Source: Conus ventricosus (lineage: Eukaryota; Mollusca; Gastropoda; Neogastropoda; Conidae). From it: a stretch of DNA of 64,000 bases. Below, in pieces: positions 1-64,000 of the stretch (positions are counted from its first letter, which is position 1; each line of letters opens with the position of its first letter). Location: positions 67,048,698 through 67,112,697 of the forward strand of contig CM031620.1 of assembly GCA_018398815.1 (NCBI GenBank), read 5' to 3'. Under the pieces are notes generated by a model. That model was not told the DNA's origin, searched no databases, and saw only the letters and a list, made by a program, of their open reading frames with translations. Made by a program: the position numbers and the translations under genes.

Positions 1-45
1 TTTGTAAGCGCTTACAAATCGGCGCTGCTTACAAATCGGCGGGTT
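1..45. repeat. Palindrome and duplicated 15-mer at window edge
   Basis: Bases 1-18 are a perfect palindrome (TTTGTAAGCGCTTACAAA). The 15-mer GCTTACAAATCGGCG occurs at 10-24 and again at 27-41. A related string lies at 51,817-51,830, so this may be the edge of a dispersed repeat cut by the window start. No function is assigned. Confidence 0.6.
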
Positions 46-1350
46 GCAGTTACCTTACGAACTCTTACCATTCCCTTCCCTCCATGTTACTGGAAAAAAA
101 AAGCTCCAAAACGCCGCAAGAACTGTAAGACTGTCCTATAACCACGAAAATTGCGCTCCTGACTGCATTTGTTTCATATGCTCATAAAAAAAAACTTTCA
201 GTAAATCAAACTGTACAGTTTTTGTTGTTTGTTTGTTTGTTTCCGTTATTTCTGTTGTCTACTTTTACAATACTTGTGTGCTGTCCTTCATCTGACCACA
301 TCTTTCTCCACGAGGCCAGGGTCTCTTTGCTGTGGCTCCAGGCGGTTCCCATCAGGCTGATGATCAACACCTGTGCTCGCTAACAGAGGTGTGTGAGCGG
401 CTACCCTGAAGGCTGACGGACTGTCCACTTCAAGCTGTGCTATTTTCTGACGCTGTCAACAGACGTTTTGCTCCGTAGGTGATTGTATCTGGCAAACTTG
501 GTCACCAGCATGTGTCTCCCCAAGCAACACTGCCTGCTTTTCATATTGTCTGTGCAAGCAGCTCTGTTGTGTCTCTTTATAAGCACATTGAGCAGAGTGG
601 CATCTTTCGATCTTAGTGAAGCCTTGTGGTTATACAGGTGCCAATCATATCTAGGGACTGGAGGTGCTGAAACTTGACTATGAATAAACTTCTGAACTGT
701 TTACCGAACAGTCAATTTTTTTTTCTCTGAGCATCCCTATCGTACGTCAGTCATAAATAACTGTTGACACTCATTTTTTTTCAACTTTATTTCAAATTAT
801 TTTATGTCATTTCATGAACCCTCTACTGATGTTCGTGATTAGTTCAGACACAGGTATAGTAATCATAATCAGTGCAGAGTCTGAAGTCTTTTCCTCTTCT
901 TCATGTTTGTTTTTAACTGCAAACTGGATTTTGTCAGCAGGCGGTTCCAACAATCCATATAACTAGAGTCCGTTCTGGTTTTACTTGTGAAAATCTGCAT
1001 ACCTCACAAATCCATTTTCACGATCTAGTTGATCTTCTTATCACAACTCTTCAGTTCCTGTGCTAAACGTGGAAATAAAAACGAAACATAAATGAGCAAA
1101 TCATTGCTCGAGTTGTCTTCCACGGACCCTGGATTCGCTTGCATCCTAAGCTTGTTCTTTTCCCACCTCCTAACCAGCTTTGACAGGAGACTTGTCGTTT
1201 AATTCTCCTATAGACAGAACTAAACGTCCTCCTTTCTGCTCTTCACATCAAGTTCTTCTTGCCTTAACAATCCTTACCCGCTTACTCCTCCCTCCATGCT
1301 ATTGTAAAATCAGCTCCACGACACCAAAATAACTGTAGACAATTCTTTAA
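46..1350. other. Host DNA, no gene recognised
   Basis: AT-rich unique-looking sequence. An AATAAA polyadenylation-type hexamer lies at 683-688, and a 64-codon open frame (483-677, plus) ends just before it, which would fit a 3' untranslated region. Nothing in the translation resembles a known protein and no splice sites support it. Confidence 0.3.
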
Positions 1351-1428
1351 CCTGGGTCGTGATTGGCCTTTAAACATCTCGAATGTTTGCGTTTTTAAAT
1401 GGCAATACATGTGATCACATGATGTGAA
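1351..1428 (+). repeat. 78-bp direct repeat, copy 1
   Basis: Starts CCTGGGTCGTGATTGGCC and runs to the GATCACATGATGTGA string. It is nearly identical to 1,956-2,033. The copies are about 600 bp apart and differ by a few bases, which suggests a dispersed repeat fragment or a local duplication. Confidence 0.85.
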
Positions 1429-1955
1429 TAGTTTTCCATGCTCTCTTAAAGAGAGGAATGTTTCAGTATAAAATTGTACGCTTTGGGGTTTCTTCTTTTT
1501 CATTATCTGTATTTCATATTTTCGATTATTTAAAAAAAGAGCTCTTAAAAGATGTCATTAAGTACATAATTATTTACTGTTTATTTATTTAAATTTGTTT
1601 TACAGATTTTTTCTCCGATGCTCTCAGTTATACATTTTAAGAGTAACACCGACAAATGTATACATTACTTTTTTCAGCAAGAAACAGAACAAAACTTTCA
1701 ACGAAAAAAAATGCCAGTTACTCTCCTACGCTCTCTTTCAAAAGTTTTTTTTTTCCCAGGCAAGTAGATTACGAGAACTACACATTAGCAGTCATGTTGA
1801 CTCGTTTGCAATCCTGCCCAATGATGGAATCTAAATTGAATCATATACACATTTCTTAATGTCAGGTCAATGAAATCTTTTTCGTAATATCCCTGCACTT
1901 TCTTTTTTTTTAATTTTTCTTCACAGACAAACAACAGTTGATTTACCACTGAAAA

Positions 1956-2033
1956 CCTGGGTCGTGATTGGCCTTTAAACATCTCGAATGTTTGCGTTTT
2001 ATAATGGCAATACATGTGATCACATGATGTGAA
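1956..2033 (+). repeat. 78-bp direct repeat, copy 2
   Basis: Second copy of the 1,351-1,428 sequence in the same orientation. The matched block ends at the same GATCACATGATGTGA string, after which the flanks diverge. Confidence 0.85.
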
Positions 2034-2090
2034 AACTGAAAGCTCTGTTTATGATGCTCAGGGCGTGGTGATTGTGACTGACATCTTAAC

Positions 2091-2211
2091 CTCAAACCTC
2101 TGCTGAACACAGTGCAGATCCCCGACAAAAGGAGAAGGAAGAGGATACCAGGCCCCTCCAGGGTCACTGACACCACACTGGGAGCTATCAGTTCCACCCA
2201 GTCACCCAGTC
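2091..2211 (-). CDS. Candidate host exon with a hydrophobic segment
   Basis: Read on the minus strand, a pyrimidine-rich tract ends in AG at 2,212-2,213 (CTCTCCTTCATTTAATTAG) and a GT donor (GAG then GTTAAG) follows position 2,091. The 121-bp interval is open in the frame that starts with two leftover bases. It encodes a segment around LGDWVELIAPSVV followed by a strongly hydrophobic stretch (ILFLLLLSGICTVF) that could span a membrane. The protein is not recognised. It may be one internal exon of a membrane protein gene, but splice-site plus frame evidence alone is weak, and the interval lies just upstream of a repeat on that strand. Confidence 0.3.
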
Positions 2212-2536
2212 CTAATTAAATGAAGGAGAGGCTACAATGTATATGAGGGTGGACAGCAATGGATGGGAGTTATCGTCCCTGTCTCTGTGGCGGAATACTG
2301 TTGGGAGAGGGGAACGACTCAGACCGAGCATTAATCCCTCACAGAATGCTGCTTTCCCTCTCTCTCTCCTTCTCTCTCTCTCTTACAAAACCAACCACAC
2401 TTGATCACAACAAAAAAAACACCAGTTCTCTGCCAAATTTTCATCTTTACTTGACTTCATCAGGACTGTCACGTTGGAACACCTAGTAATCCTTTTTTGA
2501 CGTTTATCGTGTCATACGTCATCGTCTATACGTATT

Positions 2537-2575
2537 ATTGGTCTCTTGTTTATGTCGTCATAACAAGAGACCAAT
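2537..2575. repeat. Perfect 14-bp inverted repeat (hairpin)
   Basis: ATTGGTCTCTTGTT at 2,537-2,550 is followed, after an 11-base loop, by its exact reverse complement at 2,562-2,575. The stem could extend three more pairs with one bulge. It lies about 20 bp before a CA microsatellite. It could be a fold-back element tip or a cruciform-forming site. Confidence 0.8.
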
Positions 2576-2592
2576 TGTCTTTACAAAACGAA

Positions 2593-2665
2593 CCACACAC
2601 ACACACACACACACACACACGAGCAGGCAAGGGCACACACATACACACACGCGCGCGCGCGCGCG

Positions 2666-2735
<70 letters not shown>

Positions 2736-2791
2736 GCACGCACGTCCGCGCGCGCGCGCGCACGCAAACAAACACACACGCGCGCGCGCGC
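2593..2791. repeat. Compound CA/CG microsatellite
   Basis: Long (CA)n runs are interrupted by blocks of alternating CG (GCGCGCGCGC). The alternating purine-pyrimidine composition throughout is the type that can adopt Z-DNA. The open frames across it (Thr-His or Cys-Val repeats) are artefacts. Confidence 0.95.
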
Positions 2792-3148
2792 ATTGACATA
2801 CTGATAATCTTTCCAACTATATTTTCTCCAGTGATCACAATTTGAATTTAATCAAGTCTATCCTCTTGGCAGTCCTCAAGTATACGGAGCTCTCATCTAT
2901 CAACGGTACGCCTGGATTAACTTCACAATGCTATCATCAGAGCAGAGTTGTTCCCTCTTCGTGACCTCATCCATGCCCTGCAGTGGCGTCACTCCCACAT
3001 TGCTCATTCGGCTTCTCCCACAACAGTCATACCCAGTAAATACCGTCTCACCCAAGGACCAAAGGGAGCAATCGGAATCCATACATCACCAGACAACTCT
3101 CCAGAGTGCACATTTTTGTTTGTTTTGTTGTTTGTTTTTATTTGTATC

Positions 3149-3207
3149 CCCCCCTCTCTCTCTCTCTCTTTCCCCCTCTCTGTCCCCCCCCCCCCCTCTC
3201 TCTCTCC

Positions 3208-3266
<59 letters not shown>

Positions 3267-3283
3267 GTGTGTGTGTCTTTGTG

Positions 3284-3363
<80 letters not shown>

Positions 3364-3364
3364 T
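3149..3364. repeat. Compound CT then TG microsatellite
   Basis: A (CT)n tract with C-runs (about 3,149-3,264) passes into a (TG)n tract ending near 3,362. One half is homopyrimidine on this strand and the other alternates purine and pyrimidine. Non-coding. Confidence 0.95.
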
Positions 3365-3519
3365 GTGAGCGTAGGTTAGGGGTTGGGGCAAGCCGTTAGG
3401 CTGTCCATCCCAGAGGGCAGGGCGACTGGTTGCTGGCAGGACGTCGCTGAAGGAGTGTTTGTGAATACACAGGAGGGCTCATAATCACTTGGCATCTCCG
3501 CTGCTCTTTTACTCCTCAG

Positions 3520-3644
3520 TTCCTCATCGCGCCGTCTCCTTTTCGCCTTCCTTCACCCCTGCTATTGTTGCTGACTGTCGCTGGAAAATGGAAGAGGGGG
3601 ATAATCCACACAGAGAAGTTTTGTGGGCCATGCCACAAGGGACG
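3520..3644 (+). CDS. Candidate host first coding exon
   Basis: A textbook acceptor (CTGCTCTTTTACTCCTCAG) ends at 3,519 and a donor (ACG then GTAAAT) follows 3,644. An ATG in good context (GGAAAATGG) at 3,588 opens a frame of 19 codons up to the donor, beginning MEEGDNPHREVLWAMPQGT. This would fit a 5' UTR plus first coding exon. The peptide is not recognised. The exon lies just before the damaged region that starts near 3,720, so its continuation cannot be followed. Confidence 0.25.
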
Positions 3645-3919
3645 GTAAATGTTCCGTTGCTGCACAATATCGTTCGCTTTTTGTTATCTGTAACTGATAG
3701 TAGGGGATAATGTTGTCCGTTTACGATTTTTTTTTGCGTGGGGGAAAATTTCCCGGGGTATTTCTAATTAATTTAAGAACGGGCGATTGTGAATCTTATT
3801 TCCCCCCCTGAAATACGTTTTTTATTTCAAAATTACCTTGAGGGACAGAATCATTACAACTAAGTAAAAAAAATACTGATTTTAATGTATTATTTTTTTG
3901 TCTCGTTTATGCATACAAG

Positions 3920-4105
3920 AGCATGAGAAACTAAAAAAAGGGGTCCCAAACCCCAAAACCGGGCCCTCAACCATTTTTCGGGCGTTGAACCAAAACCCCC
4001 TGGGGGTTTTATAGTTCTCGGGAAAAGTAAGACTTCTAAAACCAAAAAAAAAAACGAAAATTTTTACAAACAAACTACTGTGAAAGGGTTATCCGTTTCA
4101 ATACT
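3920..4105 (+). repeat. Left TIR of element A
   Basis: Shares ordered landmarks with the reverse complement of 19,850-20,045: a CCCAAACC block, CCTCAACCA, TCGGGCG, GTAAGACTTC and TTACAAACAAAC. It is also similar to the left end of element B (20,430-20,600). The exact outer end cannot be set because the sequence is damaged. Confidence 0.65.
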
Positions 4106-4120
4106 AATTTTACTAAATTT

Positions 4121-4860
4121 TTAAAGTTTTTTAAGTTTTTTTTTTAACCCCTTTTTTTTTTCCCTGATTTTTTTCAAAACATCTTTTTCGCCTTTACATT
4201 CATCAAATGCGTCTCTGTCTTTCATTAAAATAAAACAACAGTTTTTAATTTGTTTCCTAAAGTCTTTTAAAATGGAGTTATTTTTTTTAAACAAAAAACC
4301 ACAACACTTAAACCCACATGTCCCCCACTGAAACCAGTTTTGACAAATGTTTTTTCTCTTTTTAACTATTTTCTCTTTCTGCTGAACACCCAACTAAAAT
4401 TAAAAGTTCAGCTTCCCAAAAAAAATTTATAAAAGTTTTAAAAAAACCCCACTCAGCTTTTTCGGGGATAAATTAAATATATGTCATCATCCCCCATAAA
4501 AACCCTTTCAATCATTAATATGCTTTGTTCCATTTAATGTTGGGCAAAAAAAACCCCCTAAAGATAAAAAATTATAACGATAAACTTTTTTTTAATGGGT
4601 CGAGGACACTATTTTTTTTCCACCCCAGTTTTCCCAAAAATTTTTTTGAACAATGAGGGGATTTTATCATAAATTTTTAACATGGGTAATTGACCCCAAA
4701 TTTTGCCCCTGCTCCATATTTTTTTATAACAAAATTTTTTAATCAAATCCAGTTTTTAAATTTTTATCATACTCCCGTCAAAACTTGTCATTTTAATAAA
4801 AACCAAGGGAGGCCAAAATGTGTAAGTTTAAAATCCAAATTCATTCTGTAAAAATTGTTT
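4121..4860 (-). pseudogene. ATP: Packaging ATPase (HerA/FtsK type), copy A
   Basis: The best segment (4,121-4,393, minus) contains NSILKDFRKQIK and MKDRDAFDEC. These match in order the ATPase C-terminal half of element D (NAVLKDFRSQLK, TKDKDSFEEC). In packaging ATPases of Polintons and large DNA viruses this domain hydrolyses ATP to translocate DNA into the capsid. The Walker B neighbourhood falls near 4,390; the Walker A region to the right (about 4,640-4,800) is unreadable. It is the outermost gene of the element and points toward the left TIR. The frame is destroyed by run-length damage, so intactness cannot be judged. Confidence 0.6.
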
Positions 4861-7800
4861 CTATTTAGACTAAATTTTTTTTGGGGTTCTTGTTGTTAGG
4901 GGTTTTAAATTTTCCTCACCTTTTGTGAAGAACGACGAGGGGAAATTTTAAAGAGGGTCAACTCAATTTTTTGGGCCACTAATTAAAATTTTTTTTAAAA
5001 AAGACGCCGACCCCCAAAACTCCTTTTCCTCGCCACATCTTTTAAGACAGAAAATTTCAAATATCTTTGGGAACTTTTCCCCCAATTTTTCCTTTTTGTG
5101 GAATAAACCCGTAATTTTTGAGAAGCGCCTTTTTAAAACCGTTTCTCTTCGGGGAGGATGAACTGTTTTTTTTTCCATGGGGGTTTTTTTTCCCAATTTT
5201 TTTTCCCAAAAAAAATTGCCCTCGGGGTAAGAAAAAACATGAAAAGGGGCCAGAGTTGAATGCTTTTCGAAATTTTTTGGGGGGAGGGCTAAAAAATGTA
5301 AATGGGCTTATAAAATTAAAATTTTTTATGTCCCATTCTAAATATGGTTCCAAGTTCCCAAATTTGGAGGTTCAGGTTTTCGAAAATTTTTAAAAAATTC
5401 TTACGGGCCCAACTTTAATTTCTTCTAGATTGCGCAGTTTGTTCTAGTTTGGGAAATTTTTTGTTGTGGGCCCAACCCTTTGCTTTTAAAATAAACCATC
5501 TTTATGTACTCAAAACCAAAACAAAGCGCCTATCCCCCCCCATTCTTTTTAAAAAGCCGAAAAACTTTGGGAAAGGGGTCTTTTAAATTCTAAGGATATA
5601 CCCCTTTACGGGCCGCTAAGTAACCCCTGATTTTTCGGGCCCCCGCGACATTTTTTTTTAAGTACATTTTTATTATTTTATTTCCAAAACAATGTGCAGG
5701 TTATCAAATTTTACGACTTTCCCTGTTTTTTTCGTGTTTTTTATATTAAATAAACCCGCCCTTTTCCCCGAAACCCAAATCTTTTAAACTGAAAAAAAAG
5801 GGAATTGTATAATTTCATAATCGCAATAGGCGGTTTTCCCCCCGATGGAAAGACCTTTTCTTAAGACAGTTTGGGGGCCTTTCCATTACATAATTTTCCC
5901 CATCTGCCACTCACCCAAAAATGAACATAGGGGAAATAAATTGTAATCAAGATCGAGGGGGCCCTTTCCCCCTCATAAGTAGTTTTTGTTTGGTGTAACC
6001 AAAAACTAGGATTTCAGCTAAAAAGCCTAAAATTTTTAGCTAGCTCTTTATCAAAATAGTACCCTAACTTCTTCTTAAAGGTTTGGAAATTTTAAACATT
6101 GTTTTCAAAATTTGCATTTTTAATTTTAAAAGGGGTAATTTTTGAAGTTCCCTCATTGCTTCTTTTTATTTGAGCAAAACCCTAAATAGCCCAAACGGGT
6201 ATTTTTTAACTGCAAATTTTGGGTCCCTGTTTTAAATCAATTTTTAAATCGTATTATTATTTTTGGATTTAGAAATTTTAAAAAAAAAGACAATTTTGAA
6301 AAAAAATTTCAGGGATTTAAAACCCTTCGGGTTCCGCATTCTTTAACAATAGAAATACCCCAAAAACGAAGGACGGTTTTGGGTTTTGTTATTGTTACAA
6401 AACATTTTTTAAACAAATTAAAAAGGATCATTAAAATAAACTAATGAAAAAATTTTCGGGTTGGGGGGCCCACTACAATCTAAAAATATAACAACTGATA
6501 CTCTTGTCTTTTCCCCGGGACCCAAAACGACACCTTTCAAGTAAAGGTGAGAAACTCCCATTAAACAGATATCTTAAGCCCCCTATTAAAAAAAAACACA
6601 TCGCAAAAGTGGGGGTTTAAACCCCATCCAATGCAGTTTTTTTTTCAGAACCAGTTAAACTTCTGTTTTTGTCATCAACTGGGTGGGAGGTAAAAACCCT
6701 GATCACAAAAAATCATCCTGACCTTGGGTTGATTTTCAGTGTACAGATTTCATTTTTTAAACCTTCAACAAATTTTAACTGAACTTGCAAGCACCTTTTA
6801 CCAAATAAAAAAACCCGAAAAAATTTTTTCCCAGAAAACAGAAAACAAAAAAGGTTTTTAAAAGGGATCTGAAACCAAATTTCCCAAAAATTAATTTTTA
6901 AAAAACAGATTTTTAGACAAAATTTGGGGCCCGCAAAATCGGGTTTAGGCACCCTTTATTTTTTTGGGGCTGCACAAAATTTGTAAAACTTTTCCGGGAA
7001 ATTCCTCCTTATACATCTTTCTCTTCACACAACTGTTCACCTCTTTTCCATAAAGCAAGAGAAATAAAACAGCAGGGACAACATTTATTTTAAACACTTC
7101 AAGGGCCCTTTAACAGAGCGGAATAGAACGAAAAACACCTATTCGTACTTACGTTTGGGGGTTTGCTGGGTTTCCCAAAAAGCACAGACAAGATCGGGGC
7201 ATAACTGATCCTTCAACTGCTTTAAATGCACAAAAAAAAGTACTTGGAAAATTTTAGAGGACGCCATTAATTCCTACAGTTGATTTGCCTTAAAGTATTA
7301 AAAGGTCCCCAAATTTTTTACAATTCGCAAGATCGAAATAATTTTGCGTTGGCACGGTTTATAAATAAAAACCTTTCCCTTGACCTCAGACCCGGGTAGG
7401 AACAATAATAAAAAAAAACAATAAATCCTTGTGGCAGGCAATAAACAAAGGGTTGGGGGAAAAAAACGCCCTAAATTCTAGCCGAAATATTACAAACAAA
7501 AAACAAACAAGCCGCCCCCCCCCCCCCCCCCCCCCCCAAGAATAATCCCAACCCCAAAGGGCCCCAAAAACCCCAAAGGCCTTTGAAGATTCAACAAAAA
7601 AAATAAGGCCCCAAAAATATGAAAAGGCAGCACTTGTTTTTTGGTTTAAACGGCCTGGGTTTAAATTTGGGGTTTTTAATTTTACAAAAAAAGTAACCCA
7701 ACTATTAAGGCAACAATCCCCAAAAGTGCTCAGCTATAAACCCAAACCCTTTTTGGGCTTGCAGAAGACAAAAGCCAGCTAACAAAATACCCCCTAATAA

Positions 7801-10800
7801 ACCTGGTAAAGCTTTCTTTTGGTTTTTAAACGGGCAAATTTTTTTTTTAATAAGCCCGCAAGATACCCAAGGGTTTTTTTTTTAAACCCATGTTTTTATC
7901 GGGTTTGGGGGTTAATGGCGATGGAGGCACGGGCCCTTTGACCTCCACCGCCGCCTGTAATAGCCAACACCAGTGAAATTATTGCAAACCCAAAGGGCTG
8001 TTATAACGCCGCTAATGGGGAAACCGGCTCCTAAAAGTGTTTTTTATCTTTTTTTGCTAGGGGTTGTGTCTTCATTTTAAATTTTTTTTGGATAGTTTTC
8101 TTTTATTCTGAACACTTAAGGGGGGGGAATTGTTCTTGGTTATAAAACGCCTCTTTTAGTTTTTGCTAAATTTTTTCTTGTTTAAAAACTTTTAGTTTTT
8201 GGGGGTTATTCTTTTTTTAAAAAACCGGGGCCCTAAGTTGGGGGTGGGGTCACCTCACGGAGTTTTTCTTTTTCCTTTTTTTTAACGCCCCTTTTATTTC
8301 ACCCTTTTTGCTAAATTGTTTTTTAAAACCCGCCCTGATGCTTCAAACAGCACGATCGGGGGCCCCTCTAATTTTTGGGAAAGGGTATCGGGGGTCGTGT
8401 AATTTTTTAAAATGCTGTTTCTTCTAAAAAACCTGGTTTTTTGCTTCTTTTAAATTTGCCCGCTTTTTTTATTTAAATCTTGAAGCCCCCTTTTTTTGGG
8501 TTTTTGGGGTTATCTTTTTGGGGAGTTCTTTTTAGCGTGTTTTGAAGTTTAAAAACTGTTTTCCCTATCAAAATTTTTTGGTTTTAGAAGGGCCGGGGCA
8601 TTTGGGATTTTCCCCCCCTAAGCCCTTTGCCCAAATTGTATTCATCCCCACAAACTTTGTGAGTCCGTTTACCCGGGAAAGCAAACCCAACCTTTTGTTC
8701 TGGGTGGGGCCGCTATTTAAAACAAAGGGCCTTTGTTATCTACTTCAAAATAAATTGGGAAAATTTCGGGAGGTTCTTGACCAAAATTTTTGGAAAATTT
8801 TAAACCCTTTTACTTAATTTAAATTTTAAATGCTGGCTTTCAGTTCATCCCGAAAGAGCGCGAGGGTTTTGTGTCAAAGGATCATTTCACTCAGGGCCGT
8901 CCCCAGGATCAAAAACATCATAATCTTCATTTTCAATCCCTGCCATTTTTTTAAAATAATTACTTTTTTTTTGTTTTATAAAAAAATGGTCGCAAGCATA
9001 GGGCTCGATTCTTGACCCCATAGAAAAACTGAAAGACCCTTTGGGGGAAAGGGGAAATAAGGAAATTTACGTTCCAAATAATCCGTCTACTTTTTAAATT
9101 CAGATCAAATTTTTTACTGAAAAATTTTTCCAACCTAGGAGCGGATGAATGTTTGGGCCCGGGTTCCACCTTATTTTCCCAAAATAGAACTCGCTTCAAA
9201 AACAGCCCCCCAAAAAGGACAGTTGTACAGAATCGGGGGGGGCAATGGGTAAAGAAAATTTCTATAAAATTTTGAGGGGCAAGAAATATTTTCTTTACAC
9301 AATGCAGACATTTTTTTTAAACCTTTTTCTGATCTATGGCAAACCCGGGAACGAAAGGGCTAAATTTTGCTTTTTAAAAGAATCGAAAATGAAAAAAACT
9401 AAAACATAAAAAGCGCTGAAGATTTAAAAGACGGCAAAAGGTTTGTACCCGAAAGTTATGTTTATAAAAATCGCTTTTTCATCCCCCTAGATTTTGAGTT
9501 TTTTTAAAAGCGCATGCTCCATATTTTCCCAAGGGAGCATTAAAAAACGTTTGTCATGGGGAACCCCCCTTTTTAAGGGACTAAAAAAATTTTTTATTTT
9601 TATCTACAGACACCAAAGCAAATTTAAAAAGAAATTTCTGACATCTCGTTAGAGGTTAAACATCTTTTAGAAACCCCTAACTTAGAAAAGGCTGTTCAAA
9701 GCAAAAATATCAGAAAAAATTTTAGAAAATATATTACAAAGATTGATTTTCTTCAAAAAAAATCCTAAAAGCAGGCAGACACAAAGGGAAATTTTAGTTT
9801 TGGGTGCCCAGCAAATCGTTAAAAAAGGTATTTTAAATTTCCCCTGTTTGGAAAAAAAAAATAAAAAAAGAACCCATTCAAAAACAAACTGAAAATTTTT
9901 TTAAATTTCCCAAAATAACGAAAGTGAAAATTACAATTGAGGGTAGTCCTAAACCAAATCAAACGTTTACCCGGGTTTAAACCCTTTTATCACCTTTTTA
10001 AAGAAATAAAAAAAACTGTTTGGAGGCGGGAGGTGTAGAAATCCAACGGGTTTGCCCTTTTGTCTAAAGTTTTCTACATCTCACATTTTAGACTTGATCT
10101 TTAAATTTAACAACGAAAAATAGGGTTTTATGATTGACCAAAGGGTAAGGGAAAGGATAACCCATTACTTTGGAAGTGGGGAAAAACTTTTAAAGAGACA
10201 TAATAAACATTCAAATTGATAAAGAAAAAGGGGCCGATAAACCATTTAATTTGTGTATTTTTTTTTTTAAAAAATTTTATGCCACAAATTTTAAAGATAA
10301 CAATTAGAAAATATACAATCCTAAATTTTTTTTTTTTAATTTTTTAAAAAGCATGTCCTGTTCAGCTTTAATCCGAAGTCCTAGGAAGAGTTAGTAGCTT
10401 TTTCCGGCTATAAAAAACCCCTGCAAAAAAACTTCCCAGATTAACCAACATTACAAAAATTTGCAACAAAAACTAAAAGCAGGACCTTTTTTCCAAAACA
10501 GAAAAACCAAACAAAGGGTTTATTCTGCGCCCTTTAAAATGCTTTTTACATATTTTTAAAAACGGGCACGACTAAAAGTGCTTAACACGGGAACGGGATT
10601 TGGCCAAATTAGCAACACGAGGTCCCACCCGCAGCTTTACCTCGGGGGTTTTTTTTGTTTTTACCCTTTTGGGCCCTTGCTCAAGCGGAAAGAACGCCAG
10701 CAAAAAAAAAAAACTAAACCCCAAAAAAGGCACAAAAGCCGGGGGGTTCAACTAAAAAACGGGCAAAATTTATTTCCCTTTTTCAAACTGCCCAATAAAT

Positions 10801-11479
10801 AAAGCACAGCTGACCTCAAACATCACGGTTTAAGAATTTGGGTCGTTTACAGGCTTTTTTGGGACTAAAAAAAGACAAAATTTTGGGATCTTCAAAAAAG
10901 GGGGCAGGGCAATTTTTTTCTCAACACCAGACAACCCATCAAAATTAAAAAAAGGGAATGTTTAAAAAAAAAAACCGAAAAAATTAAACTCTTTTTCAAA
11001 ACAGCCGCATTAACAACCCCAAAGGGCGTTTTTACTTTTGTTTATGATCCAAACAAAAAAAAGACTGTTGTTTTTTTGTTTCCCTGTTTTAAAAACGCCC
11101 CCCGGGGAGTCAAGAAATTTTTTTTTATTTAAATAAATATTTTTGGCTTAAAAAAAGAAAACAGCAGGGCAAAAAAAATTTTAAGGGCCCAGAAAAAATT
11201 GTTTGAAGGTTTGGCTCAAAGGAAGAACTTTTTTAAAAGGGGACTGAATATATTGATTTAGAATTTTTTTAAATCCAAAAACGTGCGGGCAAGCTTTTGC
11301 AATGAAATTTTCTCAATTTCCAAGAAACTAACAATAGACCCCCCCCAGTTAAAGAAATTTTTTTACCCTCTTTTAAACGACTATATAACAATTTTTAAAA
11401 GAAGAAAATCTAGAAGTCTGGGTCTCAACAAAAAACAGACTAATTTTTTCCCCCTAAAGGGCTTTAAACAAAACCCCCT

Positions 11480-11480
<1 letters not shown>
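4860..11480. other. Left arm of element A, unreadable
   Basis: This stretch aligns piecewise with element B 21,300-28,200 (for example GTATTAAAAGGTCCC near 7,290 and 23,785, and the GAGGGTAGTCCTAA string near 9,940 and 26,710), so it is element sequence, not host. In Polintons this region would hold capsid, protease and other virion genes. Homopolymer smearing leaves no reliable frame. A C-run at about 7,513-7,537 is probably artefactual. No protein family is recognised. Confidence 0.55.
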
Positions 11481-15030
<3,550 letters not shown>

Positions 15031-15249
15031 CATTTTGGGGAAAAACCATAATATCTTCTTTCGTCCCCCGGGTTTATATTCGGGGGCCCTATTTTTCCTC
15101 AACTTTATCTAGAAGCCAAACATAACAAAACCAAATTTTAAACCAAATTTTTTCTCATGTTGCCCTTATGCGCTCGAATTTTTTTTATTATTTCAAGATA
15201 TTCTTTTTTTTCCCCTTTTTGATAGTCAAAAATTTTTGGGAATTTTTGG

Positions 15250-16440
15250 GGTGTAAGTGATCTTGAATGTTTTTGCATGGCCGAATCCTCGCAAATTTTT
15301 GCCCTAATAGCAAAAAAACATATCAAAAGGGTTTTCCCTATTAATTTCGAGGTCTCTTCGGGTTTTTCATTTTTCTTTTTCCCTTCCAAGTTTTTTTTTT
15401 TGGGCTTTTCCCTTTTAAACCAAAAAATAAATTTTCTTAAAACATTAAAGCGAAATGGTCTGGCGGGATTATCTGCAGTTCTTCCTTCCCAAAAATCTTT
15501 GGGGGGTGGGGTTTTTTTGGTTGTGTCATTTCCCAAAAAAAAAACACGGGGGGATTTAATTTTTTTTTTTTTTTTTTTAATTCCCTTTTTTATTTTATAA
15601 AGGGTCAAAACACCAAACTGGATCCCGGTTTTCCCTGAACCCAGTTTTCCCCTTCTGCTTTTCCCGGCAAAAAAAGGTTTCCTTACTTTTAAAACCCAAA
15701 AATAATAGTTTGCTGGGTTAAGACTCCCTTCAACAGCCCTTTTTTTTTTGTTTTTTGAAAGCTTGTACTGGGTTTTTGACCCGTTAATTTAAATTCTTCA
15801 TTATTCAAATTCACGTAGAACTTTAGGCAGGCTTTTAACCCCCAAAATTCCCGTGTTGCGAGAAATTTTCCCAATTTACTCTCTGTTATAAAGAGAGAAA
15901 AACCTTTCAAAACTGTTGTTAAAGTTACAACTAAAGCCCCGTGAAACTTTGAACTCCTGGGGAAAGCCTCTCTTAAGGTTTAAATCAAAATTTTTTAAAA
16001 AATAATTGATTCACTCGGCCTTTAAAATTTTTCCTTTTTCCCCCTCGACTTTAATCATGCGAGGATAAGTTTTAAAGGGCCCCCGGTTTATAATTAAATT
16101 GTAAGCAACAAACAACACAAAGCACCTTTTGTGTTTAAAGGTTCCGATCTTTTTATCTTGAAGCTACATCAATGACTGTAAGTGCGTAAATTAAAAACTT
16201 TTTCGCTAATCGAAACATGGGGGAAATATAGAAGAAAACCATTTGATGGGTGTCGTTTCGGCATTGTGTTGACAAAGTGTGGGGCTCTGTAATTTGTTTA
16301 GGGGGCTTGGGAAAAAAAATTTGCCCAAAAGGGGGTTTTTTAACCATTCCTTTTGCCTTTGTTCACTGACTCCCCCGCTTGGGTTAAAACTTTTTGATTG
16401 CTGTTAAATTTCCCCTTTCCCAAAAACCTTTTTGGGGAAT
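15250..16440 (-). pseudogene. INT: Retroviral-type (DDE) integrase, copy A
   Basis: The minus strand gives NDTHQM followed by LTVIDVASR (16,153-16,347), matching the catalytic core of D (NDTHQM, LTVVDMASR). NNEEFKLTG (15,689-15,910) matches NNEDFKLTG of copy C. The residue after QM, where D has the first catalytic Asp, reads Val here, but in smeared sequence this is not trustworthy. The enzyme inserts the element into the host genome. It converges with POLB on its 3' side and is followed upstream by m1 and m2 on the same strand, as in B and D. Confidence 0.7.
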
Positions 16441-16870
16441 AATAAATTTTGTTCATTTTTATTCACCAATATTAACAAACAAAAAACACAACGGGCATAC
16501 CAAAGACGATAAACACGAATTTTTTTGCTCTTTTGTTTTTCGATTATGATAAAAGTCGCTGAATTTTGGTTGGGGGCAATGTCCCCCGATTGGGTTTTCC
16601 TGTTACAAAATAAAATTTTTTTAAACGCTTTTATCACCAACTTTAAATGTGAAAGCTGCTTTTCCCCGTTTTTTTTGTGTAAACGTTAATAAAATCAAAA
16701 TGCTCAATTTTTCTGCTTTTCATAGTAAACTTGCGCTGTGGCAAAATTTGCTCCTAGCTTTGTTTTTTTCTTTTTCTCTCGCCGCTTTCCCCCAGTTTTA
16801 AATAAAACCCTTTTTTTAAAATTTCTTTTCCGCTAAAAAACAAACGCATTTAAACCCCAGCGCCCCAAAC
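16440..16870 (-). pseudogene. Small conserved protein m1, copy A
   Basis: Located directly upstream of the integrase on the same strand, as in B and D. Traces of the proline plus aromatic block (PP then a FYxP-like segment) and a C-terminal hydrophobic stretch are visible on the minus strand at about 16,470-16,590. In D this is an about 129-codon protein. Its function is unknown to me. The frame is destroyed by run-length errors. Confidence 0.4.
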
Positions 16871-16929
16871 AACATTACATGAAGGGCCCTTTTTTTAAAA
16901 TGTATTTTTTTTTATTTTAAAAATTGATA

Positions 16930-17150
16930 AAATGGCTGGAATTATTCCTTGCTTAACTAAAAAATCTTTCGTAGCAAAAGAAGCGGAAAAATTGCAATCA
17001 GCTTTGCTGATCTTTAAATCTTTTTTGCCAAAATCTGCCAGTTTTATTTTAACAGGCTTTTACCAAGATTTTGTACCTACACTTTGCCCCCCAATAACAG
17101 CAGAAAGGGGAAAAAAAGATTGGGAACAGTTTTTTCGTGCTCATTTTTAA
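16930..17150 (-). pseudogene. Small membrane-type protein m2, copy A
   Basis: Read on the minus strand, the region begins at an ATG near 17,148 (MSTK) and ends in a KDFLVKQGII-like block, matching the end of the D paralogue (KDFLVTQGII). Length is about 75 codons. It lies between m1 (-) and s (+). Function unknown; the hydrophobic segments suggest a membrane protein. Confidence 0.45.
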
Positions 17151-17189
17151 AAAAAAAAAATAATTAAAATTAAAAAAAACCAAAAACAG

Positions 17190-17650
17190 CGATGATCACT
17201 ACAGCTACAGGGAGCCCAAACCTTCCTGAACTTAGAATGACCAAGTTGAAGACCAAACTATTTGTCCAAAAAGGGAAAAGGGTGTATTCTTTGGGAGCAT
17301 GTGGAAAAACAAAACAGTAAACCCCGGGAAAAGAATTCAGCATAGACAGATTTAACAAATGGCGCCACAAGACATTTTGGGAAATATTTACAACGGTATG
17401 GAAAACGCAAAAGGGTCAAGAAAAAAAAAAAGGTGTGGGCAAACGGGTTTTTAGTTTTTACACTAAACTAGTTATTTGATTTGCGCCCGATTGAATTTTG
17501 AAAAAAGTTTTATTTATGATTTTTAACCCAGGATCCAGTTTTAAAAAAAGTCATTTGAGTCCTAAAGGGTGCGATCTGTATTACAGAAATTTTGGGAAAA
17601 TTATTGGGCGCCAGTATCGGGGGATAAAAAACTTTTAATCATATAGATTT
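17190..17650 (+). pseudogene. Small conserved protein s, copy A
   Basis: Plus-strand fragments around VYSLGACGKTKQ (about 17,282) match LYSLAACGKTRQ in element D. A CDLYYR-like block near 17,570 matches CDMYYS of D. It lies divergently from m2, as in B and D. The function is not known to me. Frames are broken. Confidence 0.5.
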
Positions 17651-18440
17651 TGTTCCCTTTAAAAAAAAAACCCAGGCCCCAAAAGAATCAGCAAATCAGA
17701 AAACACTGAATTTAGGGGGAGAAAAATGCCCTAAAAACCTCCCCATTTCCGGCGTGTTGCACCCGGAAAAAAATTAGCAGAGTGAACAAACAAAAAAAAT
17801 TAATGTTACAATACAGAAAAAAACCCTAATGAAAAACAAACACCGCCAACCCCCAGAACAATTGATTCAATGCCCTGCTAAAAAACACCAAAAAAAACAA
17901 GTTTAATCAAAAACCTAAACGCCCAAAAACTTCCTGGAATATTGAACTTAAAAAAGTTGTGGCTTTGAGCGCCATTGCTGCGGGGGGTTATTTTCGTTAT
18001 AAAATAAAAAAACAACGCTGGGGAAAAAAAAAGGAGTCAAAAAACATCTCAACCACTAAATACAGAAACCAAACAAAAAAGCTTTCCAAACCGCCAAACA
18101 AAAGAACATTTTGATCCATTTCAAATGCAAAAAAAAAACATTTTTTTTTCTTTGGGTAAAAAAGAAACATGGCGGATTATTTTTTGTTTAAAAAGATGGA
18201 GTCCCAAAAATAAAGACATGGAGTCTAAAAAAAACAATTTTCCCTAACCAGAAATTTTTAAAACAATTTTGGTTGCTTACGATGTAAAACTTTATTAAAA
18301 TCTATGCTGACCGATCCGCGCCCAAGGGCCCCAGACAAGACAACCCCCGACATGCGCTTTTTGAGGCGGGATTTTTACTATATTTGACATCAAATATTTA
18401 AGACAAAAAAAAAAGATTGTATTGTTTTTTTTGATAAATT
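17650..18440. other. Right arm of element A, no gene read
   Basis: Collinear with element B at about 33,760-34,550 (shared CATGGAGTCTA/CATGAAGTCTA and ATGCTGACC/TTGCTGACC landmarks). Smeared AT-rich sequence; no protein recognised. In element D the corresponding interval holds a start-less minus-strand frame, but I cannot show its equivalent here. Confidence 0.4.
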
Positions 18441-18760
18441 TTAAGATAACTTTAAAAAGAACTTGGCTGTACTTAAAGGGGAAATTAAAATTTAAAAACT
18501 TGAGGTGACTTGATCAAAAAATTAGAATTACTTTGGGGGTTACTTTGATAAGAACTTAGAAGGACTTTAGTAAAACTTGAGGAAAGACGAGTAAGAACTT
18601 AAAAAGTGACTTTTAGTAAGAACTTTGAAATGACCTTTAGTAAAACTTAAAAAATGACTTGAGTAAGAACTTTGGGGGGGGGGAAGGGGGGGGGGGGGGG
18701 GGGGGGGGGGGGACTTTAGAAAAACTTTAGGAAGGGGTTGGAAATAAGAACTTAAAAATG
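18440..18760. repeat. Degenerate ACTTGAGTAAGAACTT repeat array, element A
   Basis: Imperfect copies of an ACTTGAGTAAGAACTT-type unit (about 20-24 bp) recur from about 18,440 to 18,760, interrupted by a G-run at about 18,676-18,712 that is probably artefactual. Element B has the same array at 34,550-34,800. Element D has a related AAGTACAAGT array at 61,000-61,330. The conserved position after the s gene suggests a functional or terminal-proximal repeat block. Confidence 0.6.
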
Positions 18761-18779
18761 ACTTGAGTGTGTCCTTGGG

Positions 18780-19850
18780 CTATTCCCTTTTCTGCAAACA
18801 GAAATGATTAGCTTTTGCTCGCAAAGGGGATCCCCCCCCGCGGAGGTTTCGTCAGCTAATTACCCGTTCACTAAACTAAAAACGGGCCGATGTACCTGTT
18901 GCTGCCTGGCACACCTTATACGCCTTGCCACAATCCACGAACCCGTAATTTGGCTGCGCGCAAGTTCCTCCACCAAAACTTTCATGAAAAATTTGGCGGA
19001 CAACAGTAAAATTCGGGTTTGGGTTTAAAACCCGTCATGCGGGAGTTGAAACTTCCTGCACGAAAGGTTTTTGAAAACGGGAGGGGTGACAAGATTTTCT
19101 GACCGTGGAAAAGGGAATTAAGAGAGAGTCGGAAAAGGAAAGGGATATGTATTGCAATATGTGGTGCAATGTTAGGAAGTGGGAAAGTTTCAAAATTAGA
19201 AAAATGAAAGGAGTGCTTTGGGTTTTCCAGTGAAAATTTAAACCCCTTTCCCGCAAGGGTTTTAACAAAAAATTGGGAAAATGAAACTGCAACTCTGCCT
19301 GAACCCGCCTTTTACTTCTCAAGTGAAAATTAACCTTGCATTCAACGGTTTATTTAAAATTTTACCAAATGTTTCAAAATTTCCCCGAAAAATTTCCAAA
19401 AACAAAACTAAGAGCAAGGGTACATAAAAAAAAAACTGAATTAGGGAAAAAAAAAAACAAATAAAGGAAAAATTAAAAAAAAAAAGACCCCACGTTTGCA
19501 AACCGAACCTTAACAACCCGTTGAAAAAGGAAATTGATGAAGAGGGAAAAGGGGAATCAAAGGGGTTTTAAAGCAACTTTAAAACAAGGGATGGGGGTGA
19601 TTCATCGACAGTTTTTTCAACTCCCACTTTTTAGGGTGCCCTTCCGGGGGGGCCACCGGAAAAACAATTCGGACTATTTTTTACCCTGGGGCAAAACCCC
19701 TTTACTTTTGGGTTGAAACCCTACATTATTTCTTTCTGTTGCAAAAAAAAAAGGCATTGAAAACGTAGCAAGGATTCACAAAACATTTAAAAAAAGTTTT
19801 TTTAAATTTTAAATTTTTAGTTTTTTTTTAAAAAAATTTTAGCATTTAAA
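18780..19850. other. Subterminal region of element A, no gene read
   Basis: About 1 kb between the short-repeat array and the right TIR. Open frames exist (for example minus strand 19,035-19,322) but none resembles a known protein, and the sequence is smeared. No counterpart was found in B. Confidence 0.35.
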
Positions 19851-20045
19851 AAATGATTGGGTTTTGTGACCGTTTTTTTCTTCCCACATGTTTGTTTGTA
19901 ATAAACCCCTTAAATTTTTTTTGGTTTTTGAAGTCTTACTTTTTCAAAACATAAAACACGGGCTTTAGGTTCAACCCCCCGCCCGAAACTGGTTGAGGGC
20001 GGTTTGGGCCCCCCGACCCCGGGTTTTTAGCTCCCTGCAAAGTAA
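19850..20045 (-). repeat. Right TIR of element A
   Basis: The reverse complement contains, in order, CCCAAACC, CCGCCCTCAACCAGTTTCGG, GTTGAACC, GTAAGACTTC and TTACAAACAAAC, matching the left end of A (3,920-4,105). Its 20-bp core CCGAAACTGGTTGAGGGCGG (19,983-20,002) is the exact reverse complement of 20,477-20,496 in the left end of B. Confidence 0.7.
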
Positions 20046-20430
20046 AATCCCCGACCCTTTCAGGGACATTGACCTCACTCTTGACCGACACCTGCGTACC
20101 ACAACCCAAAAGTGTCCATGTAATAAAATATATATAAAATAAAAAAATTATAAAAATATATATATAAAATATATAAAATAAAAAACCCACCTTAAAGAAA
20201 CTCGCTCCCCTTTCCCGCCACCGCCCCGATGTGGCCCTTTGGGGGTCCCGGGTGGGGCCCCCAAAAAAAAATTTTTCTTACCTTACCTGCTGGCACCCCG
20301 GGAGGAGGTCATTTGCGTTAAAGGGCAATAAAGACAAAAATTTTAAAATAAAAACCACACATTAAAAATTTTAATGTAAAATTTAAAAAACAAGTATAAA
20401 AAGGAATCTTAAAACTATCTAAAAAATTTG
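20046..20430. other. Spacer between elements A and B
   Basis: Roughly 385 bp of AT-rich, partly smeared sequence with a TATAAAATA-type run near 20,125-20,180. No gene seen. If real, it is host DNA separating two head-to-tail copies. Confidence 0.4.
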
Positions 20431-20600
20431 TTTCTAGCGGCTTGAGAAACGGGGGAAATGCCAATCCTAACCACATCCGCCCTCAACCAGTTTCGGGGGG
20501 ATGCGCCCCTGGATTGGCATTTCCTTTTTCCTGACAATAAAAAAAACGATTATCACAAACAAAACATTACTGGTAGGGTTACCCTTTTTAAAATTAATTT
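20430..20600 (+). repeat. Left TIR of element B
   Basis: Contains CCGCCCTCAACCAGTTTCGG at 20,477-20,496, the reverse complement of the right TIR core of A. An additional local inverted repeat (GGAAATGCCAATCC at about 20,453-20,466 with GGATTGGCATTTCC at about 20,511-20,524) could fold into a hairpin. Confidence 0.65.
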
Positions 20601-20639
20601 AATTTTTACAAAAACTTTTTAGATTTTTTTTTTTTTTAA

Positions 20640-21290
20640 AACCTGTTTTTTTCCTGATTTTTTTCAAAACATTTTTTTCCCGCGCAAACATTCATAAAAA
20701 GATCTCTGTCTTTCAGTTAAAAATAAAAAACATTTTTAAAACTGTTCCCCAAAAGGTTTTTTTAAAAGGGGTTTAAATATTTTTGACAAAAAATCCACAC
20801 ATTTTCCCCATCATGTCTTCTGCTGAAAGCCAGTTTTAAACAAAGTGTTTCTCTTTTTAACAATATATTTTCTGCTAAAAGTCTCTAAATAAAGAGTTCG
20901 CTTTTCCCCCCCAAACACTTTATAAAAGTTTTCCCTAAAAAATCACTCAGTTTAGTGCAAGGAAATAAAACAAATAAACGTCTCTTTCGGGCCAAAATAA
21001 ACCTTCTATCATGTAGTTTTGGGTTCCTTTTAAGTTTGGACGGGAAAATCAAAAATATAATCAAAATTAAAACGATAAACTGTTTGTAATAGGTTGGGAA
21101 AAAAATTGTTTTTCCCCCACAACCTTTTGCCCACAAATTAATGCCCCAATGAGGTTTTTTGCCCATAAATTTTAAGCCCATAGTTTTAAAAACTTTTTTA
21201 AAATCTAATCCATTATTATTTTTTTTAATGTTCCGCCCAAAAAACCGGGCCCAGTATAATAAAATCCTATAGGCCAAATTGTGTAACATT
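20640..21290 (-). pseudogene. ATP: Packaging ATPase (HerA/FtsK type), copy B
   Basis: On the minus strand a 134-codon frame (20,885-21,289) contains a PHW...GCGGKT block that fits a P-loop with its lysine, at the same relative place as the PHC...GCGET block in element D. It continues with a TKLSDF segment matching DKLSDC of D. The C-terminal LKDFR-type region falls in smeared sequence at about 20,640-20,800. The predicted role is ATP-driven DNA packaging. Unlike D, this copy appears to keep the Walker A lysine. Frames are broken by run-length damage. Confidence 0.6.
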
Positions 21291-24200
21291 AATCCAATTT
21301 ATTTCCCTGTAAGATTTTTTTCTATTTAAGTCAACTTTCAAATTTTTTGTTGCTTGTTTTTATCCCCTTAATATCCTCACCTTTTGAAGAACGCAAAGGT
21401 AATTTTAAGTTTTTTAACGTCTAAGTTTCCCCATTTAATTTTAAATTCCTTTTATAAGAAAAAGGGCCCACTAACGCCCAAAACCCCCAAACCCTCTCCT
21501 AAATTTTTAAAGGGACAAAAAATTTCAAATATCAGGGTAACGTGTCTCCTAATTTTCTGTTGGGGAAAGAACTGTAATTTTGTAGAAGCTTTCTTTAAAG
21601 ACCGTTTTTTTTCTGTGGAGGTTTGTATGTTTTTTCCCTTTCGGCGTTATTTAATCTCTTTGGGGGACTTTTTGTCGTCCGGCAAAAGACTTACATTTTA
21701 TGGGGCCCCAAAATTTAATGCTTTTCTAAAATTTTTTTTGACGGCTAAAAAAATTAAAAGGGGTTATGAATTAAAATTTTAAATTTCCCATTCTAAATAT
21801 GGTTCTAAGTGCCTTTTTGCTGTGGGTTTTTCGAAAAATATTTTATATTTACTGGCCAGAAATTATTTGCTTTACATTGCTATTTTGGTTCTGGGTTTGG
21901 GAAAAAATTTTTTGTTTTTCCTAACCTCTTTGCTTTTAAATAATCCCCAATCTTTAGGGGGTATCAAAACCATACAAAGCCCTATCTCACCTTTTTGTTC
22001 AAAGTCCGCAACGTCGAAAGGGGTTTTTTAAAAATTCTAAGGTTATACACCTTCAGGCAATGAAAACCCCTAAATTTTCGGGCCCCAAACCGACATTTTT
22101 TTTTAGTACAAATCTTTTTTTTTTCCCAAAAACCAAGTTATTTTTATAAACATTTTACGATTTTTTTCCCTGTTTTTGGGGCCCTGTGATTTTTACATTA
22201 AATAAATCTGACCCTCCACAAGCAATTTTTTTTAACCCTGTAAATTGGGGGGAATTGTATAATTTCATAATCGCAATATGCAGTTTTCCCCCTGTTTGGA
22301 AAGCCTTAAAACATTTTGGGGGGCCTTCCATCATGAAAGTTTTCATCAGTGTTTAGCTCACCCAAATGAACAAGAGTAATGAATGTAAGCAAGACGAGCG
22401 GATTTTCCCCCTTTAAATAATATTTTTTGGTTTGACGTAACTTTTAAAACATGAAGGGCTCGTTTTGGCAGTTGTAAAGCCTAACATTTTACTAGCTCTT
22501 CATCAAAATAGAAACCCTACTTCTTCTTTTCAGGTTTCAAATGAAAAAAAAAGTTTTCCAGTTTTGCATTGTTAATTTTGAGGTAATGTAAAAAGTTACT
22601 CATTGCTTCTTTTAGGGAGAAAAAAACCCGTAAAAAACCCAAATCGGGAAGGGTTTTAACGGGCTAAAAAATTGTCCTCTTTTATCAATTTTTTTAAATT
22701 TTTTATTATTTTTTCTTGGTTTTCACTTATTTTAAAACCAAACAAACTTTGTAAAAAATTTCAAGGGTGCCCCTTTTTTGGGTTCCGAAATCGTTTTTAA
22801 AACAGCATGTTTTTAAAAAAACAAAGGAAAGGGGTTTTGGGGTTTTGTTTTTGTTACCCCCCTTTTTTAAAAAACCCCCAAATTTAAAAAATAAATTGCT
22901 TTTCAAATTACTGATGCAAAATATTTTTTGGGGGCCCACAAAAATTTAAAAATATACCCCCGGCCCAACCCCGACATTTTTTTTTTTTGGGGACTCATTT
23001 GGGATGCCTTTCAAGAAAAGGGTAAATTACTCCTTTAAACCGATATTTTAAACCCCCCCTAAAAAAAAAAGGGACTACATCCCGAAAATTTGGGGTTTGG
23101 GCCCATCCGATGTTTTTTTAAAAACCCCAATTTAAAAACTTTGCTGTGTTTTGTCCCAACAACTGGGTGTGGGTACGTATGCTGATCATTTAAATCATCC
23201 TGACCCTTTTGGGGTGGGGTCGGGTCGGGAATTTCATTTTTTTAAAACCCCAACCAGGGTATTTTGGCCCTAAAACTGCACCCCCTTTGGGGAAAATGAC
23301 AAAACTTTTAACCCATTCAGCAACAGAAAAAGGCCCTTTGAAGGTTTTTAAAAAGGGATTTGAAAACGAATTAAATTTTAAATTTTAAAAGGACGATTTT
23401 TAAAAAAAAGTTGGACCGCAATGGGGGTCGGGGCCCCCTTTATTTTTGGGGGGCGCGCACAAAAAATTAACTTTTGACTGGCATCCCCCTTTAAACCCCA
23501 TCTTTCTCTTCAGGCAAAACTTTTTCCCCCTGGGGTCTAAAGAGCAAAAAGTTTTAAAAACAGCATGGAAACTTTATCTTAGACATTTCAAAGGGCCAAT
23601 TTAAGGGGAATAAAACGAAAAAACACTCATTCGTACTTAGTTTGGTGTTTTCTGGGGGGTTCGAAAGCACAGACAAGGTCGGGCATAATTAATCCTTCTA
23701 CTGGCTTTGATGCACAAAAAAAATTTACTTAGCAAATTTTAAGGACCCCCATTAATTCTCCCTTTGTTTTTTACCTTAAAAGTATTAAAAGGTCCCAAAA
23801 AGTTTTACATCCCGGAAAAGATCGAAATAGACTTTGCTGTTGGCACGGGTTTTATATGCCCCTTCTGACCTCGACTCCAGGGGGAACCCAATAAAAAACT
23901 AAAAAACAATGAAATCCTTGTTGGGGGCCCAATGAACAAAAGGGTCGGAAAAAAACGCCCATAAATTCTGACCCAGTAATTTACAAACAATAAAAAAAAA
24001 AGGATGGCCCCCCCCAAAATTTAAAAGGTCAAAAAAAACCCCGGAGGTCCAAAGCCCCCAAAGACCTTTTGAAGTCAAAAATAATGACCAGGGAAATATG
24101 AAAAGCCCGCACTATTTTGGTTTTAACTTTTTTTGGAAATTATTTGGGGTCTTTATTTTACTAAATAGAAACCCCGACTTTTAAAAGACAACTAATGCCC

Positions 24201-27200
24201 AAGTTCCCTGGGGCCCAAAAAACCCAACCCTACTTTGCTTGCGGGTAAAAAAAACCCAGCAAACAACCCCCCCAAAAAATACCGGAAAGAGCCCTATAGC
24301 TTTCCCAGCTATTTTTTTTTTAAAAACCCCCCAAATGATCAAGTTTTTTTTTTACCCTTGATTTATCAGGTGGTGATGGGGGGGGGGAGGGCGGCGGGGG
24401 CACTGAATTTTTGACCACCCCCCGCCTGTAAACCCAAATCACCGGGGTACATTGCAAATCCAAAGGGCCCGGGTTATAACGTTGCTAATGTGAAAACCTT
24501 GTTTCCTCAAACAGTGTTTTTATTCGTTTCTAGTGTTGTGTTTCTTTTAAAAAAATTCTTCGGATAGTTTTCTTTTTTCTGGTCATTTGGGGGGTTCGTA
24601 ATTGTTCTCGGGTAGTAGACAAAACTTCTAGTTTCCGTTTTTTAAAAATTTTATTTAGTCTTGGGGGTTATTTTTTTCTTTAACCACCCAAATTGGCGCC
24701 CTTTCCCCTCAGCGATTTTTTTTTTTTCTCTTTCTAACCTCATCTGGGTTTATCAGTTTGCTATACTGTTTGTCTTTTTCGCTTCTAAAAATTTCCCTCA
24801 AAGCCCCGAAAAGGGGCCCCTCTGTTTTCTCGGGGGTTTGGGGGGGCGTAATATTTTTTGGGTTCTGTTTCTTCTGAAAAACTGGTTTCTCCCTTCTTTT
24901 TCATTTGTTTTTTTTTCCTACTTTTGGGAATTAAATCTAAATTTTCCTTTTTGGGGGTTTTTTGGGAGTTTTTTTGTATGTTTGAAGTTTAGCAACGCCC
25001 CCTTTTAAATTGGGGGGGGGTTTTTAAAACAATGCGGGGCGTTTCCCTCGTTTGCACGGGCCTTTTTTTAAATTTTGTTTCATCCCAAAAACCCTTTGGG
25101 GGGGGCCCTTTTTTATGCGAAAACTAAAATTTTTTTCTCGGGGGGGCCCGTTTTTTCACAAAAAAAAAGGCCACCTTTTTTTCAAATCGGGGACTAAAAA
25201 TTGGGGGGGGTTTCCCTGGGCCCAAAAACTTTTGAAAAATGCCCCGGCTGAACTTTCTTTTAATTCCGCTGCAATGAGAGCTTTGGGAGCGATCCCTGTA
25301 AAAAAGGACCCCTTTTTAAACTCATGGTCGCCCCTCCAGCACCCAAAACAGTAAAACTTAAAATTTTTTAAACCCTCCCCCCCTTTTTTTAAAAATAATT
25401 AACTTTTTTTTTTTTTATAAAAATTCACAAGCAAAAGGGCCCGTTCAAAACCCCATAGAAACGAAAGAACCCCAGGCTTTAAGGGAAAAAAAGGGAAATT
25501 TTTAATATTCCCAAAATAATCCATTACTTTTGATCCCGGATAAAAATTTTTAACTGTAGATTTCCAGCCCTAGGAGGGGGATGATGTGATTGTCCAAAGG
25601 CTCTGCCCCGCTTATTTTAAAAATAAAACTTGCTTCAACAACAGCCCCAAACGAACTTTTGGGCCAGAATCGGGGACGGGGGCAATCTTTAAGAAAATTT
25701 CTAAAAAAAAATTGGGGGGAAAAGAAATATTTTCTTTCACAATGAAAACATTTTTTTAAACCTTTTTTGGGACCCCTATGGCAAACCCGGGGATAAAAGG
25801 GGCCCCGATTTTTGCGTTTAAGGGAAATTAAAAATGAAGTTTGCACTAAACATAGAATAGGCCTAAAGATGCGAACCCCGGGCCCAAAAAAGTATTAGCT
25901 GAAAAGTTCTTATGGAACGTTTTTTCCATACCCTTAGTTTTTGAGTTGTTAAAACCCGCTTTGCCCCATACTTTAAAGGGACTTTAAAAAGAAGATTGCC
26001 TATAAAACTAATTTTTTAAGGCCCTAAAAACAGGGTAAGCCTTTGGGCCCCTTGGGGGCTGTGTCAAAACCAAATTTGGGAACATAGGCCAAAAACCCCC
26101 AAAAGGGTTTTAACATCAAAAGGTTGTTATGTTTCTGCATGTTATGTGGGGTTTGGCTTCGTCGTGACAAGCCCTACAAACATTATCATCTCCCAAATCC
26201 CCCGAAGTCGGAGTGGGCCCTGCCCATGGGGGGGGGGGAAATTCAAAAACGGTCACACACGAAATTTGTTCTCATCCCAGCTGATGCTTTTGGGGGCCAT
26301 AGGTTCAAATACTTGGGCTTTTTTGGGTTTATCCCGGGAAAGTTTTTTAGCCGGGGGTACACAACAACAACAACAACTCCCAAAACATGTTTTTCTTTTC
26401 AAAACCGGGCCCACCGAAGCAAAGTCCCAAGCTTTTCTGACACCTCGTTAGATTTTTGGCCCGTTGTTAGCAACCCAATTTAGCAAGCTTTTGAGAAAAC
26501 AATTTTGGGCCCGATTAGCAAATATTACGAAAGAGTGCAGCACTTTCAACAAAACCCTAAAAGCGGCGGCCCCACAATAGGGGAATTTTTTGGGGCCACA
26601 CAAGATTTTTTAAAGGGAATTTTTTTGCGGGGGAAAGTTTGAAGAACCATTTAAAGCAAACTAAAATTTTTTTAACCAAAATAACGAAATTTAAAATGTA
26701 CAATTGAGGGTAGTCCTAACCAAATCTACGCTAGGGGGTTTTTAAACCTTACCCATCTTTTTGGATGAAAATAAAAAAAACTGTTTGGAGGGGGGGGGTA
26801 GAAACCCCAACATTTTGACCTTGTGTTTTTAAAGATCTACTTCTTCACAGCTTTAGACTTGATCATTTTTTAAACAACAAAATACGGCTTATAGATTGAC
26901 CAAAATTTCGACAGAGGATAATCAGTTGTATGGAAGGGGGGGGAGAGGGTTAAGACAAAAATAAAAAATTAAAATTTTGATAAAAAAAAGGGCCAAAAAA
27001 CCACTTAACGTGTATTTGTTTTTATTTATGTTGCGCAGTGAATTTTAAAAAAAAAACGAATTAAAAGATAAAAATACTAAATTTTTTTTATTTTAAAAAC
27101 CCTGTCGGGTTCGCTTTAAATCCAAAAGAAAACCTAAAGAAAAATTAGCAGGCAACTTGCTGCATAAAGGCAACATCGACTCTGGAAGGCCTTTCTCTGC

Positions 27201-28200
27201 TGCTGTAGAACCCCTGAAAAAAAAACCTTCAATTAAAAAACATTCCCACAAAGGCAACAAAAACTAGAGAAAAGACCTTTAAAAATACGGGGAAAAAGCC
27301 AAGGGAGGTTTATTCGTCCCCTTTTAATGCTTTTACCTAGTTAATACTGGAGAAATGGGGGAACTATAAGTGCTTATCAGCGGAACGAGTGTAGGTCCTT
27401 AGAAACCCTTGGTGGGGGGCACCCGCACTTTACCTCTAGGGGGGTTTGTCTTTTGCTTTTTTTGGCCTGTGTTCATTAGCCGTGGGTGCTGCAAGCAAAA
27501 AAAAAAAAAACAAAATTCCAAAAAGCACACAGCCATGGTTTCAACTAAAAACAGCTAAACTTAGTTTTTTTTAAATTCTGATAAATTAAAAAAGGCACTA
27601 GCGGACTCAAAAATTACGGATGAAGAATTTAGTCTTTACAGGCTGTTTTTTAATGACTAAAAAAAGACAAAATTTTGATCTTCAAAAAAGGGCAAGGAAA
27701 ATTTTTTTCTCAAAAGCCAAAAACCGTTTCAGTTTAAAAAAGGAATTTTAAAAAAAGTAAAAAAAAACTTTAAACTCTGCTCTAAACAGCTAAACATTAA
27801 AAACCCCAAAAAGGGGTGTTTATACTTTGGGTTTATATCCCAAGCACAAAAAGACCTCGATATTAATTCGATTAAGTATTTTTTTTTAATTTAAATTTAA
27901 ATATTTTGATTTTAAGAAAAAAAAAACTCACATGGTTTAAAAATATATAAAGGGCCCCAGACAATTGTTTAAAAGAAATGCGTAAGGAAAAAAATTTTAA
28001 AAAAAGCAAAAATTTAATCAGTCTTTGGAATCATTGACCAGCAAACTACGGGAAAGTGTTGCTCATCCCTTTTTCTAAATTTTCCGGGTAAATTTACAAA
28101 AACCCGCCATTAAAGTAATTTAGTTTTTTAATCGCCTATGTAACAATAAATGAAGAAAATCTAGAAGTCTGGGCTCAAATAAACAAAAGACTATTTCCCC
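21290..28200. other. Left arm of element B, unreadable
   Basis: Collinear with the left arm of A. A minus-strand stretch near 22,250-22,300 (GGKLHIAIMKLYNS) is supported by a similar string in A near 5,830 (AIMKLYNS), so a gene on the minus strand is likely there, but I do not recognise it. Capsid genes would be expected in this arm from known Polintons; none can be identified. Confidence 0.45.
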
Positions 28201-31200
28201 CCCCCCCCCTTTTTCCCTAATTGGGCTAACCCTGGTTGGGCAGGGCAACCCGCTTTTTAAAAGTTTGGGTGTGGCCGGGTGAAGAAGCCAAAATTTAGAG
28301 GGTTTTGGTTGGGGGCAAGGGGGAAAAATCTTGAGATTGATTAAAACAGGGTAAGTATGCGCCGATTTTTGGGAAGGGTTTCATTCCACTTTCCCCCGCA
28401 TTAGTTGCAAAAAAAGCAGTTTTAAAAAATAAAAAAATACAACGACAAATGTTTATTGGGTGTTCTTGCAAGGGTTGGGTTATTTTTGGGGAAAAACGCA
28501 AAAGGAGTGTTAACTATCAACCTTTCTCAATATCTTAACTTTAGCGGAAATCCTTTCCCCCTTTTTACGTGGGCAAAAATTTATCAGTTTTTGAAGAACC
28601 AAAAAAAAACCAATTTAAAGGGCAATATTCCACAGGGATGAGGAAAAAAAAACTACAGCCTATTTAAAGTGTCCAAAAACAATCCAAAGATTGGCGAGCC
28701 GGGCAAAACCCATGTTGACTTACTACTGATTTTTTTCACCACAGGCTACCACATTACACATTAAAATACTTTTATAAAATAAATTTTTTAGCATGCTTTT
28801 AAAGAAAAGGGCATAAACAAGAATTATTTTGAAAATGGTTTTTCAAGAAATTTTCCCCTGTTTTAAGCGCAAGCGAACAAAGAAACAAATTGGGGTTTTG
28901 GGCCCGTTGGGCTGTAATACAGGGAAATAATTACGGCCCCCCGAAGGGATAAAGTTTTGTTTTAAGAATGGAAAAAGGGTGCAAAATTTTCCCCCTAAGT
29001 TGTTTTTACGCAGACTTGAATCACTCATTGTTCCCTTTTGGGGGGGCCAACCCCGACGAAACTTTCCCAAAAAACCTTTTTTTTGAGTAATCATAGATTT
29101 TTTCAAATTTTCTTTCATTGTTGTTAAGGGCGGGTGGCGCTCATTCCCAAAGCCCCGAATTTTTTACAGAGGGAAACCCAAAAGCGGCTTGAAAATTTTT
29201 CCGCCCCATGGGGCAAATGCGTAAAAGTTTTTTCTAATAATCAATTTATCTGAAATCATGATGACGCCTGAAGAACCCAAAAACATATGAAATCCCAACC
29301 ACATTTTTTTGGATTTGTGGTTTTTGGGCCCCTCACAACCCGCAAACCAACAGTAAAAGCCCTTTTCACATTAGTGGGAAGTTCCGAGGGAAACAGCACA
29401 CATAAATGCAATCTTAAAATAAAGTTTAAACCCCCAAAAAAATGGAAGCTGCCCATTTCTTTCACAAAAATTGCGGGTTTTCGACTCTCATCTTATAATA
29501 AAGCAGTAGACGGGGCGCCCTTAGGGGGGGAAAAGCATTGCACAGTCATCCCAAAAAAAATTTCATGTGTTTCACTTTAAATAACATGTTTTTTATGACC
29601 TATCAACATTATGGGATCAATTTAAATTGCCCCAAATTTCCCCAAATCCTGCCCCAAAAAAGGAAAATTTTTGACCCAACTCTCGTTTGAAAAAGGGGGG
29701 TTTTAAAACCCCTTTGAATACATGAACAGTTTTGGGAAAAGGGTTTTATGAAGCCCCCACTTCCTCCTAAGGGCGGTTTTTTTTCTAGTCTTAAGGAAAA
29801 AGGAAAACATGTTCCGATTACCAACCCTGCTCAAGATGCGTGGCAAAGTTTTAAATGTTTAAAAAGAAGGGGGACTATCATGAAATTTATACTTGATGGG
29901 AGGGTGTTTTGTTTTGTTGGCGGGCCCTTTTTTGAAAATTACAGAAAGACCTGCATGAAACATTACGCCTGGATCCCGCGCCCTTATATTTCCGCGGGCC
30001 CCGGGGTGAATGGGACGCTTTCTTAAAGTTTATAAAGTACAGATTGAATTTTTTGGGTTTACCTACCAATGATTTAAAATGAATTAAAAAGGGTTTGGGG
30101 GGGAAAAAGTTTTTGGCGTCGGGGATCATTACTTTTAAAGCAAAAAACAATACTTGGACGTTAAAGATTTCCCAAATAAAAGGTCCCAACTACCATGTAT
30201 TTAGAATTTCAAAACAACTGTAAGGGTGGGCGCCATTGCCCCACCCCTAATCAATTCCCTTAGAAATTTTTAAAAGTACACAGATAATACGAATTTAAAT
30301 TCAAAAAGAAATTAAAATGGTTTTTGGGATTTTAAAAGGGCCCGGGTCGACAGCGTAGATAATTCTAGAAGTTTTTACTTAGAAAAATCCCAGAAATCCA
30401 TGACCTGCCCTTTGACCCATCCATTAGCACAGAAAAACCTAAAATGGCCAAAAAAAAGAAAAACCCCCTAAACTTTTGCCTAATCTTTGAGGCAAAAAAA
30501 AAAAATTTTGTCTTTTCATTTTCAGGGCTTCTTTCAAATTTTTTTTAAGGGCATGGTTTTTAATTTGGCCCCTTTTCATCGTATAATTGCTTTTTATCAA
30601 GAACAGTTTATGAAAAACCCAAAATCATGAAGAACACTGATCTCAGAACTAAAAACCCCGGAAACTTCAGAAAAAAAACTTTTTCCCAATTTTATGAACA
30701 ACAGCCCGTTTTTGGAAAGACAGGGAAAATCCCCCAAAAAGCGCAAAAAAATCAGAAATTTGGGCCCCCCAGAGGAAAGAAGCAATTAAGCTGACTTTAA
30801 AACCAAATTATCAGGGCTTTAAAGATTTCATGATCAGCTTTTTGGGATAAAAAAGGAAAAAAAAAAAAAAATCAAATTGGTTTAAACCTGTATTTAAATT
30901 TGGGGGTTAAATGTTTTAGAATTTTCAAAGCTTTTTAGTTAGAAATTTTTTTATGGGCTACTTTAAGCCCCCTATTTATCCAGAGTGCTTTACACAAAAT
31001 ACCCGGAAAGTTTTTTTATAGATTCCCCCATAAGACACTTTAAAGACATGGAATTAGAAGTAGCTAAAGGGGATGCGGGATGGTACGACAAAATCCGATT
31101 ACCCTAAAGTTTCGCCCCTTTTGAGTTTAATTTTCTAATAAAAGGTTTTAGGAAAGATGAAAGAAAATTATCTGGAAAAGGGGATTAAGGGGTTTATTGG

Positions 31201-31480
31201 TTTAAGGGCGAAAAGGGACATAATTTTGGGGCCCGGAGAAAACCCCTTAAAAAGAAAAGGAATATCTTTGCATTTTTTGCATCGAGCATAACGCATTTAC
31301 CTAAAAAAGAAGCTTGTTCAAAAAAAATACTTTTATTCTGAAAACGTTTAAAAATTTCGATTTTAATTACATGAGATCAACCAAGGTTGTAACAAAGAAG
31401 TCATTTGATGAACAAACACAAAAACGGGGGGGTTGTTTTTTAAACCAGAGTTTTTTTTATGCAATTGGACATTGGAGAAC
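28200..31480 (+). pseudogene. POLB: Protein-primed family B DNA polymerase, copy B
   Basis: Nucleotide landmarks match copy C throughout. A GAAGAAGCCAAAAT string near 28,280 matches C near 36,490. GAACAGTTTATGAAA lies at 30,600. GAAGAACACTGATCTCAGAAC near 30,630 is exact in C. The C-terminal coding end (GCAATTGGACATTGGAGAACTG) lies near 31,460. Role and domain plan are as described for element D. All frames are broken by smearing. The gene converges with the integrase. Confidence 0.7.
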
Positions 31481-31499
31481 TGTTTAAAAATTTAAAAAG

Positions 31500-32480
31500 C
31501 GAACTGTGTCTGGTGGGTTTAAACCCGCCCGTTCCTCCTTTACAAAAGGTTTTTTGAGGGAGCTGGTTTGTTTTGGGTTTTGGGGCGTTTCTGTAAATAA
31601 TACACGGGGGGATTCATTTTTACAATTTTTTTATTTTATATGGGAAACAACACTCCAAACTGGGTCGGTTGCCCTGATGTTTAGTGTCCCCTTCTCTTCC
31701 CCTTCCCAAAAAAAGGTTTCCTTACTTTTAAAAACCCAAAAGGGAATATTTGCTGGGGGTACTGGGGTCTTTTTTCAACATTTTTTGTTTTTTTTTTTTG
31801 GGGTTGCTTTACCGGTTTTTTTGAAACCTTTAATTTAAAACTTAAATTTTTCATTGCGCGCAAAACTGAGGGGAGGGCCTAACCCATTCTGGGTTGCGAG
31901 AATTTTTCAATCCCTCTCTGTGATACTGGTTTGGGGGGAAAAACTTTCCCGCTAACTGTTTTTTTAAAAAATTTTTTAACAAAGCCTGTGATTTTGAACT
32001 CCTTTGGGAAGACCCCTTTTAATTTGGGAAACCCTATTTTTAAAAAAAATTGATTCACCTCGGCCCTTTTAAAAACTTTTCCATTCCAAACGGACGGGGT
32101 TCCCGGGGGGGAAGTTTTGCGGGCCTCATTGGTATATCAGCCCGTATGGCCAAAAAGGGAACCCCAGAAGCACCTTTTGGGGGTTTTTTTGGGTTTCCCC
32201 ATCTTTGTATCTTGAAAACTATGTTTAATGACCCGTAATGGTTTCTTAAATCTTTTTCGTCTAATTTGTATCATGGGGGAAAATTTCCAAAATCCATTTG
32301 ATGGGTGTCTTTTTGGGGGTTTTTTTCACAAAGGCGGTCTCCCGTATTTGTTAGGTGGGGGGGAAGGTAAAAAAATTTGCCAAAACGCTTTTTTTTAGTA
32401 ACCCTTCCTTTGCCGTTTGTTCACGACCCCCCTGCTTGGGTTGCTTTTTGTTTTCGGTTTTTCCCTTCCAATATCCTTTT
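31500..32480 (-). pseudogene. INT: Retroviral-type (DDE) integrase, copy B
   Basis: Minus-strand fragments align with copies A, C and D. The C-terminal region starts near 31,540. An LRAMKN-type block (31,681-31,863) corresponds to LRAMNN of C. The catalytic core lies near 32,200-32,330 by nucleotide similarity (CCATTTGATGGGTGTC at 32,292). Broken frames throughout. Confidence 0.65.
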
Positions 32481-32489
32481 TGGGGAATT

Positions 32490-32920
32490 TAAAAATTTTG
32501 TTTTATTTTTTTTTTCAGCCCAAAAATTTTGCGCAAAAAAAATACCCCAACGGGCACCAAAAAAACGATAAACACGATTTCTTTTATCTTTTTGTTTTTT
32601 TGATGGATGATAAAAGTCACTGAATTTTTTGGGGGGGGCCCCCCCCCCCCCCAAATGTTTCATTGGGTTTTGGGGGGCCCCTTACAAGATAATATTCTTT
32701 TAAACGCTTTATCAAAATTTTTTAAATGTGTAAGCTGCATGCCCCTGTTTTTTTTGTTTGTTTTTTAAAAAAATCCCAACTGCCAATTCCCCCTGCTTTT
32801 CATTGTGATCGGCGCTTTCGGCAAATTCTCCAGCTTTTTTAAGGTTTTTTTTCTTCCGTCATCCCCCAGTTACTAAAAAGCGTAATTACTTCCCCTTTAA
32901 AAAAAAAGCGCATTCACCAC
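32490..32920 (-). pseudogene. Small conserved protein m1, copy B
   Basis: The minus-strand segment reads PPKKFSDFYHPSKKQKD (within 32,421-32,663). It matches PPELSDFYEPSEEQK of m1 in element D, the clearest m1 trace in A or B. It is followed by a hydrophobic C-terminus in D. Same place and strand relative to INT. Function unknown. Confidence 0.55.
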
Positions 32921-32994
32921 TGAAACCCCCAAACAACCCTTTGGGTGAAGGGCCCTTTTTTTTTAAAAAAATTTTTTAATTTTTACATATTTAT

Positions 32995-33272
32995 ACTGTC
33001 AGGGAAATTTTTCCTTGCTTAACTAGAAAATCTTTCGTACGAACGAAGCTTTCAATAATAAACAAACAGCTTTGGCCCAAAACCTCAAAGTCCCAGCTTC
33101 CAAGATTTTGCCCGGGTTTTTTTTTAAAGGCTTTTTCCCCCAAAAATTGTGTTTTCCCCAAACTTTGACCTTTCCCAAAAACACAAATGGGTATACAAGG
33201 GGTTGGGGAACATTTTTTTCGGGGGCTCATTTTTTTAAAAAAAAAAATAATTAAAATTAATAAAAAAACCAT
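32995..33272 (-). pseudogene. Small membrane-type protein m2, copy B
   Basis: On the minus strand the block RTKDFLVKQGKI closes the frame (32,991-33,272). It corresponds to the KDFLVTQGII end of the D paralogue. Located between m1 and s as in A and D. Function unknown. Confidence 0.5.
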
Positions 33273-33284
33273 TTAACGCGGGTG

Positions 33285-33760
33285 AACAATACAGTAAAAA
33301 GGCAAGCCTAAACCTTTCCGGGCCTTTTTGAATGAAGAAGTTTAGGCCAAACTATTATGCCCAAAAAAGGGAGGTTTTTATTCTTTTGGGCCCAAAGTGG
33401 AAAAAAAAAAAAAAACATTCCCCGAAATGAATTTTGCATAAAAAAATTTAACAGATGTCGCCACAAGACATTGGGAAAAATATCATACAAGGGATGAAAA
33501 CGCCAAATTGGATCAAAATGGGAAAAGGGAGGGGAAAAAGGTTTTTTATTTTTTACACTAAACCCGCAGTAGATTTGCCTCCCATTGTTCTGAACAAACT
33601 TTATGGATGATTTAACACAGGATCCATTTTTAAAAAAAATCATTAAGTCCCCAAGCTGTGATCTATATTAAAAGATTCCCGGGAAAATTGTTTCGCCATT
33701 AATCAAGGGATTAAATTTCTTTAAAAAATTTTAGGGTTTTGTTACCCTTCAAAAAAGAAC
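33285..33760 (+). pseudogene. Small conserved protein s, copy B
   Basis: Plus-strand traces of CGKTKTF (about 33,400), EKYHTRDENAKL (about 33,475) and CDLYIK-type sequence (about 33,657) align with ACGKTRQ, EKYYAGYEARL and CDMYYS of element D. The spacing shows the protein is longer than the first open frame in D. Function unknown. Confidence 0.5.
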
Positions 33761-34549
33761 CCCAGCCAGAAAATCACCCGAATAGAAAAAAATTTTAACC
33801 CATGAAGAAAGTACAAAATGAAAAGGGTTCCCCATCCTTTGGGGGTGTTGAAGCAGGGAAAAAAAATTTCAGGTGGAACAGACAAAGAAAAATTTTAAAG
33901 TTACAAACAGAAAATAACCACATGAAAAACCCTAACCCGCCAAACGCCCCGAACAATTTATTCAATGCCAGTTAAAAACTCCATGTGATTTAAGGCCCAC
34001 AGCACTAAAGCTTCATGGAATATTGAAACCCTTTAAAAAGGGTTTCATTTTTGGCGCCCTTGCTGCTGCTTGGGGGGGCGGTTTTTTACTGTTATAAAAT
34101 AAAAAAACAATGGCGAAAAAAAAACCCAAAACGTCCAAAAAAATCGAACCCCCCTAAAACAGAAGACAAAAGCATGCCAAAACCACCAACAACAAAAGAA
34201 ACATTTGATCCCTTTTAAATGCAAAATATTTTAAGAACTTTAATTTTTAAAAAAATTTTTTAAAAAAAAATGTCCCCTGACAATTATAAATTTTTTTAAA
34301 ATGATGAGTCAATAAAAAAAAGGGCATGAAGTCTATAAAAAAACATTTCCATAGACCAAATTTTCAAACAATGTGGTTTTCTTAGGATGTAAAAAACTTC
34401 ATTTTAAAATCTTTGCTGACCCCAAACTTTCGCAGGGACGCTGAGCAAGACATCCTGACAATGATGCGTTTTTTTAGGCGTTTGGGGTTTTTAAATATAT
34501 TAGACATCTACATTTAAAATAAAAACATAGATTGTATTGGTTTTTTTGG

Positions 34550-34800
34550 GTAATTTAAGGGAAAACTTTAATAAAAAATTTGTTGTACTTGAAAGGTTAT
34601 TAGTTATGAAACTTGAGGTGACTTTGGGTAAGAAATTAGAAATGCTTAAACAAAAACTTTTTTAAAAACTTGAAGTAAAAAATTAATAAGAACTTAATTT
34701 TTGGGAACTTGGGGGGGGACTTTATTAAAATTAGAGGTTTCTTGATTTTAAAAACAAGAAAAAATTTATAGCGACTTGGGAAAAAGAAAACCCTTTTTGG
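34550..34800. repeat. Degenerate short-repeat array, element B
   Basis: AACTTGAGGTGACTT followed by imperfect ACTTxAGTAAGAACTT-type units, collinear with 18,440-18,760 of A. Confidence 0.5.
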
Positions 34801-36430
34801 GGCTTGATGAAACTAAAATTTAAAAAAACAATCCTTTTTTACAATTTTCCCTTTTTCCCTTTCATCCCTTTTCCTTGGGGCAGCCCCTTTAAATTTTTAG
34901 CTTATAAAAAAATTGGGGAAACTGGGGCGCCCATTGTCACTTTATAGTTTGGGGCCAGCCAACGCAAAATCGCCTGCGCAAATTAACAAAAATTGCATAC
35001 CGGGCCCGGGGCCGCGGGCCCGGAATATATATTCTCTAAAGTCTTTAAAAAATGAGTTATATTTTTGGGCATAAAAACCACCACCTTATTCCAGCTGGGC
35101 TCCGCTGAAGGGGAAATTTTTTCAAAGTGTTTTCTTTTTTTTTCTAGTTTCTTCTTTCCAAACAGTCCCTCTTTTAATAAAAAAGCGTCTGCGTTCCCTC
35201 AAACATTCTATACCAAATTTTAACCATAAATTTTAACCCAAAAAACCCCCCAACGTCGGAAAAAGGTAAGGGCAATCCCCAGGGGCGGGAATTAGTGGCT
35301 TTGCTGGACAAAAGAAGCTGGTTTTTTGCTCCCCACGGGCCCGTAATTTCCTCCCTTTAAAAGTTTTTTTTTTTTCGTAGTTCCCTGAGAGAGAATTAAT
35401 TGTTAAAATCTTTTATTTTTATATTTTAAAAGCTAAAATATTTAATATAAATATTGAACAAATAGTGACTAAAGGGGTTTAAGGGGAAGATACAGTTGTT
35501 TTTTGGTCTTTTAAAAAAATTCTACTTAAATAAAAAAAAACTTTTTCAACATTTACACTGGGGCACCATTGAATTTGAAAACTTTCAATGTGTTGGGGTT
35601 TATAACTGTTTTCATAACGGGTAATGTGAAAGATCGTGTACTTTTTAGCAGCCCCAAAAAGGGGTTTGGGGGTGTAGTGGCCCCCGAAACTATGTCAAAA
35701 AGGGGGTTTGGGATGCACTTTTACATAATTTGCAAGCCCCGTTTAAATTTTTGGGTTTTTTTTACTCCTGCGGGGGTTTTCCCCAAAAAACTAAAAATTT
35801 AGCCCTTAAAAAACGCCTAAATTTAGATTTTTGAAAAACCCCCCCCCACGGGGAAAATTCCCAAAAAAAACGCAGGATTTAAACAAAAAAAAAAAATCGA
35901 AAAGTTTTGTAAATTAGTATTGAAAAAAGGTAATCCTACACCCGTAAGGGGTTTTTTTGTAAAAAAAATCGTTTTTTTTTTTTGGGTTTTTTGAAAAAGA
36001 AAAGTGTAGGGGTTATCAAAAAAAACGTAGGAACAGGAAATTTCCCCAACCAGGGCATTTCCCCCGAAAAAAGGGTTTAGGGGGGATGTGAATTAAGGGT
36101 TTGGGATTTCCCCCTTTTTCCGCTTGGCTATCGGCAGAATGGGAAATTTGGGTTCCCAACCCCCGATGTTTTTATTTGCGTTTGATGCCCCGTTTTAATG
36201 TTTTTTCATGCTGGGGGTTCCCGTGTTTTTTTTGGGGTTTTTTGGTTGTTTTACGGGGGGCCCCCTTTTCCAACAACGATTTCCATTTATCCCCGCAGTT
36301 ATTTACTATTTTTTTTGTTTTGGGATTAAGAGTTCTAAATGGGGTTTACATAGTATTAGCCCTTTTTCGTTTAGGCATAAGTTCCACCCTTTTTGAAATA
36401 ATTTCTGGTTTGGTGAATTTCCCCCTTTTC
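34800..36430. other. Smeared sequence, no feature recognised
   Basis: Heavily homopolymer-smeared. No TIR of B, no counterpart of A 18,780-19,850 and no gene can be identified. Quality improves abruptly near 36,430, where copy C begins, which suggests an assembly join. Confidence 0.4.
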
Positions 36431-36439
36431 TAATGATTA

Positions 36440-39400
36440 AACCTCTGGTTGGGCAGACGAACTGCTTACACAGTTTGATGTGGCCGCTGAAGAAGCCAAA
36501 ATGAGAGGCTCTGGTTGGTCAGAGGGCGAAGTCTTGAGATTAAGATTTAAAACAGGCTAAGTATGCCCCGATTGTTGGTAAGGCTTACATTCCACTACCT
36601 CCAGCATTAGTTGCAAAAAGAGCATTTTTAAAACATAAAGAATACAGACGACAAATGTTTTATGTGGTGTGTTCTTGAAAGGGTTTTGCATTATGTCGGC
36701 CAAAAACGCAGAGAGAGTGTCTAACTATCAACCTTACATCAATGATCTTAACTTTAGCGGAATATCCTTTCCTGTTAGCGTGGACAAAATTGATCAGTTT
36801 GAAGAACAAAACAAACCAATAACTGTCAATATCTACACATGGATGAGGAAACAAATCTACAGCCAAATTAAAGTGTCCAAAAACAGTCCAACGATTGGCG
36901 AGCCAGACAAAACCCATGTTGACTTACTACTGATGTTTTCACCAGCAGGGCTACCACATTACACTTTTAATACGTACAATGAGTAAACTAATTGCAGCAT
37001 GCTTCAAGAATGGGAATAAACAAGAATTATGTAGAAAATGTTTTACAAAAATTTCCATCTGTTCAAGCCGCAAGCGAACATAAGAAACATTGTATCGGCC
37101 CAGTTGACTGTAATACAGACTAATTACGCCCCAGAAGGCAGTAAAGTTAGTTTTAAGAACTGGAAACGGATGCAAAATTCCCCATATGTTTTTTTCGCAG
37201 ACTTCGAATCATCATTGTTCCTTATGGGGGGCCAACCCCGCAGAAACTTCCAAAAACAGCCTTTGTGAGTAATCATCAGTTTTTTTCATTTGCTTTCATT
37301 GTTGTCAGGTCGGATGCGCTCATTCAACGCCAGAATTATACAGAGGACCAAATGCGGCTAGAAGATTTTTACAGCGCATGCAGCAAGTGCGTAATGATTG
37401 TTCTATAATCTGAATTTATTGAAATCATGATGACCCCTGAAGATCAACAACAGTATGACTCAACCACACATTGTTGGTTTTGTGGTTTAGGCCTTCATCA
37501 GACGCAGCAAATCCAACAGAAAAAGCCATGTTTCACATTAGTGGGAAGTTCAGAGGAGCAGCACACAGTAATGCAATCTTCAACTAAAGTTTAAAACCAA
37601 AAATGGAAGCTGCCCATCTTCTTTCAACAACTTGCGAGGTTACGACTTCATCTTATAATGAAAGCAGTGGACGGACGCCTTCAGGGTAACATGCATTGCA
37701 CAGTCATCGGAAAGTAATGTGTTTCACTTTAAAAACAGTCTTTTTATGACTCTATGCAGACATGATGGGATCATTAGAGTTGCTGGCTATGTCCCTTAAG
37801 CCCTGCCCAATAACGGAAGAATATTTTGACCCAACTCTCGTTAGAAAGGGTGTTTACCCTTAGGGAATACATGAACAGTTGGGAAAGGTTTTTGATGAAG
37901 ACACACTTCCTCCTAAGGGCGCGTTCTTTTTTAGTCTTAGAGGAAAGGAAATCAGTGATTCCGATTACCAACATGCTCAAGATGCGTGCAGAAGTTAGAG
38001 TGTAAAACGATGGGAGACTATCATGATTCATACTTGAGGGCAGATGTATGTTTGTTGGCGGACGTCTTTGAAAATTACAGAAAGACCTGCATGAAACATC
38101 GCCTGGACCCTGCGCATTATATTTCTGCGCCCGGGTGAGCTGGGACGCTTTTCTTAAAGTTTACTAAAGTACAGATTGATTTATTGTCTGACCTACCAAT
38201 GATTCAGATGATTGAAAACGGATTGCGTGGAGGATTAGTATGGCGTCGCATCATTACTGTAAAGCAAACAACAAATACTTGGACGATTATGACCCAAGTA
38301 AAAGGTCTAACTATCTCATGTATTTAGATGCAAACAATCTGTATGGATGGCGCCCTTGCCATCATAATCACTTCCATTACGCAACTTTAAAATGTACACA
38401 GATAATACGAATAAAATTCAAAAAGCATTAAAGTGGTTTAAACAGTTTAACGCCCGGGTCAACGCGTAGATACATTCAGAAGTTGACTTAGAATATCCTC
38501 ATGAACTCCATGACCTGCATAATGACTATCCATTAGCAGCAGAAAGCCTAAAGATGGGAAAAACAGAACCGCCTAAACTTGTGCCTAATCTTCGAGGCAA
38601 AAAAAATTTGTCTGTCATTACGACTTCTGCAATTTTATTTAAGACAGGTTTGAAGTTGGCAGTGTTCATTCGTATAATTGCTTTTGATCAAGAACAGTTT
38701 ATGAAACCATACATCATGAAGAACACTGATCTCAGAACTAAATCCACAGATGCTTCAGAAAAAGACTTTTTCAAGTTGATGAACAACAGCTGTTTTTGGG
38801 AAAAACTATGGAAAATCCCCACAAGCGCAAAGAGTCAGATTGGTCACCAAAAGAGAACGAAGCAATTAAGCTGACTTCAAAACCAAATTATCAGGACTTT
38901 AGAAAATTTCATGATCAGCTTTTTGGCATAATAATGAAAAAAAGAAAAGTCAAATTGGATAAGCCTGTATTTATTGGGTTACTGTTTTAGAATTATCAAA
39001 GCTTTTTATGTTAGAATTTCTTTATGGACTACTTTAAGCCCTGTATCCTGAGTCCAGGTGCTTTACACAGATACAGTAGTTTTGTTATAGATATCCCTAC
39101 TGAAAACATCTATAAAGACATGGAATTAGAAGTAGCTAAAGGGCAGCGGGAGGTACGACACATCCCATTACCCTAAAGATTCGCCTTTGCATTTTAAATT
39201 TCTAATAAGAAGGTTTTAGGAAAGATGAAAGATGAATTATCTGGAAAGGTGATTAAGGAGTTTATTTGGTTTTAAGGTCGAAAAGTACAGTATTTCGAGC
39301 AGGAGAAACCATTTTAAAAAAGCAAAAGGAAAATCTCGCAGTGTTGTGCAGTCGAGCATATCGCATGACAACTACAAAGAAGCATTGTTCAAAAAAACAT

Positions 39401-39560
39401 ACTTTTCATCATGGGCAACGTAAAACTACGATCTAATCTACATGAGATCAAACAACGGTTGTAACAAGAAGTCATTAGATAGAACAAACACAAAACGGGT
39501 GTTTGTTAATCCAGAGTTTTCATATGCAATTGGACATTGGAGAACTGTAATTAATTAAAG
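36440..39560 (+). pseudogene. POLB: Protein-primed family B DNA polymerase, copy C
   Basis: Plus-strand pieces in order: an N-terminal region from about 36,440; a 105-codon piece (36,669-36,986) with FPVSVDKIDQFEEQN; an exonuclease I-like FFADFES (about 37,190); MNSWERF (about 37,870); polymerase motif A region YLDANNLYGW (about 38,318); EKDFFKLMNNSCF (about 38,757); KTMENPHKRK (about 38,800); FSYAIGHWRT equivalent at the end (about 39,520). Comparison with D shows many frame breaks, one inside the YxDTDS catalytic motif (about 39,065). An HNH-type segment is recognisable near 37,480-37,580 but damaged. A single intact gene would be over 1,000 codons; this copy is not functional as assembled. 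Confidence 0.85.
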
Positions 39561-39574
39561 CGGAACTGTGTCTG

Positions 39575-40251
39575 GGGGGGATTATCTGCAGTTCCCCCTT
39601 CACAAAAAATCTTTTAGGAGTGGTTGTTTTGTTGGGCAGTTTCTCGTAATAATACACGGGCGGATTCATTTTTTCAATTCTTTTTATTTCATATGGATCA
39701 ACACTCCAAACTGGATCGGTTGCCCCGATGTTTAGTGCCCTTCTGCTTCCCCGGCAAATAAAGGTACCTTACTTTCAAACAAACGGTAATAGTTTGCTGG
39801 GTGTACTGGAGTCTTCTTCAACATTTATTGTTTGTTTTTTGATTGCTTGTACTGGTTTTAGACCCGTTAATTTAAAATCTTCATTATTCATTGCGCGCAA
39901 AACTGAGGGCAGTCTTCTAACCCATTCTGTGTTGCGAGAATTGTCAATCAGCTCTCTGTGATACTGGTAGGAGAAAAGTCTTTCAGCTAACTGTTTGTTA
40001 AAATTTTCAACTAAAGCCTGTGATCTGTGAACTCCTGGAATGCCTCTTTTAATGGTAACTCTATGTTTTAACAATAATTGATTCACTCGGCCTTTAAATT
40101 CTTTTCCATCATCGACTTGAATCATGCGGGGATAAGTTAGCGGGCCTCATTGGTATATCAGCTGTATGACAACAGCAACAGCAGAAGCACTCTTTTGTGT
40201 TAATGGTTCCGCATCTTTGTATCTTGAAGCTATGTCAATGACTGTAAGTGC
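39575..40251 (-). pseudogene. INT: Retroviral-type (DDE) integrase, copy C (cut by gap)
   Basis: A 116-codon minus-strand frame (39,775-40,125) holds the second catalytic Asp context (IQVDDGKEFKG) and the catalytic Glu context (SQALVENFNKQLAERLF), then NTEWVRRLPSVLRAMNNE. A C-terminal chromodomain-like segment with PPVYY continues down to about 39,590 in another frame. The N-terminal part, with the first catalytic Asp, is lost in the N gap. Spacing between Asp and Glu fits the DDE integrases of Polintons and retroviruses. Neighbour: convergent POLB. Confidence 0.85.
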
Positions 40252-40351
40252 NNNNNNNNNNNNNNNNNNNNNNNNNNNNNNNNNNNNNNNNNNNNNNNNN
40301 NNNNNNNNNNNNNNNNNNNNNNNNNNNNNNNNNNNNNNNNNNNNNNNNNNN
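40252..40351. other. Assembly gap (100 N)
   Basis: Exactly 100 N, a conventional placeholder of unknown true length. It separates element C from host microsatellite DNA, so the right part of element C may be hidden here. Confidence 0.99.
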
Positions 40352-40395
40352 TAATATCTGAGGCAACTGTATTAATGGACTTCAATGACCGTATT

Positions 40396-40485
40396 GTGTG
40401 TGTGTGTGTGTGTTGTGTGTGTGTGTGTGTGTTGTGTGTGTGTGCCTGTGTGTGTGTCTGTGTGTGTGTGTGTGCCTGTGTGTTG

Positions 40486-40523
<38 letters not shown>

Positions 40524-40620
40524 TGTGTGTGTGTGTGTGCCTGTGTGTGGTGTGTGTGGTGTGTGTGTGTTGTGTGGTGTGTGTATGTGTGTTTTGTGTG
40601 TGTTTTGTGTGCCTGTGTGT

Positions 40621-40667
<47 letters not shown>
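40396..40667. repeat. TG microsatellite
   Basis: About 270 bp of (TG)n with scattered TTG, CCTG and TTTTG interruptions. Non-coding; the Cys-Val and Thr-His translations are artefacts. Confidence 0.97.
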
Positions 40668-40734
40668 ACAAAATTTAGGTTTTGAAAGTGTTCATACTAA
40701 TCAGAATGTTCAGAATATTTCGTTCATATCTTAC

Positions 40735-40896
40735 CTGGCTACCAGGCGTTCATAGATAACGTTCGTCATGGACGGGTCGGGTCCTCCTTTCGTCAAGTTG
40801 TGCCACCAGGTCAGTGGCTGTTGCAGCTGGTCGCACAAAGACAGCGGCTGACAGCCTGTGTGGCACATCCTGACTGAGAGTGGAGCGGCACAAATC
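40735..40896 (-). CDS. Probable internal exon of an unidentified host gene
   Basis: On the minus strand a good acceptor (GTTGCTGTGTTGTCCTGCAG) precedes 40,896 and a strong donor (GTAGCCAG then GTAAGA) follows 40,735. The 162-bp interval is a multiple of three and fully open in the frame giving CAAPLSVRMCHTGCQ, then CDQLQQPLTWWHNLTKGG, then NVIYERLVA. Four cysteines in the first third and an N-linked glycosylation sequon (NLT) fit a secreted or extracellular domain. The family is not recognised. A second frame is also open for 48 codons before a stop, so the coding assignment is not certain. Confidence 0.45.
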
Positions 40897-40954
40897 CTGC
40901 AGGACAACACAGCAACAGACCCATCACCCAGGGGAATAAACATTGTCAGGGGGT

Positions 40955-41383
40955 GTACTGTATGTACAAACTATCGTTTGACTTATGTCGTTAACAGGGT
41001 TTGTAATGCATGTAAAAACCTATTATTTTGGTCATGTCATGAACAGGGTTGTAATGCATGTAAAAACCATTATTTTGGTCATGTCATGAACAGGGGTTGT
41101 AATGCATGTAAAAAACCTATTATTTTGGTCATGTCATGAACAGGGGTTTTAATGCATGTAAAAAACCTATTATTTTGGTCATGTCATTAACAGGGGTTGT
41201 GATGCACGTAAAAAACTATTATTCTGGTTATGTCATTAACATGGGTTGTAATGCATGTAAAAACCTATTATTTTAGTTATGTCAACAGCAGGGGTTGTGA
41301 TGCATGTAAAAAACTATTAGTTTGATTATGTAAATAGCAGGGGTCGTAATGCATGTACAAAGTATCATTTTGCGTATGTTTTG
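40955..41383. repeat. Minisatellite 1, about 49-bp unit
   Basis: About nine copies of a unit with core TAATGCATGTAAAAACC and TATTATTTTGGTCATGTCAT. Inner units are nearly identical and the outer ones diverged, as expected of unequal exchange. Confidence 0.95.
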
Positions 41384-41394
41384 GCATGACGCTT

Positions 41395-41735
41395 TTGAGC
41401 AACTATTTCTCCAAAGCCAAATACACATCAGTGTGCCCAGTGAACCTTTGTAGTAATTGTTTATCCAGAGCCAAATAGACACCAGTGTGCCCAGTGAACC
41501 TTTGTAGTAACTGTTTATCCAAAGCCAAATAGAATTTATCAGTGTGCCCAGTGAACTTTGTAGTAACTGTTTATCCAAAGCCAAATACACATCAGTGTGC
41601 CCAGTGAATTTGTAGTAACTGTTTATCCAAAGCCAAATAGACATCAGTGTGCCCAGTGAATTGGTAGTAAAATGTTTATCAAAGCCAAATAACATCATGT
41701 GCCCAGTGCACCTTGTAGTAAACAGCCTTCTCGTC
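41395..41735. repeat. Minisatellite 2, about 57-bp unit
   Basis: Six to seven copies with cores CCAAAGCCAAATA and CAGTGTGCCCAGTGAA. The 176-codon minus-strand frame through it is only the repeat read in frame (LWINSYYK-type segments), not a gene. Confidence 0.95.
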
Positions 41736-41884
41736 AAACGCAATGTCTGGCAGACCTGGTATTTACTTGTCCCCCCACACCCCTCATTCCACCTCCGTAC
41801 TTTGGATATCAACTTTACATCAAGAATGCTTTCTCTCCATCATGTTTTTCCTCATTAAAGATCAAATCAAATTTAACCAACAAT

Positions 41885-41891
41885 CCCCCCC

Positions 41892-41922
<31 letters not shown>

Positions 41923-41940
41923 AAAAAAAAAAAAAAAAAA
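41885..41940. repeat. C-run followed by A-run
   Basis: About 28 C then about 28 A. Either a homopolymer artefact or a poly(A) tail of a small retroposed fragment. Confidence 0.8.
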
Positions 41941-42117
41941 CCGCTCCCTGTAAGTTCAACAAATGGAAAATGAACCTTTTCATCATTTCAAACGTTACGT
42001 TGGTGACTGGACTTGTGTTTTTTCTCAATGGGTATATCACACTGGAATTTGAGAACATCAAGGTCCACAAACTTAATGATTGACCAGTCCTCATCCCGCC
42101 ATTTCAAAAAATGATAA

Positions 42118-42441
42118 AGATAACCAGCCAGAACATCTGAACGATGTAGCTAACCAGTGTACACAGAGGAACAGAGAACCAACCACAACATGTGAACGAT
42201 GTAGCTAACCAGTGTACACAGAGGAACAGATAACCAAACCACAAAAATCTGAACGATGTAGCTAACCAGTGTACACAGAGGAACAGATAACCAGCCAGAA
42301 CATCTGAACGATGTAGCTAACCAGTGTACACAGAGGAACAGATAACCAACCAAAAACATCTGAAACGATGTAGATAATTAGATAACCCAAAACCAGAAAC
42401 ATCTGAACGATGTAGCTAACCAGTGTAACAGAGGAACAGAG
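42118..42441. repeat. Minisatellite 3, about 56-bp unit
   Basis: Six copies with cores GAACGATGTAGCTAACCAG and TGTACACAGAGGAACAGA. One unit (about 42,370-42,400) is altered. Confidence 0.95.
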
Positions 42442-42827
42442 GTGGAACACGGGGATCTGGAAGCTTCAAAACGACGTGGACTGAGGGCTGAAAAGATGCA
42501 AACTTTGAAAAGAAACGAATGGAATTCCACCAGACCACACAAACAAATTTGTCTTGTAATGTCTGTGAAACTAATTCCGTTTTTTATTTTTTCTTTCTTT
42601 CTTTCTTTTTTAAACCGGGTAGCTGACAGTTGATCATTCCACTCTCGCTTTTATGGAACCACAAGAGTAGGGAGCGAGATAAATCATGGAAAGAAACATC
42701 CTGAAGAACCGGGGTTGACCGCCCAGCATTAAACAATATAATCACAGGTAACACAGGCAAACCTCTTCCGTGTATTCCCATAGCGACACATTGTCATGTT
42801 GCGAAGTCAGAGGTTCTAGTATAATAC

Positions 42828-42921
42828 CTGTTGAAGAGTAAGGACGTTTGCACGACTGTGGATCACTTCTCTCATCCAAAAAAACACTTTGCAGAGGGCT
42901 TTGCCCTGCTGTGACTACGAA
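42828..42921 (-). CDS. Candidate host exon
   Basis: On the minus strand a T-rich acceptor (CATTTTTTTTCAG) precedes 42,921 and a donor (CAACAG then GTATTA) follows 42,828. Only one frame is open across the 94 bp, giving FVVTAGQSPLQSVF then LDERSDPQSCKRPYSS. It is on the same strand as the 40,735-40,896 exon. It ends with one leftover base whereas that exon needs two, so they are not directly adjacent exons in these frames. Product unknown. Confidence 0.3.
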
Positions 42922-43464
42922 CTGAAAAAAAATGAACGAATCAACTGAGGAAATACTCATCAAAGTATAATGACGAATTAAAAGTAAAGGACCATTTTGT
43001 GTGATGCCTGTGTTCCACCCCTGTGACATGGGTGAACAAGGTTTCCTCTGTCTACTCCCCAGACATCCCCTGTTTTAATAACACTATGTAACCTCGCACA
43101 GGCTTGAATGGGTGAGGTGGTGTGTGTGTGTGTGAGGGGGGGGGGGGGTTGGTGCTGGGGTATTGAGGAGAGGAGGGAGGGGAGATGTTGCTTGGGGAGT
43201 GGCATTGGTTAGGGCGTTTCTGACAATGCAGGCATCCTTACACACCACCCTCCACCCCCACCAAAATCAATGAAAGGAAGAAAGAAGGAAAGTGAAAGAA
43301 ACCAACAAAGATGGGAAAGACAGGAATAAGAAAAGGCAAACTTTAAGTTGCGTAAGGAACAGACAATAAAACTATGCATGATGTCTGAGTTACATGAATA
43401 GCGAAGCCACTTTTTTTTCCTCTTACAATTGTAAGGTTATGTAAATATTTTATAAAAAATGATT

Positions 43465-43512
<48 letters not shown>

Positions 43513-44464
43513 TATAATATACTATTTATATATTTAAACTAATCAATTTCAAGGATAAGTCTGAGCACCATCCAGCAACTTACAGAGCAGCTTGGGTTGC
43601 AATGAATGAAGAAATATTACAATTATAACCAAAGCTCGCTCTTATGTCTTAGATTGAAGACAAGGGGGAGATAAGCATTCATATCTGCAGTGGCAGTTAA
43701 TATTGCATAACACAGTATGTGCTCAAGTGGTGGATGGGGAAAAAAATAAAATAAAATAAATCTTCACAAAATTTATTTAAAAAAGGCAGATCTACCAGAA
43801 GTAATCTGTTTGCATGTTTTCATCGCTTTGTAATCAGAGAAGGAAAGTTCTGTCACTGCAGCACTAAGGTGCCTATAATGTCTACTCACCAGCATTGACT
43901 GCTGAGGAGCTGTTCACTGCCGCAGTCAGCTGAGCTAGGTGATGTTAGGTAGAAATGCGCCTTTTTGTCACCCTGATGTTGCCCGACAGCCATGTCGTGT
44001 ACAAGGTGCTTGCGTCGAATTCCTGCTTGTCAAGTTGTTTTATCGCCTTCGTGACAACCTTGGCGATGCTCTTATTTTGGTCGCTAGTGAACTGAGTAGA
44101 GAGTACTGCCCACCTCCCCCAACAGATTTTACCTCACCCACCTAATGCGCATACTTGAGGCGGTGAAATGATGATGTCACATTCCCCATCAGCATGTATA
44201 GGGAAAATGGACAGATAGAGGGGAGCTGGGAAATGATGTTGGAGGGGTTTGGTGGTTCTGGGGGTTATTTATGTTATCCCAGTACTTCTATGAAACATCA
44301 TCTGCGAAATGACCATCATGGCATCAAGCCCAACTCGTTGATATCCCTCAGGGCCTGGAGACACTGGGACTGCGCCTTATCATCCCCAAATCACTCTCCG
44401 GACGGGGTGTACCTGCAGGCCTGAATGACAAGCTGTGAAAACTGTGCCTGCGTGGGATGAGGAC
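42922..44464. other. Host DNA, no gene recognised
   Basis: Contains a G-run after a TG tract (43,118-43,149) and an (AT)n tract at about 43,468-43,520. Short frames at 43,939-44,145 look protein-like in two registers but have no convincing splice sites or family resemblance. Confidence 0.4.
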
Positions 44465-44760
44465 TGAGATGATGCTGAGCTGATGGCTGTGATGAGTTGA
44501 TGGTTTGATGATGGCTGATGGCTGTGATGATGCGATGGCTGTGATGATGTTGATTGGCTGTGATGATGCTGATGGCTGTGATGATGCGGATGGCTGTGAT
44601 GATGCTGATGGCTGTGATGATCAGATGGCTGTGATATGTTGAGGGCTGTGATGACGCTGATTGCCTGTGAGAGTGCTGATGGCTGTGATGAAGTTGAGGC
44701 TTGTGAGATTTGATGGCTGTGATGGAATGCTGATGGCTGTGATGATGCTGATAACTGTTT
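44465..44760. repeat. GATGGCTGTGATGATGCT minisatellite
   Basis: Many copies of an 18-bp unit (GATGGCTGTGATGATGCT with 15-17-bp variants). The His/Gln/Ser-rich minus-strand frame across it is a repeat artefact. Confidence 0.93.
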
Positions 44761-44989
44761 GTGTTGATATGTTTCTGACAAGGAGCAGTCTCTCCCCAGA
44801 GATAGTTTCCACAGTTGTAAGGAATCGATTAAAGCAAAGAGGCGGAAGAAATGGGTTGTCTGAAGGAGATCAGGAACAATTGACCTGAATAAATGGGCTC
44901 CAGGCGTTCTCTGGAGCACTCCTGCCTGCAATAAAACCATCACCTCCCAATTGTTTGGTTTTCCTTTTCAATTCAACCATTTAGTCATT

Positions 44990-45082
44990 ATCAATCATCA
45001 CATCATCATCATCAACACAACACAACATCATTATCATCATCATACATTAACATTACGCGTTAGTATCATTATTATTATTATG

Positions 45083-45114
<32 letters not shown>

Positions 45115-45180
45115 CATCATTTCCATTATAACTGTCCATTATTATCAATCATCTTCTCTTCATCACCATCATGTATAGTT
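44990..45180. repeat. ATC/ATT trinucleotide repeats
   Basis: Interspersed (ATC)n, (CAT)n and (ATT)n tracts. Ile/His-rich translations are not genes. Confidence 0.9.
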
Positions 45181-45269
45181 GTATCTTTTTTATAGGGTTG
45201 TTGCATACTTTGGTTAATGCACAGCCCTAACAAAGCATCCCATCATGAAATGAACTGCTCCATGTTAAT

Positions 45270-45785
45270 ATATATTCAGCCTGACCGATCTGTATCGTAC
45301 CACCAACCAAGGATAACACCAGGCAGTTCACGTTCAATCCTCCCTGTGCCGATAAAAAAGTTCAGTTCAGCCCTGACCGACACCACCACCAAGGATAACA
45401 ACCGGGAGGTCAGTTTATGGCAATCCTCCCTGCCGTTAAAACGTTAGACCTGATCCGATCTGTATCTGTCATCACCAACCAAGAAATAACACCGGGCGGT
45501 CAGGTTCAATCCTCTCTGGCCGATACGTTCAGCCTGACCGACTGTATCTGTCCATCACCAACCAAGGATAACACCAGGCAGTCAGGTTCAGTCCTCTCTG
45601 TGCCGTTAAACGTTCAGCCTGACCGATCTGTATCTGTCATCACACCAACCAGGAAACACCAGGCAGTTCAGGTTCCGTCCTCTCTGTTCCGTGAAACGTT
45701 CAGCCTGACCGATCTGTCTCTGTCATCACCAACCAAGGATAACACCCGGGCAGTTCAGGTTCATCCTCTCTGTGCCGTCCAGTGA
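45270..45785. repeat. Minisatellite of about 86-bp unit
   Basis: Six copies with cores CAGCCTGACCGATCTGTATC, CACCAACCAAGGATAACACC and TCCTCTCTGTGCCGTTAAA, starting near 45,279, 45,366, 45,449, 45,530, 45,616 and 45,700. The second unit has lost about 8 bp. Confidence 0.93.
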
Positions 45786-45879
45786 TTGAGGCGATGCACG
45801 GGTATCTCTGCTGTCTCTGACGGCTGCTTGCTGCTACTCCAGTGCGTAAAACTCTCTTCGTGTCTGTGTCCTGTAATCT

Positions 45880-46065
45880 GTCTGTCTCTCTGTCCATCTG
45901 CCTGTCTCTCCTGTCTGTCTTTCTGGTCTGTCTCATTCACTCTCTCTCTCTCTCTCTCCTCTCCTCTCTCATCCTCTCTCTCATCTCCTCTCTCTCTCTC
46001 TCTTCTTCTTCTCTCTCCTCTCTCTCTCCTTCGCCACCCCCTCCCATTCTCTCTCTCCTCTCTCC
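45880..46065. repeat. CT-rich (TCTC)n tract
   Basis: Impure (CTCT)n and (TCTG)n microsatellite, homopyrimidine on this strand. Confidence 0.9.
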
Positions 46066-46524
46066 CATGGTTCTACTTGAGATATCTTTTTATTGCACTC
46101 TGAAAAAAAAAGCATTTCACATTGTTCCTTGATCTAAACGCGTCTCAGGTGTGACGTTCCAATCAAACGATCACTGTGTTGACGTGCATCTGGCTGACCC
46201 CATCACAGTTTTTATGTCCAGCGAGTTGTCATGTGTGTTTCAGCTCTTTTTACCAATGAGATTTACAAGTACAGCACAACATGTCCAATGATTCGATAGA
46301 TTGTGTTGTTGTAATATTTAAACCGAAATGGAAATGGGTTTTGCAATCAAATAGTGTCAGATTCGGAGAGCTATTTGAAAATGAAAAAGTACTGACATAT
46401 CAAACATCACTGTGGCTCTGGTTAGCCACATGTAAATACATAGGACCCAACACCATAATCAATGATTGCTCCGATTGGTCACACGTTATAAATAACTGAT
46501 AAAGGTTAACTGTTTTCTTTTAGA

Positions 46525-47925
46525 AAATATACTATTCACAAAAAGAAACGCAACAAATACTATTTTTGGAATATGATCACTATTTACATATTCCCAACAT
46601 GAATTGATGTTGAAAAAACTAATAGCAAATTGATTCATCACAGGCCTTTCTCTGCCATGTCAGTGTAACAAAGTTCACGCATGCCGTCGATAAAACACGT
46701 GCTGGTGGGCTTAAACTAGCGCTGTAAACTTGACTGTCGACGGATTTGCAGACGAAATGATCACCGTGCAAAGCACAGACACAAATACTCACAACACCTC
46801 AATAGCAGGGTATAAAAGGGGTTTGGCTTCATTGAAAAAATGAAACCAGAAACGAAAAGGAAAGAAATGCCAAATCTTGAAGAGCCAACAACAAGAAAAT
46901 GCATAGGCCGGTTCAGCCGGACAGAGTCAAGCGGCTGTTGCCATACATTTCAATGTGGCCAGAAGCACCATCATAGGAGGCTTTGAAACCGTTTTTGGAA
47001 ACGACGGGGTCAACAGCAGATCGACCTCGTTCAGGACGCCAAGTGCACAAACCCGAGCCCACGATCGCTAACATTTACGCTCCGCCATGTTCGGGATCGT
47101 TTCCTGTGTGTCTCCTCTACAGCCCAGGGCCGTCGCCTGCCCCACAGACTGTAAGCGGCAAACCGTAACGCAATCGTCTACATGCTTGGGGAATGAGGTG
47201 GCTCTCGAAGGGGAACCTATCCGAGGACCCGTATGACTCACGTCATCGCCAGGCCCTGCCTTTCAATGGTGCATGCAACATCTTTTCCCTGGGCCGTTAT
47301 CGTGAATGGAGACAGGTTTCATTCACAACAAACACATTTCCTGCTGCAAACGCCAATGACCAGAGGAGGAGGTCTATTGCAAATGAATGAACGCTATGCA
47401 CAGAACAGTGTTGATAGGCATCCCCCCTCATGAGGTGGAGGGTAATGGTATGGGAGCCATCAATTTCAGTGCAGAAGCCCCTAGTACTGGTCCAGGGACC
47501 CGACTATGCTCAGCGCTTCTTTGCAGAAATCCCCAGCCTCACTTCTTTCACTCCAGGTGCTCCTGGTTCCATATTTATGCATACAATGCTCGGCCACACT
47601 CAGCCCAGTTACCACGACATTTCCGGCTGGCCAACAACGTCAATCTCCTTCCCTGGCCCTCTAGTCACCGGATGTAAACCCAATAGAGCACATTTTGGAT
47701 AGTTGGATCGCCGAGTCCGTGCCCCGGTTAATGCCCCTACAAATGAGCAAGAGTTGTTCCAGGCTCTTCAGGGGGGAGTGGGACCCCTTTCCCACTGCGG
47801 TCACCGCTCGCGCGATCCCCCCCCGGCGACTTCAAGGGTGTACTGTGCACAGGGGGCAACACGCTACTGCGTTCGAAAGGTGTGAGCTCTTCTGTAATAC
47901 TTTTTGGCATGTTTTTTTTTCAACG
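46525..47925 (+). mobile_element. Tc1/mariner-type DNA transposon relic
   Basis: A left-end string CTATTCACAAAAAGAAACGC (about 46,531) resembles TIR sequences of Tc1-like elements. The plus strand carries a decayed transposase: an HTH region near 46,880-46,990 (HFNVARSTI), a central block, YNARPHSAQ (about 47,580), then SPDVNPIEHILD (about 47,665-47,700) in another frame, followed by a C-terminal helical segment. Tc1/mariner transposases use a DDE/D triad; the position normally DNARPH reads YNARPH, so the second catalytic Asp is lost. Several frameshifts. A matching right TIR is not clear because quality drops near 47,900. Non-autonomous or dead. Confidence 0.75.
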
Positions 47926-47929
47926 CAAA

Positions 47930-50100
47930 ATCAGTAACCCCTTTATGTTTTAATCATCCCCCACTTTAACCCGTTTTTTGCAGTTCCCTGAAAATGTAAA
48001 AATTTTTTAAAAATAGTAAAGGGCGGGTCCCCAATTGGTGTTGCTTTTTTTTTTGAACAGAAAAATGAAAAAAGAGAAACGTATTCTTTTGCCTTTCTAC
48101 CAAAGCTTTTGCTGATTTTGATATTTTTCATTGTCATGGTTTTAAAGTGTGTAGAATCTGTTTCCCCTTTTTTCCTTAAAAATCCCATGATATAATGGAA
48201 GGGCATCAAAAAAAACAGCAAGAACTCAAATTCGGTGCATTTTGTAGGCCCTTCTCTTTTTTCTTCATGAAATGACGGGTCACATTTTGGAAATTTAAAT
48301 TTAAGGGAATTATAAACAGATAAAGGTAAAAAATGTCAAAGCATTGTACACAGGGGGTGGGTTTTTCTGAGTTACAGGGGTTTTTTTTTTTTTCGGGAAA
48401 TGCTTGGTCCGGTACCATGGGGAACCTGTCTTTTTGTAACGTTTAAATATTAACCGTAAAATCAATGGTTAGTAAAAACGCGTGTGGGGGAGGGCTTCCC
48501 CTAAAACCAACGGGGTTTTGTAATGAAGGAACAAAAAGAAAAAGTAAAAAGTATTTGTTTAGTATGTGTTTTTCCCCAAGCGCTTAAAAGGGAAAGGATT
48601 CATGGAAATGGGTGGTTTTTAAAGGGGGTGAATTAATTCCCCTTTTCCCGTCTGATGTATTTTAAACGCTTTAAAAGCCAGGGAAAGATTGTTGATTATG
48701 AAAGATTGTAAAAATAACTGCTTGAAATTAAGCGAAAAATTCGGGTTTTTTCCCACCCAAAACGTGAAGTCCAAAAGAGCGGATTTGCTTTAAGGACTGG
48801 GGTAGTGTACACTTTAGTGCCCCAAACGTCTTTTTCTCACCCCCTGTCGGTTTTTTTTTTTTATTATTTTTCCCAAATTTCTTCAATCAGCACACATTCG
48901 TTTTGATGTCTGACCCCCGATGTGCACTTCGGCATTCTAGCAATGCGTTTGGGGGATGTACACATATTGCAGTAAAATATTAGATAACGACCCCATTTAA
49001 AATTACTTTTAAAGTGTGTGACATAATTGTTTGGTTGTGTGAAATCATCAAATGCGCTTGGTGTCCTTACCCACAGTGTACAGTGGAGATGTTTAACCCC
49101 GGGGGCGGGCCCGTTTTCCGTTTCAGAATGTCTTAAATTGGGGGTCAGACATATAGGTTTTAATGGGAAAAAAATGCTTTTTTGTGGTGTGGCGATTCCC
49201 CTTGCAAAGAGTGTAAATTTGACATTTTTCAATGCAAGTTACACCATGCCTTTTTTCCCCCAAAAAATCTGCTGATCTTGAGAGGGGGCGGCTTTATGTG
49301 TGTTGAAACCATTATCGGCAGGGTTTTTGAAGGGCTGCTGGTAGAAGTTCCACACGCTGTTTTACAGAAGCAACTGAGCACTGTTGCCCATTAACAAACC
49401 ACTGAGTGGACTGTGTGAGATGAAGGATTGGTTTACCGTTCAAACTATTGAAAAAAAGGGATGCAAATTTGTACTTGTGCAGTGGGGTAAAAAATTGATT
49501 GACGTGGGCGACAACCATTGTTTGATGCGTTTGAGGGTGAAAACTGCCTTTGGAAAAAAAGTAAAGAGAGAACTTTTCCCAAATTTGGGTGTGTTTTACT
49601 TCATGAAATAGCTGAAGGGTTTGTTTTTGATTACATTTTATTCCATCAGTGTGTGTTTTTGGCACAACTTGACATCCGACAGAGATTGGGAAAAATTTCT
49701 AGGATGTAGGGTAGTTATGCAAAAGTAAAATGTTGCGTGATTGATTGCTGAATTTTGTTAAACAGGGGTCTGGAACAATATGAAAAAATGTGCATACAGA
49801 ATTTTTGAAAAATTCTCATTACTTATCATAACTTCTGAGGGAATTTTATCTGTGAAAAGTCTGAAATCGTTTTAAGGCAAAGCCCCATTGTAAATTTCAA
49901 ATTAATTTTACTTATCGTTGCGGTAATTTTTGCTTACCTCTGTATTTATCTTTATGGTTTTCCCTCTTAAAGTTTCTTAATTTTATTCTTCCCCTTTAAA
50001 GGGTTTTGATATGTAGTTTGGGGCCCAAAATTTTATCATACCCCCAAATACATTTTGGGAAAAACGGGGGAAAAAGGGACCGTGCTTTGTTCTTCGTTGT
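47930..50100. other. Partly smeared host DNA, no gene recognised
   Basis: Moderate homopolymer smearing. Several frames of 70-120 codons exist on both strands but none resembles a protein family and none has clean splice sites. A 13-bp inverted match (ATGTCTGACCCCC near 48,906 and its complement near 49,140) is noted but not interpreted. Confidence 0.4.
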
Positions 50101-50114
50101 CTGGGGGGGTAGGG

Positions 50115-51495
50115 GTTTTCAATGGGGGGGGGGGGGGGGGGGGGGGAGGTTTTTCAGGAACAGCTTTGGTTGGACCCGTTTATCATGCATTAAAGAAAGT
50201 TTAATTGGGGGAGGGGGGGGTGTGGGGTTTTTTAGGAACAGCTTTGGGTTTGGGGCCCGTTTATCATGCATTAAAGAAATTTCATATGGGGGGAGGGGGG
50301 GGGGGGTAGGTTTTTACAGGAAACTTTTGGTTGGAGCCTGTTTACAGCATTAATGAAAGTTTACCCTATGGGGGGGGGGGGGGGGGTGTAGGTTTTACAG
50401 AAAAGTTTGGTTGGAGCCTTTTAATGCATTAATGAAAGTTACATTTTGGGGGGGGGGGGGGGGGGGGGGGTGTAGGTTTTACAGGAACAGCTTGGTTGGA
50501 GCCCGTTTATCATGCATTAATGAAATTTAAAATTTGGGGGGGGGGGGGGGGGTTTTTAGGTTTTACAGGAACGCTTTGGTTGGAGCCCGTTTATCATGCA
50601 TTAATAAAGTTTACATATGGGGGGGGGGGGGGGGGTTTTTACAGGAACATTTGGTTGGGGTGTTTTTTCATGCATTAATGAAAGTTTTTATATGGGGGGA
50701 GGGGGGGGGTGTAGGGTTTTTCAGGAACAGCTTTGGTTGGAGCATTTTTCATGCATTAATGAAAGTTTCTATGGGGGGAGGGGGGGGGGGGGGGGTATTT
50801 TTCAGGAACAGCTTTGGTTGGGCCTGTTTATCATGCATTAATGAAAGTTTAATAGGGGGGGGGGGGGGGGGGGGTGTAGGGTTTTTAAGGAACGTTTTTT
50901 TGGAGCCGTTTTTCAGCTTAAAGAAAGTTTACATTGGGAGGGGGGGGTGTTGGAAAGGGTTTTTCAGGAACATTTGGGTTTGGGCCTGTTTTCATGATTA
51001 ATGAAAGTTTCAATGGGGGGGGGGGGGGGGGTGTAGGTTTTCAGGAAAAGCTTTGGGTTTGGGGCCCTTTTACATGCTTAATGAAAATTTAAAAATTGGG
51101 GGGAGGGGGGGGGGGGGGGGGGGTTTTTGGTTTTACAGGAACGCTTTTGTTGGGGCCTGTTTTTCATGCATTTAAAAAAGTTTACATATGGAGGGGGTGT
51201 GTGGTGTAGGGTTTTTCAGGAAACTTTGGTTGGGCCTTTTTCATGCATTAAAGAAAGTTTAATATGGGGGGGGGGGGTGTGTGGAGGGTTTTTTAGGAAA
51301 ACCCTTTGGTTGGGCCTTTTATTGCATTAAAGAAGTTTACATTGGGGGGGGGGGGGGGGGTAGGTTTTCAGGGAAAAGCTTTGGTTGGGGCCGTTTATCA
51401 TGCATTAAAAGAAAAATTTACATATGGGGGGGGGGGGGTAGGTTTTACGAACAGCTTTGGTTGGAGCAATTTATCATGCTTTAAAGAAAGTTTCT
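50115..51495. repeat. Satellite array, about 81-bp unit with G-run
   Basis: About 17 tandem units. Each has a G-run of 8-25 bases, then GTAGGTTTTACAGGAACAGC, TTTGGTTGGAGCC, TTTATCATGCATTAATGAAAG. Unit spacing is about 75-90 bp. The array is cut off cleanly at about 51,495. G-run lengths vary and are likely inflated by sequencing error, but a G-run in every unit is itself consistent. Gly-rich translations are artefacts. Confidence 0.93.
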
Positions 51496-51812
51496 ATATC
51501 ACATTGTAGGGAATCACAAGTATTTCCAGATAATAGACAATGGGAAGAGATGCTCATTTAGGAACTATTCCTGATCAAGTATTGAAAACTTTACATATGC
51601 AGTAATACTTGTGATAATTTGGAAAACGTATGCATCACTTTAGACCACGTAGAACAGACAGAGAAGCCACTGCATGAGACACATCTTCTGCACAAGGATC
51701 ACCTCAGTGAGACCAAGTCCACCTCCAACAAAAGATGCATTCAACATCCATACGCAGAACAGTTCAATAATAAAACAAGATGCGAAGCATATAAACGTAC
51801 TCCCAGTTTTCC

Positions 51813-52655
51813 AAACCGCTTATAAATCGGCCCAAGTGCTTTGTGAGATAATAAATAAGGCAAAATAACGGTTTTTTAAAAGGTTATATTTAACCGATGT
51901 ACACTTTTGAAACTGGTATTTTAGTCCTCACTGGGCAAAAGCCTGTGCACATACAAAATTTCATCCAAATCGGATATGTCAATGAATAACGGTTTTAACG
52001 GTCCAGTTTTTTAAAAACACTACATGGAAGTGCCATTTATGTGTGATAACCTTCTTATATACAAAATTTCATTAAAACCCACCAATATATATTTAAAAAA
52101 ACGGCAAAATAACGGTTTAACGGTTATATAACTGATATACACTTTTGAAACTGGTATTTTAGTCCTCACAGGGCTAAAGCCTGTGCACATACCAAATTTC
52201 ATCCAAATCGGATAATGTCAAGAATAACGGTTTTTAACGGTCCAGATTTTTAAACACTACATGGAAGTGCCATTTATGTGTGATAACCTTTCTATATACA
52301 AAATTTCATTAAAACCACCAATATATATATATATATAAAAACCCGGCAAAATAACGGTTTAACGGTTATATAACTGATATACACTTTTGAAACTGGTATT
52401 TTAGTCCTCACTGGGCTAAAGCCTGTGTACATATCAAATTTCATCCAAATCGGACAATATGTCAAGAATTACGTCCCAAAATTTTTCATTAAAAATCTAC
52501 CTATATATATAAGAAATAACGGCAAAATAACGGTTTTTAATGGTTGTTTAATTATCCATTTTCAGAATCACATCACTTACTATGGACAAAGGCCCCGATT
52601 TGGCACGAGATCATCTAAACCGCTTATAAATTGGGCCAAGTACTTTCTGCGATAT
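51813..52655. repeat. About 242-bp tandem repeat between two copies of a short sequence
   Basis: Units starting GGCAAAATAACGG at about 51,860, 52,102, 52,344 and a stub at 52,519; the third is shortened. Each contains CACTTTTGAAACTGGTATTT, CAAATTTCATCCAAATCGG and ACACTACATGGAAGTGCC. The array lies between two copies of AAACCGCTTATAAAT-type sequence (51,813-51,848 and 52,617-52,655), so the whole may be one composite repeat. Confidence 0.9.
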
Positions 52656-52734
52656 TCCATAAAGAAGAAAAACCGTTATAGGCCGTTACAGCCGTTAGTA
52701 ACGGCTATAGGGGTAAACTAAAACATCGGGCATC

Positions 52735-52950
52735 ATCCATGGCCCATAATGAACATACCTACAAAGTTTCAGAAAGATCGGTCCAGTAGTTTTGTCTGGA
52801 GTGAGTGGAACATATTTTGACCATGGACACACAGACAGACAGACAGACAGACAGACAGAACCACAGACAGCATTTCTTCATTCCCATTCTAAAGTACTCC
52901 CTGTTCTATAAGAACTGGGAGTACAAAAAACAACAAACAAAAAAAAAAAC
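52735..52950 (+). repeat. Retroelement-like tail with (ACAG)n and A-rich end
   Basis: A conserved-looking segment (ACCTACAAAGTTTCAG then GATCGGTCCAGTAGTTTTG) followed by (ACAG)n at about 52,828-52,860 and an A-rich stretch at about 52,925-52,950. This layout is common for SINE or LINE 3' ends in marine invertebrates; the exact family is not identified. Confidence 0.5.
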
Positions 52951-52957
52951 CCAACGT

Positions 52958-54675
52958 AGGATGCATGTGGCTGAGCAACAAAGCTGATGACATCCAAGGA
53001 TATGCCGACAGGCATGATATGAAGAACTTTTATGATGCCTTGAAAGAAATGTATGGGTCTACACCAACAGAATCACCCCTCTACTCAGCGCTAATGGAAA
53101 CAACATTGATCACTGACAAGTAAAAGATCTTGGGAACACCGGAAGAATACTTCAACAGCGCACTAAAGCACCCATCATCAATCAATGACAAACCCAATGA
53201 CGGGCCTCCTCAAGTGCCATGAGCGAGGGAATGGATGAACCACCCACCCTCTAGTGGACCCCAGAAGCATCATGTTTGCTGTCTACTGCAAAGCTCGTGT
53301 TCAGACTCCATTCCAGTTCATCATTTGTGTCTTCTGATGTGGCAGCAGGAGACCATCCCTCAGGAGTTCAAAGATGCACCCATTATCCCTTGTGCAAGTG
53401 CAAAAGGAAGATCCAAGCTTGTGACAGCTACCAAGGCACATCCTCTTCTTCTACAGCCAGCAAGATACTTGCCAGGATTCTGGTGAGCCGCCATATAAGG
53501 CAAAATGTCAGGAACAAATGCTGATCTGTTCTCCACCTTGTCGATCTGACCAAGGCCTTCCATAATGTCAGCAGAGAGGGCCTGCAGAAGATCATGGCTA
53601 AATATGTAGCCCACTGAAATTCATCTCTATGGTGCACAGTTCCATGGTGGAATTCTGGCCCGAATCAAGAAAATGGAGAGACATCTAACCCCTTCCCTGT
53701 CACAAATGGCGTAAAGCAAGTCTGTATTTTGCCACCACTCTGTTCGGCCTCATGTTCTCTACAATGCTGACTGACGCCTTCAGAGAAGGAGATGCAGGCA
53801 TTGACATGGGATTCAGAGCAAATGGAAAGCTGTTTAACCTTAAGAGGCTCCAGGCAAAAACTAAGGTGATGACAGATATCCTAAGGGACTTTCGTTTACT
53901 GATGACTGCGCCTTAAATGGTGGCTCAGAAAATGGACATGCAATCCTGCATCGACAGGTTTTCTGTAGCCTGCGCCAAATTCGGTCTCAACATGAATACG
54001 AGAAGACGAAAGTTTTGCATCAACTTTATCAGGCAGGACCTACGCTGAGCCTAACATCACAGCCAATTGTGTGAGACATGCTGTGGTGAGTACATTCACT
54101 ACCTTGGCAACACACTGTCTCAGAATGTCACTATCGACGATGAAGTTAGCGTCAGAATTGTAAAAGCAAGTGCAACCTTGGCACAGTACACACCAATGTT
54201 TGGAATAGAAGAGACATCAGTCTAGAGAGTAAGTGAAGGTATACAGATCAGTTGTTCTCCCCACACGCCTCTGTTCATATGAAACGTGACAGTGTACCAA
54301 CAGCATGCCAGGAAGCTGAATCACTTCCACACAGCCTGCTCAGAAGTTTTTGTATACATCAAATGGCAAGACGAATCCCAGACACTGAGGTGCTTGACCA
54401 AGTATAGCCTGCCAAGCGGCTACACCATCGTGATGCTGTCTCAGCTTCACAGGGCAGGTCATGTAGCTTGCATGCGAGATCACAGCTGCTCAAGAGACTT
54501 TCCCATGGAGGTAAAAGAAAACGCTTCAAAGACATTCTTCAAACATCCACGAAAGCTTTTCACATCGACCTTGACACATGGGAATAAACTACTATGGATC
54601 AAACAAGATGGCGCAATTCTATCCACAAGGCTACAATTTTGTGAAGAAAAAAAGAAAACCCGCTGCCAAAAAAGG
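52958..54675 (+). pseudogene. Non-LTR retrotransposon (LINE) reverse transcriptase, 5'-truncated relic
   Basis: Plus-strand fragments in the order of LINE ORF2: DMKNFYDALKEMYG (about 53,010), SSINDKP, PQEFKDAPII (about 53,360), SKILARIL (about 53,460), DLTKAF (about 53,543) then VSREGLQKIMAKY, PFPVTNGVKQ (about 53,690), catalytic region reading FTDDCAL (about 53,893), FGLN, YLGNTLSQNVTIDDEV (about 54,095), then a 54,286 frame with QQHARKLNHFHTAC and IKWQDE, ending in GHVACM. The usual F/YADD reads FTDD; there is a deletion before DLTKAF and several frameshifts. It ends at the N gap. It would have copied its own RNA; it is dead. Clade not assigned. Confidence 0.88.
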
Positions 54676-55675
54676 NNNNNNNNNNNNNNNNNNNNNNNNN
54701 NNNNNNNNNNNNNNNNNNNNNNNNNNNNNNNNNNNNNNNNNNNNNNNNNNNNNNNNNNNNNNNNNNNNNNNNNNNNNNNNNNNNNNNNNNNNNNNNNNNN
54801 NNNNNNNNNNNNNNNNNNNNNNNNNNNNNNNNNNNNNNNNNNNNNNNNNNNNNNNNNNNNNNNNNNNNNNNNNNNNNNNNNNNNNNNNNNNNNNNNNNNN
54901 NNNNNNNNNNNNNNNNNNNNNNNNNNNNNNNNNNNNNNNNNNNNNNNNNNNNNNNNNNNNNNNNNNNNNNNNNNNNNNNNNNNNNNNNNNNNNNNNNNNN
55001 NNNNNNNNNNNNNNNNNNNNNNNNNNNNNNNNNNNNNNNNNNNNNNNNNNNNNNNNNNNNNNNNNNNNNNNNNNNNNNNNNNNNNNNNNNNNNNNNNNNN
55101 NNNNNNNNNNNNNNNNNNNNNNNNNNNNNNNNNNNNNNNNNNNNNNNNNNNNNNNNNNNNNNNNNNNNNNNNNNNNNNNNNNNNNNNNNNNNNNNNNNNN
55201 NNNNNNNNNNNNNNNNNNNNNNNNNNNNNNNNNNNNNNNNNNNNNNNNNNNNNNNNNNNNNNNNNNNNNNNNNNNNNNNNNNNNNNNNNNNNNNNNNNNN
55301 NNNNNNNNNNNNNNNNNNNNNNNNNNNNNNNNNNNNNNNNNNNNNNNNNNNNNNNNNNNNNNNNNNNNNNNNNNNNNNNNNNNNNNNNNNNNNNNNNNNN
55401 NNNNNNNNNNNNNNNNNNNNNNNNNNNNNNNNNNNNNNNNNNNNNNNNNNNNNNNNNNNNNNNNNNNNNNNNNNNNNNNNNNNNNNNNNNNNNNNNNNNN
55501 NNNNNNNNNNNNNNNNNNNNNNNNNNNNNNNNNNNNNNNNNNNNNNNNNNNNNNNNNNNNNNNNNNNNNNNNNNNNNNNNNNNNNNNNNNNNNNNNNNNN
55601 NNNNNNNNNNNNNNNNNNNNNNNNNNNNNNNNNNNNNNNNNNNNNNNNNNNNNNNNNNNNNNNNNNNNNNNNNNN
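54676..55675. other. Assembly gap (1,000 N)
   Basis: Exactly 1,000 N, a placeholder. Long open frames drawn across it are artefacts. It hides the 3' end of the LINE and the left part of element D. Confidence 0.99.
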
Positions 55676-55676
55676 C

Positions 55677-55754
55677 ATAACCATACAGATAAACAAGAAA
55701 GCAGACGGAACGGCCAATACAATGCACGTTTTGTGGTTTGTGACGCTCAGTTAA
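55677..55754 (+). CDS. C-terminal tail of an unidentified element gene
   Basis: The first readable bases after the gap are open on the plus strand to a TAA at 55,752-55,754. They end in a short strand-like sequence (ITIQINKKADGTAN then MHVLWFVTLS) with alternating hydrophobic residues. It lies 71 bp before the ATPase on the same strand. A virion protein would suit this position and the beta-strand pattern, but 25 residues do not allow a family call. Confidence 0.35.
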   Translation: MTIQINKKADGTANTMHVLWFVTLS

Positions 55755-55770
55755 ACATTGAAAAACAGGC

Positions 55771-55821
55771 TAAAAGAAATAACCTATTAAAATGCATGTT
55801 AAAAGAAATAACCTATTAAAA
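55771..55821 (+). promoter_or_regulatory. Tandem duplication before ATPase start
   Basis: The 22-mer starting TAAAAGAAATAACCTATTAA occurs at 55,771-55,792 and 55,800-55,821 (period 29). The second copy ends 4 bp before the ATG at 55,826. AT-rich; a likely promoter or leader, by position only. Confidence 0.5.
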
Positions 55822-55825
55822 ACAG

Positions 55826-56438
55826 ATGGATAGTTTGAACTTTCTGCCCAAAGATCCACACTGTTCGCTTATTTGTGGGATTACTGGGTGTGGGGAAACT
55901 GTCTTCGTACTTGATTTGTTACAAAAAATATACAGGTTTCATTACGAGTACATTGTTATATTCTGCACAACCATTAAGCACAACAAGTCTTACAAAGAGA
56001 GGAAGTTTATTTGGACAGACGAGAATATATTTTTAGTTGATCCTACTGACAAGCTAAGTGATTGTTTAGAACAATACTAAAGTTATTTGAAGGAACTGAA
56101 ACGCTGTTTATTATTGATGACTGTTCAGCTGAATGAGACATTGTTAAAAACAGAAAAGCTCTGTCAAAGCTAGCCTTTAGTGGGCGCCACGCCTTAGTTT
56201 CTGTGTGGCTCTTAACTCAGAAATACAATGCTGTCTTAAAAGACTTTAGATCGCAGTTAAAATCGGTTGTATTATTTTACACTAAAGACAAAGATAGTTT
56301 TGAAGAATGTTTTAGTGAAAATTATATAATAAGGGACAGGGATGAGCTAAAAAAATAAAAGAGCAATTAGAAACGTCTAAGCACACTAAACTATGCTTGC
56401 GGACTGACCCCCCAGTTCAATACGTTTGCTTATTATAG
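55826..56438 (+). pseudogene. ATP: Packaging ATPase (HerA/FtsK type), element D
   Basis: Three frames in order. 55,826-56,080 has the P-loop region CGITGCGETVFVLDLLQK, where the Walker A lysine position (55,895-55,897) is GAA, glutamate. About 56,070-56,355 has the Walker B strand LFIIDD followed by CSAE, an in-frame TGA (56,134-56,136), then FSGRHALVSVWLLTQKYN and LKDFRSQLKSVVLFY. The last part ends in LRTDPPVQY with TAG at 56,436-56,438. Breaks lie near 56,070 and at an A-run at 56,349-56,355. Length is about 200 codons, usual for Polinton ATPases. It would drive DNA packaging. Loss of the lysine should abolish ATP hydrolysis, whereas copy B seems to retain it. Confidence 0.85.
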
Positions 56439-56510
56439 ATTGTTTATTATAGACTGCTTATTATAGACTTTTTATTATAGACTGCTCATTATAGATTGTT
56501 TATTATAATT
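56427..56510 (+). promoter_or_regulatory. Six 14-bp tandem repeats before x1
   Basis: Six consecutive 14-mers of form TGYTTATTATAGAY (one begins TTT, one has TCATT, the last ends AATT) fill 56,427-56,510 without spacer. The first unit contains the ATPase stop codon. The array ends 14 bp before the x1 ATG (56,525). It resembles a multiplied TATA-rich promoter element. Confidence 0.7.
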
Positions 56511-56524
56511 TTCATATTAAAAAA

Positions 56525-57368
56525 ATGTCTCGCGGGCCAGAATCAAAAGCGCAGCTAGCTCCTAAATACATTGCAGTAGAGCTAAAAGACCTAGCAGACA
56601 CAGCCGAGTTTGATCTGATAGGGGTGATAGGAAATGTTTATGGATTTGAATACACAGATGATGGGGTTTACAAACGAACAGAAATTGAAGACAAAAAACG
56701 CCAGCAGTATCCCACCCTGGAAGAGATAAGAAATCTAGAAACAACTGATTACGGCAAATGCGAATACAGGCTTTATAAACAAGACAACAACTGGGTCTTG
56801 CGTCCCGAAATTAACTGGGATTTAAAATTTGACTTACGAAGCCCCAATGTATACTTTGATAAGAAATTTTTTTAGAAAGGCTTTGAATGCAGGACCCTTT
56901 CTTGCTAGTCTTGTCCCAAGAACACAACAGAAAAAGCAGATTGTAATAGATAAATATAAGCGCGAATATGTGCTGAGCAGAAAGAAGCCCTTAGCTGAAG
57001 TGGGGGATGACACTGTAACCCTAGAATTTATCCCAAAATGTCCAATGCCTAACACTGCTACTTTAATTTTTGTTTTATTAATTACTCCAGGGGAGTCTAA
57101 TTCTAGTTTGCCAGAACATGTGTTAGCAAGGGGAGTATTAATAAAGTCTGAAAACTTGGATGGCCCTCTTAGGCTTGTTATTGCCATTACTAAAAACGGG
57201 GATGAAATAAACACCTTCTTATCATCTGACAAAGTTACTGTGATGGTTGACAAAGCCAAACTAACAGTACTCGACTTTAGTTTCATTACGTATGTTGATT
57301 TTATTGGGTTATACTCTGTTGATGAAGTGCTGCCAGAAGAGTTAATAAGAACAATGTTACAAAATTAA
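56525..57368 (+). pseudogene. Unknown element protein x1/x2 (one gene split by a frame break)
   Basis: 56,525-56,875 (116 codons, starts MSRGPESKAQLAPKY) ends at TAG inside a run of seven T (56,867-56,873). An open second frame continues from there through LASLVPRTQQKKQIVIDKY to TAA at 57,366-57,368. Both parts have the same composition, and there is no spacer or start context between them, so one gene of roughly 280 codons is likely. The second part has many alternating hydrophobic residues, suggesting beta-structure. It follows the ATPase on the same strand. The protein is not recognised; a minor virion component is possible but unproven. The split could be a sequencing indel, decay or, less likely, programmed frameshifting. 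Confidence 0.6.
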
Positions 57369-57415
57369 TCTTAATTAAAAAAAATATTTTTTACAAAATT
57401 AATCTTAATTAAAAA
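57357..57415 (+). promoter_or_regulatory. Tandem duplication between x2 and x3
   Basis: A 25-mer beginning TTACAAAATTAATCTTAATT occurs at 57,357-57,381 and 57,391-57,415 (period 34). The first copy covers the last codons and stop of x2; the second ends directly at the x3 ATG (57,416). Confidence 0.6.
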
Positions 57416-57959
57416 ATGGATGATCAGGCTCAACAGTTTAGATTAGAGCACATAACTGAACTTCAAAAAGAAATAGAAAGTGACTTGGATAAGTATAGGG
57501 TTACTAGAAAGAAATATGCTAAAGCTTTGAATACTCTTTCCTATGTAATTACTGGCTCATCAACTGTAGCTTGCGTAAGTGCTGGGTCTAGTGTTGCTCT
57601 TTTAGCTACTGGGGCTGGAGTACCAGTCTCTTTAGCTTTTGGGGGTGTTGGGTTAAGTTTAGGTGCTGTGTCCACGATTATGAGTGCTGTTTTTAAAAAA
57701 AATAACTCCTAAATTACAAAAGCACACTGCCATTGTAGCCTTAGCATCAGCTAAACTTTGTTCATTAAGATTAAGAATAAGCAAATCAATGCAGGATGAA
57801 AACATTACAGACGAAGGATTTCAGCGGCTTATGGCCGATGGTGATGATTACAGACGCCAAAAAATTGAACTTCAAAAGGAGCGGAGAAAGACTTTTACTT
57901 CACGACAGGTAAACACTGTGGCAATCAAACAGAACATTGAAAAACAAACAATCAGTTAA
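57416..57959 (+). pseudogene. Conserved element protein x3 with glycine-rich hydrophobic core
   Basis: 57,416-57,712 has a charged N-terminal helix (QFRLEHITELQKEIESDLDK, then RKKYAKAL), followed by a hydrophobic glycine/alanine-rich stretch (ACVSAGSSVALLATGAG, then LAFGGVGLSLGAVS) of about 45 residues. At an eight-A run (57,695-57,702) the frame shifts. The remainder (57,684-57,959 frame) is helical and charged (KLCSLRLRISKSMQDENITD, then EGFQRLMADGDDYRRQK). I have seen this architecture (helix, glycine-rich membrane-like core, second helical part with an ISDEEF-type turn) in proteins near such polymerases in invertebrates, but know no function. About 180 codons in all. It converges on INT. 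Confidence 0.6.
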
Positions 57960-58080
57960 ACCCAAAATAAATCATAAGTTAAAAATAGAATATGAATTAA
58001 AAATCATAAGTTTAACCAAAAAATAAAAAATAAATAAATAAATAAAATATGTTATAAACATTCATACTATTTTTTTTAAA
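57960..58080. other. AT-rich convergent spacer between x3 and INT
   Basis: Very AT-rich, with AATAAA hexamers on the plus strand (for example in the TAAATAAATAAATAAAAT run near 58,030). Suitable for bidirectional transcript ends of x3 and INT. Confidence 0.45.
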
Positions 58081-59041
58081 CTAACTAACAGGCACTGTGT
58101 TTGGTGGGACAACTTGCAGCTCTTCACGAACAAACGATCTTTTAGGAGCAGGCTTTTTAGAAGAAAGAGTTTCTCTTAAATAATACACAGGAGGGGCTGT
58201 TTTCATAATTCGTTCAACTTCATATATGTCTACGCTCAATATAGGGTCTGTGGCTCTAATTCTAACATCGCCCTCTGCCTCTCCAGGAGCATACACGTAT
58301 CTTACTTTTAGCCCAAACGGCAAGAGTTTATGAGTGCCCTGCACATCTTCAGTAATGCTAATTGTTTTTAAATTTGATTGCGTTTACTGGTTTAAGACCT
58401 GTTGCTTTAAATTCTTCATTGTTCATGGCGCGTAAGACAGCCGGCAACCTCCTAACCCATTCTGTGTTGCGTGCTCTGTCCATAATTTCTTTGTAATATT
58501 GATAGGTAAACAGACGTTCAGCTAGAATCTTATTAAAGTTTTCTACTAGGGCTTGGGAGCGATGGTTGCCTGGAATCCCTCTCTTAACTGTAACCTGGTG
58601 TTTTAAAAGCAGTTGGTTTACAGCCCTTTAAACTCTTTTCCATCATCAACCTGGATCAGCCTAGGATACTTTAATGGGCCTCGCATGTATATTTGTTGTA
58701 AAGCCACAGCAAACAGCAGTTGAGCTTTTATCTGTTAAAGGCTCAGTGTCTTTGTATCTTGAAGCCATGTCAACAACAGTTAGAGCATCCTTAAACTTTT
58801 TTCTTCTAACTTTGTCATGTGGAAGATACAACAAGTCCATCTGGTGGGTGTCATTTGGAACTGAATTAACAAATCTAGGTCTTATTATTCTTTTTGGGGC
58901 AGGCAGATATATTTGCCAAATTGCTTGTTTAGAAAGCCAGTCTTTTGCTTCTGATTCAGACACACCAGCAGCTTTACTTAGTTTATTAATAGCAGTCTTT
59001 CCTTTCCAATACCCTCTAGGAGAATAATATATTTTATCCAT
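58081..59041 (-). pseudogene. INT: Retroviral-type (DDE) integrase, element D
   Basis: Start chosen at ATG 59,039-59,041 (MDKIYYSPRGYWKG); an earlier in-frame ATG at 59,098 would overlap the end of m1. N-terminal domain to about residue 50, then the core with the first Asp (NDTHQMDLLYLPHD), LTVVDMASRYKDTEPLTDKS, second Asp (IQVDDGKEFKG), Glu region (SQALVENFN), NTEWVRRLPAVLRAMNNEE, and a C-terminal chromodomain-like part (58,081-58,344) with PPVYYLRE and FVREELQVVPP. Frame breaks near 58,680, 58,630 and 58,360. All three acidic residues are visible, so catalytic capacity is retained apart from the breaks. Integrates the element into host DNA. Upstream on the same strand are m1 and the m2 pair. 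Confidence 0.92.
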
Positions 59042-59075
59042 AAGAAAGGACTGTATTTTATTTGTTGTTGTTTTT

Positions 59076-59464
59076 TTACTCAAGAAAGTGAGCAACAAGA
59101 TAGACTGACGTCATGCCAACTAAAATGAAAGCTATCTCTGCAGTCTTCTGTTCTTCTGATGGTTCATAAAAGTCAGACAGTTCTGGCGGTGACGATGTTA
59201 GAAACTTCTTTCCTGTCACTAAGTAATACTCATTCATTGCACCATCAACGTCTGTAAATGTGTGCTCTGCATGACCTTGTTCTCTTAACTTTTTATTAAT
59301 AAAGTCTAAGTCAGCAATCCTCCTTTTTCATAAACCTCTTTTGCCTTAGCTAAATCTTCCATTGCCTTATTATGGCGTTCTCTTTCTTCATCAGACCGCA
59401 ATTTACTAAACATATAGTTGCTCCCGGAGAAAGCCAGTGCATTAACAATAGCTCCTCCTACCAT
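59076..59464 (-). pseudogene. Conserved small element protein m1, element D
   Basis: Minus-strand reading from ATG 59,462-59,464: MVGGAIVNALAFSGSN, then a charged helix with ERERHNKAMEDLAKAKE, a frame break near 59,325, DFINKKLREQGHAEHTF, DVDGAMNEYYLVTGKK, PPELSDFYEPSEEQK and a hydrophobic C-terminal segment ending at TAA 59,076-59,078. About 129 codons. The layout is hydrophobic N-terminus, coiled-coil-like middle, proline/aromatic motif, hydrophobic C-terminus. Present in B (clearly) and A (faintly) at the same place. It overlaps nothing and ends 35 bp before the INT start. I recognise it as a recurrent neighbour of such polymerase/integrase elements but not its function. Confidence 0.65.
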
Positions 59465-59556
59465 CAGAACCAATCCAGCATCTTTTTTATAAATGAATAT
59501 TTTCTAGAATTAATATTCTCTGTCATGCATTAATCTTTCTATGCATTAATATTTTC
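59465..59556 (-). promoter_or_regulatory. Imperfect tandem repeats before m1
   Basis: On the minus strand, units of form AGAAAATATTAATGCAT, AGAAAGATTAATGCAT, CAGAGAATATTAATTCT and AGAAAATATTCATTT follow each other, period about 16-19 bp. The first unit contains the end and stop codon of the upstream m2-like gene. The same pattern of duplication at a gene junction occurs elsewhere in this element. Confidence 0.5.
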
Positions 59557-59765
59557 TGGGATAATCCCCTGTGTAACAAGAAAGTCTTTTGACGCAATTC
59601 CTGCAGTAATTACAACTATAACCTTAACAACATCCTCAATGTCTAACCTTCCTAGATCAGCTGGCCTCATTTTAAACATGTTTTTTGCTAACACGCTATA
59701 GCTATACTAAGGCCGCTAATTACAGCAGAGTGGTAAATAGTATTAATGATCTTTGCAGTGCTCAT
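59539..59765 (-). pseudogene. m2-like small membrane protein, second copy
   Basis: ATG at 59,763-59,765 starts MSTAKIINTIYHSAVISGLS; a frame break occurs near 59,695 at a TATAGCTATAGC duplication. It continues VLAKNMFKMRPADLGRLD, then EDVVKVIVVITAGIASKDF, LVTQGIIPENINA, TAG at 59,539-59,541. About 75 codons. It shares spacing and motifs with the adjacent m2 gene (Y-S-x-LAK, P-x-x-G, D/E-D, KD-x-L-x-x-x-x-I), so the two are paralogues. Its N-terminal ATG lies inside the end of m2. Hydrophobic; a membrane role is inferred. A and B appear to have only one member. Confidence 0.6.
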
Positions 59766-60000
59766 GTTTTTTATTAACTAAAAAATAATTAAAATAATCA
59801 TAATACGAAAGACTGTCTATGTGCTTTTTAATCAGATAATCTTTTGTTGTTAAAGCTAAAAGTAAGGTTGCAACTAGTTTTGGTGAATCTTCTATTTTTC
59901 CCATGTAGGGTGGTTTTATTCTTAGCAAACATTTTGCAAGAGTTGAATAAACTATAACACCAACAATAGGCACTGCATAATTAACCAACGTTAAACTCAT
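59743..60000 (-). CDS. m2 small membrane protein, element D
   Basis: Intact 85-codon frame, ATG at 59,998-60,000 (MSLTLVNYAVPIVGVIVYS), then TLAKCLLRIKPPYMGKIED, SPKLVATLLLALTTKDYLI, ending KKHEHCKDH. Two hydrophobic segments (residues about 3-25 and 44-56) suggest a small membrane protein. The reading frame overlaps the start of the downstream m2-like paralogue by about 23 bp. Divergent from s across a 63-bp spacer. Function unknown. One of the few unbroken frames in the element. Confidence 0.65.
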   Translation of the reverse strand: MSLTLVNYAVPIVGVIVYSTLAKCLLRIKPPYMGKIEDSPKLVATLLLALTTKDYLIKKHIDSLSYYDYFNYFLVNKKHEHCKDH

Positions 60001-60063
60001 GGTTTTAAAAGTATTGTTTTAAAAGTATTATATTATTTTTATTGTTTTTAAAAGGGTTTAAAA
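60001..60063. promoter_or_regulatory. Divergent AT-rich promoter region between m2 and s
   Basis: A perfect 14-bp tandem duplication (GTTTTAAAAGTATT at 60,002-60,015 and 60,016-60,029), then AT-rich sequence up to the s ATG at 60,064. It is the only sequence available to start both m2 (-) and s (+). Confidence 0.5.
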
Positions 60064-60488
60064 ATGGACTGTGACGAACTATAAAAGTGTGAGGAGCAAG
60101 CAGACTACTACTCAGCAGACTACTACTCAGCAGACCACTCCGAAAGCCTCTGTCATAAAGAAAGATTATACTCTCTGGCTGCGTGTGGAAAAACTAGACA
60201 GTATTTAGGTGTTGAACTAAGTATTGAACAGATTCAACAATTGTCTACTTCAGACGTTGAGAAGTATTACGCTGGGTACGAAGCACGCTTGGGTAAAAAT
60301 GGTTAGATCGGTGGGGCAGACATGATAGTTATATGTAAGTTAGTGGCAAGATGGCGTCAATTGATTCAGAGAAGATTTAAAATACGACCTATCACAAGAT
60401 CCAGTTTAAAAAAGTCCTAGAAACTCTTGCATGTGACATGTATTACAGTATTTGGGGACTATATTATGCCATTCATCATGGGTTTTAA
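60064..60488 (+). pseudogene. Conserved small element protein s, element D
   Basis: ATG at 60,064 is followed by TAA at codon 7 (60,082-60,084). Beyond it the frame stays open to TAG at 60,304-60,306 with a YYSADYYSAD duplication, then LYSLAACGKTRQYLGVELS, IEQIQQLSTSDVEKYYAGYE and ARLGKNG. After more breaks, a segment KVLETLACDMYYSIWGLYYA runs to TAA at 60,486-60,488. Copies A and B have matching blocks with the same spacing, so the protein is longer than the first open part. The GKT string is not part of a P-loop context. Function unknown. Confidence 0.55.
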
Positions 60489-60518
60489 TTTTTTAATCAT
60501 ATTAAAATCTTTATTCAC

Positions 60519-60737
60519 TTAAAAAAAAGAGCGACCAGGAGGAAGAAGATTGTAACCCACAGGGCAGATATGACTCCACAGAGAATGCCCAGGGGAAGTT
60601 TCCCAAAATGATTTCCACAAGTGAGTAGTGTTACTAAGACTAAAATCCTGGGCGTGTGGGCTGGCATGACTAGTTGAATGGCACAGATGAAAAAGCAATA
60701 CCATGCAGCAAAACAAAATTATTAGATAGTAATACAC
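60519..60737 (-). CDS. Hypothetical 72-codon frame
   Basis: Starts MYYYLIILFCCMVLLFHLCH, a signal-peptide- or membrane-like N-terminus, then a Ser/His/Pro-rich tail. The opposite strand of the same interval reads as a basic Arg/Lys-rich frame (KRATRRKKIVTHRADMTPQ) with stops, so the real coding strand is uncertain. No counterpart found in A or B. Confidence 0.25.
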   Translation of the reverse strand: MYYYLIILFCCMVLLFHLCHSTSHASPHAQDFSLSNTTHLWKSFWETSPGHSLWSHICPVGYNLLPPGRSFF

Positions 60738-60975
60738 AAATCGCCAACCAGCACCACCGCATCAAAAACAACAACAAACAACACACAATCAAACTGTAAG
60801 ATGTTATTATTATAAAGTATTGGGGGGTGTTGTTGTGGTGGCTTTTGATTTAACTTACCATTATCTAAAACATGTTTAGCAACAAAGTCACAAAAGCCAA
60901 CAAAATCAGTAAAAGAAGAAGAACCAGCTCTGACAAAAAAAAGTACAACCTCTGCTGCAGACCATTTTTAATGGA
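60722..60975 (-). other. Open frame without ATG after s
   Basis: On the minus strand, right after a TAA, about 80 codons are open: KWSAAEVVLFFVRAGSSSF, then TDFVGFCDFVAKHVLDNGK, then a PPQQHPPIL linker and a hydrophobic end (VLFVVVFDAVVLVG), stopping near 60,722. There is no start codon, so it could be an exon-like or broken remnant. The WSxxEV opening recalls the first helix of SAM domains, but the rest does not clearly fit. Function unknown. Confidence 0.3.
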
Positions 60976-60999
60976 TTATTTTTTTAATGTGTGTGTTAG

Positions 61000-61330
61000 T
61001 ATGGTTAAGTATGGTTAAGTGCAAATTAGTACAAGTTAAAAGTACAAGTTAAAATACTGGTTAAGTCAGTTATAATCAAGGTAAAGTATAAGTTAAGAAC
61101 TTGACAAGTAAGTACAAGTAAGTACAAGTCATGTTAAGTACAAGTACAGTGTTGTCATGTTCTTAACTTAAATACAAGTAAGTACAAGTCATGTTAAGTA
61201 CAAGTACAGTGCTTGTCAAGTTCTTAACTTAAGTACAAGTAAAGTACAAGTAAAGTACATGTAAGGTACTTGTCAAGTTCTTAACTTAAGTCAGTCAAGT
61301 TCTTAAGTCATGTTCTGGACCAAGTTATGT
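61000..61330. repeat. AAGTACAAGT repeat block with inverted segments
   Basis: Many copies of AAGTACAAGT, GTTAAGTACAAGTACAGTG and AAGTTCTTAACTTAAGT over about 330 bp. Larger direct repeats exist: the string ending CATGTTAAGTACAAGTACAG occurs twice (about 61,130 and 61,190). Complementary stretches such as TAAGTTAAGAACTTGACAAG and CTTGTCAAGTTCTTAACTTA give inverted repeats. It lies between s and POLB; A and B have a related array at the end of their right arm. Confidence 0.85.
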
Positions 61331-61349
61331 TCTAGGCCAAGGTATGTTC

Positions 61350-64000
61350 TTAATCTTTTAAAGTTCTCCAATGGCCTATAGCATATGAAAACTCAGGATC
61401 AACGTAAGTTCGCTTGTTATTGTTAGAGACTAGTGATTTCTTATTAACAGCAGTTGTGTTTACTTGATGAAGAGTAGAGCGTAGATTAACATTTGTGTGA
61501 TGAAATACTTTGCCTTCAAAGAGAGCCTGCTTGTAGTTATCATGAATTATATTTTTTTACAACTTCTTTACCTATGCCCTTAGCCTTCTTCATTACAGAG
61601 GTCTGGCTAGCAACACTATACAGCTTTGACCGTAGACCAACATATTCTTGTATAACTGTCCCATTAAGTTCATCTTTAAACTTTCCAAACACTTTCTTGT
61701 TTACAGTTGAATGTAAAGGGCTGTCTTTAGGATAGTCACATGTGTCGTACCATCCATCAGCTCCTTTAGCTACCTCTGTTTCTAAGTCTTTGTAAAAGTC
61801 TTCTGTGGGGACGTCTAGAATAAAAGAGTCAGTGTCTGTGTAAAGGACTCTAGATTCTGGGTACAGCGGTTTAAAGTAGTTATACAGAAATTCTAGCATA
61901 AACAGCTTTGACAGCTCTAACACAGTAAACCCAATAAACACCTGCTTGTCCAACCTTACACACATTTTCTTCATCATAATGCCAACCAGGTCGTTATTAA
62001 ATTGTCTAAAGTCTAGGTAGTTAGGTTTAGAGACCAGTTTAATTGCTTGTTTTTCTTTTGTAACTAATCTCACATCTTTACGTTTGTGTGGGTTCTCCAT
62101 GGTCTTGCCAAAACAACTGTTGTTCATTAGTTTAAAAAAGTCTTTTTCTGAAGCGTCAGTAGCTTTAGTCCTAAGGTCAGTATTCTTCATGATGTATGGC
62201 CTCATAAAAGGCTTTTGTTCAAAAGTAATTATTCTGTGAACAGCAGTAAGTTTTAATCCATGTCTTAAGTAAAACTGTAGGAGCCTGTAATGACAAACAT
62301 ACTCAGTCTTATGACGGAGATTGGGCACAAGTTTAGGCGGTTCTGTGGGGGTCATCTTTAATCTTTCTGTGGCTAGAGGATAATCGTTGTGGAGGTCATG
62401 CAATTTTTAGGGTATGACAAGTCTACTTCTAAGATTAGTCCATGATCAGGCGCAAGCTTTGACAACGTATTTAACACAGCATCAACCTGAAAAGGGCCTG
62501 CATACATTTTAAAGTTTCTTAGTGGGAGTGTCTGACTCATGGCCCATCCATACAGATTATTAGCGTCTAAATACATTAGATAGTTGGATGGTTTAGCTGA
62601 GTCATAGTCATCTAAGTACTTATTTTTGGGTCTTTGCAGTAAGGATGTGAGGGCCATGCTAATACCTCCCTTAGACCGTCTTCAATCATCTGGAGTGTAG
62701 CTAGATCAGATATTAAGTCAATCTCATGTTTGTAGACTTTAAGAATGCGTCCCAAGAAAGGCCAGGGGCAGAGATGTAATGTGATGAGCCTAAGCCGTAA
62801 TGTTTCATGCATGTAGATCTGTAATTTTCAAAGATGTCTGCCAATAAACACACGTCAGCCAATAAATATTGATCATGATAATCGCCCATTGTTTGACAGT
62901 GTAATTCTGTCCAGGCTTTCTGTGCGTATTCATAGTCAGTGTCAGTTATGCCTTTGCCTGTAAGACGACTGTAAAAGTCTTCTTTATGTGGTAGGGCTGG
63001 CTCATCAAACCTTTCCCACGAGTCCATGTATTCATAAGGATAAACGCCTTTACGTACTAAAGATGGGTCAAAATATTGTTCAGTTATTGGGAAGTCTTGT
63101 AGCCATCCTGCTAATTTATCCAAACTCCCCATCCGATGTTGGGCAGAGTCATAGAAGGACAGATTGTCAATAATAAAGGTCATGTACTTTTCTGATGATT
63201 GTGCAATGCAGCTAACCCTCTTATATTCAGAAGTTATTGCTTGCATAATAAAATGAGAATCATAGCCTCGTAAGTTATGAAAGAAGATAGGCAGTTTCCA
63301 TGTCTTGGGTCAACCTTAAGTTGAAGATTGCAACTGTTGTGTGCAGCCCCTCTGAATTCCCCAGTAATGTGATCGTGGTCTCTTACAGTGCCATCTAATA
63401 GCCTGCATTTGCATATCCAGCAGTGTGTAGATGATTCATAGCGTTCTTGGTCTTTAGAAGTCATAACAATGTCTGAGAGATTTAGTTTATTGGCGTAGCA
63501 ATTACGAAGATGTTTCATTTCTTCTAAAAATCTACTGGCTGCGTTGGGGCCTCTGTAAATCCTTGGTGCTGCGTATGAGCCATCCGACCTAACAACAATA
63601 AAAGCATAAGAACAAATCTGATGGTTGGTTAATAAGGTTGTTATTTATTCTTCTAGTTGTTGTTGTGGGCCAAAGTACTGTGGCAAGATTGCTTCAAAGT
63701 CAGCATAAACTACGTATGGACTCATCTGCATTTTGTGTACATTTTTAAACCTAACTTTAGACCCTGGTGGGGGTGTAAGAAGTTTGGTTTCACAGTCTAC
63801 AAAACTTTTACAATTATCTTTATGTTTGGCGGCTGCTTCTACAGTGGGGATTCTAACCAAAACACCTTCTACAAAGCCCTTGTTTACATGTATCCTTTGT
63901 AGTATAAGCCATAAGTCTGCTTATTGTTCTAATTAATTCATAGTGGCTAACTGCTCCTTGTGTAAACGTATTAAGTCTAAGTCGCCAAAAGTGGGAGCAT
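61350..64000 (-). pseudogene. POLB: Protein-primed family B DNA polymerase with embedded HNH motif, element D (N-terminus beyond window)
   Basis: Minus strand, from the right edge. CRRCF...HKDNC zinc-finger-like pair (about 63,800-63,890, across a frame break); exonuclease I YADFEA (about 63,690); PRIYRGPNAASRFL; HNH/endonuclease VII-like CWICKCR then VRDHDHITGEFRGAAHNSCN (about 63,320-63,420); exonuclease II HNLRGYDSHFI (about 63,260); MDSWERF; exonuclease III YLLADVCLLADIFENYR (about 62,830); motif A YLDANNLYGWAMSQTLP (about 62,555); motif B MNNSCFGKTMENPHKRK (about 62,100); motif C YTDTDSFI (about 61,830); KLY (about 61,615); end YAIGHWRT, TAA at 61,350. Frame breaks near 61,545, 62,400, 62,650, 62,720, 63,240, 63,300, 63,520-63,645 and 63,860. 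It replicates the element from protein-capped ends. Confidence 0.94.

What the first reader, a model, noticed from the sequence alone, without database searches (positions are those of the whole stretch)
55676..64000. Virus-like element with a shared set of uncharacterised small genes beside POLB, INT and ATPase
Seen: polymerase, DDE integrase and HerA/FtsK-type ATPase together with x1/x2, x3, m1, two m2-type genes and s. m1, m2 and s recur in the same order in two other copies in this window (A, B), about 25-50 kb away. Known: Polintons/Mavericks and adintovirus-like elements carry the first three plus capsid genes and a protease. Inference: the small genes are a conserved module (membrane or virion-associated) of this lineage whose roles are not in the standard Polinton gene list that I know.
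Basis: partly seen in the sequence, partly recalled or inferred. Interest (0 to 1): 0.8.

Follow-up and report, generated by a model that had tools for sequence, protein, structure and literature searches.

The report
Polinton element with conserved accessory genes
This is one damaged copy of a virus-like DNA element that is repeated many times in an animal genome; its unnamed small genes recur in the same order in other copies, and one of them looks like a sugar-binding surface protein while several look like membrane proteins.

The parts
54676..55675 (.). assembly gap (N) at the left end of copy C
55676..55819 (+). C-terminal remnant of the capsid-like gene
   Evidence: frames match the frames upstream of the ATPase in L011, L015, L017 and L021 by eye
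55820..56355 (+). packaging ATPase (Pox_A32/FtsK type), two pieces
   Evidence: dN/dS 0.14
   Evidence: dN/dS 0.40 and 0.49
57416..57959 (+). x3, two frames; helix, Gly/Ala-rich hydrophobic stretch, helix; open frames of 169 and 185 aa in L009 and L017
58081..59110 (-). rve-type integrase (pieces)
   Evidence: dN/dS 0.22-0.36
59079..59503 (-). m1, two frames; hydrophobic segments at both ends; open frames of 141-163 aa in five other copies
59539..59706 (-). m2a, small hydrophobic protein (about 75 aa in other copies)
59743..60018 (-). m2b, diverged paralogue of m2a (33% identical over 46 aa)
60064..60306 (+). s, interrupted by stops here; longer in other copies
61350..64000 (-). family B DNA polymerase with HNH-like motif, in pieces, continuing to about C26:67113452 outside the window
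   Evidence: dN/dS 0.18, 0.23 and 0.39 for P2, P4, P5
4151..17671 (.). decayed unit 1 of a second subfamily: ATP- x12- MEPF+ COIL- MCP+ PolB+ INT- m1- m2- s+
20657..33731 (.). decayed unit 2, same order (x3+ also seen), head-to-tail with unit 1
35026..40251 (.). partial unit 3: ATP- then PolB+ INT-, ending at an N gap (40252-40351)

Best explanation
The locus is a degraded copy of a capsid-encoding Polinton/Maverick lineage. In the C subfamily the gene order, put together from several copies (no single copy was read end to end), is TIR - MHIY(-) - MEPF(+) - COIL(-) - MCP(+) - ATPase(+) - x12(+) - x3(+) - INT(-) - m1(-) - m2a(-) - m2b(-) - s(+) - PolB(-) - TIR. Shown: the small frames recur in fixed order in many copies, and x12, x3 and m1 evolve under purifying selection. 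Inferred: x12 is the virion attachment protein, with a conserved N-terminal part that docks to the capsid and a variable lectin-fold domain that meets the cell surface. x3, COIL, m1, m2a and m2b act at membranes, either inside the particle or while the genome crosses a host membrane. INT-m1-m2-s is inherited as one cassette, plausibly because its products work together in delivering and integrating the genome.
Against: No direct evidence of virions or function. Third-position excess is not significant for m2a (p .061), m2b (.19), s (.44) or MHIY (.056), while one non-coding control reaches .029, so single p values near .02-.04 (x1, one half of m1) are weak. Two non-coding controls gave dN/dS of .54 and .59, and m2b has .47 in another frame against .41 in the true one, so .4 alone is weak. 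MCP reaches Capsid_N only at E 0.016-0.19, below cut-off. Foldseek TM-scores for the x12 matches shown are at most 0.48, and no PDB hit has E of 0.001 or less by its own count. Membrane roles rest on hydropathy; PolB pieces P2 (1.69) and P5 (1.54) and the ATPase (1.56) also pass 1.3 on that scale. One m1 search of the protein database and scans of viral and prokaryote contigs found no relatives of m1, x3 or s.
Confidence: 0.62

Rival explanations
1. x12 is a structural minor capsid, cement or penton-like protein that only shares the beta-sandwich fold with lectins; it does not bind sugars.
For: The conserved N-terminal part and its place between ATPase and x3, downstream of the MCP, fit a structural protein as well; no penton gene was recognised.
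Against: The rows shown from solved structures are largely lectins, toxin binding domains and glycosidase domains, and the phage models include LamG/ConA-like proteins; the C-terminal domain is the variable part.
Confidence: 0.3
2. x3, m1 and m2 are late holin-like or egress proteins that open host membranes, not parts of the particle.
For: Small hydrophobic proteins; x3 gives weak hits to the pore-forming NheB model and to SLATT_1 in 4 of 4 related sequences tested (all far below cut-offs).
Against: m1 and m2 travel with INT rather than with the capsid/ATPase side.
Confidence: 0.25
3. m1, m2 and s are counter-defence or copy-control genes linked to INT only by position near one end; they hitchhike in short derivatives.
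For: INT with m1-m2-s sits next to the TIR in L035 and L039/L050 (in L030 a piece of INT does), and the cassette is duplicated in a capsid-less derivative.
Against: Order and content are kept in two subfamilies with different PolB and ATPase positions.
Confidence: 0.2
4. The small frames are chance open frames in decaying DNA.
For: Copy C is full of frameshifts; s, m2a and m2b fail the third-position test.
Against: dN/dS and frame controls, 141 of 150 m1 matches without a stop (hand count), conservation at 27-45% identity of m1, m2 and s in distant units, 37 full-length x12 relatives.
Confidence: 0.03

Closest known systems
Polintons/Mavericks of animals (PolB + rve INT + FtsK/A32 ATPase + DJR capsid)
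   Same: PolB, INT, ATPase, capsid-like gene, terminal inverted repeats, multicopy integration
   Different: no protease recognised in the frames scanned; x12, x3, m1, m2a, m2b, s, MEPF, MHIY and COIL have no Pfam match above cut-off
Adintoviruses / meldviruses (PMC11071296; passages and section 16 read)
   Same: PolB and rve integrase; that paper names membrane-active capsid-core (Macc) and coiled-coil (Cah) classes that x3 and COIL resemble in general character
   Different: no hexon, penton or adenain recognised here; no sequence comparison with that set was made
Polinton-like viruses of cryptophytes (PMC12220804; passages read)
   Same: LamG/ConA-superfamily modules in fibre proteins and SLATT putative pore proteins are reported there
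   Different: there mostly in long modular fibres of protist elements; here a compact protein of about 280 aa in an animal element, with only sub-threshold SLATT similarity of x3
Tectiviruses such as PRD1 (recalled)
   Same: capsid lineage thought ancestral to Polintons; many small membrane proteins
   Different: no sequence link tested; an internal membrane in Polintons is speculation here

Membership tests
Polinton/Maverick | family B DNA polymerase | tested here: met
   DNA_pol_B_2 E 1.4e-4 on 1 of 5 PolB pieces and 1.1e-4 on 1 of 3, both just under the cut-off; the frame shows a YTDTDS motif (motif recalled); terminal-protein domain not tested
Polinton/Maverick | retrovirus-like (rve) integrase | tested here: met
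   rve E 1.2e-10, 42 bits against cut-off 32.6, on copy L015; retroviral integrase chains at E 0.0044-0.056
Polinton/Maverick | FtsK/A32-type packaging ATPase | tested here: met
   Pox_A32 E 6.7e-15
[quoted passage not shown]
   Capsid_N E 0.19 and 0.016 on N-terminal pieces, below cut-off; C-terminal piece no Pfam match; no significant PDB sequence match; not modelled
Polinton/Maverick | adenain-like protease | tested here: inconclusive
   not among Pfam matches of the frames scanned; broken or unread frames not excluded
Polinton/Maverick | penton / minor capsid single jelly roll | tested here: inconclusive
   none recognised; MHIY and MEPF not modelled
Polinton/Maverick | terminal inverted repeats beginning AG (recalled rule) | tested here: met
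   AGAGAA... left termini in L018, L022, L024 and L039 (L014 one base off), inverted right termini in L030, L046 and L050; both ends of one element seen only in the short C3 element; none found in the window
Polinton/Maverick | 5-6 bp target-site duplication (recalled rule) | tested here: inconclusive
   one element checked: 5 bp CCTGA on both sides
Concanavalin-A-like lectin fold (x12, residues 88-262) | ConA/LamG-type beta-sandwich | tested here: met
Concanavalin-A-like lectin fold (x12, residues 88-262) | sugar binding | not testable with these tools
   needs an assay
SLATT / NheB-like membrane proteins (x3) | score above curated cut-off | tested here: not met
   NheB 14.5-21 bits against 500; SLATT_1 8.8-16.5 bits against 41

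The most novel reading that the evidence does not exclude
This animal Polinton lineage makes particles with a tectivirus-like internal membrane, whose proteins are x3, COIL, m1, m2a and m2b, topped by a lectin-fold attachment protein (x12); INT, m1, m2 and s form a membrane-linked delivery and integration device inherited as one cassette.
Probability: 0.2. Interest if true: 0.82.

Novelty: new variant of a known kind. Interest (0 to 1): 0.58.

Why it matters
How Polinton particles attach, cross membranes and deliver a genome is, as far as I know (recalled), an open question. This lineage supplies a testable candidate attachment protein and a short list of membrane proteins, with evidence of selection for several, in a genome that holds many copies. 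If an inner membrane existed it would tie animal Polintons mechanistically to their presumed tectivirus ancestors.

Tried and rejected
Tried without result: IMG/VR scans with PolB, INT, x12 (single and profile), MCP, x3, s and m1 and GTDB scans with the x12 profile and x3: no relatives by the tools' own confirmation. m1 against the protein database: 3 candidates, none scored. Phage records with a PolB piece: none. Pfam and NCBIfam for the small genes: nothing above cut-off; PHROGs: best E 0.038 among the 10 pieces tested. PDB sequences: no convincing match for x12, MHIY or MCP pieces. A separate model of the x12 N-terminal part was poor (pLDDT 66.9), so no fold is claimed for it. Structure-library absences: no capsid chain stands in the 50 rows; that excludes nothing.

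Considered and dropped: x1 and x2 as separate genes (homologues span both); frames rev60 and r605 as genes (dN/dS .77 and .71, no third-position excess); the fragments at 4-5.5 kb and 13-17 kb as separate elements (one search shows one unit); a chimeric PolB in L049 (its low protein identity goes with 75% DNA identity).

Errors of mine: pieces P1 and P3 were run in the wrong frame (1.36 and 1.38; the true frames appear as .28 and .23 under other frames; ranges corrected). Control ctl_interg1 (.52) overlaps the longer s gene and is no control; ctl_interg2 (.59), ctl_interg3 (.54) and ctl57960 (.94) remain, and ctl57960 has a third-position p of .029. Frames on the opposite strand that share third positions also show low values (.16-.58), as expected.

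Rows dropped: alignment A2 leaves out 4 short fragments of the 41 homologues; one search used 34 of 37 after an 80% identity filter; the count dropped tblastn pieces under 60% identity and is superseded; copies covering less than half of a piece were left out of that piece.
Full report
What is there. The stretch 55676-64000 holds, left to right, the end of a capsid-like gene (by eye), a packaging ATPase, x12, x3, a leftward integrase, m1, m2a, m2b, a rightward s and a leftward PolB that leaves the window. It starts at an assembly gap. ATPase, x12, x3, INT, m1, s and PolB are each cut by frameshifts or stops in this copy. MCP, MHIY, MEPF and COIL are my own labels for genes of the left half.

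x1 and x2 are one gene. A database relative of 262 aa spans both frames. A profile found 41 relatives among 7,999 scored candidates: 37 of 262-290 aa and 4 fragments of 70-105 aa. One bears a Trinity transcript name from EukProt, so the family is transcribed somewhere. Pfam gives no consistent family: 6 families each match 1 of 37 members, best E 0.0047.

The genome. The window lies in a 3.52-Gb assembly; the DNA of 56000-57000 alone gave 41 matches with 40 candidates scored. m1 gave 150 matches (the cap) from 18,576 candidates, all E 2.9e-38 or better, 9 of 150 with a stop (hand count). x1 gave 150 from 16,585, 12 with a stop, 20 with an uninterrupted frame of 262 aa or more (hand counts). 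MCP gave 150 from 26,321, frames up to 535 aa. These are lower bounds, and each list holds the best-scoring matches only, so stops are under-represented. A mollusc host is my guess from assembly size and from recalled genomes, not tested.

Gene order. Of 8 other copies read downstream of the ATPase, 6 (L009, L011, L013, L015, L017, L019) show the order ATP+ x12+ x3+ INT- m1- m2a- m2b- s+ PolB-, L017 and L019 with insertions. L021 is interrupted inside x12 and its stretch ends after x3; L023 reaches part of INT and then runs into Ns. The loci around the ten best m1 matches, the window's own included, show m1-m2a-m2b-s in 10 of 10 and INT beside m1 in 9 of 10. Pairing the capped lists gives 16 x1/m1 pairs 1.5-4 kb apart on opposite strands (23 pairs within 20 kb, 0.26 expected) and 23 MCP/x1 pairs on one strand (25 within 20 kb). 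Of 8 upstream stretches, 7 hold MHIY-, MEPF+, COIL- and MCP+ matches and L020 only MCP; AGAGAA termini lie left of MHIY in L018, L022 and L024. The right terminus beyond PolB was seen for one copy (L009/L046). The whole order is thus pieced from several copies.

A second subfamily in the window. Regions 4.2-17.7 kb and 20.7-33.7 kb are two decayed units in head-to-tail array, ordered ATP- x12- MEPF+ COIL- MCP+ (x3+ in unit 2) PolB+ INT- m1- m2- s+, with a partial third unit to 40.25 kb. MHIY was not found there, and only one m2 per unit. Compared with copy C, PolB and ATP/x12 have changed place and direction, but MEPF-COIL-MCP and INT-m1-m2-s keep their internal order. That is the best evidence that INT-m1-m2-s is a module. 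Controls: 10 of 924 shuffled or reversed queries reached 0.01 and 0 reached 1e-3, 2 of 130 reached 0.02 and 0 reached 1e-3. The weaker rows (COIL of unit 1; x3, m1 and m2a of unit 2) lie at 0.002-0.005 and lean on their position and, except COIL, on E values of 3e-5 to 4e-4.

Selection. With 4-15 mapped copies per piece, true-frame dN/dS is ATP .14/.14, x1 .40, x2 .49, x3 .43/.38, INT .26/.22/.36, m1 .41/.16, m2a .28, m2b .41, s .40, PolB P2 .18, P4 .23, P5 .39. Other frames on the same strand give .47-2.16; for these pieces the true frame is the lowest of the three. Remaining non-coding controls give .54.59 and .94. Third-position excess is significant for ATP, x12, x3, INT, m1 and PolB (p .043 or less), not for m2a (.061), m2b (.19) or s (.44); one non-coding control reaches .029. 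Left-half genes, 7 copies each: MEPF .31, COIL .45, MCP .38, MHIY .45, with third-position p of 1e-6.011.00012 and .056. So selection is supported for x12, x3 and m1, suggestive for m2a, undecided for m2b and s from this test; m2 and s are supported by conservation in the distant units.

Membrane character. Hydrophobic 19-residue windows of 1.75 or more occur in x3, COIL, m1 (both ends), m2a and m2b; MHIY, MEPF, the MCP N-terminal piece, x12 and INT have none above 1.3. The ATPase (1.56), PolB pieces P2 (1.69) and P5 (1.54) and one of two copies of s (1.41) also pass 1.3, so the scale is permissive. x3 hits NheB (1.5e-4 to 0.014) and SLATT_1 (0.006 to 1.5) in 4 of 4 related sequences, far below cut-offs; composition may explain this.

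Literature. PMC12220804 (passages read) reports LamG domains in PLV fibres and SLATT proteins proposed to form pores for endosomal escape. PMC11071296 (passages and section 16 read) defines adintoviruses and meldviruses and Macc/Cah classes. PMC3671162 and PMC6260650 were seen by passages and PMC11071308 by abstract and outline. In the listings of ten searches of the held library I saw no description of this gene set; I read only the papers named, and the library lacks most subscription papers, so this is weak evidence of novelty.

In passing. A 7.8-kb element (C3:56515356-56523165) is a palindrome: TIR-INT-m1-m2a-m2b-s-part of PolB-s-m2b-m2a-m1-INT-TIR, arms 3.0 kb at 97.2% identity, 5-bp duplication, no match at 1e-3 to the MCP, MEPF, COIL, MHIY, ATPase, x12 or x3 queries. 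Such forms would be expected from errors of terminal-protein-primed replication (recalled from adenovirus), which is inference.

Noticed in passing
own genome G000:C3:56515356-56523165 (L039, L050): Capsid-less palindromic derivative with 3.0-kb arms (97.2% identical) carrying INT-m1-m2a-m2b-s on both sides; possible snap-back product of protein-primed replication.
   Followed up: partly
L030, L035, L039: TIR directly beside INT (in L030 beside a piece of INT) instead of beside MHIY or PolB, so the arms exist in inverted arrangements.
   Followed up: partly
window 56826-56875; L009; L017: The x1/x2 split falls at the same place, a T-rich run in the window copy, in three copies, while 20 of 150 scored copies have an open frame of 262 aa or more; inherited, recurrent or a programmed shift is undecided.
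   Followed up: no
window 57416-57712 and copies: x3 gives weak but repeated hits to the pore-forming NheB model and SLATT_1.
   Followed up: partly
window 4151-40251: Head-to-tail array of two to three decayed Polinton units with homopolymer-rich, frame-broken sequence that may partly be uncorrected read errors.
   Followed up: partly
window 50129-52473: G-rich 80-bp minisatellite and a 242-bp tandem repeat.
   Followed up: no
window 47387-47937: Frames that look like a Tc1/mariner transposase fragment (by eye).
   Followed up: no
L016 3589-5665: Frames that look like a host LDLa-LRR G-protein-coupled receptor beside one copy (by eye).
   Followed up: no
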